The notes under the pieces: generated by a model | Told to the model about the DNA's origin: nothing | Database searches by the model: none | Seen by the model: only the letters and a program-made list of their open reading frames with translations | Shown here: piece after piece, positions 1-64,000 of the stretch | Position numbering within the stretch: position 1 is the first letter of the stretch | Layout of the letters: each line of letters begins with the position of its first letter | Program-made: the position numbers and the translations under genes | Source of the DNA: Croceimicrobium hydrocarbonivorans | GTDB taxonomy: Bacteria > Bacteroidota > Bacteroidia > Flavobacteriales > Schleiferiaceae | Direction: 5' to 3' | Length of the DNA stretch: 64,000 nucleotides | Assembly: GCF_014524565.1 (NCBI RefSeq) | Contig: NZ_CP060139.1 | Location: 2,487,501 to 2,551,500 of the forward strand

Positions 1-453
1 GCGGATTGTTATAGTGATGCCGATCGTTTAAGTAAGCATTTTAGGTATAGACTTGCACTATGGCAACATTATTCATCCGGTCACTTTTATGACTTAGGGA
101 CAAAGCAATTAAGCCAATTTCGATTACCATATAAAGCTAAAACCGGATTGGACATGGCTATTCGAGCCCGGGAAGCGCGTAAAATTTCATTAGTCGATGA
201 AACTAACAATGTTAGTAAATCGGTAGATGGTTGGTTATTCAATCAGGTTAAAGCAAATTTTATGCAAACCAAGGATTTAGGACCAAAGCAGCAGGGTTTT
301 GATTTGCATGGTACAAATCTAATTAGCAAAGAAAGGGGGGCAATGATCAATAGCTTCTCACCTCCGTTTTTCCCTCCTTTAGATGATTTTGCTTTACCAG
401 AAGATTGTATGGATCTATTAGCCCAGGCTGAAAAAGATTCGAAAACTGCTTAA
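1..453 (+). CDS. C-terminal part of second glycosyltransferase-like protein (partial)
   Basis: The window opens inside this gene; the upstream half is visible only in copy 2 (27547-28253). The residues correspond to the distal half of a family 2-like glycosyltransferase. In this copy a run of six G at 335-340 lets the frame read on to 453. Copy 2 has five G there and stops at a TGA that overlaps a downstream ATG. The copy 2 arrangement, with an ATGA overlap, is the more usual one for this phage, so the extension here is probably an indel artefact. Confidence 0.5.
   Translation, partial: ADCYSDADRLSKHFRYRLALWQHYSSGHFYDLGTKQLSQFRLPYKAKTGLDMAIRAREARKISLVDETNNVSKSVDGWLFNQVKANFMQTKDLGPKQQGFDLHGTNLISKERGAMINSFSPPFFPPLDDFALPEDCMDLLAQAEKDSKTA
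343..453 (+). CDS. 36-residue hypothetical protein
   Basis: A short ORF, Met-Ile-Asn-Ser start, proline- and phenylalanine-rich in the first half and acidic in the second. It is preceded by a G-rich stretch (AAGGGGG) that could serve as a ribosome binding site. In copy 2 its ATG overlaps the stop of the glycosyltransferase-like gene (ATGA), which supports it as a separate translationally coupled gene. No family recognised. It could instead be the C-terminal tail of the upstream protein if the six-G version is correct. Confidence 0.45.
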   Translation: MINSFSPPFFPPLDDFALPEDCMDLLAQAEKDSKTA

Positions 454-568
454 TTCTTAAGCATTCAAGCACTTTTTAATAGACAGTGCATCATCCTAAA
501 GTCTGCATTATCATGCAGGTTTCAGTACAACAATTATGTAATTAGGTAATACAACACGAAATAATCGG
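454..568. other. Intergenic gap with small hairpin before primase gene
   Basis: 115 bases between the early glycosyltransferase block and the primase-helicase. It holds a six-pair inverted repeat, CTGCAT-TATC-ATGCAG, at 503-518, with no T-tract, so not an obvious terminator. No clear promoter is visible. Confidence 0.4.
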
Positions 569-3395
569 ATGTATATAGATCAGCAGGAAATCTTTGCTAA
601 AACTAATGGTGGCCTTCAAATCATCTTAGATTACTATAAAAATGCACAAGATGCACTCGATAAGAAAGGTCAAAAATTTAAAATCAGGGATTCCGAAAAA
701 ACCGCTTCAGCTTCTTTAAAGCAAACAAGTGATGGTAACTGGATTGTTACCGATTTTGGTGGTGATGGTGAACACCGCAACGGTATTCAAGTCTGCATGC
801 TCGAAGAGGGTATTGAAGAATACCGCACCGCTCTACTATTTCTAGCACGCAAATATGGTGTAAAGGGTGAAGATGGTAAATCATTAGGTTTTGATCGCGG
901 ATATGAGAAATTACCGATAGAGGATGGCATGGAGGAAAACCAATACCTCTATAAGATCAAGGATTTTACTGATAATGAGCTTTTGGTATTAGGGCCTGGC
1001 GTTACGAGAGAATTATGTCGAAATCACCATTTATATAGTTTAGAAAGCTACACTTATGTTTCAAAGGATAAGAAAACCGGTGAATTAGTTCAGCATATTT
1101 GGAAAAGCACCGATCATTATCCTGTATTTCAATTCAATTTTGAGAGTGGCCAAAATGAATGGAATAAAAGACTGGAGCCCAAGGCGCTAAAGAAATCCGA
1201 GCGCTTCCGGTATAATGGGCAACGTCCTAACGGCTACATAATGGGCTTACATTTAGCTCAACAGCGATTTGATAAGCTAAATGCTGATGTTTCAGAAGTA
1301 GAGTATGATTCTATGGATGAAATGGAAAAAGCGGAAAGCCGGCAAGATAAAAAGCTGCCGGAAATTATTATTTGTGGGGGAGATCGTGATGCATTAGCGA
1401 CGGAAGCGGCTACCGGGTGTACTGTGGTTTGGTTTAATTCGGAAACTGCCAAAATCACTTTTAAAGACATGAAAAAGCTTCAGCAATTGGCTTACAAAGT
1501 CTATTACCTGGGAGATATTGATTCAACTGGTTTAAAGGTGCAACATTCGCTTGGAATGCAACATTTGGACTTGCATTTAATACGGTTGCCTATGGACCTA
1601 CTTAAGAAAAAGGACCACCGTGGTAATCCTTGCAAAGATGTGCGTGAATATCTGAACTATTATAAAGCGTATGATCTTAAAAAGTTAATTGAGGTAGCAG
1701 TGCCATATCGTATGTGGGATGTGCGCTTGGTAAAGCATCCTACAATTGAAAAAATGTGGATTCGAAAATATGAAGTCAACAATCTACAACTTTATAATTT
1801 CCTCGAAGGAAATGGATTCTATCGATTTAAACTACCTAATGTAAAAACAGGGTATATCTATATCCGTGTACAAAATGGAGTAGTAGAGGAAATTGATCAT
1901 GTGGAAATTAAAGCTTTCATCAATCAATTTCTTGAAGGCAATAAAGCCGAGCCGGCATTAAGAAATGCATTCTATCGATCGCGTCAACATTTAGGAGAGC
2001 AATCACTATCTAATCTTCGCTTAAAAAACATTGATTTTAAGGATTATACGGAGAAAACAATTAATGTTTTTCAAAAACCGTGTATGGAGAATTACCAAGG
2101 ATGAAATTGAGGATTACCGGCCAGGCGAAATAGAATGTAATGTTTGGGCCGATGAAGTGATTGATCATAAAGTGAAAGTTCTTCCTGACCCTTTTACCAT
2201 TACTAGAAATGAGCAGGGTGAATATGATATTAAAATTGAAAATAAAGAATGCCTTTTCCTGCGTTACTTATGGAATACTAGCCGTGTGCATTGGCAAGAA
2301 GAGCAATCTTTAAAGCGTAAAGGAGAAAAATTAGCTCCGGAAAAGCGCCAAGAGGAAAAGCTACACTTAATTAATAAAATTTACACTTTAGGATATCTGT
2401 TGCACCGATATAAGGATCCTTCCAAGCCGTGGGCCGTTTTTGCTATGGATAATAAAATTAGTGAAGATGGTGAATCTCATGGAGGTTCCGGAAAGTCCAT
2501 TGCATATAAGGCCGTGCGGTATTTTATGAAGTCTGTTACTCTCGAGGGACGAAACCCGAAGCTAACTGAAAATCCACACGTTTATGAGAATGTTACTAGC
2601 CATACCAACTATATTCTAGTCGATGATGCGAATAAGTATCTGAAGTTTGACTTTTTCTATTCACAGCTTACCGGGGAAATGACGGTTAATCCGAAGCATG
2701 GTAAACAGTATGAAATACCGTTTGAGGATGTCCCTAAATTGGCCATTACCTCAAACTATGCCTTAAGGGACGATTCTCCTTCTACCTATCGCAGATTACT
2801 TTTTTCAGTGTTTTCGGATTATTATCACGAGGATAAATCAGGTGAATATGGTAGATCCTGGAGCCCTAAAGATGAATTTGGTAAAAACCTGTTTAAGGAC
2901 TTCACTGAAGATGAGTGGAATCACTTTATCAATACCATGGCCAGATGCCTACAGGTCTTTTTAAAGTACCCAAAAATTGATCCACCTATGGAGAACGTTA
3001 CCAAGCGCTCTCAACTAACTCAAATGACCCAAGATTTTAAAGACTGGGCAGATGTCTATTTTGCTCCGGATTCATACGCTGATCAATGGATAATCAAGAA
3101 AGAAGCATACGATAATTTCAAGGAACATTTTCCAGGGGCAGTTCGCACAAAGTTCAATAAAATCAACCAGTTCACTAAAGCTCTATGGATTTATGCAGAA
3201 TATCGAGGATGGGAATTAAATCCTGTTGCACTTGGCAGGGATGATAAAAAACGCCTGATTCGAACAGTAGGTGCACCTGCAAAAAGCACAGAGCATATTT
3301 ACATGCAAGCTCATAAAAAAGAACTGTTCGATTTGCATGGTAAATCCCTTGATTCAAACCCTCAAGATATATCAGATGATGATGTGCCATTCTAA
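569..3395 (+). pseudogene. Primase-SF3 helicase, frameshifted in copy 1
   Basis: The two halves read as 569-2104 (511 codons) and from about 2060 to 3395 in another frame. Near 2057 the sequence lacks two bases that copy 2 has (AAAACAATT here, AAAAGCCAATT there), which separates the primase half from the helicase half. There is also one extra codon (CAT) near the 3' end relative to copy 2. The intact protein is described at 28476-31301. The break is probably a consensus error rather than gene fission. Confidence 0.8.
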
Positions 3396-3639
3396 AGAAA
3401 CTACAAATCCACCGGTTGTAAAGCATGTGCATACCCTAGTACAGTGTAAAAGCATTAAAGATTTTGTGGATTTTAAGAAATCCGCTAAAATTTTGAATAT
3501 GCCCTACTGGATTCGGACCAAAGAAGGGGTGATGTGGTTTGAGTTTGTGCGTGCGGAAACTTCAAAAGAGGACCTTCTGGCAATGATTAAGCAGGGCATT
3601 ATTTACATTTTAGAAAGGCATCGTAAAGGTTATGAATAG
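3376..3639 (+). CDS. 87-residue hypothetical protein
   Basis: Starts at one of three consecutive ATG codons (3376, 3379, 3382) inside the last codons of the helicase gene, giving translational coupling, and ends eight bases inside the methyltransferase gene. The frame is open further upstream but there overlaps the helicase and has no sensible content. The C-terminal two thirds look like a compact alpha/beta domain with a Trp-Phe-Glu-Phe strand. No family recognised. Its position suggests a replication-accessory role, which is inference. Confidence 0.6.
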   Translation: MMMCHSKETTNPPVVKHVHTLVQCKSIKDFVDFKKSAKILNMPYWIRTKEGVMWFEFVRAETSKEDLLAMIKQGIIYILERHRKGYE

Positions 3640-4501
3640 GAGGTTAACAGTTGGGGGCCTCTTCTCCGGAGACGGTGGTTTTGAACTTGCTGCTCAGTGG
3701 GCAGGTCTTACTCCAGTTTGGAGCAACGACTTTAACAAGCATTGTTGCGCCAAACTCAGACGAAACTTTGGGCACAGGATAATTGAAAAGGATATAAACG
3801 AAATCGACCCTAATGAACTCGAATCAGTCGACATTATTTGCGGAGGAGACCCCTGCCAGCCAAGCTCATTGGCAGGCTTGGGAAAAGGCACGGAAGATCA
3901 CCGCTACAACTGGCCAGCGAAATTTAGAATTGTACGGGCCTTACACCCATCTTTCGTCCTTAACGAAAACGTTGTTGGAACGATTACCAACGGCATCCTT
4001 GACCGGAAGATTGATGATTTGGAAAGTGAAGGCTACACCTGCCAAGCGTACACTATACCAGCTGAAGCCGTTGGAGCGCTCCATCGTCGGGACAGAGTTT
4101 GGCTTGTCGCTTATGACCCCAACCGAAAGCTGTCAGAGGCCCGACAATCCGGCGAAAAGAACAAGCATAGCCCATCAAAAGAAGTTCGCCAACCTATCGA
4201 GCCAGTTGATCTTTGGCCTTTTGATACCTACCCCGACAGTCAACGACTCCACCAACAGCACAATGCCACCCAGTCAAAAGTATTGTCGGAAGGGGTATCA
4301 AGGTACTTTGGTTTCGGCCCTTCTGCACATGGGAATATCTCCAGGGACATTATTGAATCCGGAATTATTCGAATGCTTAATGGGCTACCCGAAGGGATGG
4401 ACTATGCCGATAGAAACAACCGAATAGCCGAAATGGGAAATGCAATTGTTCCTCAGTTGGCCTACGAGTTTTTCTTATGGATGAAATCAATATTGAAGTG
4501 A
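3632..4501 (+). CDS. C5 cytosine-specific DNA methyltransferase (orphan, phage)
   Basis: A 289-residue protein with the C5-methyltransferase motifs in order: motif I LFSGDGG (residues 10-16, AdoMet binding), motif IV GGDPCQ with catalytic Cys75, motif VI ENV (112-114), motif VIII HRRDR (151-155) and motif X GNAIVPQ near the C-terminus. It methylates cytosine in DNA; the target site cannot be read from sequence. No restriction endonuclease lies nearby, so it is an orphan enzyme, most simply protecting phage DNA from host restriction. It overlaps the upstream gene by 8 bases. The gene is visibly richer in G+C than its neighbours and carries a long second open frame at 3813-4427. Confidence 0.92.
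   Translation: MNRRLTVGGLFSGDGGFELAAQWAGLTPVWSNDFNKHCCAKLRRNFGHRIIEKDINEIDPNELESVDIICGGDPCQPSSLAGLGKGTEDHRYNWPAKFRIVRALHPSFVLNENVVGTITNGILDRKIDDLESEGYTCQAYTIPAEAVGALHRRDRVWLVAYDPNRKLSEARQSGEKNKHSPSKEVRQPIEPVDLWPFDTYPDSQRLHQQHNATQSKVLSEGVSRYFGFGPSAHGNISRDIIESGIIRMLNGLPEGMDYADRNNRIAEMGNAIVPQLAYEFFLWMKSILK
3813..4427 (+). CDS. 204-codon ORF nested in +1 frame of the methyltransferase
   Basis: Wholly inside the C5-methyltransferase gene, in the +1 frame, starting at an ATG. The product has an N-terminal LFAEETPAS segment, a middle section ending in FQLxP-like KPLERS, a PTPTVND segment and a C-terminal LNPELFECLMGYPKGWT. From memory, this pattern (LFAE-TPA, then PTPTA-D, then LNPxxVEWLMGxPxGWT) recurs in many phage and environmental hypothetical proteins, typically where a C5-methyltransferase is present. 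It may be a real overprinted gene or a frame kept open by methyltransferase codon constraints; sequence alone cannot decide. No function is known to me. Confidence 0.4.
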   Translation: MNSNQSTLFAEETPASQAHWQAWEKARKITATTGQRNLELYGPYTHLSSLTKTLLERLPTASLTGRLMIWKVKATPAKRTLYQLKPLERSIVGTEFGLSLMTPTESCQRPDNPAKRTSIAHQKKFANLSSQLIFGLLIPTPTVNDSTNSTMPPSQKYCRKGYQGTLVSALLHMGISPGTLLNPELFECLMGYPKGWTMPIETTE

Positions 4502-4614
4502 AAATGAATTTTACACCATATTCAGAAGTATTCTTACTCGACTTAGCTGAATTAGTAAACGAAGAAAAGCGCCAAAATGGAGAGTTTTTCATTTGGAAAT
4601 TTCCTTATCAATAA
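4477..4614 (+). CDS. 45-residue hypothetical protein
   Basis: Starts at an ATG inside the 3' end of the methyltransferase gene (25-base overlap, different frame); a second in-frame ATG at 4504 is an alternative start. The product is acidic with a leucine-rich helix in the middle and an aromatic C-terminus (FFIWKFPY). No family recognised. Its compact fit between two genes supports it as coding. Confidence 0.45.
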   Translation: MDEINIEVKMNFTPYSEVFLLDLAELVNEEKRQNGEFFIWKFPYQ

Positions 4615-4628
4615 CCAAAAGCTTTACT

Positions 4629-5156
4629 ATGGAAAATCAGCAAACCCAAGAGAAACTAATCATTAATGATAAGGAGGTTTTTAAATCACTTTACCACCGC
4701 TATCCCGATATAGATGATCGTTGTGAGATATTGGAAATGTCAGAATATCGTCACCAAGAAAAAACATTCGAAGTGCCTATGTTCTCTCCACTTGTTTCGA
4801 TCGAAAAGCTAAAGAAGCGGTTGGCCTCTGTAAAATGGGCTGATAATAGATACTTTATAATGGTTGATTGTAGTGTGGATGTTCCATTTGGCGCAAAGGT
4901 ATTCTGTGAAACAAAAAAATATAGGTTAATCGGGGATCAACTCACCTACATCGGATCGAGAACCTTTGATAAAATAGATCAAGCCATTGAAATTGATTTA
5001 AAGTTTAAGTGTGTCAAAGTTTTAGCTCAAGAGCTTCAAGTTTTCTATCCAGCTCAGCACATTCCTAATACGTTGCCAGAATATTGGTTTCAGAAAACCT
5101 ATATGATTCGTCATTTCGATGTTAACATGCTTAAAAATGAAGGCTTTAAACACTAA
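4629..5156 (+). CDS. 175-residue hypothetical early protein
   Basis: The frame opens at 4593 but the ATG at 4629 (Met-Glu-Asn-Gln) is the likely start, because it leaves the preceding 45-codon gene intact. The product is soluble, of mixed alpha/beta character, with several Cys and aromatic residues and no membrane segment. I do not recognise the family. It sits in the rightward early operon between the methyltransferase and the ASCH-like protein. Confidence 0.7.
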   Translation: MENQQTQEKLIINDKEVFKSLYHRYPDIDDRCEILEMSEYRHQEKTFEVPMFSPLVSIEKLKKRLASVKWADNRYFIMVDCSVDVPFGAKVFCETKKYRLIGDQLTYIGSRTFDKIDQAIEIDLKFKCVKVLAQELQVFYPAQHIPNTLPEYWFQKTYMIRHFDVNMLKNEGFKH

Positions 5157-5169
5157 TAATTAAAAGGAT

Positions 5170-5685
5170 ATGACTTTAGCATTCTCCCAACAAATCAATG
5201 GTGAACCAACGCATTTTGTAGAAAAGATATGGGCTTCACTTCCAAAGCTAGAGGTGTATTCTGATGATTGGATACAATACTCGAAATTTGACGCCTTAAG
5301 AACATATCCGCCTAAAAACCACACAATAAGAGAGGATAAGTCGGATAGATGGCACGCTGGTAGAGATATTCATTTTGTGATTAACAATCGGACACCCGAA
5401 AGAAAACAATTTGCGCCTGTAGTAAAATGCCGTTCTGTTCAGAAAATAGTAATTAAGCATTTAAAGATTCTTCAAAGAGGCGGAAACAAGTTAGAAAAGG
5501 CTACCGTATGGATTGATGGCGGATCATCAGAATGTTTTTGGATAAATGGGGAGATTAAAAATTGTGCATTTACTATCGAAAATCTAGCACGAAATGACGG
5601 TTTCGAAACTGTTGAGGCATTCTTCAACTATTTCAATAAAGACTTCAAAGGCAAAATCATTCATTGGACGCCTTTAATGTACTAG
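5170..5685 (+). CDS. ASCH-like phage protein
   Basis: 171 residues. The segment HTIREDKSDRWHAGRDIHF (about residues 51-69) matches the 'TIRED-RW-G' core common in ASCH-type small phage proteins, and LARNDGF (about 141-147) matches a second conserved block of those proteins. ASCH is a PUA-related fold thought to bind RNA or modified nucleotides; the role in phages is unknown. Soluble, no membrane segment. It ends three bases before the next likely start. Family assignment rests on motif memory, so moderate confidence. Confidence 0.65.
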   Translation: MTLAFSQQINGEPTHFVEKIWASLPKLEVYSDDWIQYSKFDALRTYPPKNHTIREDKSDRWHAGRDIHFVINNRTPERKQFAPVVKCRSVQKIVIKHLKILQRGGNKLEKATVWIDGGSSECFWINGEIKNCAFTIENLARNDGFETVEAFFNYFNKDFKGKIIHWTPLMY

Positions 5686-5687
5686 CT

Positions 5688-5888
5688 ATGAATTTGTTTA
5701 CAGACAAAGAGTGCGATTATTGCACTCAATCTCTCATAAGTGCTAAGAACCCTCTTTTTTTTGATGGATTTCGAGATACCAGGACCGGCCAATTAGTTTG
5801 CTGGCATTGTAGGGAAGTCCATTATCAACAAATTCGAAAGGAGCTAAATGGAGGCATAATTTATAGTGAGATGCCAGAGTATCTATAA
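5688..5888 (+). CDS. Small zinc-ribbon protein
   Basis: 66 residues from the ATG at 5688, two bases after the ASCH-like stop; the frame also opens upstream at 5664, within the previous gene. Two paired cysteines, CDYC (residues 9-12) and CWHC (about 39-42), form a four-Cys zinc-ribbon pattern. It is the last gene of the early operon, directly before a terminator. A DNA- or RNA-binding or transcription-linked role is plausible but not shown. Confidence 0.65.
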   Translation: MNLFTDKECDYCTQSLISAKNPLFFDGFRDTRTGQLVCWHCREVHYQQIRKELNGGIIYSEMPEYL

Positions 5889-5911
5889 ATTACAGTTGCT
5901 CGCCTCTGATC

Positions 5912-5935
5912 GCCCCTATTTCAGGGGCTTTTTTA
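5912..5935 (+). terminator. Rho-independent terminator of early operon
   Basis: Stem GCCCCT / AGGGGC around loop ATTTC, followed by a T-tract. It lies 24 bases after the zinc-ribbon gene and closes the rightward early operon. Confidence 0.8.
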
Positions 5936-6398
5936 TTGCTCGCCTTTTTTGGTCGTTCTGATGCGCCTATTCCAATTCTGACCCGGTTCCAAAGACCCTT
6001 TTTCCCCTTTTCCCCTTTATATATATTTATTTAAAAATTATTGTAATAATGTAACTTAAAAAGTTAAAACACTATTATACAACTACTTAAGGCGTTACCT
6101 TTTTATTACACTTTTAGTTTTCAATTACACTTTTTCTGTAATCGTAAAATTACATGCATCGATCAAATACACTTTTCTACCAGGTAGAAGCATCTAAATA
6201 CAAAGTTCTGGTAATAATCTAATTGATTGTATTTCAATTGATTTCATGTTGTATGGCTAATTGAATACAGAATCACACTTTTTTCGTGCTTTAGATTAGA
6301 TGATCTAAAGTGTAGAAATAACAACCGGAAAAAAATCAATTTCTAGCCTAATGATTGAAAATTCAACATCAATGCATTACTTTGCATGAGTAAAGTGT
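5936..6398. promoter_or_regulatory. AT-rich region with TACACTTTT repeats (candidate origin / late control)
   Basis: About 460 bases without a gene. An AT-only-like stretch lies at 6017-6075. TACACTTTT-type elements occur at 6106-6115, 6125-6134, 6168-6176 and 6273-6282, and inverted (AAAGTGTA) at 6307-6314 and 6392-6399. A perfect 15-base palindrome TTCTACCAGGTAGAA lies at 6175-6189 and an 8-pair inverted repeat CTTTAGAT/ATCTAAAG at 6289-6310. Iterons beside an AT-rich stretch, directly after the replication genes and before the late genes, fit a replication origin or a late-promoter switch. Which of the two is inference. Confidence 0.55.
6356..6384 (+). promoter_or_regulatory. Candidate late promoter
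   Basis: TTG near 6356 and TTACTTTG at 6377-6384 are spaced about as in the Bacteroidota promoter (TTTG-N19-TANNTTTG), with one mismatch in the -7 box. It sits 15 bases before the ATG at 6399, and an AAAGTGTA element overlaps that ATG. Confidence 0.35.
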
Positions 6399-6671
6399 AT
6401 GAGCGTGCAAAAGAAAATAACCTACAAAGTGGATTTGTTAAGGGTTTCATCAGCCTTAACTCTGAATGGAGAAAAGCAATTAGAAGCCGTGCCCTTAATT
6501 GAAGAATTAAAGGCGGTTAACTATTACTTACCAAATGATACTATTTCATTAGGTAAAACCAACTTGTACCTGGTAAAAGGTCGTTTACCCCACCCAAAAA
6601 AGGAAGATCATTTTGCAATTACCGTTGTTGAAACTAATGTAAAGGACCCTTTTCAAGAAAATGGACAGTAA
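6399..6671 (+). CDS. 90-residue hypothetical protein, first gene of late operon
   Basis: A small soluble protein, basic at the N-terminus and probably beta-rich. No family recognised. It is the first gene after the origin-like control region, and its start codon overlaps one of the AAAGTGTA elements, so its expression could be directly tied to whatever binds there. It overlaps the next start by 11 bases. Confidence 0.65.
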   Translation: MSVQKKITYKVDLLRVSSALTLNGEKQLEAVPLIEELKAVNYYLPNDTISLGKTNLYLVKGRLPHPKKEDHFAITVVETNVKDPFQENGQ

Positions 6672-6967
6672 AACCATTTTTCGGATCGATGATCTTAATC
6701 GGAGTAATTTACATCCGGTCATTTTAGATTTTTTGATGTGCAATCCACAATCAGAATTTAGCCTAGAACAAATTCACGATTATGTAATTGGTCATTTCAA
6801 GATTGATTTGCATTCATCCCCCTCGACAACGGACCAATTTTGGCTTTAGGCTTCGCTCAACTTTGGACCACCTTAATTCAATCAAAATTTTACAAAAAAG
6901 TAAAGTAGTCGCGGCATTATCTGGAGGCTTCCGAGTTAAATATCGATATAACAAATTGAAAGCATGA
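6661..6967 (+). pseudogene. 102-residue protein, frameshifted in copy 1
   Basis: Copy 1 lacks two T at about 6825 relative to copy 2, so the frame stops after 62 codons at 6849. The intact version is 34567-34875. Confidence 0.7.
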
Positions 6968-7233
6968 ATGCAATTCAGCGCATGGCAATAAAATCACTAT
7001 TACCGTTGCTTGGTGATGGTATGACAGTGGCATTTGATGCCTTTGAATCAGTTGATTTAAAAGAAGGCGAAGATCGGGTAATGATGTGGTTTTGGCCAGA
7101 GAATAAAACCCGTAAAATTTTGGTTATGCCGGTAACTGTAAATGCAAAGGGTGAATACCTACGCAACCTTTGGGATGAACCCAAAACAGTGGAAAATGCA
7201 TTAAGCGAACTTTTAAAAGATGCTGATTTATGA
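6964..7233 (+). CDS. 89-residue hypothetical protein
   Basis: Starts at an ATG overlapping the previous stop by four bases (ATGA) and overlaps the next start the same way. Likely mixed alpha/beta with a central MMWFW strand and an acidic C-terminal helix. No membrane segment and no family recognised. Confidence 0.65.
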   Translation: MNAIQRMAIKSLLPLLGDGMTVAFDAFESVDLKEGEDRVMMWFWPENKTRKILVMPVTVNAKGEYLRNLWDEPKTVENALSELLKDADL

Positions 7234-7577
7234 GTGAAGAACTGGTAGATAAAACATTAAGTATTGAGGCACTTAATCAGTTAAATTCAAAGGAAGAAAT
7301 TTTACCTGAGTTTGATCCTACAAATCCCGTTAGTTGGTTTAGTGCTTTGGATGATGAAGATGCAGAGAAAGCCGAACAGGCTTTGGGAACCATGCTTACT
7401 AATCGATTCCAAGAAGGCCAACAATCGATTTTTGAAGGCTACTTGTGCTTAAAGGCCACCCCAGAAGTTATTGAATTAGTGGAGCGATTAATTCAAGAGC
7501 GTATTGATAGTCCAGATTACCCGGAAAGCGATCGTATTCAATGCCTGGTAACTATGATTAATGCCATTCGCCAGTAA
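7230..7577 (+). CDS. 115-residue acidic hypothetical protein
   Basis: Strongly acidic, predominantly helical, no membrane segment. ATGA overlaps at its start and a one-base overlap at its end tie it to its neighbours. No family recognised. Small acidic proteins before packaging genes can be scaffolding or assembly factors, but nothing in the sequence shows this. Confidence 0.65.
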   Translation: MSEELVDKTLSIEALNQLNSKEEILPEFDPTNPVSWFSALDDEDAEKAEQALGTMLTNRFQEGQQSIFEGYLCLKATPEVIELVERLIQERIDSPDYPESDRIQCLVTMINAIRQ

Positions 7578-8413
7578 TGACTACAGAGTATCGCGAACTT
7601 ACTATAGAGGATGTAACCTCGGCCTTTTCAGATAAAGGACGTCGAACGGGTGCTAAGCTCCAATCACAGCAAAATGAAACTGCTGAGACAAAGACTGAGG
7701 GCTCAGAGGCTAAACCTTCGGATTTCAGCAACTTTCTTCATGCTGAGGGAAAGCCCATTGATGAGAATGAGGGTATAAATACTAGTGATAAATCAGATCC
7801 AAAAGATGGGCCTGATGCTAAATCGCGTAGAAGTGCTCGATTAGTAACTAGCCTAATAAACTTATTTGTAAGTCTTTCCTGTCAAGCTTATTCCGGTATG
7901 CCAAATCGGGATATGTTCAAATTTGATCCGGAAGAAAAGACAGAAGTAGAAGATGCGTTTGCAGAATATTTTGAAACTATTGATGGTGATATCAGTCCCG
8001 GGTGGATGGTAATTATTGTATTAGCAATGATCTTACTGCCAAAGGCTTACGAAGCCCACAAATACAGACAAATAAATCGTAAAAGTGCCGCTAATAGAAA
8101 GCAAAGGGAGAAAGAAGAAACTGATATTGAGGAGGCCCATGTATTAGAAGAAGTCGATGAGCATACTATTGTAGACTTAGAGGAGAAAATGCATGAATGG
8201 AACCGAGAGGCCAATGAAAAAGGAGCACCAATTTTATTCAGAGTAGATCCAGTTCCAACCGGACTATGTAAATACCATTGGTATTTTGAAGATCGCCAAA
8301 TTTCGGCTACAAGGGGAGACTATGCCGATCAAAACGCGGCTCTCAGTTGGGCGCGTCAAATGAGTATTTACAGTAAAAAGGGGATGAACAAAGATTGGAT
8401 TACTAATTTATAG
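7577..8413 (+). CDS. 278-residue membrane protein of unknown function
   Basis: An acidic, low-complexity N-terminal region (about 1-85), a moderately hydrophobic stretch near 95-115, a clear membrane segment at about 142-158 (WMVIIVLAMILLP), a highly basic juxtamembrane stretch, an acidic helix and a C-terminal domain containing WYFEDRQIS and a Trp-Ala-Arg motif. The layout suggests a single-pass protein with soluble domains on both sides. It lies before a terminator and the packaging ATPase, so it could be a virion membrane component. No family recognised. Confidence 0.7.
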   Translation: MTTEYRELTIEDVTSAFSDKGRRTGAKLQSQQNETAETKTEGSEAKPSDFSNFLHAEGKPIDENEGINTSDKSDPKDGPDAKSRRSARLVTSLINLFVSLSCQAYSGMPNRDMFKFDPEEKTEVEDAFAEYFETIDGDISPGWMVIIVLAMILLPKAYEAHKYRQINRKSAANRKQREKEETDIEEAHVLEEVDEHTIVDLEEKMHEWNREANEKGAPILFRVDPVPTGLCKYHWYFEDRQISATRGDYADQNAALSWARQMSIYSKKGMNKDWITNL

Positions 8414-8463
8414 CTGCGCGGGCTTTTTCGCGAACGTTCTTTGTCCGTATTATTTCGGCTTTC

Positions 8464-8494
8464 GGCCCGGGAATGAAGGCCCCGGGCCTTTTTT
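8464..8494 (+). terminator. Rho-independent terminator
   Basis: GC stem GGCCCGGG / CCCGGGCC with a nine-base loop and a run of T, 50 bases after the 278-residue membrane protein gene. It separates this gene from the ATPase block. Confidence 0.8.
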
Positions 8495-8511
8495 AACTAA
8501 ACACTAAAACA

Positions 8512-8643
8512 ATGCATTACGTCCTTACATGGTTAGATTCTCATCCATCTATTTGGATTGTTGTTGCCATCATTGGTTTTATGCTTTGGTGTTATTTTAA
8601 TTCAAATGGTCCAGGCAATGGGTATAGGATTCAGCATAGATGA
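8512..8643 (+). CDS. 43-residue single-pass membrane protein
   Basis: Starts at the first ATG after the terminator. Residues about 14-30 (IWIVVAIIGFMLWCYF) form one membrane segment, followed by a short basic tail. It overlaps the packaging ATPase start by 26 bases in another frame. Small membrane proteins next to the packaging ATPase are typical of internal-membrane phages; specific function unknown. Confidence 0.6.
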   Translation: MHYVLTWLDSHPSIWIVVAIIGFMLWCYFNSNGPGNGYRIQHR

Positions 8644-9217
8644 TGAAGAGGCTAAAATAGCCTTGTTTGCCGGCGTTCGGAAAACTGGTAAATCCACCAA
8701 GCAAAAAGAGCTCACAATGGCATGGCTAAAATCTGGTGGACGTGCTGTAGTAATTCCTTCCTCTAAATACGAGCGAACTTTTCGATCGGTACCAAGAATT
8801 AAGCCGGAAAATATTCCCAGTCTTCCTCCAGGAAAACTTGCAGCCATTGACTGTACGGATCAGCATGAATTTGGAGAGGTATTAAAATACTGTGATGACA
8901 TTCTAATAGTATGCGATGACATTAAAGGCTATTTACCTAGCAATGGACTAACTAAAGAAGTGCGTAATGCCTTTATAAGTTCGCGCCATCGAAATGTAAA
9001 TATGACCATTGCAATGCATGGGCTTACGCATGCGCCTCCAGAGTTCTATGATTTCGTAAACCTTATTTTCTTGTTTCGAACAAAAGACAATTTGAATCGT
9101 CATCGAGATAAGTTTCAAGACCTGGAGAAAATGATTGAAGTACAACGGCAGGTAAATGAAATTGCGCATCAAGAAAAAAATAAGTACTATTTTAAGATCA
9201 TTGAATATGCTGAGTAA
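8618..9217 (+). CDS. FtsK/HerA-like genome packaging ATPase (PRD1 P9/A32-type)
   Basis: 199 residues from the ATG at 8618. The frame is open upstream from a TTG at 8558, but that part overlaps a membrane protein gene, so the ATG is preferred. Walker A GVRKTGKS (residues 19-26, Lys25) and Walker B LIVCDD (96-101) are clear. A downstream SSRHRN...MHGLTH segment and LIFLFRTKD fit the sensor region of packaging ATPases of the FtsK/HerA class. In tail-less membrane-containing phages such an ATPase pumps DNA into a preformed capsid; no terminase is encoded here. A Zot-like secretion ATPase is the main alternative, but the rest of the genome does not look filamentous. Confidence 0.7.
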   Translation: MGIGFSIDDEEAKIALFAGVRKTGKSTKQKELTMAWLKSGGRAVVIPSSKYERTFRSVPRIKPENIPSLPPGKLAAIDCTDQHEFGEVLKYCDDILIVCDDIKGYLPSNGLTKEVRNAFISSRHRNVNMTIAMHGLTHAPPEFYDFVNLIFLFRTKDNLNRHRDKFQDLEKMIEVQRQVNEIAHQEKNKYYFKIIEYAE

Positions 9218-9280
9218 CAGAGCTAGGGGGCAACAAAAAGCACTGTCAGCGTCGTTAATAGTAAATTTAAACCATAATCT

Positions 9281-9472
9281 ATGAGTACAGAAGACCTCGA
9301 CCCACTAGCTAAACTATCTCCTCAGGTTGCAATGCAAAGTGTAGAAAAAGCGATGATCTGCTTAGTTGAATCCCCTACCTTCGTAGGCATGAATGCCGCT
9401 GAACGCTTCGATGTGATGGATGGATTAGTATTATTGAAAAATCACTACTTATCCATCATTGAAAAGCCTTAG
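9281..9472 (+). CDS. 63-residue hypothetical protein
   Basis: A small, mainly helical soluble protein followed directly by a strong terminator. No family recognised. It lies between the packaging ATPase and the lipoprotein. Confidence 0.6.
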   Translation: MSTEDLDPLAKLSPQVAMQSVEKAMICLVESPTFVGMNAAERFDVMDGLVLLKNHYLSIIEKP

Positions 9473-9492
9473 ATAGCTTAAACTTTAGAAAA

Positions 9493-9524
9493 AAGCGGTT
9501 GATTTTTGATCAGCCGCTTTTTTT
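9493..9524 (+). terminator. Rho-independent terminator
   Basis: An 11-pair stem (AAGCGGTTGAT / ATCAGCCGCTT) with loop TTTTG and a T-tract. It closes the packaging ATPase transcript. Confidence 0.85.
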
Positions 9525-9554
9525 GTTAATTGGTAGGAATAAAATTTCTTGATT

Positions 9555-9923
9555 ATGTTGAAGTTAAAAGTTTTGCCTATTGCTATCGTCTTCATGGCAT
9601 TTTTAAATAGCTGTTCTCAAAGAATCGCTGATCTTACTACGGTGTCTACTCGCGATTTAGATGATCGTAAAACCCATGTGCTTTTAGAAAGGTACGTGAA
9701 GGGAACAGATAGCAGCATTGATAATATACTGTTTATTGGTCCTTGGAGCTCCCCTGATATTGAAGATGCTATTGATGATGCAGTTCGAGAGGTACCAGGC
9801 GGTGAGTATATGAAGAACGTCGTTATTAGAGAACGTCGATGGGGTTTTTTGTTAATGTCTTTTCGCACATTTACTGTAGAAGGTGATGTATATGGCATTG
9901 CTCCGTCCGAAAAATCAAATTGA
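9555..9923 (+). CDS. Phage-encoded lipoprotein
   Basis: 122 residues from the ATG at 9555 (the frame opens at TTG 9549). An N-terminal signal peptide ends in a lipobox-like LNSC, so the mature protein is probably lipidated and exported. The rest is soluble with a C-terminal VEGDVYG strand that resembles TRL-like small lipoproteins of Bacteroidota. It sits alone between a terminator and the candidate capsid gene. A role in surface exclusion or in the virion membrane is possible, but neither is shown. Confidence 0.65.
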   Translation: MLKLKVLPIAIVFMAFLNSCSQRIADLTTVSTRDLDDRKTHVLLERYVKGTDSSIDNILFIGPWSSPDIEDAIDDAVREVPGGEYMKNVVIRERRWGFLLMSFRTFTVEGDVYGIAPSEKSN

Positions 9924-10015
9924 TAAAGTGCCCACTTTAGCTAAAACCTTGTTAATCTGTATAAATAGCCTAATTATTTCTATCAATTTAACTGATTCAT
10001 TTACGAGGAAATAAT

Positions 10016-10061
10016 TCTGAATGACTTTCGAGAAAAGTTTAATGCAAACGAAGCATTCAGA
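10016..10061 (+). promoter_or_regulatory. Long hairpin just before the candidate capsid gene
   Basis: TCTGAATG (10016-10023) pairs with CATTCAGA (10054-10061), enclosing about 30 bases and ending two bases before the ATG. No T-tract follows, so it is not a terminator. A 5' stabilising or translation-controlling structure is possible. Confidence 0.4.
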
Positions 10062-10063
10062 TT

Positions 10064-10693
10064 ATGAAAATTCAAAAACCTAGTAAGGCTCTTGCGGTGG
10101 AAGTAATGCCATCTGCTCAATATGAGCAAGCTTACAAACAAGCTAGTATTGGTCGCCAGGTAAATAACCGGCCCATTAGTAATATTGGTGCAGTAGCGCA
10201 AGGTGGTGGCCTTGGTTTTGGTTCCGATATTATGCCGGAAACCATTACGGCCAATTATGCTAATGAGACTGCAACCCCGGTTACAGTTATGTTATTTGAT
10301 CCACTGGGCATTAATGCCGGTATTTTGGGAGGCACTTATGTAGATCCAACTTCTTGGAGTGGCGGACTGTCTAATGCCTTAATTAAGGAGTTTTTCAAAC
10401 ATCGGCCTTCTAGTTTCAAAGGTTTCAACTATCGCGTTACCACCGGTAGTGCCGCACAATTTGATCAGGCCGTGAAATGGCATAAGGGTCAAATTGATGG
10501 TTCTTCCGTTACTAGACCTTTAAACATTGGCCAGTATCAGCGTAATACTCAGCAAAACACGCTGATTCAAACTATCGATACGCAGTTTTATATCGATCAG
10601 TTCTCAGCCATGACTTTTGTTGTAGGTGCAAACACTACCATTGCAGTTGACTTTGTCTTTGGCGAAGTGCTGAACTCAGTAGTGGGCGGCTAA
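10064..10693 (+). CDS. Candidate major capsid protein (jelly-roll-like)
   Basis: 209 residues with no signal or membrane segment. It is rich in alternating beta-strand patterns, such as TPVTVMLFDPLG near residues 70-81 and TTIAVDFVFGEVLN at the C-terminus. It is the only gene of its transcript, between a leader hairpin and a strong terminator, which is how highly expressed capsid genes are often set. It lies near the packaging ATPase and before a row of membrane proteins. The length fits a single jelly roll, as in phages with two small capsid proteins, better than a double one. I cannot match it to a named family; the call is from context and predicted fold. Confidence 0.5.
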   Translation: MKIQKPSKALAVEVMPSAQYEQAYKQASIGRQVNNRPISNIGAVAQGGGLGFGSDIMPETITANYANETATPVTVMLFDPLGINAGILGGTYVDPTSWSGGLSNALIKEFFKHRPSSFKGFNYRVTTGSAAQFDQAVKWHKGQIDGSSVTRPLNIGQYQRNTQQNTLIQTIDTQFYIDQFSAMTFVVGANTTIAVDFVFGEVLNSVVGG

Positions 10694-10703
10694 TATTTCT
10701 CAT

Positions 10704-10739
10704 CCGGACCTTGAGCAATGCTTAAGGGTCCGGCCTTTT
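10704..10739 (+). terminator. Rho-independent terminator after candidate capsid gene
   Basis: CCGGACC pairs with GGTCCGG around a further internal CTTGAGC/GCTTAAG pairing, followed by CCTTTTGTTTT. Confidence 0.8.
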
Positions 10740-10761
10740 GTTTTACGAGAAAATTAGACCT

Positions 10762-11283
10762 ATGCAACTTACACCACAAGAATTATCCATACGCTTGGCT
10801 GAAGAGCCATTGCTATTTGCAAAAGTAGCCACTGACAATAATCCTGAAGATATCAGTCAAAAACTGATGGATGAGGGGATTATTAATGGTCCAGCACGAA
10901 ACCCTGAATTGCTCGACTTAATTCTGCAAGTAGCACCTCAAATGAATCCCTCTCAATTGATATTCATTTTTGACGTTCCTTTTAGTTATAATCCAGATAA
11001 TGAGGCTAGTGATGCGGGTTTTTTGGAGACATTTAGTGTGGTTGCTGATCGGAAAGGCTTAACTCCGGATAAAGCTACTTGGTCCACGCTTTACCCGACT
11101 TCAGCCGCAAGTTTGGGAGAGGCGCAAAGTGATTTTGTAGAAGGCCTAGAATATCCTCCGATCACCAGCACCCAAAACTTACCACTCAGTCGCTGTCAGG
11201 TATGTGCAATCCGAAGAGTTAAAACCCTGCTATTGGTAGGCATAGCTCTTTTATTAGTAATCATCCTTATCAAGAAGTGGTAA
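10762..11283 (+). CDS. 173-residue protein with C-terminal membrane anchor
   Basis: The frame opens at 10738 inside the terminator tail; the ATG at 10762 is the sensible start. A soluble domain of about 145 residues contains helical and strand segments, then a CQVC pair, then one C-terminal membrane segment (LLLVGIALLLVIILI) ending in KKW. The tail-anchored layout suits a protein that links an inner membrane to the capsid or to the packaging vertex. No family recognised. Confidence 0.65.
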   Translation: MQLTPQELSIRLAEEPLLFAKVATDNNPEDISQKLMDEGIINGPARNPELLDLILQVAPQMNPSQLIFIFDVPFSYNPDNEASDAGFLETFSVVADRKGLTPDKATWSTLYPTSAASLGEAQSDFVEGLEYPPITSTQNLPLSRCQVCAIRRVKTLLLVGIALLLVIILIKKW

Positions 11284-11284
11284 A

Positions 11285-11569
11285 ATGAACTTAGATCCTA
11301 ATTCAACAGAAGTTCCCGGATCCAATCCTACTGAAGTGGTTGATCAAACCGCTACCGGAAAGCAGAGTAGCTTTAACTGGAACGCATTTTTTAATACTAT
11401 GGGAACAACAGCAACGGGTTTATTTGGAAATGGTGGAAATGCTGCCAATCGTAATCCAAGTGGGCCTCCATTTGTTTTTGAATCCAAGAGTAATTCAACT
11501 CTATGGATTGTGCTCATTGTGCTGGTTTTAGCCGCAGTATTAGCTTTTTACCTAATTAAAAAGCGATAG
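11285..11569 (+). CDS. 94-residue protein with C-terminal membrane segment
   Basis: A polar, Asn/Thr/Gly-rich N-terminal region of about 70 residues, then one membrane segment (LWIVLIVLVLAAVLAFYLI) and a KKR end. It starts one base after the upstream stop. Part of a row of small virion-membrane-like proteins. No family recognised. Confidence 0.65.
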   Translation: MNLDPNSTEVPGSNPTEVVDQTATGKQSSFNWNAFFNTMGTTATGLFGNGGNAANRNPSGPPFVFESKSNSTLWIVLIVLVLAAVLAFYLIKKR

Positions 11570-11571
11570 AG

Positions 11572-11757
11572 GTGGATCCAGCTTCAGCACAAATGATTGG
11601 CCAAGGCCTGGGCTCAGCTACTGAGCAACTTAACAATACTAATGCGCACGCCTATGTGGTACCCAATAGCTATTCCCAAATTCCATTCTATTTGACGGTA
11701 GTAGTGGTTTTTGCGGTAATAGCTGTTGTGGGTTTCGCGCTTTTTAGAAAAAAGTAA
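11572..11757 (+). CDS. 61-residue protein with C-terminal membrane segment
   Basis: GTG start at 11572, two bases after the upstream stop and behind an AGAGG ribosome-binding-like sequence. A glycine/asparagine-rich head is followed by one membrane segment (FYLTVVVVFAVIAVVGFALF) and a basic end. Same architecture as its upstream neighbour, possibly a distant paralogue. Confidence 0.6.
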   Translation: MDPASAQMIGQGLGSATEQLNNTNAHAYVVPNSYSQIPFYLTVVVVFAVIAVVGFALFRKK

Positions 11758-11758
11758 A

Positions 11759-12007
11759 ATGGCGAATTGGTTATCATTTGGGGCAGGATGTCATACGGTT
11801 TGGGGCTCAGTAACCCGAGGTGCCGAGTGTGCAGAGGAAAACCGTAGGGATGAAATTTACGGCGAATTTAAAGCCTATGATCAGCAATTATTTGACCGAA
11901 GTATAAAGGAACGCGAGTTTCTTTTTGGGCAATATCAAGAGATTTTAACAATGCTTGTGCTTTTTGTTTTAGGTGCAGCATTTCTAATCTATTATTTACG
12001 AGACTAA
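11759..12007 (+). CDS. 82-residue membrane protein
   Basis: ATG at 11759, one base after the upstream stop. The N-terminal half has two Cys (GCH and AEC); then a charged helix, then a membrane segment (MLVLFVLGAAFLIYYL) at the C-terminus. It shares a TAATG junction with the next gene. No family recognised. Confidence 0.6.
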   Translation: MANWLSFGAGCHTVWGSVTRGAECAEENRRDEIYGEFKAYDQQLFDRSIKEREFLFGQYQEILTMLVLFVLGAAFLIYYLRD

Positions 12008-12570
12008 TGGACCAAAAGGCATCACGTTTATTATACCTGGTAATTGCTTTGGCCTTAGCAGCTTTTGGTTATTACTTCTTTTTTCTACCGGCTCGAAAAA
12101 GAGCTGCAGAATTAAAAATTGTGGAAGCGCAGGCTGAAGGAATGTCTGCGGATGCTGCTACTCAGTTAGCAAATCTGGAGGTGATGCAAGAGCAGGCAAA
12201 ATTAGCTAGGAAGGCGAATCAAACTGAAAAAGCCCGCAGAAATGCATTGGTTTGGTTTGAAACGGAATATAATCCTCGTTTGCGCAATTGGCTTCGAGCA
12301 TGGTTATGGACAAAGCCAACCGGCAAAGATTATTATCGCATTCATGATCAATCCTACATGAATTGGCTAAACAAAAATTTAGCAGAGGCTGGAGTAAAAC
12401 GCGTCAAAGATGGATCATTAGGAGCCCTCCCATTAGGATGGACTTTAACCACGAATGGACAAAAACCGGGAAAAGAAATTTTAGTGGTGCCAACGCCCAC
12501 TGGCAATATTTCTGTGGTAAATCCTCAAACGAATTACCCTCAAATTCAATTAGGGGTAACACCAAAATAA
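12007..12570 (+). CDS. 187-residue protein with N-terminal membrane anchor
   Basis: One membrane segment at about residues 8-27 followed by RKR, then an Ala/Glu/Gln-rich amphipathic helix (about 35-80) and a C-terminal globular part with several Trp. A type-II-like anchored protein. Its start overlaps the previous stop by one base. It could be a structural membrane protein or a DNA-delivery component; no family recognised. Confidence 0.65.
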   Translation: MDQKASRLLYLVIALALAAFGYYFFFLPARKRAAELKIVEAQAEGMSADAATQLANLEVMQEQAKLARKANQTEKARRNALVWFETEYNPRLRNWLRAWLWTKPTGKDYYRIHDQSYMNWLNKNLAEAGVKRVKDGSLGALPLGWTLTTNGQKPGKEILVVPTPTGNISVVNPQTNYPQIQLGVTPK

Positions 12571-12589
12571 TAAACTAAAAATCAGTACC

Positions 12590-12730
12590 ATGAAATTATC
12601 TGGTAAGACTTTCATTTTCATCGCAGGTGCCATTATTGTTGGTGGTGTTTTAGCTGCTCTAAGTAGCCGATACTTAGAAACTAAAATCACTGAACGCAAA
12701 TTGGAAAAAGCTGCCGCAGAAGGTGAATAA
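12590..12730 (+). CDS. 46-residue single-pass membrane protein
   Basis: One membrane segment near residues 7-26 with a charged C-terminal helix. It has its own ATG with CAGTACC upstream. The next gene starts inside it. Confidence 0.5.
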   Translation: MKLSGKTFIFIAGAIIVGGVLAALSSRYLETKITERKLEKAAAEGE

Positions 12731-12830
12731 CCAAGGATTTAAAAATATCCTTTTGACGGTCCTTATTGCTGTAGTGGTAGGGATTAGTGTAGAATACGCA
12801 AAACGTAAAATTTGGAAAGATGAATCGTAA
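12723..12830 (+). CDS. 35-residue single-pass membrane protein
   Basis: Starts at a GTG that overlaps the previous stop by eight bases. Its central segment (ILLTVLIAVVVGISV) spans the membrane; the tail is basic then acidic. It overlaps the next ATG by 11 bases. The tight nesting is the main argument that it is coding. Confidence 0.45.
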   Translation: MNNQGFKNILLTVLIAVVVGISVEYAKRKIWKDES

Positions 12831-12936
12831 AACTTGGATTATTATTGGAGTAGTATTGGTAGTGGCCGGTGCTGGTCTTTGGTATTACAATTCAAAGAAA
12901 TTGAGTGTATCAGTTTCTGAGAAAGAACCCGTGTAG
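12820..12936 (+). CDS. 38-residue single-pass membrane protein
   Basis: A short basic head, a membrane segment (WIIIGVVLVVAGAGLWYY) and a polar tail. It overlaps the previous gene and ends four bases before the next ATG. Confidence 0.5.
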   Translation: MNRKTWIIIGVVLVVAGAGLWYYNSKKLSVSVSEKEPV

Positions 12937-12940
12937 CTGT

Positions 12941-13141
12941 ATGAAAGGGACAGGATTAATTATTGTTACCCTTGTTGTATTAGCGTTAACAGCATGGGCT
13001 ATTGATCGATATCTTAAAGGGCAGAAAATTTTACCCAAGGTAGCGACCAATAGCTATAAAACGGGAATTTTCGCTATTTCTCCCGGTACTCAAGGAAATA
13101 TTACAGGGCCTAATTCGGCTCGCAATGCGCTAGGGTTATGA
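12941..13141 (+). CDS. 66-residue single-pass membrane protein
   Basis: The ATG at 12941 lies four bases after the upstream stop (the frame opens at 12905). An N-terminal membrane segment (about 5-22) is followed by a polar, Gly/Asn-rich tail. It overlaps the next gene by ATGA. Confidence 0.6.
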   Translation: MKGTGLIIVTLVVLALTAWAIDRYLKGQKILPKVATNSYKTGIFAISPGTQGNITGPNSARNALGL

Positions 13142-13494
13142 AATCCTTCAAGGTTTGGGGCCTGGTAATTTTGGCTAGTGTAATTATTGGATTAGCTGTT
13201 TTTAGTCTTTTTAAACGAGGTAAAAGCACAAATACATCTAATGGGGGTTCCTCTAATGCCAATGTGCCTCCTGTACCCTGCGATTGGCCGATTAGATACG
13301 GAAATAGTGAGCCTTGCAATTTGGTTGAAAATCTTCAGATTGCTATTAATCGCTTTCCTATTGCAGCACCCCCATTAGAAGAGGATGGGCTATGGGGGCC
13401 TCTAACTGCTGAAGCTTTGAAAGCCCTTGGAAAGTCGGATATAGCTTATGGGCCTATTAGCCAAAGGCAGTTCGCTTCGGAATTTAGTTTTTAA
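13138..13494 (+). CDS. Membrane-anchored peptidoglycan-binding-like protein
   Basis: 118 residues: an N-terminal membrane segment (about 6-24), a Ser/Asn-rich linker, then a C-terminal domain in which LQIAINRF followed by EEDGLWGPLTAEALKAL matches the PG_binding_1 pattern (helix, then D-G-x-x-G-xx-T). Such domains bind peptidoglycan. With a lysozyme two genes downstream, it may help position a cell-wall-penetrating complex at the virion membrane. Confidence 0.65.
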   Translation: MKSFKVWGLVILASVIIGLAVFSLFKRGKSTNTSNGGSSNANVPPVPCDWPIRYGNSEPCNLVENLQIAINRFPIAAPPLEEDGLWGPLTAEALKALGKSDIAYGPISQRQFASEFSF

Positions 13495-13496
13495 AA

Positions 13497-13634
13497 ATGG
13501 ATTTTTTAACACAAGGTGGACCTATCAAGCTAAAACATGAAGTAGATGTAAAATCATCCCTTTATTTAGCTGCTGGCATTTTTCTGGCAATTACGTTAGG
13601 AGTGATGCTAGGTACTGCTTTAGTAAAGCGGTAA
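13497..13634 (+). CDS. 45-residue single-pass membrane protein
   Basis: A polar head with KLKHEVDVK, then one membrane segment (LYLAAGIFLAITLGVMLG) and a short basic end. It starts two bases after the upstream stop and ends three bases before the lysozyme start. Confidence 0.55.
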   Translation: MDFLTQGGPIKLKHEVDVKSSLYLAAGIFLAITLGVMLGTALVKR

Positions 13635-13637
13635 AAC

Positions 13638-14183
13638 GTGAAGCAATCTAAGGTATTGCAATATTCAGCAATTGGAGCCGGAGCGGTAGCGCTTGGGCTT
13701 TTTCTGTTCTACTACTTACGCAAAAACTTTCCATTACCGGGGTCTTTACTTTTTGCCTCCAGAGATATTAAAAACTACATCAAGCAGGAAGAAAAATTGC
13801 GGTTAAATGCATACCGCGACCCTGGAGGCGTTTGGACTATTGGCTATGGTCATACTTCAGATTCTAAATTTCCGGTGAATGCAAATTCCAGAATTACCCA
13901 AAAAGAGGCTAATTTAATTTTTGAGCATGATGTAGATGAGGCCGAACACTGGGTTAGAGAGCGATTAAAGCGATCCATTACACAAAACCAATTTGATGCT
14001 TTAGTGTCTCACACCTTTAATACTGGGGGTAGTACCAGGTTAATGAAATTGGTGAATGAAAATGCGCATCCTGATGATATTTATCACTGGTTTACTTCTC
14101 GATATACTTCCCAAAATGGTCAATTACTAGCTGGATTATTAACCCGCCGACGTGAAGAGGCAGAAATATTTTTTGCCTCGTGA
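13638..14183 (+). CDS. Membrane-anchored GH24 (T4-type) lysozyme
   Basis: 181 residues from a GTG start. Residues about 9-27 form an N-terminal membrane segment, followed by a GH24 domain with the catalytic triad spacing of T4 lysozyme: Glu52, Asp61, Thr67 in the context YRDPGGVWTIGYGHT. It cleaves the glycan strands of peptidoglycan. Placed in the structural block and anchored, it may be a virion enzyme that opens the wall on entry as well as, or instead of, a lysis enzyme; a separate M15 peptidase sits next to the holin. It overlaps the next gene by GTGA. Confidence 0.85.
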   Translation: MKQSKVLQYSAIGAGAVALGLFLFYYLRKNFPLPGSLLFASRDIKNYIKQEEKLRLNAYRDPGGVWTIGYGHTSDSKFPVNANSRITQKEANLIFEHDVDEAEHWVRERLKRSITQNQFDALVSHTFNTGGSTRLMKLVNENAHPDDIYHWFTSRYTSQNGQLLAGLLTRRREEAEIFFAS

Positions 14184-17100
14184 AACGATTCTCAGAAGTC
14201 AAAGAAATTGATCGCTCCAAGATCATTGTAGATCCTAAACTTTTTCAAGGTAGGCAATCCGAATTTTCTGAAGATACAGTTAAGGCAATTGTATCAAAAG
14301 GCGCTTATGACCGTAGTGCTGAGCCTATCATATTGTGGTATGATGCGGAAAGAGAAAAGTATGTTGTAATTTCTGGACATTCTCGGTTTGAAGCCTCCGA
14401 AAGGCTTTACAAATCAGGAAAGCAACCGGATTTGAAAACAATGCCGGCTAAACTTTTCTTAGGTGATTTAGATGATGCTATCGATTATGCTACTTTAGAA
14501 AGTAATCGAGGGAGTACGGAGGAAGGACTAGTGTCCGATATTCAAGCTTATCGTAGGGCTGTTGCCAAAGGTTTTAATCGTGAAAAATTACTGTCAATAT
14601 TTAAGCCCGAAAGTAAACTGAATAAGCTTAAAGATTTAAGCTATTTAAATCCCAAAGGCCAATTTGTTGAGGAATTGAGCAAATCTAGCGCTCGTTCTTT
14701 TCCCTATTTAGAAAGAAATTCGAGGTGGGTAGGTCAGTTGCGTAAAGTGCTGCCTCAACTTACCGATAGCCATGAACAGGAGCTTTTTAATTATTTCTAT
14801 AAGGGTAAGCCGTCTGCTTTAAAGCAAGGCAAAGATCAGTTTTTTGATTTGGTTGATAAACGAGTAAACCGCATTGATTTTGATTCTAATAAAGCTTTGA
14901 ACCTTGAAAATAGGATCAGCGCAAATGCCTTGACTGATCCTATAACAGAGCAGTTAAAGGACTTAGAAAAGGATATTACTGAATTTCAAAAGCGCATTCA
15001 AGCTAAGCGACAAAATATTATTAGAGCTAAGGAAGCAAAAGTTCCGGATGCTGAAAAAATCATTTCTACTCTTCAAAAAGAAATTACCCAGTACGAAGCG
15101 GCAATTCTTCGTAAAATGGAAGATCAAAATAAATTGCGTCAGCAAAAGGGAAAAATTGAGCGGGAAACGGTGGTTGATTTATTTAGTCAATCTGAGGAAA
15201 TTCCTGCAAAGAAAAAACCATCTGAACAGATCAAAGAAAAAACTGAAAGGTTAACTGATCGCGAATATCGCGAAAGCCAAGTTCCTAAAATTGTAGAAAA
15301 GGGAGATTTAGCAAACCTAATTTACGATGGCCAGAAGTACTTTGGTTTAAAGGTGAAAGAAGTGGATTTCTGGGAAGGAAATTTTTTCAGTATTGATCGT
15401 TGGGTTTACATTTTAGAATTACCATCAGGAAAGACAGTTCGAGAAGATAATAAAGCCAATGTTGAAAAGTTTGATCCAAGTAAAAACAAAAAAGGAGAGC
15501 AGGAAAATGCATATCCTTTACTGGATCCAACTGGTCGAATGTATAAAACTGCAATTTCTGCCTGGTATGCTTCAAGTATGTCTCCGGATCGTCGTGGTCG
15601 TTCCTTTATGGCTGAGCATGAAAGGTATTTAAATGAAATACAGCAAGAACTTATTGAACTAGCCGAAAAGCATGATACTAAAGAGTTAGTTACCCCTGCT
15701 TTTAATAGATATTTAGAAAAATATCGCAGTTATGCGGCTGATTATTTACATCGTCAAAGTGGAATTGCAAGCTCCATGGTTACCGGTCCAGCAAATTTCC
15801 CAACGGCCCGAAATCGAAAGCGAGGTGATGTTCAAGAACGCAAAGTAAAAGAATGGAATCGATGGGATTCTAAGGCCTTAGCTCGAATCAAGAAAGAACT
15901 CATAAATGAGCCACTTCCAACTGATAACCCAACTGAGGAGCTGAGTCGGCAAAAAGAAAAACTTCAAGCGCTAAAAGATCTTCAGATAAACTATAGAGCG
16001 ATTAATGCCGCTTATCGAAAGTTTAAAAAGGACCCATCATCATTAGATAGCCAAGACTTATCCGATGTGGTGAAAGAAAGGATACGAAATTGGAAACCGG
16101 ACTATAGTTATGAAACGGCTCCTATTCAGCCCTATCAAATGAGCAATAATAATGCGAACATCAAGCGAGTTGAGCAGCGCATTAAGGAGTTAGAAGTTAA
16201 AAGTAAGATTGCGGAATCAGGGAAAACACCAGAAGTTAAGTTTGATGGTGGTGTAGTCGTGTTAAACGCATTAGATAATCGTATTCAGATATTCTTTGAT
16301 GATAAGCCGGATGCCAATACCAGGGATGAGCTTAAAAAAAGTGGATTTAAATGGGCTCCCAGTAAGAAGGCATGGCAGCGCATGGTTACCGATAATGCCA
16401 TTTTTAAAACAGCCAAGCTTTCTTTTATTAAAAGTGAAGGTCCTTGGGAAGATTTATTTAAGGTAAACCAAAGCAAAAAGAAAACACTAAATCCTATTTC
16501 TGATCCAAAGAAAAAGGAATGGAAAGTAGATTTAAAAGCTTTGGCCGCTTCTATCCGAAACCTATTGAATTTAGGCGGTGGAAATGCCGTAAAAGTTAGT
16601 ACCAAAACTTCAGGAGAAAACCGATCTGATCATCACATCTTTATTGAGATGCGAGACGGTTCAAGCTTTGATAAGCGCACTAGAAATATTTTGGAGAGCT
16701 GGCCACTGGATAAAGGACAGGTCAAAGGTTATGGGCTAAAGATTTACACGGGCCAGGCTATGCAGGTTCAGGAAGCTATTAAGGAGGTTTCAGCGGCTGA
16801 TGATTTTAAAGAGATTATTGGCTGTCCTCCAATGAAGGACGGTAAACGGTTAATTGATGCTGAAAGCATTCGCAAATTAGAATCCTGTATAGCCAACTTA
16901 CCCCAAACAAAAAAGCAACATACCAATGAGGCAGGAGAATACCAGGCCGATCGCTTAAAGCTGCATGCCAAAATAATAGGCGAGTTTAAGAAGGATGCAA
17001 AATGTACCGGTGGTAAAAAGCCAATTGCAATTCTTACGGGCGGAGCACCTGGAGCAGGTAAAAGCACCTTTTTGAAAAACTTTGCTCCTTGGCTTTTATC

Positions 17101-17923
17101 TGATAGTGTTTATCACATTGACGCAGATGAAGTAAGGGCAAAATTGCCTGAATATAAGGGATGGAATGCAAGTGCCACGCATGAGGAAACTAGCGATATC
17201 ACTAAAAAACTGATTCGTGAAATTGGCAAGCCTTGTGAATATGACCTTATTTATGATGGCACCATGAATAAGGCCAAAAAGTATGGGCCCTTAGTAACTC
17301 AACTTAAGGATTTAGGGTACCAGGTATTTGTGATTTATCTCCAAGTTCCAAAGGAGCTAAGCAAACAAAGGGTATTAGATCGATACAAAACTTCAGGGCG
17401 TTATGTTCCGATGTCGGTAATAGATGAAATTTACGAAAATGGCCTTGAAGCGTATGATGAAGTAATTAAGAGCGCGGATGGCTTTATTCGAGTGAATGGT
17501 GAAACCCAAGAGATTGTTGAAAAGGGAGGAATGCAGCTTCCGAAAAGGCGAAAGTTAGCTAATCAACCATCTAAAAGTGAGCCTTCAAAAGCAGATCGAG
17601 ATTCGATAGGTACTATTCGTAAAGAAATCAATGAATACTTGATTTTATCAGAAAACCAAGTGAGGAATTTTGCGGAAAAGATTAATCGCTTAAGAAAAGT
17701 CAATAGCCAAAAAATAGATGGATCTCAGATTAATAAAAAGGTACTGCCTCTTACGGCTGACGGCCTATTCCGATGGGCAAAAAATCCCGGGGCATACGAT
17801 TTACCTGGAATAGATGCTCCAGATGAAACAAAACCAACCATCAAACCGAGAAAAATCAAAAAGTTAGAACCCGCTAATTCTTCCTCTGGAGGCTTTTGGC
17901 AACAATTATGGAATGGTAAATGA
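14180..17923 (+). CDS. Polyvalent protein: ParB-like, LPD domains, zeta-type kinase
   Basis: 1247 residues, intact only in this copy, GTG start overlapping the lysozyme stop. Order: ParB-like N-terminal domain with SGHSR (65-69, the ParB GxxR box); coiled coil around 260-330; a large polyvalent-protein-associated segment including MVTGPANFP from 533; a second one near 688-745 ending in WAPSKKAWQR; then a zeta-toxin-like kinase with Walker A GGAPGAGKS (954-962, Lys961), IDADEVR (980-986) and YDGT (1025-1028). Polyvalent proteins are thought to be co-delivered with phage or conjugative DNA and to act on host defences or DNA. Here the neighbours suggest delivery with the virion. Substrate unknown; zeta toxins phosphorylate UDP-N-acetyl sugars. 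Confidence 0.8.
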   Translation: MKRFSEVKEIDRSKIIVDPKLFQGRQSEFSEDTVKAIVSKGAYDRSAEPIILWYDAEREKYVVISGHSRFEASERLYKSGKQPDLKTMPAKLFLGDLDDAIDYATLESNRGSTEEGLVSDIQAYRRAVAKGFNREKLLSIFKPESKLNKLKDLSYLNPKGQFVEELSKSSARSFPYLERNSRWVGQLRKVLPQLTDSHEQELFNYFYKGKPSALKQGKDQFFDLVDKRVNRIDFDSNKALNLENRISANALTDPITEQLKDLEKDITEFQKRIQAKRQNIIRAKEAKVPDAEKIISTLQKEITQYEAAILRKMEDQNKLRQQKGKIERETVVDLFSQSEEIPAKKKPSEQIKEKTERLTDREYRESQVPKIVEKGDLANLIYDGQKYFGLKVKEVDFWEGNFFSIDRWVYILELPSGKTVREDNKANVEKFDPSKNKKGEQENAYPLLDPTGRMYKTAISAWYASSMSPDRRGRSFMAEHERYLNEIQQELIELAEKHDTKELVTPAFNRYLEKYRSYAADYLHRQSGIASSMVTGPANFPTARNRKRGDVQERKVKEWNRWDSKALARIKKELINEPLPTDNPTEELSRQKEKLQALKDLQINYRAINAAYRKFKKDPSSLDSQDLSDVVKERIRNWKPDYSYETAPIQPYQMSNNNANIKRVEQRIKELEVKSKIAESGKTPEVKFDGGVVVLNALDNRIQIFFDDKPDANTRDELKKSGFKWAPSKKAWQRMVTDNAIFKTAKLSFIKSEGPWEDLFKVNQSKKKTLNPISDPKKKEWKVDLKALAASIRNLLNLGGGNAVKVSTKTSGENRSDHHIFIEMRDGSSFDKRTRNILESWPLDKGQVKGYGLKIYTGQAMQVQEAIKEVSAADDFKEIIGCPPMKDGKRLIDAESIRKLESCIANLPQTKKQHTNEAGEYQADRLKLHAKIIGEFKKDAKCTGGKKPIAILTGGAPGAGKSTFLKNFAPWLLSDSVYHIDADEVRAKLPEYKGWNASATHEETSDITKKLIREIGKPCEYDLIYDGTMNKAKKYGPLVTQLKDLGYQVFVIYLQVPKELSKQRVLDRYKTSGRYVPMSVIDEIYENGLEAYDEVIKSADGFIRVNGETQEIVEKGGMQLPKRRKLANQPSKSEPSKADRDSIGTIRKEINEYLILSENQVRNFAEKINRLRKVNSQKIDGSQINKKVLPLTADGLFRWAKNPGAYDLPGIDAPDETKPTIKPRKIKKLEPANSSSGGFWQQLWNGK

Positions 17924-18426
17924 AAAGCTTAATTTTACAGAACAAAGCCGTAGCAGTAGCCATTTTAGTGGCTCTAATTATTCTAATAGCTGTTTACTAC
18001 AAGGGTCGTTCCGATGGTAGTGAGCCGGGTTTCTTCACTCGACTTTTTGGCTTAGATGATAATTCCGATAATACGGGGTCCAAGGATGTTGTTCGAAAGG
18101 TATATGTTTCAGATGGGACCGGTGATAATGCATGGAATCCTCAATCTGTAACCGATCGACTTTATCAAACTATTCAGGACCATCGTTGGTATTCTCCTAA
18201 TGGTACGGATATCAATAATGCATTTGCCACCTTTAACTCACTTTCCTACAATCAGAAGATTGCAGTTATAAATGACTGGGAACAGCGTATCAAAGGATTA
18301 GATGTGAGTGGATGGGGTACTGGTGATTATGGGTCTCTTTACGATACCATTAGCCAATGGCAAGGAAATTTTCAGCCTCAAGTAGAAATTGCTTGGAGCT
18401 GGATGAATAGTAATCAAATTGAATAA
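17920..18426 (+). CDS. 168-residue protein with N-terminal membrane anchor
   Basis: Overlaps the polyvalent gene by ATGA. One membrane segment (about 10-27), then FFTRLFGLDD and a soluble domain with NxxYxTIQDHRW and repeated Trp residues. No family recognised. It ends the anchored-protein block and precedes the spike/fibre genes. Confidence 0.65.
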   Translation: MKSLILQNKAVAVAILVALIILIAVYYKGRSDGSEPGFFTRLFGLDDNSDNTGSKDVVRKVYVSDGTGDNAWNPQSVTDRLYQTIQDHRWYSPNGTDINNAFATFNSLSYNQKIAVINDWEQRIKGLDVSGWGTGDYGSLYDTISQWQGNFQPQVEIAWSWMNSNQIE

Positions 18427-18431
18427 TAGGT

Positions 18432-18698
18432 ATGGCCGGCAAAGGTTTATTTAAAGTTTTAGTTGTTCCAGCAGGAGGTAATCCAATTAATCCGTTTAAC
18501 AATCAAGTGTTTAGCAGGATTGTGGTTACTAATCAAGACCCAGGTGATTCCGCTAAAATCACTATTAATGGCCAAGAGGATGATATTTTACCCGGGGAAC
18601 AAATGGATTACTGGAGCCAAAATTCAGGCTTGGCCATGGTAGTTCAAAGTATTAGTGCCGGTCTCAATGATAATTTTATTATTCGGGCATTTACCTAA
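18432..18698 (+). CDS. 88-residue beta-rich virion-like protein
   Basis: A small Gly/Asn-rich beta protein with segments such as SRIVVTNQDPGDSAKITING and a C-terminal FIIRAFT strand. No membrane segment. Its position directly before fibre-type genes fits a penton or spike-base component. Function is inferred from location only. Confidence 0.6.
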   Translation: MAGKGLFKVLVVPAGGNPINPFNNQVFSRIVVTNQDPGDSAKITINGQEDDILPGEQMDYWSQNSGLAMVVQSISAGLNDNFIIRAFT

Positions 18699-18710
18699 GA
18701 TTTTAAGGCT

Positions 18711-19103
18711 ATGACGATATTAGAACGTATTACGAAACTTTACCGAGATAATTTTAACAGTACCACGCATGGCACGCACCGGGATGTTCTTAATGAGCTG
18801 GCCGGTATTCCAGTTAAAACCATTGAGGCCGATTACAATTTGTCCGATGACGATAGAGGTTATTGCATTCAAAGCCTTTCAGATGATCCCGTAATTGTTC
18901 GTATTCCATCGGATATATCCGAAGGGTTTTTCTGTACCCTAGAGCGTTTGGGCTCTGGATCTTTTGAATTTAGGGGTAATGGTTTTACAATTAATGGAGT
19001 AGAAGATTTAAGCATTTCCATTGAAAACCAATGGAACTCAGTATATGTTCGGGTTTATGGACCTACTCGGGCTAAAGTTGAAGGCTCATTTTTACAAAAT
19101 TAA
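18711..19103 (+). CDS. Spike/fibre-base-like protein
   Basis: 130 residues. After a helical start, the segment TIEADYNLSDDDRGYCI followed by VIVRIPSDISEGFFCTLERLGSG and later NGFTINGVE resembles the beta-repeat unit found at the head-proximal end of many phage tail fibres (ADYxLxxxDxG, then IPxxxxxG, then GxxI). That suggests a receptor-binding spike part. It ends at a TAATG junction with the next gene. Confidence 0.6.
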   Translation: MTILERITKLYRDNFNSTTHGTHRDVLNELAGIPVKTIEADYNLSDDDRGYCIQSLSDDPVIVRIPSDISEGFFCTLERLGSGSFEFRGNGFTINGVEDLSISIENQWNSVYVRVYGPTRAKVEGSFLQN

Positions 19104-19486
19104 TGGCGCAATTATTTAAAATACTAGCTCCAATTTTATCTACTAGTGAATCTGCCGCTAATCTTTATCGACAAGCTGTAATTGCAGCCGGTGGCCAGGT
19201 AGAAAGCATTACTTGCTATCAAGCAAGTATTAATGCTTTAGATGCGGTAGATATACAAATGCTGACGACATCTTTAGCTTATAAAAGAGCAGTTGAAACC
19301 GATGGTGGGTCTGTAGAAAGTCCATTCTGTTATAGACAAAATTTAATTGCTTTCAATTCGGTTGAAATTCAATCTTTAGCAGCATTACAAGCATATCAGG
19401 CCGCAGTAGAATTAGATGGTGGATCCTTAGAAAGTCCTTTCTGCTATAGGCAAGGGATTATTGAACTTAATAATGTGAATTTATAA
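19103..19486 (+). CDS. 127-residue protein made of three tandem repeats
   Basis: Three repeats of about 35 residues with the core Y-x-x-AV-x-x-x-GG-x-VES-x-x-CYxxxI-x-A/E-x-x-x-V-x-I. Each has one Cys-Tyr pair (near residues 39, 75 and 110). It fits tightly between two fibre-type genes by TAATG junctions. A trimerisation, spacer or fibre-chaperone role is possible but not shown. Confidence 0.65.
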   Translation: MAQLFKILAPILSTSESAANLYRQAVIAAGGQVESITCYQASINALDAVDIQMLTTSLAYKRAVETDGGSVESPFCYRQNLIAFNSVEIQSLAALQAYQAAVELDGGSLESPFCYRQGIIELNNVNL

Positions 19487-20704
19487 TGGCAACGGCATTT
19501 GACAGCGCAAATATTTTGATTGGAAAAGGTGGGGGTTTTAAGGCTGGTACCCTTTATGGAGAAAGCCCAAGCTCGGGATTAGGGACATTAGTAGATTTTG
19601 ATGCTGTTCAAAATACTTCTAATGCTAGTCGCGTCAATAGTACGGGGCAAATTGAATTTGTGCCCGCTAATACGCCCCGATGGTGTTGGGCGGAATTAGG
19701 GAACTGTCCAAGCCTATTGGATGAACCTGATCGGACAAATTTTGCCACGGATAATAGCCCCTGCAAATTGGTATAATTCCACTTTAACGCCTGCTGAGCC
19801 AGGCGCATTTGAACTAAACAATAGTTTTGACTGGGGCCTATATACCCAAAACGGCACTACCAATAATTTAGGATTTGTCTATGGGGGTTTTTCACCAGGC
19901 CAAAACTGGGCAATTAGTTTGTATGTGAAAATATCAGCTAGTGGGGATTATATCGGGGTAAGAGAAACCGGGAATGGTATTGGGGTAGTGCGTATTTCTA
20001 CCGAAACTGTAACTACAGCCGGAGGAGGAATTTCTTCCGTAAAGGTTTACGATACTGTAAACGATGACATTAAACGAGTAGTAATTCTAGGGACTACTTT
20101 GGGCGCAAATAATTTATTCCTACAGTTACCCAGTAGTGGGGGCAATTCTGGAGTTGATGACGGTAATACGTTGCAGTTAACGGCTTTTCAATTAGAAGCT
20201 GGCACATATGCAACTAGCGTTATTAGAACAACCGGCTTGGCGCGTACCCGAAATGCGGATGTAGTTTCATCTAGTGCAATTGGAGCCTTATTGGAGGACT
20301 TAGAAGGGAATTTTTACCTAGAAGCCACGGTCTTTGATGATACGGTAAGTAATGTAATCGAGCTTTCCCAAAGTGGAGCTGAATCTACAAACGCCATTCG
20401 CATTGATATTAATGGTACTGGAATTGAGGGGACTTGTGTTGGTTCCGGAGGTACTACTTCTATTTCTGGAGCTCCGGCCGTAGCCGGTACCTACAATAAA
20501 GTTTGTTTCAACTATGGGGCAAGTGGTATGAGCTTGCATGTAGACGGAAGCACGGAAGGCAGCGCATCAAATGGAGGTCTGCCTAGTACTTTGAATCAGT
20601 GGCGTTTTACGGATGGGACAAATCCATTTAGGGGCAGGATCCGGGTTTGCGCGTATAACCCGAATAAGCTAAATGCCACCGAATCTAACAATCTAACAAC
20701 ATAA
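19486..20704 (+). pseudogene. Receptor-binding spike/fibre protein, frameshifted in copy 1
   Basis: Combining the copies gives a product of about 406 residues. The N-terminal 95 residues are followed by a beta-sandwich-like region (about 95-225), a linker LARTRNADVVSSSAI typical of phage fibre proteins between carbohydrate-binding-like domains, and a LamG/concanavalin-like C-terminal domain ending in WRFTDGTNPFRGRIR. Copy 1 lacks two bases near 19758 (ATAGCCCC against ATAGCACCCC in copy 2), so the frame breaks after about 92 codons and resumes in the ORF reading to 20704. The protein probably binds the host surface. Confidence 0.7.
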
Positions 20705-20709
20705 TTGGA

Positions 20710-21003
20710 ATGAATATAGATGTGAAGATTTATTCTATTGCTTATCCTAATTTACAGGACCTAACAGCAGCTTTAAAAGCTAAAGGAGTACTAAATGAGG
20801 CTGGCCAATATGCTGCGCAAACGCATTCGGTTGTGATTTTAAATCATGTACCGGTACAAAGGGCGCAATATGATCAGCAGGGTAATCTAACTCAACAAGA
20901 AATCCTTTCTCCCCTTACTCATGCCGATGTTATGAGCGAAAATTTGAACCTAGATTTTGGGAATAACATTAGTGAGTTGAATGCATTGTTTCATTCGTTT
21001 TAA
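20710..21003 (+). CDS. 97-residue hypothetical protein
   Basis: Starts five bases after the spike gene. Soluble, mixed alpha/beta, no Cys. Genes directly after phage fibres often encode fibre assembly proteins, but I recognise no family here. Confidence 0.6.
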   Translation: MNIDVKIYSIAYPNLQDLTAALKAKGVLNEAGQYAAQTHSVVILNHVPVQRAQYDQQGNLTQQEILSPLTHADVMSENLNLDFGNNISELNALFHSF

Positions 21004-21012
21004 ACCTAAGTT

Positions 21013-21522
21013 ATGGATTGGAATAGACCCCGCACTACAAAGGAGCTTTACGATCGCTTTTTACAATTTTTCTGTATTGAAGAATTAGTAACTCCGGAAT
21101 GTCATGCAAAATTTAAAAATCGAGGAAACTACTTTTTCCTCTCTCGTTTTGATCCGCGACTACTGACAGTAATTCTTTGGGCACGAGAATCCATTGACCG
21201 GCCTTTTTATGCCAATAATTGGCATACGGCTAATCCTGGGGAAACGGTATATGATGAGCGGGGATTGCGCGATAATCTTTGTGATATTGTTCAAGGAAAA
21301 ACACAAGTCTATATTTCCGGCCATGTTTTGGGAATGGCTTTAGACTTCAAGGTAAAGGATATGCCGGCCCCTAAAGTTCGTCAATGGTTTATCGAAAACC
21401 AAAAGGATTGCCCCTATCCAATTCGATTGGAAAACAATTTGAATGGCGTTCCAATTTCCTGGGTTCATTTAGACGTTTGCGATGATCCTTATAATTCAAA
21501 AGTCCATTTATTTAATGTTTGA
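21013..21522 (+). CDS. M15-type peptidoglycan peptidase (endolysin)
   Basis: 169 residues. Zinc-ligand motifs of the M15 (VanY/D-Ala-D-Ala peptidase-like) family are present: SGHVLGMALDF with His104 and Asp111, and WVHLDV with His152. It has no signal peptide, so export would depend on a holin; a three-segment holin-like gene lies just downstream. This is the likely lysis enzyme and cleaves the peptide part of peptidoglycan. Its last eight bases overlap the next gene. Confidence 0.8.
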   Translation: MDWNRPRTTKELYDRFLQFFCIEELVTPECHAKFKNRGNYFFLSRFDPRLLTVILWARESIDRPFYANNWHTANPGETVYDERGLRDNLCDIVQGKTQVYISGHVLGMALDFKVKDMPAPKVRQWFIENQKDCPYPIRLENNLNGVPISWVHLDVCDDPYNSKVHLFNV

Positions 21523-21712
21523 GGGCATGCAAATCGATATCGATCAAATAAAGGTTTGGGGTTTCAATTTAACTACCCTGGTAGTTAGTTTTTCAGATTT
21601 GGCCTCTTCAGTTTTAAGTATGATTGGAGCTGGATTAGCAGTAGTCTATACAGGCTATAAAATTCGGTTATTGCACCTAGAGCAGAAACAAAAAGCAATA
21701 CAAGATGAGTAG
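21515..21712 (+). CDS. 65-residue membrane protein, holin-like or spanin-like
   Basis: The likely start is the ATG at 21515 overlapping the peptidase stop (the frame opens at 21482). One long hydrophobic stretch (about 18-48) and a charged tail rich in Gln and Lys. Its location inside the lysis block suggests an accessory lysis protein. It overlaps the holin gene by eight bases. Confidence 0.6.
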   Translation: MFEGMQIDIDQIKVWGFNLTTLVVSFSDLASSVLSMIGAGLAVVYTGYKIRLLHLEQKQKAIQDE

Positions 21713-22193
21713 TATTTGGCAGAAAATCAGCGGTATTTTCACCGGTGGGGATATGGTAAAGCAAATTGTAGATGGTGTCGATCGCTTTGTAACTACCAAA
21801 GAAGAAAAGGCGCAGTTAGAAAACATTGCTCTTCAAATTGCCCATGAGCATGAATTAGCGCTTCAGTCAGAAGCCTTCAAAGTTGAAATGGAATTTAACC
21901 AGCGAATAAAGGACCTGGAAGGTACGGCAAAAGACCTGGTGCAAGCCGGTTGGATGGGGCGTGTTGTGCTGTTTTTAAGAGGGGCACAGCGGCCTATTTG
22001 GGGCTGGGGAACCATTATCATAGACGTACTTTATTTCTTAAAGCGTCTGGATTTAACGCCTACCGGTGAGGATATGCTTTATACTATTAATATGATTGTC
22101 CTGGCTTTCCTTTTTGGCGAACGTACCATTCAAAATGTCGCCCCCCACTTTAAGGAGCTCATTCGGGCGAGAAAGCAGCCCGTAACTGAATAA
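21705..22193 (+). CDS. Holin of the 3TM / GTA-holin-like type
   Basis: 162 residues: an N-terminal amphipathic helix, a charged coiled region, then GWMGRVVLFLRGAQRPIWGWG, with the Arg-Pro pair typical of 3TM holins, and two hydrophobic segments (about 105-122 and 132-147). It makes the membrane lesion that frees the endolysin. It is the last gene of the late operon, next to a terminator. Confidence 0.75.
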   Translation: MSSIWQKISGIFTGGDMVKQIVDGVDRFVTTKEEKAQLENIALQIAHEHELALQSEAFKVEMEFNQRIKDLEGTAKDLVQAGWMGRVVLFLRGAQRPIWGWGTIIIDVLYFLKRLDLTPTGEDMLYTINMIVLAFLFGERTIQNVAPHFKELIRARKQPVTE

Positions 22194-22194
22194 G

Positions 22195-22218
22195 AAAAGC
22201 CCCTAATTGGGGCTTTTT
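22195..22218. terminator. Bidirectional terminator between late operon and leftward arm
   Basis: AAAAGCCCC-TAATT-GGGGCTTTTT. T-tracts on both strands suit the end of the rightward late operon; it also lies 63 bases past the leftward genes. Confidence 0.85.
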
Positions 22219-22280
22219 GGATTTAGAATACTTTGGACAAATTCTAGCGTAGAATCTTTTTAGTTTTCTGAAAGAACATA

Positions 22281-22957
22281 TTAGGCGTTTTGGATGGCGT
22301 CGATTAAATCAGCTTTATAAGCGCCATAAATTTGAATCACTACCGGATCTAACTTTTGACCTTCAATGCCTTTTTGCCATAGGTCTTCAATCATTTTAAT
22401 AATCTCTTTTTTCGGACGTCGGTAAAATGCAGATTACAAATAATGTCTGATTTGAATTGGAGAATACTATGAATGAGAAACTCATTGGATAGATCAATAT
22501 CTGCAAGAACATTATCAGTGCACTGATTAATAACTTTCTCCGTTATTAGTCTTGCCAACTGCTTGTGCTGATTGTTTTGAAGGTCCACTCCAAAGCCTAA
22601 ATGCCCTAATCGACTATCTATATCCCGAGGCTTTTTTGTGCCCCGTTTTCCTTTGATACTAACCCAATTAAACTCTGGTGCTAAAAAGGGATAAAGCCAA
22701 ACGGGAATAAGGCATATTTCTGGATTACTCAAATCTTTAAATCCTAGGTCAATGCGCTCTTCGCGACTAAGGTCATTCGGATCAATCGAAAAATCACCTT
22801 CAGACTCCTGAACCAAGGAAGGGATTTTAGAAATTCGTTCAAACCAATGCTCGGGCTGGCCATGGGCATAAAGTAAGGCCTCAATAGATTCGTTGAGAAT
22901 AAATTCACGAATGATCTTACATTTTTCAAAAGTGCTTTGGTAACTCATATTAAGCAA
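22281..22957 (-). pseudogene. 225-residue unknown protein, frameshifted in copy 1
   Basis: Copy 1 lacks one A near 22430 (four A against five in copy 2), which replaces the C-terminal quarter. Intact version at 50189-50866. Confidence 0.7.
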
Positions 22958-23254
22958 TAATATTTTGGGAAAATTCGATTGTAAACCAGCGAGAAAAACT
23001 GATGTACCAGCATTCGAGAGGCTTGGAATAAGCCACCCGGTTTTCTTTCTTTTTAAAGCGGTAGCTCATTCTGTAACATTCTAATTCGCTGCCAAAGAAT
23101 GTCACAGTAGGGTCTAAGGGAAAAACCTCGCACTTCATGCCATATTCTTGGTTAATCGATTTTGGAGGTCCAGTACGGTTATAAGCATGGGCTCTTTGGT
23201 AAAAGGGCAGATGGGGTGTTTTGTCGCACGCATAAATAGTAGTTTAATATTCAT
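22950..23254 (-). pseudogene. 101-residue unknown protein, frameshifted in copy 1
   Basis: Copy 1 has one T fewer than copy 2 near 23150, which splits the frame after the N-terminal third. Intact version at 50859-51164. Confidence 0.6.
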
Positions 23255-23313
23255 CAAATATAGAAAATCTGCAAAAAGAAAGAAAAAAATTCGAAAGTGA
23301 TTTTTTTGGGCAT

Positions 23314-23339
23314 AAAAAAAGCCCGGGAAAATCCCGAGC
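23314..23339 (-). terminator. Terminator of the exported-protein gene
   Basis: On the minus strand GCTCGGGA-TTTT-CCCGGGC followed by seven T, 26 bases past the 101-residue exported protein. It isolates that gene from the two unknowns downstream. Confidence 0.75.
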
Positions 23340-23364
23340 TTTCAACCTAATAAATGTATCCAGG

Positions 23365-23670
23365 TTAATAAAAATAGGCGCCACCCCATCGAAAGGGCTG
23401 CGGCTGACGATGCTTATAGCTACCCACTGGCGCGAAATCCTTTCCGGAAGGTCCAACATTGATCACCGGCTCACACAATACGGCTGCTACCTGTAGGCTT
23501 TCCACCTGGTAGAAATCAACCGCTTCGATCTTTAGATCAATAGCCGTGAAAGATTCCGTTGCATCCACTTCGCAAAAAATGGGCGCTTCTGCATCTTCAA
23601 TAACCTCTGCTAAGCTGACTACTGGCGCAAACGCTAAGCCCGCAAGCACTAAAACAAGATGTTTTTTCAT
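23365..23670 (-). CDS. Small exported protein (possible lysogenic conversion gene)
   Basis: 101 residues with a clear signal peptide (KKH, hydrophobic core, cleavage after VSLA). The mature part is acidic, has two Cys (CEV and CEP) and ends in an aromatic PFRWGGAYFY. Own terminator, and a TGTAGA-N4-TCTACA palindrome about 40 bases upstream. G+C is higher than in its neighbours, as in many moron genes. A cell-surface or periplasmic change in the lysogen is plausible; no family recognised. Confidence 0.65.
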   Translation of the reverse strand: MKKHLVLVLAGLAFAPVVSLAEVIEDAEAPIFCEVDATESFTAIDLKIEAVDFYQVESLQVAAVLCEPVINVGPSGKDFAPVGSYKHRQPQPFRWGGAYFY

Positions 23671-23709
23671 GTTTGAGATTTAGATTAGACAAAACGAGCT
23701 TTAAATATA

Positions 23710-23725
23710 TGTAGAATAATCTACA
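23710..23725. promoter_or_regulatory. Operator-like palindrome TGTAGA-ATAA-TCTACA
   Basis: Perfect 6+4+6 palindrome, 40 bases upstream of the exported-protein gene and directly after the Tad2-like stop. One of a family of sites in the phage. Confidence 0.6.
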
Positions 23726-24049
23726 CTAATCACTAGGCAAAACTTCCCAATCTTTTGCCAATGAATCAGGTACAGTTGGACACCAACTGGTGATCAAGTT
23801 GCTAGAATTAACTAAAGCAAATTGATCTTGATAATAAATTGCGTCAATTTGATTATTGGAGAAATCAAATCGTTTTTGAAACTCCTTTTTTACCGATTCG
23901 GGCAAAGATTGCATTTTAGGTACTATTTCTTTCTTGATTATAGAAGGAACTTGTCTAAATACAAACTTTCCGCTATCCGCCCAGGATTTGCGTCGGGCCA
24001 TTTTACCCTGTTCTAATGCATTGATTGCATCGCCAAAACTTAAAGTCAT
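23726..24049 (-). CDS. DUF2829 / Tad2-like protein (candidate anti-Thoeris)
   Basis: 107 residues. The start SFGDAINALEQGKMARRKSW and the end NLITSWCPTVPDSLAKDWEVL match the two conserved blocks of DUF2829 (FxxALxxLxxGxxVxRxxW and WxPSxxDxLAxDWxV). The phage protein Tad2 belongs to this family and inhibits Thoeris by sequestering the cyclic ADP-ribose-type signal. A stretch of about 40 residues between the blocks is family-variable. With an Acb2-like gene two positions upstream in the same arm it looks like part of a counter-defence set. Family assignment is by recognition; ligand unknown. Confidence 0.75.
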   Translation of the reverse strand: MTLSFGDAINALEQGKMARRKSWADSGKFVFRQVPSIIKKEIVPKMQSLPESVKKEFQKRFDFSNNQIDAIYYQDQFALVNSSNLITSWCPTVPDSLAKDWEVLPSD

Positions 24050-24077
24050 AATTCAATATTTATATTACTTGTCGAAA

Positions 24078-24093
24078 TATAGAAAAATCTACA
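24078..24093. promoter_or_regulatory. Operator-like palindrome TATAGA-AAAA-TCTACA
   Basis: One mismatch from the consensus palindrome, 29 bases upstream of the Tad2-like start. On the minus strand it overlaps TATATTTC, a near match to the Bacteroidota -7 box. It runs directly into a CACTTT sequence like the repeats at 6106-6282. Confidence 0.55.
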
Positions 24094-24107
24094 CTTTAAA
24101 AAGTTTC

Positions 24108-24361
24108 TTATTGAATCGCTTCAAAGTTGTCTTTGAAATATTGCTCGGCCACTAGCCATTGATCTTTATAGTTTTTCGGGTTTCGAGCAATCATATCTCC
24201 CAGCTTAGGAGATCCATGATTGATATCTTCTGGAGAAATTGAAACCTGAATGCCACCAGGAAGAACTAAAGCATGTTTAAGCTTGAATAGGTCAATATGC
24301 TCTTGGGTAACTTCGCGTAATTCAGCGATTTGTTACGACGGTATTTTTTAAACTCTGACAT
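24108..24361 (-). pseudogene. 84-residue phage protein, frameshifted in copy 1
   Basis: One T is missing near 24332 (TTGTTACG against TTGTTTACG in copy 2), which ruins the frame after about nine codons. Intact version at 52021-52275. Confidence 0.75.
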
Positions 24362-24390
24362 TGGTACTAATTAAAATGAACAAATAGATT

Positions 24391-24716
24391 TTAAGATTGA
24401 GCTTCTTGGTATTTGGCTCTTTTACTCCGGTTGGTTTCACTTTCATAAAGCCACCAAAGCGCTTCCCTTAATTTTTGTTCTGCAATGAAATTTGAACTAC
24501 ACTGAAAATGAACTTGAAGATTCAAATATCTTAGACGGCTGAGTAAAGCTTTTAGCACTTCTTCCTCAGTAGTGCCATTTTGGATCGTCTTTAAAGGCCC
24601 ATTAGAGTTAGGTAGTTCATCTCCAGGGCAGGATTGTTCGACAAAAACTAGACACTGATTGGATTTACCTTCATAGTTTTCGAGGTTGTATTCATGTCCC
24701 ATCGTTCTTCAGTCAT
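24391..24716 (-). pseudogene. Acb2-like protein, start region frameshifted in copy 1
   Basis: One C is missing near 24700 (GTCCCATC against GTCCCCATC in copy 2), cutting off the true first codons; the frame still reads from 24702. Intact version at 52305-52631. Confidence 0.7.
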
Positions 24717-24742
24717 AATGTAAATTTTGTGGTTGCATCAAA

Positions 24743-24758
24743 TGTAGAAAAATCTACC
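24743..24758. promoter_or_regulatory. Operator-like palindrome TGTAGA-AAAA-TCTACC overlapping a -7 box
   Basis: It lies 27 bases upstream of the Acb2-like start. On the minus strand TACATTTG (24739-24746), a perfect TANNTTTG box, overlaps the left half of the palindrome, so a protein bound here should block the promoter. Confidence 0.6.
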
Positions 24759-24774
24759 TCATTGATATTTAATT

Positions 24775-25890
24775 CTACTCAAAGGCTTCAATTTCCGGGT
24801 TGGCCCCTTTCCCCGGGCGGCATATTGATCGGTTTGGCTTACATCATAATGGCGGGCTTGGTCGCGTACTAAAATGGAAGGAATACCCGCCCGTAGCATA
24901 TCAGTAATGCCCGTATCCTTCAGGGAATAAAATTGATAAGCCTTTAAAAAGCCGAGTTCCTGACGAAGTTTGGTCCATTGATCACTAATTTTTTTGGGGC
25001 TTAAAGCCTTGGGGCTTGGCCTAAAATCGGGACCGGTAAAAAAGTGCTGATCGGACGCATTTTTTAGATAGATACGCAAAACCGTTGCCACGGTTTTAGG
25101 GATGGTAATCGTATCATCTTTGCGGTTCTTAGAATACTTGGCCGGAATAAGCACCGTGCAACGCTCCAGGTCAAAGTGATGCACGCGAAGCTTAGTAATT
25201 TCTGTACGTCGGATAAAAAGATAATATTCTACTAAACAAAGCACATAGTAACCGTAATTGGTCTTTTCTAGGTGCTTGAAAATTCGAAGCCGTTCTGAAG
25301 GGGGAATGATTTTTCGTTTTTTCTCACCTCTGGGATTTTCCGCAGGCCCAAGGCTGGATTTACATAGAGGTAGCCGGCCTGAATCATCCATTCGCAAAAA
25401 TTGTGAAGAAAGCCTAGGTAATTATTGCGGGTCCGCGCTGATCGTCCTAAATCATGGTAGACAAAGTCTAAAAATGTGATAATGGCTTCTCGCTGAAAGC
25501 CCACACAATTGGTATGCTCCCAATGGGAATATGCTTTTCAATCATCGATAGATACGACCGGTATGAGCGCAAAGTATCAGCTCTTACGGTGCCCTCTTCA
25601 AATCGTTTTTCCTTTTCGCGTAAAAACTCGCGGGCCGCATCCGGTAATAAACTCTGCGATCGTGAAGCTAATTCCTCTGCCAGAGGATTCCAGCCCCGGG
25701 CCAATCGCTCATTTAACTGCCGGCACATTTCCTTTCCCTGGCGCCGGCGCTCACTAATCTTTTCAATGCGATTCCATTTAATGCGTCGCCTGGAGAGTTT
25801 CCCCGTGCGCGGATCTATCACATAAAAAGCAATATACCAGGTGGCCCCTTCGTGGAGCTTGGCAGGATAGTAAGGTAAAACGGTAGACAT
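24775..25890 (-). pseudogene. Tyrosine integrase, frameshifted in copy 1
   Basis: Three one-base deletions relative to copy 2 (near 24812, 25326 and 25523) split the gene into three frames. Intact version at 52690-53808. Confidence 0.85.
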
Positions 25891-25952
25891 GGCAAATGCG
25901 GGTTTTAGCTGTGCTCAGGCCACGTAAAACGTGATCTGTTGTCAAATTATTG

Positions 25953-25969
25953 ACCCGTATTTGTCCCGG
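25953..25969. repeat. Arm-type direct repeat, left of the att core
   Basis: ACCCGTATTTGTCCCGG. A near-identical CCCGTATCTGTCCCGG lies at 26103-26118, on the other side of the attachment core and in the same orientation. Confidence 0.55.
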
Positions 25970-25989
25970 TTGGGTTTTTTAGAAGGCAA

Positions 25990-26014
25990 AAGCCCTGATA
26001 TACAGGGCTTTTAT
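25990..26014. terminator. Bidirectional hairpin terminator near the att core
   Basis: AAAGCCCT-GATATA-CAGGGCTTTT, with A/T tracts on both sides. In copy 2 the same hairpin (53908-53932) lies just downstream of tRNA-fMet on the minus strand and could end that transcript. Confidence 0.6.
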
Positions 26015-26020
26015 TGATGG

Positions 26021-26037
26021 TAGTAGCGGGGGCCAGA
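26021..26037. other. attP-like core at the junction of the two prophages
   Basis: TAGTAGCGGGGGCCAGA is the complement of the tRNA-fMet 3' end and is shared with 53939-53955. To the right of it here the sequence is phage, not tRNA, so this is a phage-phage junction. Confidence 0.85.
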
Positions 26038-26102
26038 TTTGAAAATCAAGGAAAATCGCTCTGAATCCTGCATTATACCGTTGTTATATTGCTTCTAATT
26101 GT

Positions 26103-26118
26103 CCCGTATCTGTCCCGG
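26103..26118. repeat. Arm-type direct repeat, right of the att core
   Basis: CCCGTATCTGTCCCGG, followed by GGACAAATCG, a partial inverted copy of its right half. With 25953-25969 it brackets the core, as expected for integrase arm sites. Confidence 0.55.
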
Positions 26119-26144
26119 GACAAATCGCGTCAACTGTAGATATA

Positions 26145-26435
26145 TCAATGCTTTTGGCGCAATTCGTGATTTTCTTCTAACACTTTCACGTACTTATCCT
26201 TTAATTCTTGCACTTCAGGAAGTGGCAAAGCTTCAGGATGAATGTCTGTTTTGTCAATAAATAGGCGCGGATCAACCTTCAAGATTTTAGAAATTTCCTC
26301 TAAAGTTTGAACAGTTAAAGTTTCTCTCTCTATGGATTGCCATAAACCAGTACGGCTAACATTTAATTTTTTGGCAATTTGATTCAGGTTAAATCCTTGT
26401 GATTCAATCTGATGCTTTAGGAGTTTGTAGTTCAT
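26145..26435 (-). CDS. HTH (XRE-type) phage repressor
   Basis: 96 residues. A helix-turn-helix covers about 17-37 (LNQIAKKLNVSRTGLWQSIE), in an XRE/Cro-CI-like domain of about 60 residues, followed by a Pro-rich linker and a C-terminal coiled coil (about 72-96) that could dimerise it. It is transcribed leftward from a region shared with the rightward early genes, and a TGTAGA-N4-TCTACT palindrome lies between. It is the best candidate for the regulator of all such palindromes in the phage. No peptidase domain is present, so induction would not be by LexA-type self-cleavage. Confidence 0.75.
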   Translation of the reverse strand: MNYKLLKHQIESQGFNLNQIAKKLNVSRTGLWQSIERETLTVQTLEEISKILKVDPRLFIDKTDIHPEALPLPEVQELKDKYVKVLEENHELRQKH

Positions 26436-26477
26436 TAGTGAATATTATGCGAAAAGAATAATAAAATATTTGCTTAG

Positions 26478-26493
26478 TGTAGAAAATTCTACT
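26478..26493. promoter_or_regulatory. Operator between repressor and early genes: TGTAGA-AAAT-TCTACT
   Basis: A palindrome of the same family as the sites in the leftward arm, in the 103-base divergent region between repressor and early operon. TACTAATATTG to its right resembles a rightward -7 box. Confidence 0.6.
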
Positions 26494-26538
26494 AATATTG
26501 TTGCTCAATATTTATTGTTTTAATAATAATATCTATAA

Positions 26539-26772
26539 ATGAGCAAAAATACAATAATTGAGAAAGCGCACTTAGAAGTGCGAAAAGGCATGGCCTTAAG
26601 ATATTCGGCAGGAATGGAAATTCCTGATATCTACTCATGGGCCGCGAGTGAAACCGACCAATCGATAAAGTATCTTAAAATACGGCATCGTTTAGGAGAA
26701 ATTCGAGAGCTATTGAGGGAAATGAAGGCAAAGGAATTGGCTGAATTTTCCAAAATGCCTGCTTCAATATGA
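26539..26772 (+). CDS. 77-residue first early protein
   Basis: The first rightward gene after the repressor. All-helical, basic, with a Trp-Ala-Ala-Ser-Glu motif and a charged C-terminal helix. It is in the place where Cro-type proteins or excision factors sit in temperate phages, but no HTH is obvious. It overlaps the next gene by ATGA. Confidence 0.65.
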   Translation: MSKNTIIEKAHLEVRKGMALRYSAGMEIPDIYSWAASETDQSIKYLKIRHRLGEIRELLREMKAKELAEFSKMPASI

Positions 26773-27554
26773 AAGTGGCAATATTGACAGCCGTTTGGCA
26801 GCGTCCATTGATTTGGGCAATTTGGCTGCAGCACCACTTTCCAATTTTTTCGGCATTAGATCATGATTTTACAATTTACGTAGCCGGAAATGAGATTGAG
26901 CATAAACAGCACCTTGAAAAGTTTTCCAAAGCTTATGGTATATCCGTGGTTTGGGTGGAAGTTGAAAACCACCCTGTAAGTCGAAAATTTAATAAGGCTG
27001 CAAAACGAGCCTTTTCTAAAGGTTATGATCAGTACTGCATTATTGGCAGTGATGATTTAATGACTAAAGGGTATATCGAAACTGCATTGTTAAATGCTCC
27101 TATTTGTGGAACCAGGGAAGCTCCTGTAGTTAAAATAAATACAGACTGTAGCACTTATTCCACTGTTCGAGAGATCGTTCATCAAAATACGCCTATCAGT
27201 TATTTTGGACCTGGTAAACTTCCTCTATTAGGATCTGCTCGCTTCTTAAGTCAAGTTGTAATGCAAGGCTTAAAGGGAAGCTTATACGATCGCATTATGA
27301 ATTCTGGATTAGATGCGGCATTAGACCGTAGATTATTTGCTCTACACAGAGAGATATCACTAATCCCCATGAGTTTCGAAGATGATACCGTGGTTTTTGT
27401 TCTAAAACACGGTGAGAATATAAATAATTGGGTTTGGTTTCAACACTTAGAGAAATTAAGTGTACCAGATCAGAATATTCGCAAGTTAGAACTTTTGATT
27501 CGATCAGCCAAAGCTTTTTATGTAGAACCAAAAATAGTAAAGCAAGATGCATAA
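26769..27554 (+). CDS. Glycosyltransferase-like protein (GT-A type)
   Basis: 261 residues. The start VAILTAVWQRP, the FTIYVAGNE strand, and CIIGSDDLM (a DxD-like Ser-Asp-Asp at about residues 95-97 that would bind a nucleotide-sugar metal) follow the GT-A order. Lys and Asn rich, soluble, no signal. Phages use such enzymes to glycosylate their DNA, capsid proteins or host surface; the neighbours here are early replication genes and a DNA methyltransferase, which favours DNA, but this is inference. It overlaps the next gene by eight bases. Confidence 0.65.
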   Translation: MKVAILTAVWQRPLIWAIWLQHHFPIFSALDHDFTIYVAGNEIEHKQHLEKFSKAYGISVVWVEVENHPVSRKFNKAAKRAFSKGYDQYCIIGSDDLMTKGYIETALLNAPICGTREAPVVKINTDCSTYSTVREIVHQNTPISYFGPGKLPLLGSARFLSQVVMQGLKGSLYDRIMNSGLDAALDRRLFALHREISLIPMSFEDDTVVFVLKHGENINNWVWFQHLEKLSVPDQNIRKLELLIRSAKAFYVEPKIVKQDA

Positions 27555-28253
27555 AAAGGAAAATACTCTATTCAATATAGTGGTGCATGAAAATTGGCTT
27601 TATGATGCTGTACCAGTTCTTTCGGTTTGTATGCCGATTCGCAAAATGCATCACACCTATCATATTGCTTTAAAAGCCCTCTGTAACCAAGATTCGGACG
27701 TGCCTTGGGAATTACTGATTTTTGCTGATCATGATTCAATTACTGAAATAGCGTTACTTCATATTTTAAGTTTTTACGAGAAGCTGGCTGCTGCCGACTA
27801 GTTATAGTAAAAGACAAGCGTTTAGATTATTCTTGCCATCTTTCCTATAAGTGGACTTTCCTTTTTCATATTGCCTCGCCTACTTCTTTGGTTTTTGTTC
27901 TGCAAGCAGCGGATTGTTATAGTGATGCCGATCGTTTAAGTAAGCATTTTAGGTATAGACTTGCACTATGGCAACATTATTCATCCGGTCACTTTTATGA
28001 CTTAGGGACAAAGCAATTAAGCCAATTTCGATTACCATATAAAGCTAAAACCGGATTGGACATGGCTATTCGAGCCCGGGAAGCGCGTAAAATTTCATTA
28101 GTCGATGAAACTAACAATGTTAGTAAATCGGTAGATGGTTGGTTATTCAATCAGGTTAAAGCAAATTTTATGCAAACCAAGGATTTAGGACCAAAGCAGC
28201 AGGGTTTTGATTTGCATGGTACAAATCTAATTAGCAAAGAAAGGGGGCAATGA
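27547..28253 (+). pseudogene. Second glycosyltransferase-like protein, frameshifted
   Basis: The N-terminal part reads from 27547 with LSVCMPIRK and WELLIFADHDS, a family-2-like start with an Asp-His-Asp in the place of DxD. Around 27783 the frame shifts by one base: continuing in the other frame gives CRLVIVKDKRLDYS, then SLVFVLQAADCYSDADRL, and so on to 28253. One indel would restore about 236 residues. The upstream part of copy 1 lies outside the window, so the second version cannot be compared. It is paired with the GT-A protein upstream, perhaps acting on the same substrate in sequence. Confidence 0.6.
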
Positions 28254-28360
28254 TCAATAGCTTCTCACCTCCGTTTTTCCCTCCTTTAGATGATTTTGCT
28301 TTACCAGAAGATTGTATGGATCTATTAGCCCAGGCTGAAAAAGATTCGAAAACTGCTTAA
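28250..28360 (+). CDS. 36-residue hypothetical protein, copy 2
   Basis: Same product as at 343-453. Here its ATG overlaps the upstream TGA, the form I consider original. Confidence 0.45.
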   Translation: MINSFSPPFFPPLDDFALPEDCMDLLAQAEKDSKTA

Positions 28361-28475
28361 TTCTTAAGCATTCAAGCACTTTTTAATAGACAGTGCATCA
28401 TCCTAAAGTCTGCATTATCATGCAGGTTTCAGTACAACAATTATGTAATTAGGTAATACAACACGAAATAATCGG

Positions 28476-31301
28476 ATGTATATAGATCAGCAGGAAATCT
28501 TTGCTAAAACTAATGGTGGCCTTCAAATCATCTTAGATTACTATAAAAATGCACAAGATGCACTCGATAAGAAAGGTCAAAAATTTAAAATCAGGGATTC
28601 CGAAAAAACCGCTTCAGCTTCTTTAAAGCAAACAAGTGATGGTAACTGGATTGTTACCGATTTTGGTGGTGATGGTGAACACCGCAACGGTATTCAAGTC
28701 TGCATGCTCGAAGAGGGTATTGAAGAATACCGCACCGCTCTACTATTTCTAGCACGCAAATATGGTGTAAAGGGTGAAGATGGTAAATCATTAGGTTTTG
28801 ATCGCGGATATGAGAAATTACCGATAGAGGATGGCATGGAGGAAAACCAATACCTCTATAAGATCAAGGATTTTACTGATAATGAGCTTTTGGTATTAGG
28901 GCCTGGCGTTACGAGAGAATTATGTCGAAATCACCATTTATATAGTTTAGAAAGCTACACTTATGTTTCAAAGGATAAGAAAACCGGTGAATTAGTTCAG
29001 CATATTTGGAAAAGCACCGATCATTATCCTGTATTTCAATTCAATTTTGAGAGTGGCCAAAATGAATGGAATAAAAGACTGGAGCCCAAGGCGCTAAAGA
29101 AATCCGAGCGCTTCCGGTATAATGGGCAACGTCCTAACGGCTACATAATGGGCTTACATTTAGCTCAACAGCGATTTGATAAGCTAAATGCTGATGTTTC
29201 AGAAGTAGAGTATGATTCTATGGATGAAATGGAAAAAGCGGAAAGCCGGCAAGATAAAAAGCTGCCGGAAATTATTATTTGTGGGGGAGATCGTGATGCA
29301 TTAGCGACGGAAGCGGCTACCGGGTGTACTGTGGTTTGGTTTAATTCGGAAACTGCCAAAATCACTTTTAAAGACATGAAAAAGCTTCAGCAATTGGCTT
29401 ACAAAGTCTATTACCTGGGAGATATTGATTCAACTGGTTTAAAGGTGCAACATTCGCTTGGAATGCAACATTTGGACTTGCATTTAATACGGTTGCCTAT
29501 GGACCTACTTAAGAAAAAGGACCACCGTGGTAATCCTTGCAAAGATGTGCGTGAATATCTGAACTATTATAAAGCGTATGATCTTAAAAAGTTAATTGAG
29601 GTAGCAGTGCCATATCGTATGTGGGATGTGCGCTTGGTAAAGCATCCTACAATTGAAAAAATGTGGATTCGAAAATATGAAGTCAACAATCTACAACTTT
29701 ATAATTTCCTCGAAGGAAATGGATTCTATCGATTTAAACTACCTAATGTAAAAACAGGGTATATCTATATCCGTGTACAAAATGGAGTAGTAGAGGAAAT
29801 TGATCATGTGGAAATTAAAGCTTTCATCAATCAATTTCTTGAAGGCAATAAAGCCGAGCCGGCATTAAGAAATGCATTCTATCGATCGCGTCAACATTTA
29901 GGAGAGCAATCACTATCTAATCTTCGCTTAAAAAACATTGATTTTAAGGATTATACGGAGAAAAGCCAATTAATGTTTTTCAAAAACCGTGTATGGAGAA
30001 TTACCAAGGATGAAATTGAGGATTACCGGCCAGGCGAAATAGAATGTAATGTTTGGGCCGATGAAGTGATTGATCATAAAGTGAAAGTTCTTCCTGACCC
30101 TTTTACCATTACTAGAAATGAGCAGGGTGAATATGATATTAAAATTGAAAATAAAGAATGCCTTTTCCTGCGTTACTTATGGAATACTAGCCGTGTGCAT
30201 TGGCAAGAAGAGCAATCTTTAAAGCGTAAAGGAGAAAAATTAGCTCCGGAAAAGCGCCAAGAGGAAAAGCTACACTTAATTAATAAAATTTACACTTTAG
30301 GATATCTGTTGCACCGATATAAGGATCCTTCCAAGCCGTGGGCCGTTTTTGCTATGGATAATAAAATTAGTGAAGATGGTGAATCTCATGGAGGTTCCGG
30401 AAAGTCCATTGCATATAAGGCCGTGCGGTATTTTATGAAGTCTGTTACTCTCGAGGGACGAAACCCGAAGCTAACTGAAAATCCACACGTTTATGAGAAT
30501 GTTACTAGCCATACCAACTATATTCTAGTCGATGATGCGAATAAGTATCTGAAGTTTGACTTTTTCTATTCACAGCTTACCGGGGAAATGACGGTTAATC
30601 CGAAGCATGGTAAACAGTATGAAATACCGTTTGAGGATGTCCCTAAATTGGCCATTACCTCAAACTATGCCTTAAGGGACGATTCTCCTTCTACCTATCG
30701 CAGATTACTTTTTTCAGTGTTTTCGGATTATTATCACGAGGATAAATCAGGTGAATATGGTAGATCCTGGAGCCCTAAAGATGAATTTGGTAAAAACCTG
30801 TTTAAGGACTTCACTGAAGATGAGTGGAATCACTTTATCAATACCATGGCCAGATGCCTACAGGTCTTTTTAAAGTACCCAAAAATTGATCCACCTATGG
30901 AGAACGTTACCAAGCGCTCTCAACTAACTCAAATGACCCAAGATTTTAAAGACTGGGCAGATGTCTATTTTGCTCCGGATTCATACGCTGATCAATGGAT
31001 AATCAAGAAAGAAGCATACGATAATTTCAAGGAACATTTTCCAGGGGCAGTTCGCACAAAGTTCAATAAAATCAACCAGTTCACTAAAGCTCTATGGATT
31101 TATGCAGAATATCGAGGATGGGAATTAAATCCTGTTGCACTTGGCAGGGATGATAAAAAACGCCTGATTCGAACAGTAGGTGCACCTGCAAAAAGCACAG
31201 AGCATATTTACATGCAAGCTAAAAAAGAACTGTTCGATTTGCATGGTAAATCCCTTGATTCAAACCCTCAAGATATATCAGATGATGATGTGCCATTCTA
31301 A
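28476..31301 (+). CDS. Primase-SF3 helicase fusion (replication protein)
   Basis: 941 residues, intact only in copy 2. The N-terminal half looks primase-like: a domain with repeated Gly-Asp near residues 60-75, then a Toprim-type core with GGDRDALA (about 270-277) and LGDIDSTG (about 314-321). The C-terminal half is a superfamily 3 helicase with Walker A GGSGKS (639-644), Walker B ILVDDAN (683-689, Asp686/687), motif C ITSN ending at Asn730 and an Arg-Arg finger after STY (about 742-746). This D5-like layout unwinds and primes phage DNA. It is the core of the early operon. A G-rich indel-free run upstream and the ATG at 28476 support this start. Confidence 0.85.
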   Translation: MYIDQQEIFAKTNGGLQIILDYYKNAQDALDKKGQKFKIRDSEKTASASLKQTSDGNWIVTDFGGDGEHRNGIQVCMLEEGIEEYRTALLFLARKYGVKGEDGKSLGFDRGYEKLPIEDGMEENQYLYKIKDFTDNELLVLGPGVTRELCRNHHLYSLESYTYVSKDKKTGELVQHIWKSTDHYPVFQFNFESGQNEWNKRLEPKALKKSERFRYNGQRPNGYIMGLHLAQQRFDKLNADVSEVEYDSMDEMEKAESRQDKKLPEIIICGGDRDALATEAATGCTVVWFNSETAKITFKDMKKLQQLAYKVYYLGDIDSTGLKVQHSLGMQHLDLHLIRLPMDLLKKKDHRGNPCKDVREYLNYYKAYDLKKLIEVAVPYRMWDVRLVKHPTIEKMWIRKYEVNNLQLYNFLEGNGFYRFKLPNVKTGYIYIRVQNGVVEEIDHVEIKAFINQFLEGNKAEPALRNAFYRSRQHLGEQSLSNLRLKNIDFKDYTEKSQLMFFKNRVWRITKDEIEDYRPGEIECNVWADEVIDHKVKVLPDPFTITRNEQGEYDIKIENKECLFLRYLWNTSRVHWQEEQSLKRKGEKLAPEKRQEEKLHLINKIYTLGYLLHRYKDPSKPWAVFAMDNKISEDGESHGGSGKSIAYKAVRYFMKSVTLEGRNPKLTENPHVYENVTSHTNYILVDDANKYLKFDFFYSQLTGEMTVNPKHGKQYEIPFEDVPKLAITSNYALRDDSPSTYRRLLFSVFSDYYHEDKSGEYGRSWSPKDEFGKNLFKDFTEDEWNHFINTMARCLQVFLKYPKIDPPMENVTKRSQLTQMTQDFKDWADVYFAPDSYADQWIIKKEAYDNFKEHFPGAVRTKFNKINQFTKALWIYAEYRGWELNPVALGRDDKKRLIRTVGAPAKSTEHIYMQAKKELFDLHGKSLDSNPQDISDDDVPF

Positions 31302-31545
31302 AGAAACTACAAATCCACCGGTTGTAAAGCATGTGCATACCCTAGTACAGTGTAAAAGCATTAAAGATTTTGTGGATTTTAAGAAATCCGCTAAAATTTT
31401 GAATATGCCCTACTGGATTCGGACCAAAGAAGGGGTGATGTGGTTTGAGTTTGTGCGTGCGGAAACTTCAAAAGAGGACCTTCTGGCAATGATTAAGCAG
31501 GGCATTATTTACATTTTAGAAAGGCATCGTAAAGGTTATGAATAG
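31282..31545 (+). CDS. 87-residue hypothetical protein, copy 2
   Basis: Same translation as 3376-3639, again starting inside the end of the helicase gene. Confidence 0.6.
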   Translation: MMMCHSKETTNPPVVKHVHTLVQCKSIKDFVDFKKSAKILNMPYWIRTKEGVMWFEFVRAETSKEDLLAMIKQGIIYILERHRKGYE

Positions 31546-32407
31546 GAGGTTAACAGTTGGGGGCCTCTTCTCCGGAGACGGTGGTTTTGAACTTGCTGCT
31601 CAGTGGGCAGGTCTTACTCCAGTTTGGAGCAACGACTTTAACAAGCATTGTTGCGCCAAACTCAGACGAAACTTTGGGCACAGGATAATTGAAAAGGATA
31701 TAAACGAAATCGACCCTAATGAACTCGAATCAGTCGACATTATTTGCGGAGGAGACCCCTGCCAGCCAAGCTCATTGGCAGGCTTGGGAAAAGGCACGGA
31801 AGATCACCGCTACAACTGGCCAGCGAAATTTAGAATTGTACGGGCCTTACACCCATCTTTCGTCCTTAACGAAAACGTTGTTGGAACGATTACCAACGGC
31901 ATCCTTGACCGGAAGATTGATGATTTGGAAAGTGAAGGCTACACCTGCCAAGCGTACACTATACCAGCTGAAGCCGTTGGAGCGCTCCATCGTCGGGACA
32001 GAGTTTGGCTTGTCGCTTATGACCCCAACCGAAAGCTGTCAGAGGCCCGACAATCCGGCGAAAAGAACAAGCATAGCCCATCAAAAGAAGTTCGCCAACC
32101 TATCGAGCCAGTTGATCTTTGGCCTTTTGATACCTACCCCGACAGTCAACGACTCCACCAACAGCACAATGCCACCCAGTCAAAAGTATTGTCGGAAGGG
32201 GTATCAAGGTACTTTGGTTTCGGCCCTTCTGCACATGGGAATATCTCCAGGGACATTATTGAATCCGGAATTATTCGAATGCTTAATGGGCTACCCGAAG
32301 GGATGGACTATGCCGATAGAAACAACCGAATAGCCGAAATGGGAAATGCAATTGTTCCTCAGTTGGCCTACGAGTTTTTCTTATGGATGAAATCAATATT
32401 GAAGTGA
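31538..32407 (+). CDS. C5 cytosine methyltransferase, copy 2
   Basis: Same translation as 3632-4501, all catalytic motifs present. Confidence 0.92.
   Translation: MNRRLTVGGLFSGDGGFELAAQWAGLTPVWSNDFNKHCCAKLRRNFGHRIIEKDINEIDPNELESVDIICGGDPCQPSSLAGLGKGTEDHRYNWPAKFRIVRALHPSFVLNENVVGTITNGILDRKIDDLESEGYTCQAYTIPAEAVGALHRRDRVWLVAYDPNRKLSEARQSGEKNKHSPSKEVRQPIEPVDLWPFDTYPDSQRLHQQHNATQSKVLSEGVSRYFGFGPSAHGNISRDIIESGIIRMLNGLPEGMDYADRNNRIAEMGNAIVPQLAYEFFLWMKSILK
31719..32333 (+). CDS. Nested +1-frame ORF in methyltransferase, copy 2
   Basis: Same translation as 3813-4427. Neither copy carries an indel here, so both frames stay open together. Confidence 0.4.
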   Translation: MNSNQSTLFAEETPASQAHWQAWEKARKITATTGQRNLELYGPYTHLSSLTKTLLERLPTASLTGRLMIWKVKATPAKRTLYQLKPLERSIVGTEFGLSLMTPTESCQRPDNPAKRTSIAHQKKFANLSSQLIFGLLIPTPTVNDSTNSTMPPSQKYCRKGYQGTLVSALLHMGISPGTLLNPELFECLMGYPKGWTMPIETTE

Positions 32408-32520
32408 AAATGAATTTTACACCATATTCAGAAGTATTCTTACTCGACTTAGCTGAATTAGTAAACGAAGAAAAGCGCCAAAATGGAGAGTTTTTCATTT
32501 GGAAATTTCCTTATCAATAA
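32383..32520 (+). CDS. 45-residue hypothetical protein, copy 2
   Basis: Same product as 4477-4614. Confidence 0.45.
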   Translation: MDEINIEVKMNFTPYSEVFLLDLAELVNEEKRQNGEFFIWKFPYQ

Positions 32521-32534
32521 CCAAAAGCTTTACT

Positions 32535-33062
32535 ATGGAAAATCAGCAAACCCAAGAGAAACTAATCATTAATGATAAGGAGGTTTTTAAATCACTTTAC
32601 CACCGCTATCCCGATATAGATGATCGTTGTGAGATATTGGAAATGTCAGAATATCGTCACCAAGAAAAAACATTCGAAGTGCCTATGTTCTCTCCACTTG
32701 TTTCGATCGAAAAGCTAAAGAAGCGGTTGGCCTCTGTAAAATGGGCTGATAATAGATACTTTATAATGGTTGATTGTAGTGTGGATGTTCCATTTGGCGC
32801 AAAGGTATTCTGTGAAACAAAAAAATATAGGTTAATCGGGGATCAACTCACCTACATCGGATCGAGAACCTTTGATAAAATAGATCAAGCCATTGAAATT
32901 GATTTAAAGTTTAAGTGTGTCAAAGTTTTAGCTCAAGAGCTTCAAGTTTTCTATCCAGCTCAGCACATTCCTAATACGTTGCCAGAATATTGGTTTCAGA
33001 AAACCTATATGATTCGTCATTTCGATGTTAACATGCTTAAAAATGAAGGCTTTAAACACTAA
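32535..33062 (+). CDS. 175-residue hypothetical early protein, copy 2
   Basis: Same translation as 4629-5156. Confidence 0.7.
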   Translation: MENQQTQEKLIINDKEVFKSLYHRYPDIDDRCEILEMSEYRHQEKTFEVPMFSPLVSIEKLKKRLASVKWADNRYFIMVDCSVDVPFGAKVFCETKKYRLIGDQLTYIGSRTFDKIDQAIEIDLKFKCVKVLAQELQVFYPAQHIPNTLPEYWFQKTYMIRHFDVNMLKNEGFKH

Positions 33063-33075
33063 TAATTAAAAGGAT

Positions 33076-33591
33076 ATGACTTTAGCATTCTCCCAACAAA
33101 TCAATGGTGAACCAACGCATTTTGTAGAAAAGATATGGGCTTCACTTCCAAAGCTAGAGGTGTATTCTGATGATTGGATACAATACTCGAAATTTGACGC
33201 CTTAAGAACATATCCGCCTAAAAACCACACAATAAGAGAGGATAAGTCGGATAGATGGCACGCTGGTAGAGATATTCATTTTGTGATTAACAATCGGACA
33301 CCCGAAAGAAAACAATTTGCGCCTGTAGTAAAATGCCGTTCTGTTCAGAAAATAGTAATTAAGCATTTAAAGATTCTTCAAAGAGGCGGAAACAAGTTAG
33401 AAAAGGCTACCGTATGGATTGATGGCGGATCATCAGAATGTTTTTGGATAAATGGGGAGATTAAAAATTGTGCATTTACTATCGAAAATCTAGCACGAAA
33501 TGACGGTTTCGAAACTGTTGAGGCATTCTTCAACTATTTCAATAAAGACTTCAAAGGCAAAATCATTCATTGGACGCCTTTAATGTACTAG
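33076..33591 (+). CDS. ASCH-like phage protein, copy 2
   Basis: Same translation as 5170-5685. Confidence 0.65.
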   Translation: MTLAFSQQINGEPTHFVEKIWASLPKLEVYSDDWIQYSKFDALRTYPPKNHTIREDKSDRWHAGRDIHFVINNRTPERKQFAPVVKCRSVQKIVIKHLKILQRGGNKLEKATVWIDGGSSECFWINGEIKNCAFTIENLARNDGFETVEAFFNYFNKDFKGKIIHWTPLMY

Positions 33592-33593
33592 CT

Positions 33594-33794
33594 ATGAATT
33601 TGTTTACAGACAAAGAGTGCGATTATTGCACTCAATCTCTCATAAGTGCTAAGAACCCTCTTTTTTTTGATGGATTTCGAGATACCAGGACCGGCCAATT
33701 AGTTTGCTGGCATTGTAGGGAAGTCCATTATCAACAAATTCGAAAGGAGCTAAATGGAGGCATAATTTATAGTGAGATGCCAGAGTATCTATAA
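33594..33794 (+). CDS. Small zinc-ribbon protein, copy 2
   Basis: Same product as 5688-5888. Confidence 0.65.
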   Translation: MNLFTDKECDYCTQSLISAKNPLFFDGFRDTRTGQLVCWHCREVHYQQIRKELNGGIIYSEMPEYL

Positions 33795-33817
33795 ATTACA
33801 GTTGCTCGCCTCTGATC

Positions 33818-33841
33818 GCCCCTATTTCAGGGGCTTTTTTA
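33818..33841 (+). terminator. Early-operon terminator, copy 2
   Basis: Same hairpin as 5912-5935. Confidence 0.8.
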
Positions 33842-34304
33842 TTGCTCGCCTTTTTTGGTCGTTCTGATGCGCCTATTCCAATTCTGACCCGGTTCCAAAG
33901 ACCCTTTTTCCCCTTTTCCCCTTTATATATATTTATTTAAAAATTATTGTAATAATGTAACTTAAAAAGTTAAAACACTATTATACAACTACTTAAGGCG
34001 TTACCTTTTTATTACACTTTTAGTTTTCAATTACACTTTTTCTGTAATCGTAAAATTACATGCATCGATCAAATACACTTTTCTACCAGGTAGAAGCATC
34101 TAAATACAAAGTTCTGGTAATAATCTAATTGATTGTATTTCAATTGATTTCATGTTGTATGGCTAATTGAATACAGAATCACACTTTTTTCGTGCTTTAG
34201 ATTAGATGATCTAAAGTGTAGAAATAACAACCGGAAAAAAATCAATTTCTAGCCTAATGATTGAAAATTCAACATCAATGCATTACTTTGCATGAGTAAA
34301 GTGT
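33842..34304. promoter_or_regulatory. AT-rich iteron region, copy 2
   Basis: Same as 5936-6398, no indel between copies. Palindrome TTCTACCAGGTAGAA at 34081-34095; inverted repeat at 34195-34216. Confidence 0.55.
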
Positions 34305-34577
34305 ATGAGCGTGCAAAAGAAAATAACCTACAAAGTGGATTTGTTAAGGGTTTCATCAGCCTTAACTCTGAATGGAGAAAAGCAATTAGAAGCCGTGCCC
34401 TTAATTGAAGAATTAAAGGCGGTTAACTATTACTTACCAAATGATACTATTTCATTAGGTAAAACCAACTTGTACCTGGTAAAAGGTCGTTTACCCCACC
34501 CAAAAAAGGAAGATCATTTTGCAATTACCGTTGTTGAAACTAATGTAAAGGACCCTTTTCAAGAAAATGGACAGTAA
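34305..34577 (+). CDS. 90-residue hypothetical protein, copy 2
   Basis: Same translation as 6399-6671. Confidence 0.65.
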   Translation: MSVQKKITYKVDLLRVSSALTLNGEKQLEAVPLIEELKAVNYYLPNDTISLGKTNLYLVKGRLPHPKKEDHFAITVVETNVKDPFQENGQ

Positions 34578-34875
34578 AACCATTTTTCGGATCGATGATC
34601 TTAATCGGAGTAATTTACATCCGGTCATTTTAGATTTTTTGATGTGCAATCCACAATCAGAATTTAGCCTAGAACAAATTCACGATTATGTAATTGGTCA
34701 TTTCAAGATTGATTTGCATTCATCTTCCCCTCGACAACGGACCAATTTTGGCTTTAGGCTTCGCTCAACTTTGGACCACCTTAATTCAATCAAAATTTTA
34801 CAAAAAAGTAAAGTAGTCGCGGCATTATCTGGAGGCTTCCGAGTTAAATATCGATATAACAAATTGAAAGCATGA
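34567..34875 (+). CDS. 102-residue protein, possible winged-helix fold
   Basis: The intact version of the gene broken in copy 1. Helical N-terminal half with SLEQIHDYVIGHF, then RQRTNFGFRLRSTLDHLNSI and a short beta end (GGFRVKYRY). The helix order with a terminal beta wing could be a winged-helix DNA-binding protein, so a late-gene regulator is possible given its place after the control region. I do not recognise a family. ATGA overlap with the next gene. Confidence 0.6.
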   Translation: MDSKTIFRIDDLNRSNLHPVILDFLMCNPQSEFSLEQIHDYVIGHFKIDLHSSSPRQRTNFGFRLRSTLDHLNSIKILQKSKVVAALSGGFRVKYRYNKLKA

Positions 34876-35141
34876 ATGCAATTCAGCGCATGGCAATAAA
34901 ATCACTATTACCGTTGCTTGGTGATGGTATGACAGTGGCATTTGATGCCTTTGAATCAGTTGATTTAAAAGAAGGCGAAGATCGGGTAATGATGTGGTTT
35001 TGGCCAGAGAATAAAACCCGTAAAATTTTGGTTATGCCGGTAACTGTAAATGCAAAGGGTGAATACCTACGCAACCTTTGGGATGAACCCAAAACAGTGG
35101 AAAATGCATTAAGCGAACTTTTAAAAGATGCTGATTTATGA
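34872..35141 (+). CDS. 89-residue hypothetical protein, copy 2
   Basis: Same translation as 6964-7233. Confidence 0.65.
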   Translation: MNAIQRMAIKSLLPLLGDGMTVAFDAFESVDLKEGEDRVMMWFWPENKTRKILVMPVTVNAKGEYLRNLWDEPKTVENALSELLKDADL

Positions 35142-35485
35142 GTGAAGAACTGGTAGATAAAACATTAAGTATTGAGGCACTTAATCAGTTAAATTCAAAG
35201 GAAGAAATTTTACCTGAGTTTGATCCTACAAATCCCGTTAGTTGGTTTAGTGCTTTGGATGATGAAGATGCAGAGAAAGCCGAACAGGCTTTGGGAACCA
35301 TGCTTACTAATCGATTCCAAGAAGGCCAACAATCGATTTTTGAAGGCTACTTGTGCTTAAAGGCCACCCCAGAAGTTATTGAATTAGTGGAGCGATTAAT
35401 TCAAGAGCGTATTGATAGTCCAGATTACCCGGAAAGCGATCGTATTCAATGCCTGGTAACTATGATTAATGCCATTCGCCAGTAA
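35138..35485 (+). CDS. 115-residue acidic protein, copy 2
   Basis: Same translation as 7230-7577. Confidence 0.65.
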   Translation: MSEELVDKTLSIEALNQLNSKEEILPEFDPTNPVSWFSALDDEDAEKAEQALGTMLTNRFQEGQQSIFEGYLCLKATPEVIELVERLIQERIDSPDYPESDRIQCLVTMINAIRQ

Positions 35486-36321
35486 TGACTACAGAGTATC
35501 GCGAACTTACTATAGAGGATGTAACCTCGGCCTTTTCAGATAAAGGACGTCGAACGGGTGCTAAGCTCCAATCACAGCAAAATGAAACTGCTGAGACAAA
35601 GACTGAGGGCTCAGAGGCTAAACCTTCGGATTTCAGCAACTTTCTTCATGCTGAGGGAAAGCCCATTGATGAGAATGAGGGTATAAATACTAGTGATAAA
35701 TCAGATCCAAAAGATGGGCCTGATGCTAAATCGCGTAGAAGTGCTCGATTAGTAACTAGCCTAATAAACTTATTTGTAAGTCTTTCCTGTCAAGCTTATT
35801 CCGGTATGCCAAATCGGGATATGTTCAAATTTGATCCGGAAGAAAAGACAGAAGTAGAAGATGCGTTTGCAGAATATTTTGAAACTATTGATGGTGATAT
35901 CAGTCCCGGGTGGATGGTAATTATTGTATTAGCAATGATCTTACTGCCAAAGGCTTACGAAGCCCACAAATACAGACAAATAAATCGTAAAAGTGCCGCT
36001 AATAGAAAGCAAAGGGAGAAAGAAGAAACTGATATTGAGGAGGCCCATGTATTAGAAGAAGTCGATGAGCATACTATTGTAGACTTAGAGGAGAAAATGC
36101 ATGAATGGAACCGAGAGGCCAATGAAAAAGGAGCACCAATTTTATTCAGAGTAGATCCAGTTCCAACCGGACTATGTAAATACCATTGGTATTTTGAAGA
36201 TCGCCAAATTTCGGCTACAAGGGGAGACTATGCCGATCAAAACGCGGCTCTCAGTTGGGCGCGTCAAATGAGTATTTACAGTAAAAAGGGGATGAACAAA
36301 GATTGGATTACTAATTTATAG
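35485..36321 (+). CDS. 278-residue membrane protein, copy 2
   Basis: Same translation as 7577-8413. Confidence 0.7.
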   Translation: MTTEYRELTIEDVTSAFSDKGRRTGAKLQSQQNETAETKTEGSEAKPSDFSNFLHAEGKPIDENEGINTSDKSDPKDGPDAKSRRSARLVTSLINLFVSLSCQAYSGMPNRDMFKFDPEEKTEVEDAFAEYFETIDGDISPGWMVIIVLAMILLPKAYEAHKYRQINRKSAANRKQREKEETDIEEAHVLEEVDEHTIVDLEEKMHEWNREANEKGAPILFRVDPVPTGLCKYHWYFEDRQISATRGDYADQNAALSWARQMSIYSKKGMNKDWITNL

Positions 36322-36371
36322 CTGCGCGGGCTTTTTCGCGAACGTTCTTTGTCCGTATTATTTCGGCTTTC

Positions 36372-36402
36372 GGCCCGGGAATGAAGGCCCCGGGCCTTTT
36401 TT
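36372..36402 (+). terminator. Terminator before ATPase block, copy 2
   Basis: Same GGCCCGGG/CCCGGGCC hairpin as 8464-8494. Confidence 0.8.
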
Positions 36403-36419
36403 AACTAAACACTAAAACA

Positions 36420-36551
36420 ATGCATTACGTCCTTACATGGTTAGATTCTCATCCATCTATTTGGATTGTTGTTGCCATCATTGGTTTTATGCTTTGGTGT
36501 TATTTTAATTCAAATGGTCCAGGCAATGGGTATAGGATTCAGCATAGATGA
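36420..36551 (+). CDS. 43-residue membrane protein, copy 2
   Basis: Same product as 8512-8643. Confidence 0.6.
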   Translation: MHYVLTWLDSHPSIWIVVAIIGFMLWCYFNSNGPGNGYRIQHR

Positions 36552-37125
36552 TGAAGAGGCTAAAATAGCCTTGTTTGCCGGCGTTCGGAAAACTGGTAAA
36601 TCCACCAAGCAAAAAGAGCTCACAATGGCATGGCTAAAATCTGGTGGACGTGCTGTAGTAATTCCTTCCTCTAAATACGAGCGAACTTTTCGATCGGTAC
36701 CAAGAATTAAGCCGGAAAATATTCCCAGTCTTCCTCCAGGAAAACTTGCAGCCATTGACTGTACGGATCAGCATGAATTTGGAGAGGTATTAAAATACTG
36801 TGATGACATTCTAATAGTATGCGATGACATTAAAGGCTATTTACCTAGCAATGGACTAACTAAAGAAGTGCGTAATGCCTTTATAAGTTCGCGCCATCGA
36901 AATGTAAATATGACCATTGCAATGCATGGGCTTACGCATGCGCCTCCAGAGTTCTATGATTTCGTAAACCTTATTTTCTTGTTTCGAACAAAAGACAATT
37001 TGAATCGTCATCGAGATAAGTTTCAAGACCTGGAGAAAATGATTGAAGTACAACGGCAGGTAAATGAAATTGCGCATCAAGAAAAAAATAAGTACTATTT
37101 TAAGATCATTGAATATGCTGAGTAA
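36526..37125 (+). CDS. Packaging ATPase, copy 2
   Basis: Same translation as 8618-9217; Walker A and B intact. Confidence 0.7.
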   Translation: MGIGFSIDDEEAKIALFAGVRKTGKSTKQKELTMAWLKSGGRAVVIPSSKYERTFRSVPRIKPENIPSLPPGKLAAIDCTDQHEFGEVLKYCDDILIVCDDIKGYLPSNGLTKEVRNAFISSRHRNVNMTIAMHGLTHAPPEFYDFVNLIFLFRTKDNLNRHRDKFQDLEKMIEVQRQVNEIAHQEKNKYYFKIIEYAE

Positions 37126-37188
37126 CAGAGCTAGGGGGCAACAAAAAGCACTGTCAGCGTCGTTAATAGTAAATTTAAACCATAATCT

Positions 37189-37380
37189 ATGAGTACAGAA
37201 GACCTCGACCCACTAGCTAAACTATCTCCTCAGGTTGCAATGCAAAGTGTAGAAAAAGCGATGATCTGCTTAGTTGAATCCCCTACCTTCGTAGGCATGA
37301 ATGCCGCTGAACGCTTCGATGTGATGGATGGATTAGTATTATTGAAAAATCACTACTTATCCATCATTGAAAAGCCTTAG
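37189..37380 (+). CDS. 63-residue hypothetical protein, copy 2
   Basis: Same translation as 9281-9472. Confidence 0.6.
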   Translation: MSTEDLDPLAKLSPQVAMQSVEKAMICLVESPTFVGMNAAERFDVMDGLVLLKNHYLSIIEKP

Positions 37381-37400
37381 ATAGCTTAAACTTTAGAAAA

Positions 37401-37432
37401 AAGCGGTTGATTTTTGATCAGCCGCTTTTTTT
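37401..37432 (+). terminator. Terminator after ATPase transcript, copy 2
   Basis: Same 11-pair hairpin as 9493-9524. Confidence 0.85.
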
Positions 37433-37462
37433 GTTAATTGGTAGGAATAAAATTTCTTGATT

Positions 37463-37831
37463 ATGTTGAAGTTAAAAGTTTTGCCTATTGCTATCGTCTT
37501 CATGGCATTTTTAAATAGCTGTTCTCAAAGAATCGCTGATCTTACTACGGTGTCTACTCGCGATTTAGATGATCGTAAAACCCATGTGCTTTTAGAAAGG
37601 TACGTGAAGGGAACAGATAGCAGCATTGATAATATACTGTTTATTGGTCCTTGGAGCTCCCCTGATATTGAAGATGCTATTGATGATGCAGTTCGAGAGG
37701 TACCAGGCGGTGAGTATATGAAGAACGTCGTTATTAGAGAACGTCGATGGGGTTTTTTGTTAATGTCTTTTCGCACATTTACTGTAGAAGGTGATGTATA
37801 TGGCATTGCTCCGTCCGAAAAATCAAATTGA
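37463..37831 (+). CDS. Phage-encoded lipoprotein, copy 2
   Basis: Same translation as 9555-9923. Confidence 0.65.
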   Translation: MLKLKVLPIAIVFMAFLNSCSQRIADLTTVSTRDLDDRKTHVLLERYVKGTDSSIDNILFIGPWSSPDIEDAIDDAVREVPGGEYMKNVVIRERRWGFLLMSFRTFTVEGDVYGIAPSEKSN

Positions 37832-37923
37832 TAAAGTGCCCACTTTAGCTAAAACCTTGTTAATCTGTATAAATAGCCTAATTATTTCTATCAATTTAAC
37901 TGATTCATTTACGAGGAAATAAT

Positions 37924-37969
37924 TCTGAATGACTTTCGAGAAAAGTTTAATGCAAACGAAGCATTCAGA
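37924..37969 (+). promoter_or_regulatory. Capsid leader hairpin, copy 2
   Basis: Same TCTGAATG/CATTCAGA pairing as 10016-10061. Confidence 0.4.
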
Positions 37970-37971
37970 TT

Positions 37972-38601
37972 ATGAAAATTCAAAAACCTAGTAAGGCTCT
38001 TGCGGTGGAAGTAATGCCATCTGCTCAATATGAGCAAGCTTACAAACAAGCTAGTATTGGTCGCCAGGTAAATAACCGGCCCATTAGTAATATTGGTGCA
38101 GTAGCGCAAGGTGGTGGCCTTGGTTTTGGTTCCGATATTATGCCGGAAACCATTACGGCCAATTATGCTAATGAGACTGCAACCCCGGTTACAGTTATGT
38201 TATTTGATCCACTGGGCATTAATGCCGGTATTTTGGGAGGCACTTATGTAGATCCAACTTCTTGGAGTGGCGGACTGTCTAATGCCTTAATTAAGGAGTT
38301 TTTCAAACATCGGCCTTCTAGTTTCAAAGGTTTCAACTATCGCGTTACCACCGGTAGTGCCGCACAATTTGATCAGGCCGTGAAATGGCATAAGGGTCAA
38401 ATTGATGGTTCTTCCGTTACTAGACCTTTAAACATTGGCCAGTATCAGCGTAATACTCAGCAAAACACGCTGATTCAAACTATCGATACGCAGTTTTATA
38501 TCGATCAGTTCTCAGCCATGACTTTTGTTGTAGGTGCAAACACTACCATTGCAGTTGACTTTGTCTTTGGCGAAGTGCTGAACTCAGTAGTGGGCGGCTA
38601 A
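37972..38601 (+). CDS. Candidate major capsid protein, copy 2
   Basis: Same translation as 10064-10693. Confidence 0.5.
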   Translation: MKIQKPSKALAVEVMPSAQYEQAYKQASIGRQVNNRPISNIGAVAQGGGLGFGSDIMPETITANYANETATPVTVMLFDPLGINAGILGGTYVDPTSWSGGLSNALIKEFFKHRPSSFKGFNYRVTTGSAAQFDQAVKWHKGQIDGSSVTRPLNIGQYQRNTQQNTLIQTIDTQFYIDQFSAMTFVVGANTTIAVDFVFGEVLNSVVGG

Positions 38602-38611
38602 TATTTCTCAT

Positions 38612-38647
38612 CCGGACCTTGAGCAATGCTTAAGGGTCCGGCCTTTT
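38612..38647 (+). terminator. Terminator after candidate capsid gene, copy 2
   Basis: Same hairpin as 10704-10739. Confidence 0.8.
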
Positions 38648-38669
38648 GTTTTACGAGAAAATTAGACCT

Positions 38670-39191
38670 ATGCAACTTACACCACAAGAATTATCCATAC
38701 GCTTGGCTGAAGAGCCATTGCTATTTGCAAAAGTAGCCACTGACAATAATCCTGAAGATATCAGTCAAAAACTGATGGATGAGGGGATTATTAATGGTCC
38801 AGCACGAAACCCTGAATTGCTCGACTTAATTCTGCAAGTAGCACCTCAAATGAATCCCTCTCAATTGATATTCATTTTTGACGTTCCTTTTAGTTATAAT
38901 CCAGATAATGAGGCTAGTGATGCGGGTTTTTTGGAGACATTTAGTGTGGTTGCTGATCGGAAAGGCTTAACTCCGGATAAAGCTACTTGGTCCACGCTTT
39001 ACCCGACTTCAGCCGCAAGTTTGGGAGAGGCGCAAAGTGATTTTGTAGAAGGCCTAGAATATCCTCCGATCACCAGCACCCAAAACTTACCACTCAGTCG
39101 CTGTCAGGTATGTGCAATCCGAAGAGTTAAAACCCTGCTATTGGTAGGCATAGCTCTTTTATTAGTAATCATCCTTATCAAGAAGTGGTAA
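38670..39191 (+). CDS. 173-residue tail-anchored protein, copy 2
   Basis: Same product as 10762-11283. Confidence 0.65.
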   Translation: MQLTPQELSIRLAEEPLLFAKVATDNNPEDISQKLMDEGIINGPARNPELLDLILQVAPQMNPSQLIFIFDVPFSYNPDNEASDAGFLETFSVVADRKGLTPDKATWSTLYPTSAASLGEAQSDFVEGLEYPPITSTQNLPLSRCQVCAIRRVKTLLLVGIALLLVIILIKKW

Positions 39192-39192
39192 A

Positions 39193-39477
39193 ATGAACTT
39201 AGATCCTAATTCAACAGAAGTTCCCGGATCCAATCCTACTGAAGTGGTTGATCAAACCGCTACCGGAAAGCAGAGTAGCTTTAACTGGAACGCATTTTTT
39301 AATACTATGGGAACAACAGCAACGGGTTTATTTGGAAATGGTGGAAATGCTGCCAATCGTAATCCAAGTGGGCCTCCATTTGTTTTTGAATCCAAGAGTA
39401 ATTCAACTCTATGGATTGTGCTCATTGTGCTGGTTTTAGCCGCAGTATTAGCTTTTTACCTAATTAAAAAGCGATAG
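39193..39477 (+). CDS. 94-residue membrane protein, copy 2
   Basis: Same translation as 11285-11569. Confidence 0.65.
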   Translation: MNLDPNSTEVPGSNPTEVVDQTATGKQSSFNWNAFFNTMGTTATGLFGNGGNAANRNPSGPPFVFESKSNSTLWIVLIVLVLAAVLAFYLIKKR

Positions 39478-39479
39478 AG

Positions 39480-39665
39480 GTGGATCCAGCTTCAGCACAA
39501 ATGATTGGCCAAGGCCTGGGCTCAGCTACTGAGCAACTTAACAATACTAATGCGCACGCCTATGTGGTACCCAATAGCTATTCCCAAATTCCATTCTATT
39601 TGACGGTAGTAGTGGTTTTTGCGGTAATAGCTGTTGTGGGTTTCGCGCTTTTTAGAAAAAAGTAA
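39480..39665 (+). CDS. 61-residue membrane protein, copy 2
   Basis: Same translation as 11572-11757, GTG start. Confidence 0.6.
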   Translation: MDPASAQMIGQGLGSATEQLNNTNAHAYVVPNSYSQIPFYLTVVVVFAVIAVVGFALFRKK

Positions 39666-39666
39666 A

Positions 39667-39915
39667 ATGGCGAATTGGTTATCATTTGGGGCAGGATGTC
39701 ATACGGTTTGGGGCTCAGTAACCCGAGGTGCCGAGTGTGCAGAGGAAAACCGTAGGGATGAAATTTACGGCGAATTTAAAGCCTATGATCAGCAATTATT
39801 TGACCGAAGTATAAAGGAACGCGAGTTTCTTTTTGGGCAATATCAAGAGATTTTAACAATGCTTGTGCTTTTTGTTTTAGGTGCAGCATTTCTAATCTAT
39901 TATTTACGAGACTAA
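39667..39915 (+). CDS. 82-residue membrane protein, copy 2
   Basis: Same product as 11759-12007. Confidence 0.6.
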   Translation: MANWLSFGAGCHTVWGSVTRGAECAEENRRDEIYGEFKAYDQQLFDRSIKEREFLFGQYQEILTMLVLFVLGAAFLIYYLRD

Positions 39916-40478
39916 TGGACCAAAAGGCATCACGTTTATTATACCTGGTAATTGCTTTGGCCTTAGCAGCTTTTGGTTATTACTTCTTTTTTCTACCGGC
40001 TCGAAAAAGAGCTGCAGAATTAAAAATTGTGGAAGCGCAGGCTGAAGGAATGTCTGCGGATGCTGCTACTCAGTTAGCAAATCTGGAGGTGATGCAAGAG
40101 CAGGCAAAATTAGCTAGGAAGGCGAATCAAACTGAAAAAGCCCGCAGAAATGCATTGGTTTGGTTTGAAACGGAATATAATCCTCGTTTGCGCAATTGGC
40201 TTCGAGCATGGTTATGGACAAAGCCAACCGGCAAAGATTATTATCGCATTCATGATCAATCCTACATGAATTGGCTAAACAAAAATTTAGCAGAGGCTGG
40301 AGTAAAACGCGTCAAAGATGGATCATTAGGAGCCCTCCCATTAGGATGGACTTTAACCACGAATGGACAAAAACCGGGAAAAGAAATTTTAGTGGTGCCA
40401 ACGCCCACTGGCAATATTTCTGTGGTAAATCCTCAAACGAATTACCCTCAAATTCAATTAGGGGTAACACCAAAATAA
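39915..40478 (+). CDS. 187-residue anchored protein, copy 2
   Basis: Same translation as 12007-12570. Confidence 0.65.
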   Translation: MDQKASRLLYLVIALALAAFGYYFFFLPARKRAAELKIVEAQAEGMSADAATQLANLEVMQEQAKLARKANQTEKARRNALVWFETEYNPRLRNWLRAWLWTKPTGKDYYRIHDQSYMNWLNKNLAEAGVKRVKDGSLGALPLGWTLTTNGQKPGKEILVVPTPTGNISVVNPQTNYPQIQLGVTPK

Positions 40479-40497
40479 TAAACTAAAAATCAGTACC

Positions 40498-40638
40498 ATG
40501 AAATTATCTGGTAAGACTTTCATTTTCATCGCAGGTGCCATTATTGTTGGTGGTGTTTTAGCTGCTCTAAGTAGCCGATACTTAGAAACTAAAATCACTG
40601 AACGCAAATTGGAAAAAGCTGCCGCAGAAGGTGAATAA
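40498..40638 (+). CDS. 46-residue membrane protein, copy 2
   Basis: Same product as 12590-12730. Confidence 0.5.
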   Translation: MKLSGKTFIFIAGAIIVGGVLAALSSRYLETKITERKLEKAAAEGE

Positions 40639-40738
40639 CCAAGGATTTAAAAATATCCTTTTGACGGTCCTTATTGCTGTAGTGGTAGGGATTAGTGTAG
40701 AATACGCAAAACGTAAAATTTGGAAAGATGAATCGTAA
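40631..40738 (+). CDS. 35-residue membrane protein, copy 2
   Basis: Same product as 12723-12830, GTG start. Confidence 0.45.
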   Translation: MNNQGFKNILLTVLIAVVVGISVEYAKRKIWKDES

Positions 40739-40844
40739 AACTTGGATTATTATTGGAGTAGTATTGGTAGTGGCCGGTGCTGGTCTTTGGTATTACAATT
40801 CAAAGAAATTGAGTGTATCAGTTTCTGAGAAAGAACCCGTGTAG
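40728..40844 (+). CDS. 38-residue membrane protein, copy 2
   Basis: Same product as 12820-12936. Confidence 0.5.
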   Translation: MNRKTWIIIGVVLVVAGAGLWYYNSKKLSVSVSEKEPV

Positions 40845-40848
40845 CTGT

Positions 40849-41049
40849 ATGAAAGGGACAGGATTAATTATTGTTACCCTTGTTGTATTAGCGTTAACAG
40901 CATGGGCTATTGATCGATATCTTAAAGGGCAGAAAATTTTACCCAAGGTAGCGACCAATAGCTATAAAACGGGAATTTTCGCTATTTCTCCCGGTACTCA
41001 AGGAAATATTACAGGGCCTAATTCGGCTCGCAATGCGCTAGGGTTATGA
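40849..41049 (+). CDS. 66-residue membrane protein, copy 2
   Basis: Same product as 12941-13141. Confidence 0.6.
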   Translation: MKGTGLIIVTLVVLALTAWAIDRYLKGQKILPKVATNSYKTGIFAISPGTQGNITGPNSARNALGL

Positions 41050-41402
41050 AATCCTTCAAGGTTTGGGGCCTGGTAATTTTGGCTAGTGTAATTATTGGAT
41101 TAGCTGTTTTTAGTCTTTTTAAACGAGGTAAAAGCACAAATACATCTAATGGGGGTTCCTCTAATGCCAATGTGCCTCCTGTACCCTGCGATTGGCCGAT
41201 TAGATACGGAAATAGTGAGCCTTGCAATTTGGTTGAAAATCTTCAGATTGCTATTAATCGCTTTCCTATTGCAGCACCCCCATTAGAAGAGGATGGGCTA
41301 TGGGGGCCTCTAACTGCTGAAGCTTTGAAAGCCCTTGGAAAGTCGGATATAGCTTATGGGCCTATTAGCCAAAGGCAGTTCGCTTCGGAATTTAGTTTTT
41401 AA
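41046..41402 (+). CDS. Peptidoglycan-binding-like anchored protein, copy 2
   Basis: Same translation as 13138-13494. Confidence 0.65.
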   Translation: MKSFKVWGLVILASVIIGLAVFSLFKRGKSTNTSNGGSSNANVPPVPCDWPIRYGNSEPCNLVENLQIAINRFPIAAPPLEEDGLWGPLTAEALKALGKSDIAYGPISQRQFASEFSF

Positions 41403-41404
41403 AA

Positions 41405-41542
41405 ATGGATTTTTTAACACAAGGTGGACCTATCAAGCTAAAACATGAAGTAGATGTAAAATCATCCCTTTATTTAGCTGCTGGCATTTTTCTGGCAATT
41501 ACGTTAGGAGTGATGCTAGGTACTGCTTTAGTAAAGCGGTAA
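41405..41542 (+). CDS. 45-residue membrane protein, copy 2
   Basis: Same product as 13497-13634. Confidence 0.55.
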   Translation: MDFLTQGGPIKLKHEVDVKSSLYLAAGIFLAITLGVMLGTALVKR

Positions 41543-41545
41543 AAC

Positions 41546-42091
41546 GTGAAGCAATCTAAGGTATTGCAATATTCAGCAATTGGAGCCGGAGCGGTAGCGC
41601 TTGGGCTTTTTCTGTTCTACTACTTACGCAAAAACTTTCCATTACCGGGGTCTTTACTTTTTGCCTCCAGAGATATTAAAAACTACATCAAGCAGGAAGA
41701 AAAATTGCGGTTAAATGCATACCGCGACCCTGGAGGCGTTTGGACTATTGGCTATGGTCATACTTCAGATTCTAAATTTCCGGTGAATGCAAATTCCAGA
41801 ATTACCCAAAAAGAGGCTAATTTAATTTTTGAGCATGATGTAGATGAGGCCGAACACTGGGTTAGAGAGCGATTAAAGCGATCCATTACACAAAACCAAT
41901 TTGATGCTTTAGTGTCTCACACCTTTAATACTGGGGGTAGTACCAGGTTAATGAAATTGGTGAATGAAAATGCGCATCCTGATGATATTTATCACTGGTT
42001 TACTTCTCGATATACTTCCCAAAATGGTCAATTACTAGCTGGATTATTAACCCGCCGACGTGAAGAGGCAGAAATATTTTTTGCCTCGTGA
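41546..42091 (+). CDS. GH24 lysozyme, copy 2
   Basis: Same translation as 13638-14183. Confidence 0.85.
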   Translation: MKQSKVLQYSAIGAGAVALGLFLFYYLRKNFPLPGSLLFASRDIKNYIKQEEKLRLNAYRDPGGVWTIGYGHTSDSKFPVNANSRITQKEANLIFEHDVDEAEHWVRERLKRSITQNQFDALVSHTFNTGGSTRLMKLVNENAHPDDIYHWFTSRYTSQNGQLLAGLLTRRREEAEIFFAS

Positions 42092-45000
42092 AACGATTCT
42101 CAGAAGTCAAAGAAATTGATCGCTCCAAGATCATTGTAGATCCTAAACTTTTTCAAGGTAGGCAATCCGAATTTTCTGAAGATACAGTTAAGGCAATTGT
42201 ATCAAAAGGCGCTTATGACCGTAGTGCTGAGCCTATCATATTGTGGTATGATGCGGAAAGAGAAAAGTATGTTGTAATTTCTGGACATTCTCGGTTTGAA
42301 GCCTCCGAAAGGCTTTACAAATCAGGAAAGCAACCGGATTTGAAAACAATGCCGGCTAAACTTTTCTTAGGTGATTTAGATGATGCTATCGATTATGCTA
42401 CTTTAGAAAGTAATCGAGGGAGTACGGAGGAAGGACTAGTGTCCGATATTCAAGCTTATCGTAGGGCTGTTGCCAAAGGTTTTAATCGTGAAAAATTACT
42501 GTCAATATTTAAGCCCGAAAGTAAACTGAATAAGCTTAAAGATTTAAGCTATTTAAATCCCAAAGGCCAATTTGTTGAGGAATTGAGCAAATCTAGCGCT
42601 CGTTCTTTTCCCTATTTAGAAAGAAATTCGAGGTGGGTAGGTCAGTTGCGTAAAGTGCTGCCTCAACTTACCGATAGCCATGAACAGGAGCTTTTTAATT
42701 ATTTCTATAAGGGTAAGCCGTCTGCTTTAAAGCAAGGCAAAGATCAGTTTTTTGATTTGGTTGATAAACGAGTAAACCGCATTGATTTTGATTCTAATAA
42801 AGCTTTGAACCTTGAAAATAGGATCAGCGCAAATGCCTTGACTGATCCTATAACAGAGCAGTTAAAGGACTTAGAAAAGGATATTACTGAATTTCAAAAG
42901 CGCATTCAAGCTAAGCGACAAAATATTATTAGAGCTAAGGAAGCAAAAGTTCCGGATGCTGAAAAAATCATTTCTACTCTTCAAAAAGAAATTACCCAGT
43001 ACGAAGCGGCAATTCTTCGTAAAATGGAAGATCAAAATAAATTGCGTCAGCAAAAGGGAAAAATTGAGCGGGAAACGGTGGTTGATTTATTTAGTCAATC
43101 TGAGGAAATTCCTGCAAAGAAAAAACCATCTGAACAGATCAAAGAAAAAACTGAAAGGTTAACTGATCGCGAATATCGCGAAAGCCAAGTTCCTAAAATT
43201 GTAGAAAAGGGAGATTTAGCAAACCTAATTTACGATGGCCAGAAGTACTTTGGTTTAAAGGTGAAAGAAGTGGATTTCTGGAAGGAAATTTTTTCAGTAT
43301 TGATCGTTGGGTTTACATTTTAGAATTACCATCAGGAAAGACAGTTCGAGAAGATAATAAAGCCAATGTTGAAAAGTTTGATCCAAGTAAAAACAAAAAA
43401 GGAGAGCAGGAAAATGCATATCCTTTACTGGATCCAACTGGTCGAATGTATAAAACTGCAATTTCTGCCTGGTATGCTTCAAGTATGTCTCCGGATCGTC
43501 GTGGTCGTTCCTTTATGGCTGAGCATGAAAGGTATTTAAATGAAATACAGCAAGAACTTATTGAACTAGCCGAAAAGCATGATACTAAAGAGTTAGTTAC
43601 CCCTGCTTTTAATAGATATTTAGAAAAATATCGCAGTTATGCGGCTGATTATTTACATCGTCAAAGTGGAATTGCAAGCTCCATGGTTACCGGTCCAGCA
43701 AATTTCCCAACGGCCCGAAATCGAAAGCGAGGTGATGTTCAAGAACGCAAAGTAAAAGAATGGAATCGATGGGATTCTAAGGCCTTAGCTCGAATCAAGA
43801 AAGAACTCATAAATGAGCCACTTCCAACTGATAACCCAACTGAGGAGCTGAGTCGGCAAAAAGAAAAACTTCAAGCGCTAAAAGATCTTCAGATAAACTA
43901 TAGAGCGATTAATGCCGCTTATCGAAAGTTTAAAAAGGACCCATCATCATTAGATAGCCAAGACTTATCCGATGTGGTGAAAGAAAGGATACGAAATTGG
44001 AAACCGGACTATAGTTATGAAACGGCTCCTATTCAGCCCTATCAAATGAGCAATAATAATGCGAACATCAAGCGAGTTGAGCAGCGCATTAAGGAGTTAG
44101 AAGTTAAAAGTAAGATTGCGGAATCAGGGAAAACACCAGAAGTTAAGTTTGATGGTGGTGTAGTCGTGTTAAACGCATTAGATAATCGTATTCAGATATT
44201 CTTTGATGATAAGCCGGATGCCAATACCAGGGATGAGCTTAAAAAAAGTGGATTTAAATGGGCTCCCAGTAAGAAGGCATGGCAGCGCATGGTTACCGAT
44301 AATGCCATTTTTAAAACAGCCAAGCTTTCTTTTATTAAAAGTGAAGGTCCTTGGGAAGATTTATTTAAGGTAAACCAAAGCAAAAAGAAAACACTAAATC
44401 CTATTTCTGATCCAAAGAAAAAGGAATGGAAAGTAGATTTAAAAGCTTTGGCCGCTTCTATCCGAAACCTATTGAATTTAGGCGGTGGAAATGCCGTAAA
44501 AGTTAGTACCAAAACTTCAGGAGAAAACCGATCTGATCATCACATCTTTATTGAGATGCGAGACGGTTCAAGCTTTGATAAGCGCACTAGAAATATTTTG
44601 GAGAGCTGGCCACTGGATAAAGGACAGGTCAAAGGTTATGGGCTAAAGATTTACACGGGCCAGGCTATGCAGGTTCAGGAAGCTATTAAGGAGGTTTCAG
44701 CGGCTGATGATTTTAAAGAGATTATTGGCTGTCCTCCAATGAAGGACGGTAAACGGTTAATTGATGCTGAAAGCATTCGCAAATTAGAATCCTGTATAGC
44801 CAACTTACCCCAAACAAAAAAGCAACATACCAATGAGGCAGGAGAATACCAGGCCGATCGCTTAAAGCTGCATGCCAAAATAATAGGCGAGTTTAAGAAG
44901 GATGCAAAATGTACCGGTGGTAAAAAGCCAATTGCAATTCTTACGGGCGGAGCACCTGGAGCAGGTAAAAGCACCTTTTTGAAAAACTTTGCTCCTTGGC

Positions 45001-45830
45001 TTTTATCTGATAGTGTTTATCACATTGACGCAGATGAAGTAAGGGCAAAATTGCCTGAATATAAGGGATGGAATGCAAGTGCCACGCATGAGGAAACTAG
45101 CGATATCACTAAAAAACTGATTCGTGAAATTGGCAAGCCTTGTGAATATGACCTTATTTATGATGGCACCATGAATAAGGCCAAAAAGTATGGGCCCTTA
45201 GTAACTCAACTTAAGGATTTAGGGTACCAGGTATTTGTGATTTATCTCCAAGTTCCAAAGGAGCTAAGCAAACAAAGGGTATTAGATCGATACAAAACTT
45301 CAGGGCGTTATGTTCCGATGTCGGTAATAGATGAAATTTACGAAAATGGCCTTGAAGCGTATGATGAAGTAATTAAGAGCGCGGATGGCTTTATTCGAGT
45401 GAATGGTGAAACCCAAGAGATTGTTGAAAAGGGAGGAATGCAGCTTCCGAAAAGGCGAAAGTTAGCTAATCAACCATCTAAAAGTGAGCCTTCAAAAGCA
45501 GATCGAGATTCGATAGGTACTATTCGTAAAGAAATCAATGAATACTTGATTTTATCAGAAAACCAAGTGAGGAATTTTGCGGAAAAGATTAATCGCTTAA
45601 GAAAAGTCAATAGCCAAAAAATAGATGGATCTCAGATTAATAAAAAGGTACTGCCTCTTACGGCTGACGGCCTATTCCGATGGGCAAAAAATCCCGGGGC
45701 ATACGATTTACCTGGAATAGATGCTCCAGATGAAACAAAACCAACCATCAAACCGAGAAAAATCAAAAAGTTAGAACCCGCTAATTCTTCCTCTGGAGGC
45801 TTTTGGCAACAATTATGGAATGGTAAATGA
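42088..45830 (+). pseudogene. Polyvalent protein, frameshifted in copy 2
   Basis: One G is missing near 43281 (CTGGAAGG here, CTGGGAAGG in copy 1). The first frame ends at 43323 after 411 codons; the rest, including the zeta-type kinase, is open to 45830 with a possible restart at 43446. Intact version and domain description at 14180-17923. Confidence 0.8.
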
Positions 45831-46333
45831 AAAGCTTAATTTTACAGAACAAAGCCGTAGCAGTAGCCATTTTAGTGGCTCTAATTATTCTAATAGCTGT
45901 TTACTACAAGGGTCGTTCCGATGGTAGTGAGCCGGGTTTCTTCACTCGACTTTTTGGCTTAGATGATAATTCCGATAATACGGGGTCCAAGGATGTTGTT
46001 CGAAAGGTATATGTTTCAGATGGGACCGGTGATAATGCATGGAATCCTCAATCTGTAACCGATCGACTTTATCAAACTATTCAGGACCATCGTTGGTATT
46101 CTCCTAATGGTACGGATATCAATAATGCATTTGCCACCTTTAACTCACTTTCCTACAATCAGAAGATTGCAGTTATAAATGACTGGGAACAGCGTATCAA
46201 AGGATTAGATGTGAGTGGATGGGGTACTGGTGATTATGGGTCTCTTTACGATACCATTAGCCAATGGCAAGGAAATTTTCAGCCTCAAGTAGAAATTGCT
46301 TGGAGCTGGATGAATAGTAATCAAATTGAATAA
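45827..46333 (+). CDS. 168-residue anchored protein, copy 2
   Basis: Same translation as 17920-18426. Confidence 0.65.
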   Translation: MKSLILQNKAVAVAILVALIILIAVYYKGRSDGSEPGFFTRLFGLDDNSDNTGSKDVVRKVYVSDGTGDNAWNPQSVTDRLYQTIQDHRWYSPNGTDINNAFATFNSLSYNQKIAVINDWEQRIKGLDVSGWGTGDYGSLYDTISQWQGNFQPQVEIAWSWMNSNQIE

Positions 46334-46338
46334 TAGGT

Positions 46339-46605
46339 ATGGCCGGCAAAGGTTTATTTAAAGTTTTAGTTGTTCCAGCAGGAGGTAATCCAATTAATCC
46401 GTTTAACAATCAAGTGTTTAGCAGGATTGTGGTTACTAATCAAGACCCAGGTGATTCCGCTAAAATCACTATTAATGGCCAAGAGGATGATATTTTACCC
46501 GGGGAACAAATGGATTACTGGAGCCAAAATTCAGGCTTGGCCATGGTAGTTCAAAGTATTAGTGCCGGTCTCAATGATAATTTTATTATTCGGGCATTTA
46601 CCTAA
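46339..46605 (+). CDS. 88-residue beta-rich protein, copy 2
   Basis: Same translation as 18432-18698. Confidence 0.6.
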   Translation: MAGKGLFKVLVVPAGGNPINPFNNQVFSRIVVTNQDPGDSAKITINGQEDDILPGEQMDYWSQNSGLAMVVQSISAGLNDNFIIRAFT

Positions 46606-46617
46606 GATTTTAAGGCT

Positions 46618-47010
46618 ATGACGATATTAGAACGTATTACGAAACTTTACCGAGATAATTTTAACAGTACCACGCATGGCACGCACCGGGATGTTCTTAA
46701 TGAGCTGGCCGGTATTCCAGTTAAAACCATTGAGGCCGATTACAATTTGTCCGATGACGATAGAGGTTATTGCATTCAAAGCCTTTCAGATGATCCCGTA
46801 ATTGTTCGTATTCCATCGGATATATCCGAAGGGTTTTTCTGTACCCTAGAGCGTTTGGGCTCTGGATCTTTTGAATTTAGGGGTAATGGTTTTACAATTA
46901 ATGGAGTAGAAGATTTAAGCATTTCCATTGAAAACCAATGGAACTCAGTATATGTTCGGGTTTATGGACCTACTCGGGCTAAAGTTGAAGGCTCATTTTT
47001 ACAAAATTAA
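46618..47010 (+). CDS. Spike/fibre-base-like protein, copy 2
   Basis: Same translation as 18711-19103. Confidence 0.6.
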   Translation: MTILERITKLYRDNFNSTTHGTHRDVLNELAGIPVKTIEADYNLSDDDRGYCIQSLSDDPVIVRIPSDISEGFFCTLERLGSGSFEFRGNGFTINGVEDLSISIENQWNSVYVRVYGPTRAKVEGSFLQN

Positions 47011-47393
47011 TGGCGCAATTATTTAAAATACTAGCTCCAATTTTATCTACTAGTGAATCTGCCGCTAATCTTTATCGACAAGCTGTAATTGCAGCCGGTG
47101 GCCAGGTAGAAAGCATTACTTGCTATCAAGCAAGTATTAATGCTTTAGATGCGGTAGATATACAAATGCTGACGACATCTTTAGCTTATAAAAGAGCAGT
47201 TGAAACCGATGGTGGGTCTGTAGAAAGTCCATTCTGTTATAGACAAAATTTAATTGCTTTCAATTCGGTTGAAATTCAATCTTTAGCAGCATTACAAGCA
47301 TATCAGGCCGCAGTAGAATTAGATGGTGGATCCTTAGAAAGTCCTTTCTGCTATAGGCAAGGGATTATTGAACTTAATAATGTGAATTTATAA
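47010..47393 (+). CDS. Three-repeat protein, copy 2
   Basis: Same translation as 19103-19486. Confidence 0.65.
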   Translation: MAQLFKILAPILSTSESAANLYRQAVIAAGGQVESITCYQASINALDAVDIQMLTTSLAYKRAVETDGGSVESPFCYRQNLIAFNSVEIQSLAALQAYQAAVELDGGSLESPFCYRQGIIELNNVNL

Positions 47394-48612
47394 TGGCAAC
47401 GGCATTTGACAGCGCAAATATTTTGATTGGAAAAGGTGGGGGTTTTAAGGCTGGTACCCTTTATGGAGAAAGCCCAAGCTCGGGATTAGGGACATTAGTA
47501 GATTTTGATGCTGTTCAAAATACTTCTAATGCTAGTCGCGTCAATAGTACGGGGCAAATTGAATTTGTGCCCGCTAATACGCCCCGATGGTGTTGGGCGG
47601 AATTAGGGAACTGTCCAAGCCTATTGGATGAACCTGATCGGACAAATTTTGCCACGGATAATAGCACCCCTGCAAATTGGTATAATTCCACTTTAACGCC
47701 TGCTGAGCCAGGCGCATTTGAACTAAACAATAGTTTTGACTGGGGCCTATATACCCAAAACGGCACTACCAATAATTTAGGATTTGTCTATGGGGGTTTT
47801 TCACCAGGCCAAAACTGGGCAATTAGTTTGTATGTGAAAATATCAGCTAGTGGGGATTATATCGGGGTAAGAGAAACCGGGAATGGTATTGGGGTAGTGC
47901 GTATTTCTACCGAAACTGTAACTACAGCCGGAGGAGGAATTTCTTCCGTAAAGGTTTACGATACTGTAAACGATGACATTAAACGAGTAGTAATTCTAGG
48001 GACTACTTTGGGCGCAAATAATTTATTCCTACAGTTACCCAGTAGTGGGGCAATTCTGGAGTTGATGACGGTAATACGTTGCAGTTAACGGCTTTTCAAT
48101 TAGAAGCTGGCACATATGCAACTAGCGTTATTAGAACAACCGGCTTGGCGCGTACCCGAAATGCGGATGTAGTTTCATCTAGTGCAATTGGAGCCTTATT
48201 GGAGGACTTAGAAGGGAATTTTTACCTAGAAGCCACGGTCTTTGATGATACGGTAAGTAATGTAATCGAGCTTTCCCAAAGTGGAGCTGAATCTACAAAC
48301 GCCATTCGCATTGATATTAATGGTACTGGAATTGAGGGGACTTGTGTTGGTTCCGGAGGTACTACTTCTATTTCTGGAGCTCCGGCCGTAGCCGGTACCT
48401 ACAATAAAGTTTGTTTCAACTATGGGGCAAGTGGTATGAGCTTGCATGTAGACGGAAGCACGGAAGGCAGCGCATCAAATGGAGGTCTGCCTAGTACTTT
48501 GAATCAGTGGCGTTTTACGGATGGGACAAATCCATTTAGGGGCAGGATCCGGGTTTGCGCGTATAACCCGAATAAGCTAAATGCCACCGAATCTAACAAT
48601 CTAACAACATAA
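47393..48612 (+). pseudogene. Receptor-binding spike/fibre protein, frameshifted in copy 2
   Basis: Here the N-terminal 225 codons are whole, covering the point broken in copy 1, but one G is missing near 48048 (TGGGGCAA against TGGGGGCAA in copy 1). The frame stops at 48088 and the LamG-like C-terminal part reads from 48079. Domain description at 19486-20704. Confidence 0.7.
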
Positions 48613-48617
48613 TTGGA

Positions 48618-48911
48618 ATGAATATAGATGTGAAGATTTATTCTATTGCTTATCCTAATTTACAGGACCTAACAGCAGCTTTAAAAGCTAAAGGAGTACT
48701 AAATGAGGCTGGCCAATATGCTGCGCAAACGCATTCGGTTGTGATTTTAAATCATGTACCGGTACAAAGGGCGCAATATGATCAGCAGGGTAATCTAACT
48801 CAACAAGAAATCCTTTCTCCCCTTACTCATGCCGATGTTATGAGCGAAAATTTGAACCTAGATTTTGGGAATAACATTAGTGAGTTGAATGCATTGTTTC
48901 ATTCGTTTTAA
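48618..48911 (+). CDS. 97-residue hypothetical protein, copy 2
   Basis: Same translation as 20710-21003. Confidence 0.6.
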   Translation: MNIDVKIYSIAYPNLQDLTAALKAKGVLNEAGQYAAQTHSVVILNHVPVQRAQYDQQGNLTQQEILSPLTHADVMSENLNLDFGNNISELNALFHSF

Positions 48912-48920
48912 ACCTAAGTT

Positions 48921-49430
48921 ATGGATTGGAATAGACCCCGCACTACAAAGGAGCTTTACGATCGCTTTTTACAATTTTTCTGTATTGAAGAATTAGTAAC
49001 TCCGGAATGTCATGCAAAATTTAAAAATCGAGGAAACTACTTTTTCCTCTCTCGTTTTGATCCGCGACTACTGACAGTAATTCTTTGGGCACGAGAATCC
49101 ATTGACCGGCCTTTTTATGCCAATAATTGGCATACGGCTAATCCTGGGGAAACGGTATATGATGAGCGGGGATTGCGCGATAATCTTTGTGATATTGTTC
49201 AAGGAAAAACACAAGTCTATATTTCCGGCCATGTTTTGGGAATGGCTTTAGACTTCAAGGTAAAGGATATGCCGGCCCCTAAAGTTCGTCAATGGTTTAT
49301 CGAAAACCAAAAGGATTGCCCCTATCCAATTCGATTGGAAAACAATTTGAATGGCGTTCCAATTTCCTGGGTTCATTTAGACGTTTGCGATGATCCTTAT
49401 AATTCAAAAGTCCATTTATTTAATGTTTGA
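48921..49430 (+). CDS. M15-type peptidase, copy 2
   Basis: Same translation as 21013-21522. Confidence 0.8.
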   Translation: MDWNRPRTTKELYDRFLQFFCIEELVTPECHAKFKNRGNYFFLSRFDPRLLTVILWARESIDRPFYANNWHTANPGETVYDERGLRDNLCDIVQGKTQVYISGHVLGMALDFKVKDMPAPKVRQWFIENQKDCPYPIRLENNLNGVPISWVHLDVCDDPYNSKVHLFNV

Positions 49431-49620
49431 GGGCATGCAAATCGATATCGATCAAATAAAGGTTTGGGGTTTCAATTTAACTACCCTGGTAGTTAGTTTT
49501 TCAGATTTGGCCTCTTCAGTTTTAAGTATGATTGGAGCTGGATTAGCAGTAGTCTATACAGGCTATAAAATTCGGTTATTGCACCTAGAGCAGAAACAAA
49601 AAGCAATACAAGATGAGTAG
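49423..49620 (+). CDS. 65-residue lysis-block membrane protein, copy 2
   Basis: Same product as 21515-21712. Confidence 0.6.
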   Translation: MFEGMQIDIDQIKVWGFNLTTLVVSFSDLASSVLSMIGAGLAVVYTGYKIRLLHLEQKQKAIQDE

Positions 49621-50101
49621 TATTTGGCAGAAAATCAGCGGTATTTTCACCGGTGGGGATATGGTAAAGCAAATTGTAGATGGTGTCGATCGCTTTGTAA
49701 CTACCAAAGAAGAAAAGGCGCAGTTAGAAAACATTGCTCTTCAAATTGCCCATGAGCATGAATTAGCGCTTCAGTCAGAAGCCTTCAAAGTTGAAATGGA
49801 ATTTAACCAGCGAATAAAGGACCTGGAAGGTACGGCAAAAGACCTGGTGCAAGCCGGTTGGATGGGGCGTGTTGTGCTGTTTTTAAGAGGGGCACAGCGG
49901 CCTATTTGGGGCTGGGGAACCATTATCATAGACGTACTTTATTTCTTAAAGCGTCTGGATTTAACGCCTACCGGTGAGGATATGCTTTATACTATTAATA
50001 TGATTGTCCTGGCTTTCCTTTTTGGCGAACGTACCATTCAAAATGTCGCCCCCCACTTTAAGGAGCTCATTCGGGCGAGAAAGCAGCCCGTAACTGAATA
50101 A
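49613..50101 (+). CDS. 3TM-type holin, copy 2
   Basis: Same translation as 21705-22193. Confidence 0.75.
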   Translation: MSSIWQKISGIFTGGDMVKQIVDGVDRFVTTKEEKAQLENIALQIAHEHELALQSEAFKVEMEFNQRIKDLEGTAKDLVQAGWMGRVVLFLRGAQRPIWGWGTIIIDVLYFLKRLDLTPTGEDMLYTINMIVLAFLFGERTIQNVAPHFKELIRARKQPVTE

Positions 50102-50102
50102 G

Positions 50103-50126
50103 AAAAGCCCCTAATTGGGGCTTTTT
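50103..50126. terminator. Bidirectional terminator, copy 2
   Basis: Same hairpin as 22195-22218. Confidence 0.85.
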
Positions 50127-50188
50127 GGATTTAGAATACTTTGGACAAATTCTAGCGTAGAATCTTTTTAGTTTTCTGAAAGAACATA

Positions 50189-50866
50189 TTAGGCGTTTTG
50201 GATGGCGTCGATTAAATCAGCTTTATAAGCGCCATAAATTTGAATCACTACCGGATCTAACTTTTGACCTTCAATGCCTTTTTGCCATAGGTCTTCAATC
50301 ATTTTAATAATCTCTTTTTTCGGACGTCGGTAAAAATGCAGATTACAAATAATGTCTGATTTGAATTGGAGAATACTATGAATGAGAAACTCATTGGATA
50401 GATCAATATCTGCAAGAACATTATCAGTGCACTGATTAATAACTTTCTCCGTTATTAGTCTTGCCAACTGCTTGTGCTGATTGTTTTGAAGGTCCACTCC
50501 AAAGCCTAAATGCCCTAATCGACTATCTATATCCCGAGGCTTTTTTGTGCCCCGTTTTCCTTTGATACTAACCCAATTAAACTCTGGTGCTAAAAAGGGA
50601 TAAAGCCAAACGGGAATAAGGCATATTTCTGGATTACTCAAATCTTTAAATCCTAGGTCAATGCGCTCTTCGCGACTAAGGTCATTCGGATCAATCGAAA
50701 AATCACCTTCAGACTCCTGAACCAAGGAAGGGATTTTAGAAATTCGTTCAAACCAATGCTCGGGCTGGCCATGGGCATAAAGTAAGGCCTCAATAGATTC
50801 GTTGAGAATAAATTCACGAATGATCTTACATTTTTCAAAAGTGCTTTGGTAACTCATATTAAGCAA
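50189..50866 (-). CDS. 225-residue unknown protein of the leftward arm
   Basis: Intact only in copy 2. A second in-frame ATG (MSYQ) three codons in is an equally good start and would reduce the overlap with the upstream stop. Soluble and mainly helical, with an acidic LSREERIDLGFKDL segment, a central basic KGKRGTKKPRD loop and a conserved-looking C-terminal helix with KKEIIKMIEDLWQKG. No family recognised. It is the last gene of the arm that carries the counter-defence candidates, so a defence or counter-defence role deserves testing. Confidence 0.65.
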   Translation of the reverse strand: MLNMSYQSTFEKCKIIREFILNESIEALLYAHGQPEHWFERISKIPSLVQESEGDFSIDPNDLSREERIDLGFKDLSNPEICLIPVWLYPFLAPEFNWVSIKGKRGTKKPRDIDSRLGHLGFGVDLQNNQHKQLARLITEKVINQCTDNVLADIDLSNEFLIHSILQFKSDIICNLHFYRRPKKEIIKMIEDLWQKGIEGQKLDPVVIQIYGAYKADLIDAIQNA

Positions 50867-51164
50867 TAATATTTTGGGAAAATTCGATTGTAAACCAGCG
50901 AGAAAAACTGATGTACCAGCATTCGAGAGGCTTGGAATAAGCCACCCGGTTTTCTTTCTTTTTAAAGCGGTAGCTCATTCTGTAACATTCTAATTCGCTG
51001 CCAAAGAATGTCACAGTAGGGTCTAAGGGAAAAACCTCGCACTTCATGCCATATTCTTTGGTTAATCGATTTTGGAGGTCCAGTACGGTTATAAGCATGG
51101 GCTCTTTGGTAAAAGGGCAGATGGGGTGTTTTGTCGCACGCATAAATAGTAGTTTAATATTCAT
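50859..51164 (-). CDS. 101-residue unknown protein of the leftward arm
   Basis: The longer frame begins at 51371, but the sensible start is the ATG at 51164 (MNIKLLF) or 51143 (MRATKH). The product contains CPFTKEPMLITV, a Lys/Arg-rich centre and an aromatic C-terminal half (WYISFSRWF). It overlaps the 225-residue gene by eight bases, so the two are probably co-translated. An imperfect operator half (TATAGAAAAATCTGC) lies at 51169-51183, just upstream. No family recognised. Confidence 0.55.
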   Translation of the reverse strand: MNIKLLFMRATKHPICPFTKEPMLITVLDLQNRLTKEYGMKCEVFPLDPTVTFFGSELECYRMSYRFKKKENRVAYSKPLECWYISFSRWFTIEFSQNIIA

Positions 51165-51225
51165 CAAATATAGAAAAATCTGCAAAAAGAAAAGAAAAAT
51201 ATTCGAAAGTGATTTTTTTGGGCAT

Positions 51226-51251
51226 AAAAAAAGCCCGGGAAAATCCCGAGC
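51226..51251 (-). terminator. Terminator of exported-protein gene, copy 2
   Basis: Same hairpin as 23314-23339. Confidence 0.75.
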
Positions 51252-51276
51252 TTTCAACCTAATAAATGTATCCAGG

Positions 51277-51582
51277 TTAATAAAAATAGGCGCCACCCCA
51301 TCGAAAGGGCTGCGGCTGACGATGCTTATAGCTACCCACTGGCGCGAAATCCTTTCCGGAAGGTCCAACATTGATCACCGGCTCACACAATACGGCTGCT
51401 ACCTGTAGGCTTTCCACCTGGTAGAAATCAACCGCTTCGATCTTTAGATCAATAGCCGTGAAAGATTCCGTTGCATCCACTTCGCAAAAAATGGGCGCTT
51501 CTGCATCTTCAATAACCTCTGCTAAGCTGACTACTGGCGCAAACGCTAAGCCCGCAAGCACTAAAACAAGATGTTTTTTCAT
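51277..51582 (-). CDS. Small exported protein, copy 2
   Basis: Same translation as 23365-23670. Confidence 0.65.
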   Translation of the reverse strand: MKKHLVLVLAGLAFAPVVSLAEVIEDAEAPIFCEVDATESFTAIDLKIEAVDFYQVESLQVAAVLCEPVINVGPSGKDFAPVGSYKHRQPQPFRWGGAYFY

Positions 51583-51622
51583 GTTTGAGATTTAGATTAG
51601 ACAAAAACGAGCTTTAAATATA

Positions 51623-51638
51623 TGTAGAATAATCTACA
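51623..51638. promoter_or_regulatory. Operator-like palindrome, copy 2 (exported-protein gene)
   Basis: TGTAGA-ATAA-TCTACA as at 23710-23725. Confidence 0.6.
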
Positions 51639-51962
51639 CTAATCACTAGGCAAAACTTCCCAATCTTTTGCCAATGAATCAGGTACAGTTGGACACCAAC
51701 TGGTGATCAAGTTGCTAGAATTAACTAAAGCAAATTGATCTTGATAATAAATTGCGTCAATTTGATTATTGGAGAAATCAAATCGTTTTTGAAACTCCTT
51801 TTTTACCGATTCGGGCAAAGATTGCATTTTAGGTACTATTTCTTTCTTGATTATAGAAGGAACTTGTCTAAATACAAACTTTCCGCTATCCGCCCAGGAT
51901 TTGCGTCGGGCCATTTTACCCTGTTCTAATGCATTGATTGCATCGCCAAAACTTAAAGTCAT
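51639..51962 (-). CDS. DUF2829 / Tad2-like protein, copy 2
   Basis: Same translation as 23726-24049. Confidence 0.75.
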   Translation of the reverse strand: MTLSFGDAINALEQGKMARRKSWADSGKFVFRQVPSIIKKEIVPKMQSLPESVKKEFQKRFDFSNNQIDAIYYQDQFALVNSSNLITSWCPTVPDSLAKDWEVLPSD

Positions 51963-51990
51963 AATTCAATATTTATATTACTTGTCGAAA

Positions 51991-52006
51991 TATAGAAAAA
52001 TCTACA
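51991..52006. promoter_or_regulatory. Operator-like palindrome, copy 2 (Tad2-like gene)
   Basis: TATAGA-AAAA-TCTACA as at 24078-24093. Confidence 0.55.
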
Positions 52007-52020
52007 CTTTAAAAAGTTTC

Positions 52021-52275
52021 TTATTGAATCGCTTCAAAGTTGTCTTTGAAATATTGCTCGGCCACTAGCCATTGATCTTTATAGTTTTTCGGGTTTCGAG
52101 CAATCATATCTCCCAGCTTAGGAGATCCATGATTGATATCTTCTGGAGAAATTGAAACCTGAATGCCACCAGGAAGAACTAAAGCATGTTTAAGCTTGAA
52201 TAGGTCAATATGCTCTTGGGTAACTTCGCGTAATTCAGCGATTTGTTTACGACGGTATTTTTTAAACTCTGACAT
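52021..52275 (-). CDS. 84-residue conserved phage protein
   Basis: Intact only in copy 2. The start FKKYRRKQIAELREVT and the end GSPKLGDMIARNPKN...DQWLVAEQYFKDNFE are patterns I recognise from many small phage proteins of otherwise unrelated tailed phages, often near Acb2-like genes. Function is unknown to me. The signature GSPxxGDMIARNPKN-xDQWLVAxxYF suggests a small binding domain. It sits between the Acb2-like and Tad2-like genes with no operator of its own, so it is probably co-transcribed from the Acb2-like promoter. Confidence 0.75.
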   Translation of the reverse strand: MSEFKKYRRKQIAELREVTQEHIDLFKLKHALVLPGGIQVSISPEDINHGSPKLGDMIARNPKNYKDQWLVAEQYFKDNFEAIQ

Positions 52276-52304
52276 TGGTACTAATTAAAATGAACAAATA
52301 GATT

Positions 52305-52631
52305 TTAAGATTGAGCTTCTTGGTATTTGGCTCTTTTACTCCGGTTGGTTTCACTTTCATAAAGCCACCAAAGCGCTTCCCTTAATTTTTGTTCTGCAAT
52401 GAAATTTGAACTACACTGAAAATGAACTTGAAGATTCAAATATCTTAGACGGCTGAGTAAAGCTTTTAGCACTTCTTCCTCAGTAGTGCCATTTTGGATC
52501 GTCTTTAAAGGCCCATTAGAGTTAGGTAGTTCATCTCCAGGGCAGGATTGTTCGACAAAAACTAGACACTGATTGGATTTACCTTCATAGTTTTCGAGGT
52601 TGTATTCATGTCCCCATCGTTCTTCAGTCAT
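52305..52631 (-). CDS. Acb2/Tad1-hairpin-like protein (candidate cyclic-nucleotide sponge)
   Basis: 108 residues, intact only in copy 2. After a variable N-terminus, NGPLKTIQNGTTEEEVLKALLSRL and then FIAEQKLREALWWLYES match the family whose consensus is roughly NGPxKExGxNGxTxEALLxxxIxRL and AxxKLxEALxWLxxRT. That family includes Acb2, which binds cyclic di- and trinucleotides and blocks CBASS signalling, and is related to Tad1. The usual Cys-Arg-Glu before the last helix is replaced by CSSN here, and the final RxARGVEGT is replaced by a Lys/Arg tail. Assignment by recognition; ligand untested. Confidence 0.7.
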   Translation of the reverse strand: MTEERWGHEYNLENYEGKSNQCLVFVEQSCPGDELPNSNGPLKTIQNGTTEEEVLKALLSRLRYLNLQVHFQCSSNFIAEQKLREALWWLYESETNRSKRAKYQEAQS

Positions 52632-52653
52632 AATGTAAATTTTGTGGTTGCAT

Positions 52654-52673
52654 CAAATGTAGAAAAATCTACC
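52654..52673 (-). promoter_or_regulatory. Operator overlapping -7 box of the Acb2-like gene
   Basis: TGTAGA-AAAA-TCTACC at 52658-52673, with TACATTTG (minus strand, 52654-52661) as -7 box. Same as 24739-24758. No good -33 TTTG is visible at 19 bases upstream. Confidence 0.6.
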
Positions 52674-52689
52674 TCATTGATATTTAATT

Positions 52690-53808
52690 CTACTCAAAGG
52701 CTTCAATTTCCGGGTTGGCCCCTTTCCCCCGGGCGGCATATTGATCGGTTTGGCTTACATCATAATGGCGGGCTTGGTCGCGTACTAAAATGGAAGGAAT
52801 ACCCGCCCGTAGCATATCAGTAATGCCCGTATCCTTCAGGGAATAAAATTGATAAGCCTTTAAAAAGCCGAGTTCCTGACGAAGTTTGGTCCATTGATCA
52901 CTAATTTTTTTGGGGCTTAAAGCCTTGGGGCTTGGCCTAAAATCGGGACCGGTAAAAAAGTGCTGATCGGACGCATTTTTTAGATAGATACGCAAAACCG
53001 TTGCCACGGTTTTAGGGATGGTAATCGTATCATCTTTGCGGTTCTTAGAATACTTGGCCGGAATAAGCACCGTGCAACGCTCCAGGTCAAAGTGATGCAC
53101 GCGAAGCTTAGTAATTTCTGTACGTCGGATAAAAAGATAATATTCTACTAAACAAAGCACATAGTAACCGTAATTGGTCTTTTCTAGGTGCTTGAAAATT
53201 CGAAGCCGTTCTGAAGGGGGAATGATTTTTCGTTTTTTCTCACTCTCTGGGATTTTCCGCAGGCCCAAGGCTGGATTTACATAGAGGTAGCCGGCCTGAA
53301 TCATCCATTCGCAAAAATTGTGAAGAAAGCCTAGGTAATTATTGCGGGTCCGCGCTGATCGTCCTAAATCATGGTAGACAAAGTCTAAAAATGTGATAAT
53401 GGCTTCTCGCTGAAAGCCCACACAATTGGTATGCTCCCAATGGGGAATATGCTTTTCAATCATCGATAGATACGACCGGTATGAGCGCAAAGTATCAGCT
53501 CTTACGGTGCCCTCTTCAAATCGTTTTTCCTTTTCGCGTAAAAACTCGCGGGCCGCATCCGGTAATAAACTCTGCGATCGTGAAGCTAATTCCTCTGCCA
53601 GAGGATTCCAGCCCCGGGCCAATCGCTCATTTAACTGCCGGCACATTTCCTTTCCCTGGCGCCGGCGCTCACTAATCTTTTCAATGCGATTCCATTTAAT
53701 GCGTCGCCTGGAGAGTTTCCCCGTGCGCGGATCTATCACATAAAAAGCAATATACCAGGTGGCCCCTTCGTGGAGCTTGGCAGGATAGTAAGGTAAAACG
53801 GTAGACAT
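52690..53808 (-). CDS. Tyrosine integrase
   Basis: 372 residues, intact only in copy 2. An N-terminal Arm-type DNA-binding part (WYIAFYVIDPRTGKL), a SAM-like core-binding domain (about 80-185) and a catalytic domain. The first catalytic Arg is in IRRTEITKLR (about residue 232). The usual HxxR box is YSLK (322-325, with Lys for Arg, a variant I recall from Bacteroidota integrases of the SLKDTGITDM type). His348 follows in ARHYD, and the nucleophile is Tyr357 in DQYA. It lies next to the attachment core and inserts the phage into tRNA-fMet. Confidence 0.9.
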   Translation of the reverse strand: MSTVLPYYPAKLHEGATWYIAFYVIDPRTGKLSRRRIKWNRIEKISERRRQGKEMCRQLNERLARGWNPLAEELASRSQSLLPDAAREFLREKEKRFEEGTVRADTLRSYRSYLSMIEKHIPHWEHTNCVGFQREAIITFLDFVYHDLGRSARTRNNYLGFLHNFCEWMIQAGYLYVNPALGLRKIPESEKKRKIIPPSERLRIFKHLEKTNYGYYVLCLVEYYLFIRRTEITKLRVHHFDLERCTVLIPAKYSKNRKDDTITIPKTVATVLRIYLKNASDQHFFTGPDFRPSPKALSPKKISDQWTKLRQELGFLKAYQFYSLKDTGITDMLRAGIPSILVRDQARHYDVSQTDQYAARGKGANPEIEAFE

Positions 53809-53870
53809 GGCAAATGCGGGTTTTAGCTGTGCTCAGGCCACGTAAAACGTGATCTGTTGTCAAATTATTG

Positions 53871-53887
53871 ACCCGTATTTGTCCCGG
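53871..53887. repeat. Arm-type repeat, copy 2
   Basis: ACCCGTATTTGTCCCGG as at 25953-25969. Its partner across the core is missing here because the sequence beyond the core is host, as expected at a prophage end. Confidence 0.55.
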
Positions 53888-53907
53888 TTGGGTTTTTTAG
53901 AAGGCAA

Positions 53908-53932
53908 AAGCCCTGATATACAGGGCTTTTAT
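53908..53932. terminator. Hairpin terminator between integrase and tRNA
   Basis: Same as 25990-26014. It lies 10 bases downstream of the tRNA-fMet 3' end and could end its transcript. Confidence 0.6.
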
Positions 53933-53941
53933 TGATGGTAG

Positions 53942-54014
<73 letters not shown>

Positions 54015-54039
54015 ATATGTTGTTTCCCTATTGGGGCGG

Positions 54040-54070
54040 CAAATATAAAAGCTTTTTGGGAACTGACAAA
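54040..54070 (-). promoter_or_regulatory. Promoter of tRNA-fMet
   Basis: On the minus strand TTTG, 19 bases, then TATATTTG: an exact fit to the Bacteroidota consensus, ending 25 bases before the tRNA. Confidence 0.75.
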
Positions 54071-54100
54071 AAGATTATTGAATTCTATTAATTTAGTGGC

Positions 54101-56143
54101 ATGGCCAGATACCTGATCGTCCTTTTACTATGCCTGGGATGGGCTGGAAATCCGCTCCTTGCGCAGGGAAGACCTTATACTGCAGAGTACTGGGAAAAAA
54201 ATTGGCGCGACTGGCCTCGCCCGCGTTTTGATTATCGAATTGACTCATTTGCAGCGGTTCAAAACATCGTGCAAAGGGAATATTTTAACAGCGGTTCGGA
54301 TGTAAGTGGCGAGCGCTACTTCCATTATGCACGCTTTCAATACCCGGATCAGTCATCCATCGACAATTGGTCAAAAATCTTGTTTCAGCTACCCAACTAT
54401 GAAATTCTAAAGGATATCGACTTTCGCATTTGGGAAGAAGATATTCTGGTTTATGAAGCCCGGGCGGCCAGTATTCGAAATTATTTTTTGGATAGCCTGA
54501 TAGCAGATCCTCACAGCGGAAAACTCTTTGCCTTTAGCTTGCAGTTCCCAGAATTAAAACCAGGGCAAATTGTTGAAGTGATGATAAGTTTGGAGGGCGC
54601 TCCTTTGCCCTATAACCTTGGCTTCAATGAGGTTTTTCCCATATCAGAATCTATACAAAGGATAAAGGTTTTGTCTGCCTACCCTTTGCAATTTTCGGCT
54701 TCGGAGGTAGTGGAGCAGAGCAAAGAGCGCATCTATGAGAATATTTTTTACAGCTTTAAGAGCAGTAATTGCAAAGCTTTGAACTTGGAACGGGGATTAA
54801 CTACCGTTCCCGCAGAGCTGCCTTCGGTTTGGCTGGATTGGAAAGATCAAATCTTTATATACGACCGCGAAGAAAATGGCTCCTGGTCGCAGATAATAGA
54901 TCACATGTTTTATAAAGGAGATGTGCAGGATTACGCGGTTTATCAAAATACCTTAGATCAAGAATTTGGCCTGCAGCAATACTATGGTTCGTGGGTACGT
55001 CCCGTGCGGTATTTTCATGAACGGTCGGAGAGCTTATCCAATAATGAGGCATATGCAGCGGGCAGATGGAGGCTTTCCCGGGCTTATGCCGAAAGGTGGC
55101 TGGCGATTGAAGATCAATTGCGATCCATTATCGAGGAAAATTCAATTCCTAATTGGCGGGAGGCCATGGATGTTATTTACCGGGCTCAAGAGACTACGGC
55201 AAAGGCTTATATCCGCAATATGCCTGTTTACCCTCCGGTATTTACGGAGTATGGCCTTTTTTGCTCTCATTATGAAGCGCTTTTCAGTCACTTTGATATT
55301 GAGCATCGTCTCGTCTTTTTTTACCCCGAAAGAAGTGGCGTTCCGGCCATCGATTATCCTTCACCCTGGCCGGCTTATGCTAGAGGAGTGGCTTTTCGGC
55401 CTTCGCCGGATGCAGAGTGGCAATACATTTTTCCCGGCCCATATTTAGGTCAGTATTTTTATCCGGGTACTATCCCGCCTGATTTTCAAGGAGGCACAGC
55501 CCTCTTATTTCAAAGGTTTGAGAAAAAGCCCGATTTGGTGAATTTACCGAAGCTTAAGCCTGAAAATCACAAAGTAGAATTTCGTCGAAACTTAGTGCTG
55601 AGGTCAGATGTGAATCGTTTGATTATTCGAGATAGCACTTTATTTAGCGGGGCTTTTCGATCTATTCTAGCACATGCCTATATCAAGGGAGATTCGGCGC
55701 AGGACATGCTAGGTTTTACCAATTATCAATTACTACACAATGCCTTATTAAGCGATTCTATTTTAGTGCAAGCCGCTGAGAGCCAAAAACTGCAGGATAC
55801 CATCAGCATGAATCTGGATTTGTCAAAGGGTTTAATCCTTAAAAATGCACCTACCCCCGACCGGGCCTTTGCCTTGCCTATGGTTTACAGTGCCAAATGG
55901 GTGTGGACCTTTGAAAGTAAGGATAGTTTAATTTGGATAGGATCGGGGCTACCGGAGGAACATAGCCCCCTTTATGAGCTTCAGAATTCATGGCAAAAGA
56001 TTTCAGACTCCAAGTATGAATTTTATTTGGACCTGAAGATGAAAAAGTGCTTCATCAAGGAGGAGGAAATTAGGCTTTATCAGCATCTTTTTGACTTTTT
56101 AAATTCGGAGCATTCGATCAATATTGGGCGTTTAAAAAGATAG
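54101..56143 (+). CDS. Exported DUF3857-like protein
   Basis: 680 residues with a signal peptide (cleavage near LLAQ). A beta-rich N-terminal region, with RYFHYARFQYPD, then FRIWEEDILVYEARAAS, then FSLQFPELKPGQIVEVMIS and FPISESIQRIKV, follows the order of DUF3857 (periplasmic, Bacteroidota). A transglutaminase-like helical region follows (about 320-440), but I see no catalytic Cys-His-Asp set, so it may be degenerate. The C-terminal third is beta-rich again. It is probably periplasmic or outer-membrane-associated. The next gene is a paralogue. Confidence 0.6.
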   Translation: MARYLIVLLLCLGWAGNPLLAQGRPYTAEYWEKNWRDWPRPRFDYRIDSFAAVQNIVQREYFNSGSDVSGERYFHYARFQYPDQSSIDNWSKILFQLPNYEILKDIDFRIWEEDILVYEARAASIRNYFLDSLIADPHSGKLFAFSLQFPELKPGQIVEVMISLEGAPLPYNLGFNEVFPISESIQRIKVLSAYPLQFSASEVVEQSKERIYENIFYSFKSSNCKALNLERGLTTVPAELPSVWLDWKDQIFIYDREENGSWSQIIDHMFYKGDVQDYAVYQNTLDQEFGLQQYYGSWVRPVRYFHERSESLSNNEAYAAGRWRLSRAYAERWLAIEDQLRSIIEENSIPNWREAMDVIYRAQETTAKAYIRNMPVYPPVFTEYGLFCSHYEALFSHFDIEHRLVFFYPERSGVPAIDYPSPWPAYARGVAFRPSPDAEWQYIFPGPYLGQYFYPGTIPPDFQGGTALLFQRFEKKPDLVNLPKLKPENHKVEFRRNLVLRSDVNRLIIRDSTLFSGAFRSILAHAYIKGDSAQDMLGFTNYQLLHNALLSDSILVQAAESQKLQDTISMNLDLSKGLILKNAPTPDRAFALPMVYSAKWVWTFESKDSLIWIGSGLPEEHSPLYELQNSWQKISDSKYEFYLDLKMKKCFIKEEEIRLYQHLFDFLNSEHSINIGRLKR

Positions 56144-56192
56144 GATACCAAAGGGACTGCAAATAGCTGTGACATAGGCCTAGGGATTGCCT

Positions 56193-56200
56193 TATATTTG
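56193..56200 (+). promoter_or_regulatory. -7 promoter box of the second DUF3857-like gene
   Basis: TATATTTG, exact TANNTTTG, 20 bases before the ATG at 56220. No strong -33 box. Confidence 0.5.
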
Positions 56201-56219
56201 CCGCGACCAAACAACCTTT

Positions 56220-58235
56220 ATGCCTAGATTTATCCTGCCATTAGTATTGGCCCTCTGTTTCAGTTCTTCTCTTTGGGCCATTTATCCGTATTCAACCGTT
56301 ACTTGGGAAGAAGAGCGATTTCAGGAAAAGCGACAATTGGATCCATATATAGGAGATGGGGATTATCAATACCGCAAAGACTATCTTGATTTTTACTTCT
56401 ACAGTTTTGAGCGGATGGAGGAGCATTTCTCGCGGCACTATATTCAGCAATTTGCAACCGACAGTTCTATTCAGAGAAACAAGAGTCTTATGATTTTTTC
56501 TGAATATGGTGGAAGTTTTGAGACTTTCGGTTACCGTGTTTGGAAAGATGGGCAGGTAATTTATGAGCCAAGAAAAAAGGAGCTTGATGACCAAGTTAGT
56601 GTTGCCTTGACCGGAAGGTCTATTCAATCTAATATTCGTGTAAAACTTGAAGGTTTAGTGCCGGGCTCAGTCCTGGAAGTGTTTTACCGTGTTAAGGACA
56701 TTCATTTTCCTAAAAGACATCTTTTGAATTGGGATAAACCGATAAAGCAATCGGAACTGGAAGTGAGCTATCGCAGTGATCGAGACTTGATTTATGGTAA
56801 ACATCCTAGGGTAGAAGTATCAGATACCTCCAAGCACAATATCCGTGTTTATAATTTTAAGCTTATGGGGGCTTTTCCCGGTCCCAAAGTTTCAGGTTTG
56901 GATGTGCATAGTAACCATGAGCCTTATGTGAGTTTTGATTGGCGGCATTTGGTGGACTTTGAAAATGGTCGAACCTATTCGTCCTGGTACGAGTATATTC
57001 CTGACCTGTTTTATAATGGAGATATTTACGATTTTAATGACTTTGAATGCTGGGATAATTTAAATTTTGGTTACAGGATTTATCTATCTCCTCAGGTAAA
57101 TTTGGTTAATAGTTACTCCAATCGTAGTTATATTGATGGCTTCCTTTATATGTTGTCATTTACACGGGTTTCGCGCAATAAACCGGTTATGACGGCCCTG
57201 GAAGATCTGATAGCCTATACCGATAGTCTTGCGGCGGATACCAGTTTAAATATTGTGGAGTCTGTAAGGCTACTCAGTCGAGAGGTAAACCAATTTGTTA
57301 TTCTGACTTTAGGTCATAAAGAAGCACCGCCCATTGTGTTTGCGCATTACAGTCTCTTGTCAAAGTTTTACTTTCAGCTATTGGAGAAAAGAGGCTATCC
57401 AGCCTTCCCTATTTTGATGAAAATGAAAAGAACAGGGACTTTTGATCCTTCCTTTATCTCTAGTTCACAGTTTCAAGCTATGGCCATGGGCTTCATGGAT
57501 TTAGAAGGCAAGTTTCATTTTGCTTTTTTAGGTCCTTATTTGGGTAATTTTTATGAGGTAGATCATTTTCCTTCTGAGTTTTCGGGTGGGCAAGCCATTG
57601 CTTTTAATCTGAATGAAAAATCGTATTATAAATTAGATTTACCCTATAATCCAGCTGCTCAAGATGGATTTAAGAAGCTACTTACTTATAAAGTTGATCT
57701 TCAGAATAAGAGCTATGAATTAAGAGAAGATTTTGAATTTTATGGGGCCTTCCGAAATCGGATGTACTATGAGTATATCGTCCATCCAGACAGTGCTTTT
57801 GATTGTCATACTGCTTCGGAATTTGTTCGAACCAATAATGGGGTGTTTAACCGTAGATCTTATACCGTAAATTCGGGGAAGAAAGTCCTAAATGAGAATT
57901 CATTAAGAATAAGTTTAAGGGATGCCATTGTTTTAAAACGCTTCCCCGCAAAGGCAAATATTTACGCATTGCCTTTGCCTTATGAAGTGAACTATCAGCT
58001 TAATATTGAGGCGGATCAGGAATTTGAATATACCCTAGATCGGCCCGAAAGCTATAATGGGAAGGTTTTCCGCTTTGAGCTTATTGAGAAACGCTATTCT
58101 CCCAATCAGATAGGTTTGATTGTTCAGGTTTCGGTGCCGAATCATTTTCTGGTAGGCGCTGACGCAAAGGAAGTAGAGGAGCTTTACAATAGGGCTTTTA
58201 GAGGACTGAAAATACAATTGACACCAAAAGAATGA
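56220..58235 (+). CDS. Exported DUF3857-like protein, paralogue
   Basis: 671 residues from the ATG at 56220, with a signal peptide (cleavage near SLWA). Same domain order as the upstream gene, with matching landmarks: FGYRVWKDGQVIYEPR, then VKLEGLVPGSVLEVFYRV, then HYSLLSKFYFQLL, and a GPYLGNFYE with EFSGGQAIAF. Again there is no clear transglutaminase triad. Sequence identity to the neighbour is low, so the tandem duplication is old. It overlaps era by ATGA. Confidence 0.6.
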   Translation: MPRFILPLVLALCFSSSLWAIYPYSTVTWEEERFQEKRQLDPYIGDGDYQYRKDYLDFYFYSFERMEEHFSRHYIQQFATDSSIQRNKSLMIFSEYGGSFETFGYRVWKDGQVIYEPRKKELDDQVSVALTGRSIQSNIRVKLEGLVPGSVLEVFYRVKDIHFPKRHLLNWDKPIKQSELEVSYRSDRDLIYGKHPRVEVSDTSKHNIRVYNFKLMGAFPGPKVSGLDVHSNHEPYVSFDWRHLVDFENGRTYSSWYEYIPDLFYNGDIYDFNDFECWDNLNFGYRIYLSPQVNLVNSYSNRSYIDGFLYMLSFTRVSRNKPVMTALEDLIAYTDSLAADTSLNIVESVRLLSREVNQFVILTLGHKEAPPIVFAHYSLLSKFYFQLLEKRGYPAFPILMKMKRTGTFDPSFISSSQFQAMAMGFMDLEGKFHFAFLGPYLGNFYEVDHFPSEFSGGQAIAFNLNEKSYYKLDLPYNPAAQDGFKKLLTYKVDLQNKSYELREDFEFYGAFRNRMYYEYIVHPDSAFDCHTASEFVRTNNGVFNRRSYTVNSGKKVLNENSLRISLRDAIVLKRFPAKANIYALPLPYEVNYQLNIEADQEFEYTLDRPESYNGKVFRFELIEKRYSPNQIGLIVQVSVPNHFLVGADAKEVEELYNRAFRGLKIQLTPKE

Positions 58236-59113
58236 AACATCGTGCTGGCTACGTAAATATTATCGGTAACCCTAATGTGGGTAAATCCACTTTATTGAAT
58301 GCCCTATTAGGAGAGCAGTTATCGATTACCACTCCAAAGGCCCAAACTACCCGTCATCGGATTTTGGGCTTTTTAAATGGTGAAGATTATCAGATTGTTT
58401 TTTCAGATACTCCAGGAATCATTAAACCGGCTTATACGCTTCAGGAGCGTATGATGGATTTTGTGCATTCCACTTTCGAGGATGCTGATGTGTTTCTTTA
58501 TCTGGTGGAGCCGGGTATTCGCTCTTTAAAAGACGAGCAAGTCTATGAAAAGCTGAAAAGGGTGAAGGAGCCGGTGTTTATCATTCTCAATAAAATTGAT
58601 ACCATCGATCAAACTCGTTTGGAGGAGGAAGTGGAATACTGGCATTCCGAATTTCCGGACGCTGCGATCTTGCCGCTCTCGGCTTTAAATCAATTTAATA
58701 TTGATGTTTTAACCGATCGCCTGAAAGACCTTTTACCGGAGAGCCCGCCCTATTACGATAAGGAAGATTTAAGCGACCGCAATGAGCGTTTCTTTGTGGA
58801 AGAGATGGTGCGTGAGCAAATCCTGTTCAATTACTCTAAAGAGATTCCCTACGCTGTTGAGGTGAAAGTGGAAGAGTTTAAAGAAGAGGAGTCGATCATC
58901 AGGATTCGCGCAAATATCTATGTAGAGCGCAATACCCAAAAGGGAATTTTGGTGGGTGCCAAAGGCAGTATGATTAAGAAAACCGGAACCGGTGCTCGCA
59001 AGAAAATGGAGTCCTTTTTTAAGAAAAAGGTTTTCCTAGATTTATTTGTGAAGGTGCGAAAAGACTGGCGTAGTAATGATCGCGACTTAAACCGATTTGG
59101 CTATAAGTCCTAA
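58232..59113 (+). CDS. era: GTPase Era
   Basis: 293 residues, the usual length. GTPase motifs: G1 GNPNVGKST (12-20), G3 DTPG, G4 NKID, G5 SAL. A C-terminal KH domain carries GAKGSMIKK, which binds the 3' end of 16S rRNA. Era helps mature the small ribosomal subunit. Start overlaps the upstream stop. Its stop overlaps the convergent LRR gene by four bases. Confidence 0.95.
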   Translation: MKHRAGYVNIIGNPNVGKSTLLNALLGEQLSITTPKAQTTRHRILGFLNGEDYQIVFSDTPGIIKPAYTLQERMMDFVHSTFEDADVFLYLVEPGIRSLKDEQVYEKLKRVKEPVFIILNKIDTIDQTRLEEEVEYWHSEFPDAAILPLSALNQFNIDVLTDRLKDLLPESPPYYDKEDLSDRNERFFVEEMVREQILFNYSKEIPYAVEVKVEEFKEEESIIRIRANIYVERNTQKGILVGAKGSMIKKTGTGARKKMESFFKKKVFLDLFVKVRKDWRSNDRDLNRFGYKS

Positions 59114-59667
59114 TCGCAATCGCAGCCCCAGGTAGATTCTATATCCCAATTTGATGCACATTCATAAAGCCATTTAAGGTCACGGGTGCCCAAGAAATTT
59201 CGCCTCAAATCAATTTTGCGAAGACCGCTGTGCTGGCATAGCTCAGGGCTGATGTATTTGATTTCACAGTCCCAAAGATCCAGCCATTTCAATTGACTAA
59301 GCTTTAGTACACCGGCATTCAAACTGTCTATTGGGTTTTGATCTAAATGCAATTCTTTCAAATGCTGGCATTGCTGCAATACTTGAGGAAGGTGTTTAAA
59401 TTGATTGCTGGATAGATGCAAAACTTCTAAATCTGTAAAGAGGCCGAACCAGGTAGGTAAGGAGTCTAATTCATTCTTAGAAAGGTCCAGTTCTTTGAGC
59501 TGAAGGCAATCTTTTAATTCAGCCGGAAGGCTAGTTAAATCGCAACGACTTAAGTCGAGTGTTTCGATTGAGGAGCGATTACTATCGGCTAGGAAATGTT
59601 TTAATCTGGATTGCCCTTCCGCCGAAAGGCTAAAGATGAGCAAGTACAGCGCGAGCAGCTTCTTCAT
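59110..59667 (-). CDS. Exported leucine-rich-repeat protein
   Basis: 185 residues with a signal peptide (about 1-18) and five to six LRR units with LxxLxLxxNxLxxLP periodicity between about 33 and 165; the C-terminus ends in CDCD. It probably mediates protein binding in the periplasm or at the surface. Its start overlaps the 3' end of ribF by 38 bases. Confidence 0.8.
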   Translation of the reverse strand: MKKLLALYLLIFSLSAEGQSRLKHFLADSNRSSIETLDLSRCDLTSLPAELKDCLQLKELDLSKNELDSLPTWFGLFTDLEVLHLSSNQFKHLPQVLQQCQHLKELHLDQNPIDSLNAGVLKLSQLKWLDLWDCEIKYISPELCQHSGLRKIDLRRNFLGTRDLKWLYECASNWDIESTWGCDCD

Positions 59668-60571
59668 CTTTCTGCAATTGGGCTTTTAAAGCTTCCGGTC
59701 CATTAAACTTCATTTCATTTCGTAAGCATTTATGGAAGTGCAAGCTGAGTTCCTGTCCATAAAGGTCCTCGTTAAAATCAAAGAGATGGGCTTCTATGGT
59801 TTGGAATTTTCCACCGAAAGTGGGGCGAATGCCAATATTACACATTGCTTTTTGCGGAGCCTTTTCACTTTGATTGGGGAAGCTTACCGTAATGGCATAA
59901 ACACCATTGGCCGGAACAATTTTATAACTGTCCTTTACCCGAATATTGGCGGTGGGGAAGCCGATAGTATGACCAATGTGCTCACCTTCTACAACTTTGC
60001 CAGTTAAAGGAAAGGCGTATTCCAGGTATTCATTAGCTATTTCAATGGTGCCTTCTTCAATGGCCTTGCGAATTTTAGTGCTGCTTACGGTGGTGTCTTG
60101 AATATCCTGCGCCGGGATTTCCTCTACATCAAAACCATAAAGAGGACCATATTCTTTTAGATGCTCAAAGCTGCCTTCGCGATTTCGGCCAAAATGATGA
60201 TCGTAACCAATTACCAGTTTTTTGGCGCCAATTTGATTCACCAAAATATTGCGTACAAAATCCAAGGAACTGGTACGAGAAAATTCGGTGGTAAAGGGGT
60301 GTATGATGAGATGATCTAGACCAGTTGATTTTAAAAGCTCAATTTTTTCTGTTTGAGAATTGATCAACTTTAAATCAAGATCGGGTTGTAAAACCAACCG
60401 CGGATGCGGAAAGAAGGTGAGGAGTACACTTTCGCCTCCAATAGTATGGGCAACATTGTTGAGTTGAGCCAGGATTTTGCGATGACCATGATGAACGCCG
60501 TCGAAAGTACCAGTTGTGACCACCGCTTTCTCCAGTTTTTGAAAGTCATCGATCGAATAGTAAACCTTCAA
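59630..60571 (-). CDS. ribF: Bifunctional riboflavin kinase / FAD synthetase
   Basis: 313 residues, the usual length. The N-terminal FMN adenylyltransferase domain has GTFDGVHHGH (21-30, HxGH nucleotidyl-transfer motif); the C-terminal riboflavin kinase domain starts with the GFPTANI motif. It makes FMN and FAD from riboflavin. Expressed on the minus strand, divergent from atpD. Confidence 0.95.
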   Translation of the reverse strand: MKVYYSIDDFQKLEKAVVTTGTFDGVHHGHRKILAQLNNVAHTIGGESVLLTFFPHPRLVLQPDLDLKLINSQTEKIELLKSTGLDHLIIHPFTTEFSRTSSLDFVRNILVNQIGAKKLVIGYDHHFGRNREGSFEHLKEYGPLYGFDVEEIPAQDIQDTTVSSTKIRKAIEEGTIEIANEYLEYAFPLTGKVVEGEHIGHTIGFPTANIRVKDSYKIVPANGVYAITVSFPNQSEKAPQKAMCNIGIRPTFGGKFQTIEAHLFDFNEDLYGQELSLHFHKCLRNEMKFNGPEALKAQLQKDEEAARAVLAHL

Positions 60572-60685
60572 ATTTTCAGTGTTTTAGAACGTGTAGAGAG
60601 GGGCATTTCCTCCCTGTTAGTTACCTGTTCAAAATTAGCCAAATTAAATTTCCAACCAGCTTCTGTTAATTAATATAAAATGGAC

Positions 60686-60693
60686 TAATTTTG
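60686..60693 (+). promoter_or_regulatory. -7 promoter box of atpD
   Basis: TAATTTTG, exact TANNTTTG, 45 bases upstream of the atpD ATG in the divergent ribF-atpD region. Confidence 0.5.
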
Positions 60694-60734
60694 CCCGCAA
60701 ATTAAGACAAAGGCTCTCGCCTCAAAAATTGTAA

Positions 60735-62249
<1,515 letters not shown>

Positions 62250-62267
62250 TCTATCTAAGCACAAGAC

Positions 62268-62558
62268 ATGACTTTAGAAATCATCACTCCCGAATCTAGA
62301 ATCTTTGAAGGCGAAGCTGATGCCGTGCGTTTGCCCGGTAAAGAAGGTCTCTTCCAGATTTTAAACGGACACGCTCCAATGATTAGCACCTTGCGTGCAG
62401 GAGAAGTGAAGATCGATATTCCCACTTCTTCTAAAACTATCGATGGCTTACACGGTACTATTGAAACCGATAAAAGCAACGATAAAGTTTTGCGTATGCA
62501 AGTGAAAGGTGGCGTTGTTGAAGTGCAAAAAGATCGTGTGATTTTATTAGCAGATTAA
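62268..62558 (+). CDS. atpC: F1F0 ATP synthase subunit epsilon
   Basis: 96 residues with the epsilon N-terminal beta-sandwich: LEIITPES at the start and GKEGLFQILNGHAPMISTLRAG, the conserved GHAP core. The C-terminal helical hairpin of longer homologues is absent, as in many Bacteroidota. It starts 18 bases after atpD. Confidence 0.92.
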   Translation: MTLEIITPESRIFEGEADAVRLPGKEGLFQILNGHAPMISTLRAGEVKIDIPTSSKTIDGLHGTIETDKSNDKVLRMQVKGGVVEVQKDRVILLAD

Positions 62559-62588
62559 TATCCACACCCACACACCTTATTATATAGT

Positions 62589-62619
62589 GAACCCTGGTTT
62601 AGCAATAAACCGGGGTTTT
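62589..62619 (+). terminator. Terminator of atpDC
   Basis: CCCTGGTTT / AAACCGGGG stem with loop AGCAAT and a run of seven T. Confidence 0.8.
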
Positions 62620-62627
62620 TTTATGCC

Positions 62628-63080
62628 TTAATTCCGGGCTCGGATTACCGCTCCATCAAAAGTGCAACGATACTCCACCATGGAAATGGTAGCACCCTCA
62701 CCCGGAGATCCATCAAAGAGTAAATATTTTTCGCCGTGGCAGGGGCATTCAGCGAAAACTCGATCATCACTTAATTCCAGTTGGGAACAATCTTCCGAAT
62801 AATGCTTGGGGCAAGCGCGATCGAAAGCTGCAAAATCATCTACTTGATTGTTACCATAGCGGCGGAATATGATTAAGCCTCGATATCCGCCATTAAAGTA
62901 AACGGCTCCCCCAGGGCTTTGTAATTCGATATTTGAGGGGTTATTCAGGTAGATGTACTGATCAAAACTAACCAGAGGGAAATCCCTTTGCTGGTTTTTT
63001 TTGCATGCGGAGGCAACCGATAGAAAAATCAGGGTCAAAAGAAGTGAAAGGCGCTTGTTCTGGAACACGGAATGAAGCAT
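62628..63080 (-). CDS. Rieske-like lipoprotein
   Basis: 150 residues from the ATG at 63080 (the frame opens at 63104). Signal peptide with a lipobox (SVASAC), so it is lipidated. The C-terminal half holds CPKHYSEDC and later CPCHGEKY with FDGSP, the layout of Rieske [2Fe-2S] domains. The first site is CPKH rather than CxH, so cluster binding is uncertain. Convergent with atpC. Confidence 0.65.
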   Translation of the reverse strand: MLHSVFQNKRLSLLLTLIFLSVASACKKNQQRDFPLVSFDQYIYLNNPSNIELQSPGGAVYFNGGYRGLIIFRRYGNNQVDDFAAFDRACPKHYSEDCSQLELSDDRVFAECPCHGEKYLLFDGSPGEGATISMVEYRCTFDGAVIRARN

Positions 63081-63287
63081 TTCTGCAAAATAACTCTGAA
63101 ACAACGTTAAAATTTTATGGCCTATGAACTTATTCTTAAAATAATGTTAACACTTAAGGGTTCATTTTCAAGAAATTATTAGAAAACACACTGATACCTC
63201 GGATTTTGGGCTTTGCCGCCGACCACGTTTTAACTTATATTTACGGCCTTTTAAATCCAGGAGGGATCTTAATAACCGAAAAATAGT

Positions 63288-64000
63288 ATGGGAAAGAAAA
63301 TACTCTTACTGCTATTCGTCACTTTCAGCACCGTTGCTTTTGCGCAACAACGCCCAGGTTCTTTAAAAGGAACAGTGACTGACGCCAGCACAGGCGAAAC
63401 TATACCGTTGGCTAACATTGCAATCAAAGATGGTGCCGGTTCATTTGTAACCGGAGGGTCAACAGACTTCGATGGAAAGTTTAATATCAACCCAGTTCCT
63501 CCCGGAACTTATACTGTAGAGGTAACTTTTGTAGGTTTCTCTACGGTTTCATTAAAGGGTGTATTAATCTCCCCTAACACTCCAACACTACAAGACTTTA
63601 AAATGCACCCTGCTTCTGAGATGCTCGGAGAAGTGGTACTTGAGTATGAACCCCCCTTGATCGATAAGGCTAAGTCGACCAAAGTGACTACTGCTGAAGA
63701 CATTCAGAATATGGCGGTTCGTGATATTACTTCTGTTGCTGGTCAGGCTGCAGGTGTAACTCAAGATGCTAATGGAAACACCAGTATTCGTGGTGCTCGT
63801 GGTGAGGGTACTGTTTACTTTATTGATGGGGTTAAAGTGCGTGGTAATGTGGGAATCCCACAGGCGGCTATTGCACAGACCGAGGTAATTACCGGTGGAC
63901 TTCCTGCTCAATATGGTGATGCGATTGGTGGGGTAATTAACACTACTACTCGTGGGCCTTCCAGTGAGTTCTTCGGTACTGCGGAGATCCTAACCTCTAT
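63288..64000 (+). CDS. TonB-dependent outer membrane receptor (partial)
   Basis: Runs off the window's right edge. A signal peptide (cleavage near AFAQ) is followed by a carboxypeptidase-regulatory-like domain (GSLKGTVTDASTGETIPLANI to about residue 105) and the start of a plug domain with NTSIRGARGEG, YFIDGVKVRG and GGLPAQYGDAIGG. It imports large substrates across the outer membrane with TonB energy. The substrate cannot be read. Confidence 0.9.
   Translation, partial: MGKKILLLLFVTFSTVAFAQQRPGSLKGTVTDASTGETIPLANIAIKDGAGSFVTGGSTDFDGKFNINPVPPGTYTVEVTFVGFSTVSLKGVLISPNTPTLQDFKMHPASEMLGEVVLEYEPPLIDKAKSTKVTTAEDIQNMAVRDITSVAGQAAGVTQDANGNTSIRGARGEGTVYFIDGVKVRGNVGIPQAAIAQTEVITGGLPAQYGDAIGGVINTTTRGPSSEFFGTAEILTS

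Follow-up and report, generated by a model that had tools for sequence, protein, structure and literature searches.

Proteins of the Tad1 and Tad2 families are sponges that soak up the immune alarm signals of the cell: Tad1 acts as a hexamer on gcADPR and cyclic nucleotides, and Tad2 as a tetramer on TIR signals. In type IV Thoeris the caspase is activated by N7-cADPR, the product of the TIR protein. In Acr-Aca operons, counter-defence genes are accompanied by an HTH regulator of the phage and by operators that are inverted repeats. The available text of PMC12657218 describes that expression of CbTad1 or ColiTad1 triggered the Panoptes system in E. coli. A Tad2-family member from a Myroides prophage binds His-ADPR, according to the available text of PMC13299392, and therefore ligands appear to differ within the Tad2 family.

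The locus described here lies in a prophage that is a tandem duplicate within the window, which is the whole 64-kb stretch of DNA analysed. Because of this duplication the cassette is present twice; in copy 1 (about 22.4-24.7 kb) several frames are broken by single-base differences, and in copy 2 (50189-52631) the frames are intact. The cassette is real: an ORF check confirmed the frames that an earlier note had listed, all on the minus strand, and its main proposal, two sponge-family proteins (one Tad1-family, one Tad2-family) in one leftward cassette, was borne out. This cassette adjoins the integrase in the prophage (Table 1). The palindromes, the tandem arrangement of the prophage and a TIR-caspase gene row in the host are additions to that earlier account. 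A single-sequence scan of viral contigs returned no relatives of the 108-, 107- or 225-aa proteins.

Table 1 Features of the cassette and of the prophage regions related to it, in window coordinates
Feature	Position	Strand	Basis
HTH regulator, 96 aa, candidate phage repressor	26145..26435	-	phrog_8, phrog_3
Palindrome GTAGAATTTTCTAC between HTH regulator gene and divergent gene	26479..26492	.	
225-aa protein (length from TTG at 50866; ATG 50857)	50189..50866	-	phrog_6726 1.3e-19
100-aa frame inside longer open frame	50859..51161	-	phrog_15567 E 0.27 only
Palindrome, 2 mismatches, upstream of 100-aa/225-aa pair; overlaps TATATTTG	51170..51183	-	
Predicted exported protein, 101 aa	51277..51582	-	signal-peptide-like N-terminus (by eye)
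Palindrome GTAGATTATTCTAC, perfect half-sites, upstream of exported-protein gene	51624..51637	-	
Tad2-family protein, 107 aa	51639..51962	-	PF11195; SptTad2 8wjd, 8kbi
Palindrome, 1 mismatch, upstream of tad2-like gene; overlaps TATATTTC	51992..52005	-	
Conserved phage protein, 84 aa, unannotated family	52021..52275	-	IMG/VR relatives; AF2 model
Tad1-family protein, 108 aa, probable sponge	52305..52631	-	phrog_2428 2.6e-7; family profile vs PDB; AF2 + Foldseek
Palindrome GTAGATTTTTCTAC upstream of tad1-like gene; overlaps TACATTTG	52659..52672	-	
Tyrosine integrase	52690..53808	-	PF00589 1.1e-11; phrog_1 2.6e-33
att core, 3' end of tRNA-Met (tRNA 53941-54014)	53939..53961	.	

The 108-aa protein is a Tad1-family member as judged by its relatives and its predicted fold. 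Searched alone, it passed no Pfam model (DUF7864 only, E 0.21), and in the Pfam scan of its family it had 0 families at E ≤ 0.1, PF24729 included. The match to the Acb2/Tad1 hairpin family claimed earlier thus holds by way of the relatives, since 53/56 scanned members of the family alignment match PF24729 at E ≤ 0.1, but is not significant for the window protein itself, which is among the three without a match. A single-sequence search reached CmTad1 at E 0.0088 only, and tblastn retrieved, weakly, the annotated Tad1 of Bacillus phage SBSphiJ7 (E 2e-2). The family profile, with the window protein as first row, matched CmTad1 (2.1e-25) and cbTad1 (7uav, 2e-19) in the PDB, with Tad1 accounting for 6 of its 7 matches. 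For the AF2 model (pLDDT 80.5), whose input alignment contained Tad1 relatives, the best 20 Foldseek rows were all Tad1 chains (probability 0.99-1.00, E 1.2e-3 to 2.8e-2), and VIA gave Z 8.7 over 88 residues against Tad1, with an unrelated helical row reaching 8.3. The name Acb2-like, applied to this protein in the earlier note, was consequently replaced by Tad1, to which family profile, Foldseek and tblastn all point, although a lack of Acb2 chains among the Foldseek rows listed does not in itself prove the point.

Compared with described Tad1 proteins (SBSphiJ7 Tad1; cbTad1 7uav/8smd; CmTad1 8kbb), the window protein agrees in the profile of its C-terminal helical hairpin and in its predicted fold, but it is shorter (108 aa versus 115-132 residues in the Foldseek-listed Tad1 chains), is missed by PF24729 when searched alone, and differs by T81Q, R93S and T94E. 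In the family alignment it keeps G48, E52, R61, C73, N76 and R97. The changes lie in the conserved Tad1 motif of the C-terminal helix, and the residues that they replace are retained by nearly all aligned relatives (T81 in 51/56 members, R93 in 52/56, T94 in 51/56), whose identity to the 108-aa protein reaches 45%.

The DUF2829 assignment of the 107-aa protein proved correct, with PF11195 (DUF2829/Tad2-like) matching at 4.3e-15 and 56.4 bits, above the curated cut-off of 25, and with solved Tad2 structures matched at 5e-12 (SptTad2 8wjd) and 3.3e-10 (8kbi). Set beside the described family (SptTad2 8wjd, 8kbi, SPO1 Gp34.65, MoTad2), the match extends over the whole length, and an inserted segment is present too in SptTad2 and 8kbi. 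The protein differs in having WADSG in place of the WNGKG loop, so that W23 and G27 are kept and N24A, G25D and K26S are changed; among 51 aligned sequences it is alone in having A at the position of the loop N.

Departures at conserved positions in both proteins leave a sponge role likely and suggest that the signal may differ. The earlier claim that members of both families sequester signals is therefore upheld as far as family membership goes, but is weaker than it was stated; on sequence grounds, the substitutions in the Tad1 or Tad2 protein could have changed ligand binding or abolished it. Loss, meaning that one or both proteins have decayed or been repurposed and no longer bind immune signals, would account for near-invariant residues missing here though kept by nearly all aligned relatives. 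We consider it unlikely, given that the frames of copy 2 are intact, scaffold residues are retained and a palindrome precedes each unit.

A changed ligand, such as N7-cADPR (of type IV TIR-caspase Thoeris) or His-ADPR in place of gcADPR, is a possibility that we hold tentatively. A weak point is that ligand contact at the altered positions is presumed (cbTad1 N92, R109 and R113). Both the Tad1 C-terminal helix motif and the Tad2 loop depart from consensus while the scaffold is kept, which speaks for such a shift, and the host chromosome bears a gene row with matches to ThsB_TIR (2.9e-14), TIR_2 (2.4e-8), Peptidase_C14 (1.5e-19) and ThsB_TIR (2.2e-7). This TIR-TIR-caspase-TIR row appears type IV Thoeris-like, with TIR and caspase-like genes together, and is a further argument for the shift, although the TIR locus of the lysogen need not be what selected the cassette. 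A search for CBASS in the host with one family gave no SMODS match. The His-ADPR-binding Tad2-family member of the Myroides prophage, as described in the available text of PMC13299392, also speaks for a change of ligand.

Between the two sponge-family genes lies, as had been noticed earlier, a conserved 84-residue phage protein. It has 295 relatives in IMG/VR, of which the best 80 were used, and 11 loci in genome contigs. A Pfam scan of 75 members found each family in at most one member. The AF2 model (pLDDT 93.5) gave weak OB-like rows only (IF-1, E 0.13; VIA Z 3.4), which we read as no match to a known fold.

Candidacy of this protein for counter-defence draws on one fusion and one cluster. 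One contig encodes a fusion of the family with Tad2. In Tenacibaculum phage Gundel_1, the genes 107-109 are consecutive and comprise an Acb2/Tad1-hairpin gene (PF24729, 27.4 bits versus a cut-off of 27), a Tad2 gene (PF11195) and an 84-aa-family gene. The Gundel_1 cluster differs from the window in gene order, in a hairpin gene other than the long Tad1 type, and in an additional PF21825 domain borne by gene 109. In Pfam searches around the family, PF24729 was found in 7/73 records (5/23 and 2/50) and PF11195 in 3/73 (1/23 and 2/50); phrog_2428 was found in 0/23, the controls likewise being without a match. With custom profiles, the acb2 profile being seeded with three proteins from beside the 84-aa family, a sponge gene was located within 1.6 kb at 7/94 loci (those with a detected 84-aa gene, of 96 searched), 4 of them from one lineage. 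From the reverse direction, the flanks of up to 5 kb around 80 Tad1 loci contained no 84-aa gene, no Tad2 gene and no separate acb2 gene, and the 84-aa gene occurred at 2/75 Tad2 loci, namely the fusion contig again and a contig exactly as long as Gundel_1; comparison of 84-aa with Tad1 anchors gave a Fisher p of 0.016 that ignores kinship (no lineage correction).

In Mariniflexile and further bacterial contigs the family occurs as a lone chromosomal gene with no evident phage neighbours (by eye), which argues against a purely counter-defence role. For these singletons and the lineage-limited 7/94 loci, we have toned down a strong reading of guilt by association: association with sponge genes is occasional, and the candidacy derived from it is moderately supported.

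For the 101- and 225-aa proteins, also proposed as counter-defence candidates, shared location and palindrome stand, to which phrog_6726 adds for the 225-aa protein and nothing further for the 101-aa protein. The latter had no family matches in Pfam, PHROG and further searches and no phage tblastn match; the 100-aa protein likewise had no phage match by tblastn, and its presumed -7 box overlaps the ATG, so translation may start downstream. What links these two to the cassette is their common location and common palindrome. Membership in phrog_6726 concerns the N-terminal part of the 225-aa protein, which matched 118 phage records by tblastn, and in other phages the domain is found beside NAD-salvage or Nudix genes. 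Three of the 25 phage matches listed carry the label "anti-CBASS protein acb1"; an acb1 identity for phrog_6726 is unsupported, as a PDB profile search gave two matches to E 10, both Caskin-2.

A 14-bp palindrome, GTAGA-N4-TCTAC, is present at the presumed promoter of all four presumed leftward units, with two copies imperfect. Its occurrence before every cassette unit and beside the regulator gene of the prophage is new here. The window holds 5 perfect palindromes against 0.05 expected, for a pattern picked after the sites were seen, and these represent 3 distinct sites, two of which are in both prophage copies; the 4.04-Mb genome holds 9, with 6 in the two prophage copies. A laxer pattern, GTAGANNNNTCTAY, had 29 strand-wise matches versus 18 for the reversed control, and 8/20 distinct sites were in prophages. 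The HTH regulator matched phrog_8 (transcriptional regulator, 1.3e-5) and phrog_3 (repressor, 8.4e-5); in Pfam, HTH_8 (4.1e-5) and MobC (6.3e-5) were barely above their cut-offs and HTH_3 was below its own. The locus resembles Acr-Aca operons in combining counter-defence genes, an HTH regulator of the phage and operators that are inverted repeats, all putative here. It differs in that the regulator is encoded at the far end of the integrated prophage and that every presumed unit carries a separate site.

Among five palindrome sites, two overlap an exact match to TAnnTTTG, presumably the Bacteroidota promoter consensus, and one a 7/8 match; the box TACATATA at 51624..51637 has only a 6/8 fit, and inspection by eye showed no -33 element. 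Overlap with the presumed -7 region would also suit a binding site for an activator or a host factor, or a promoter element peculiar to the phage, and binding of the regulator to the palindrome is something that we infer. We nevertheless doubt this alternative to a repressor operator, considering the site between the HTH gene and its divergent neighbour and a dyad layout similar to that of 434-type operators.

Taken together, we favour, as the probable explanation, a prophage counter-defence cassette that is repressed in the lysogen by the HTH regulator and switched on at infection or induction. The Tad1- and Tad2-family proteins, encoded alongside four less understood proteins, most likely act by binding and sequestering the nucleotide signals of TIR (Thoeris) or CD-NTase (CBASS) sensors. 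The regulator most likely acts through the palindromes on the presumed transcription units, and repression would leave host immunity armed and spare the cost of constitutive sponges until infection or induction turns the cassette on; the triggering of Panoptes by Tad1 expression in E. coli (PMC12657218) speaks for such a cost. Families, fold, location, the palindromes with their enrichment and the host TIR-caspase row underlie this reading, in which ligands and anti-defence effect are putative.

The position of the cassette between lysis-type genes (endolysin phrog_894) and the integrase, its orientation against that of the genes before it, and one protein predicted to be exported could instead be indicative of lysogenic conversion, with expression from the prophage serving the lysogen through superinfection exclusion or a surface change by the exported protein. 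This appears rather doubtful, as one palindrome type recurs at each presumed promoter and next to the HTH gene, and as sponges made constitutively could leave the TIR locus of the host itself disarmed.

Extending the repressed-cassette explanation, an immunity repressor might silence the sponges through operators at every promoter, so that the TIR-caspase Thoeris of the lysogen stays armed, and at induction ligand-shifted Tad1 and Tad2, with the 84-aa protein as a third nucleotide-handling partner, might disarm the same class of immunity; in this complete form we regard it as speculative and improbable.

The finding brings together divergent Tad1 and Tad2 proteins under a candidate common off-switch in a host with a TIR-caspase row, which is the obvious test partner for the cassette. 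It provides a concrete new candidate in the 84-aa family, and would make testable how a temperate phage prevents harm to its own lysogen by the anti-immune genes that it carries.

The host chromosome is a single contig of 4,035,598 bp that contains the window. Window positions 1-26043 and 27909-53961 are 99.9% identical, and because this repeat continues leftward to genome position ~2485610 once further chromosome DNA is included, a prophage unit of ~27.9 kb is present twice in tandem. A 23-bp att core marks each end of the pair and the junction between its two units; the right outer core is the 3′ end of tRNA-Met and differs by 2 bases from the other two. Copy 1 (left) and copy 2 (right) show 23 listed differences, mostly indels of a single base, and these interrupt reading frames in either copy. 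Ten single bases of copy 2 are absent from copy 1 at 22.4-25.6 kb, and the integrase, 84-aa, 100-aa and 225-aa frames of copy 1 are broken or shortened. These differences may be assembly errors, and the leftward cassette described here is that of copy 2.

Elsewhere in the prophages, a Zeta_toxin-domain protein (794 aa; 1.3e-31) is encoded at 42088-45830 and 14180-17923; by coordinates, the copy 1 region is a single 1247-aa frame that includes the 411-aa frame upstream. A DNA methyltransferase is encoded at 31538-32407 (phrog_363, 1.8e-53), five proteins at 35485-40478 matched no Pfam or PHROG family, and weak or partial PHROG matches to "minor head" and "tail" lie at 43446-45830 and 47393-48085. 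No terminase or major capsid protein was recognised in the subset of prophage proteins scanned.

Coordinates of the cassette and related features (window positions unless stated)
Feature	Position	Remarks
Tandem prophage pair	1-53961; genome 2485610-2541461	right end in tRNA-Met
108-aa protein (Tad1 family)	52305-52631	leftward
84-aa protein	52021-52275	leftward
107-aa protein (Tad2 family)	51639-51962	leftward
Palindrome	26479	between HTH regulator gene (26145-26435) and divergent neighbour
phrog_6726 proteins	phage loci L270 2498-2869; L269 1471-1854	neighbours: NMN adenylyltransferase and PnuC (jumbo phage); Nudix hydrolase (Klebsiella phage)
Lone 84-aa-family gene	contigs L106 and L107, 5001-5219	in two Mariniflexile species, on large contigs
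TIR-TIR-caspase-TIR gene row, type IV Thoeris-like	host chromosome 3635375-3637796 (region L277 6376-8797)	

The 108-aa protein had been placed in the Acb2/Tad1 hairpin family, an assignment that holds through its relatives but not for the protein alone. By itself it gave nothing under E 0.2 in a Pfam scan, and matched phrog_2428 (2.6e-7), CmTad1 (E 0.0088) and, among phage proteins, a hypothetical protein of Bacillus phage 035JT004 (9e-4) and an SBSphiJ7 protein annotated Tad1 (2e-2); at E ≤ 0.001 it was found in this genome alone among 99 searched, its own counted. An alignment-based scan recovered 111 relatives, 80 of them kept, in which near-full-length members at ≤45% identity shade into Bacillus Tad1 proteins. 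PF24729 was matched by 53 members of a 56-member profile (the window protein and 55 relatives), the window protein being among those without a match. Against the PDB this profile returned seven matches, six of them Tad1 (including 8kbb, 2.1e-25; 8kbe, 1.6e-19; 7uav, 2e-19) and the seventh gp184 of 8y6v (2.7e-7). For the AlphaFold2 model (pLDDT 80.5), built on an alignment that includes Tad1 relatives, every one of the 20 top-ranked Foldseek matches is a Tad1 chain. With six of the seven PDB matches and the Foldseek top 20 being Tad1, we dropped the name Acb2 for Tad1; the cassette observation of the earlier note otherwise stands. The window protein departs from its family at positions 81 (Q; T in 51/56), 93 (S; R in 52/56) and 94 (E; T in 51/56). 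In cbTad1 the gcADPR pocket is lined by N92, R109 and R113, residues that correspond by position to N76, S93 and R97 of the window protein.

Assignment of the 107-aa protein to the Tad2 family was borne out: it scores above the PF11195 cut-off, and its alignment to SptTad2 and 8kbi is full-length, both of these having a comparable insertion. Its WADSG replaces the WNGKG loop of Tad2, the loop N being kept in 38 of 51 family members and A occurring there only in this protein. Both Tad1 and Tad2 sequester gcADPR and CBASS cyclic oligonucleotides (PMC12657218), His-ADPR is the ligand reported for MoTad2, from a Myroides prophage, and gcADPR that of SPO1 Tad2 (PMC13299392), which is reported not to bind 3′3′-cGAMP (PMC11722364). 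Published ligands thus vary between members, and the ligand is therefore not fixed by family membership.

The 84-, 101- and 225-aa proteins had been proposed by association as candidates for counter-defence or superinfection functions. The 84-aa family has at least 295 relatives in IMG/VR and 11 loci in genome contigs, with R9, S43, D46, M57, R60, N61, P62, D67, W69 and Y75 invariant in 75 rows. Any given Pfam family was matched by at most one of 75 members scanned, and a PDB fold search with the model (pLDDT 93.5) found nothing confident. Association is favoured by one contig (L021, 4971-5603), in which this family and a Tad2 domain share an uninterrupted 211-aa ORF; by Tenacibaculum phage Gundel_1, where the gene is preceded by one of the Acb2/Tad1-hairpin type and one for Tad2; and by a hairpin gene within ~0.3 kb in four contigs, all of one lineage. 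Tad2 also lies 0.5 kb (contig L104; a 57-aa stop-to-stop frame spanning only Pfam model positions 39-73) and 1.5 kb (contig L062) away. Against it, the majority of loci have no sponge-gene neighbour inside the flank examined, two more PF24729 and two more PF11195 matches among 73 records are 1.5 to ~28 kb distant, and in two Mariniflexile species the gene stands alone 3′ of the same 385-aa gene, with differing downstream genes.

The N-terminal part of the 225-aa protein is a phrog_6726 domain that tblastn detected in 118 phage records. Pectobacterium phage CBB has nicotinamide-nucleotide adenylyltransferase and PnuC after its homologue, and in the one Klebsiella and the one Cronobacter phage examined a Nudix hydrolase precedes it, a neighbourhood at most suggestive of NAD-related counter-defence. 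The "anti-CBASS acb1" label on phrog_6726 proteins in three of the phage records listed found no support here. Family scans and phage tblastn gave no useful relatives of the 101-aa (predicted exported) and 100-aa proteins.

A GTAGA-N4-TCTAC palindrome or a near-match lies ahead of every one of the four presumed leftward units (at 52659, 51992, 51624 and 51170). The window holds five perfect palindromes, against 0.05 in shuffles; these are three distinct sites, two of which occur in both prophage copies. Genome-wide, six of nine distinct perfect sites lie inside the two copies, where the rate outside prophages predicts 0.02 per unit (Poisson 1.5e-6, post hoc). Relaxing one half-site base gave 29 strand-wise genomic matches against 18 for the reversed control, with 8 of 20 distinct sites in prophages. 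The Bacteroidota -7 box is TAnnTTTG. The downstream half of the palindrome overlaps TACATTTG at tad1, TATATTTG at the 100-aa gene and TATATTTC at tad2; before the exported-protein gene it overlaps only TACATATA. No copy of the palindrome lies directly upstream of the integrase, even with ≤3 mismatches. Sharing of palindromes between the cassette units and the HTH gene points to one candidate regulator for both the cassette and the early region, and is what this analysis chiefly adds to the earlier note. Judged from sequence, the predicted sponge cassette would most likely be repressed in the lysogen and released when repression is lifted on infection or induction. CbTad1 or ColiTad1 co-expressed with Panoptes genes inhibited colony formation, the effect of SptTad2 being slight (PMC12657218); by our reading, this would be one further reason for silent sponges in a lysogen.

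The host TIR-caspase row runs from a ThsB_TIR (154 aa) through a TIR_2 protein (163 aa) that matches PADLOC ThsB (9.6e-46) and a 323-aa protein with a caspase domain to another ThsB_TIR, of 123 aa. Upstream lies a PHP/AAA ATPase gene with a PADLOC Ppl match (3.6e-29). A SMODS domain search of the host genome found none. In type IV Thoeris, N7-cADPR from the TIR protein activates a caspase-like protease (PMC12847820). The cassette and this row form a natural pair for testing, which does not imply that the one acts on the other.
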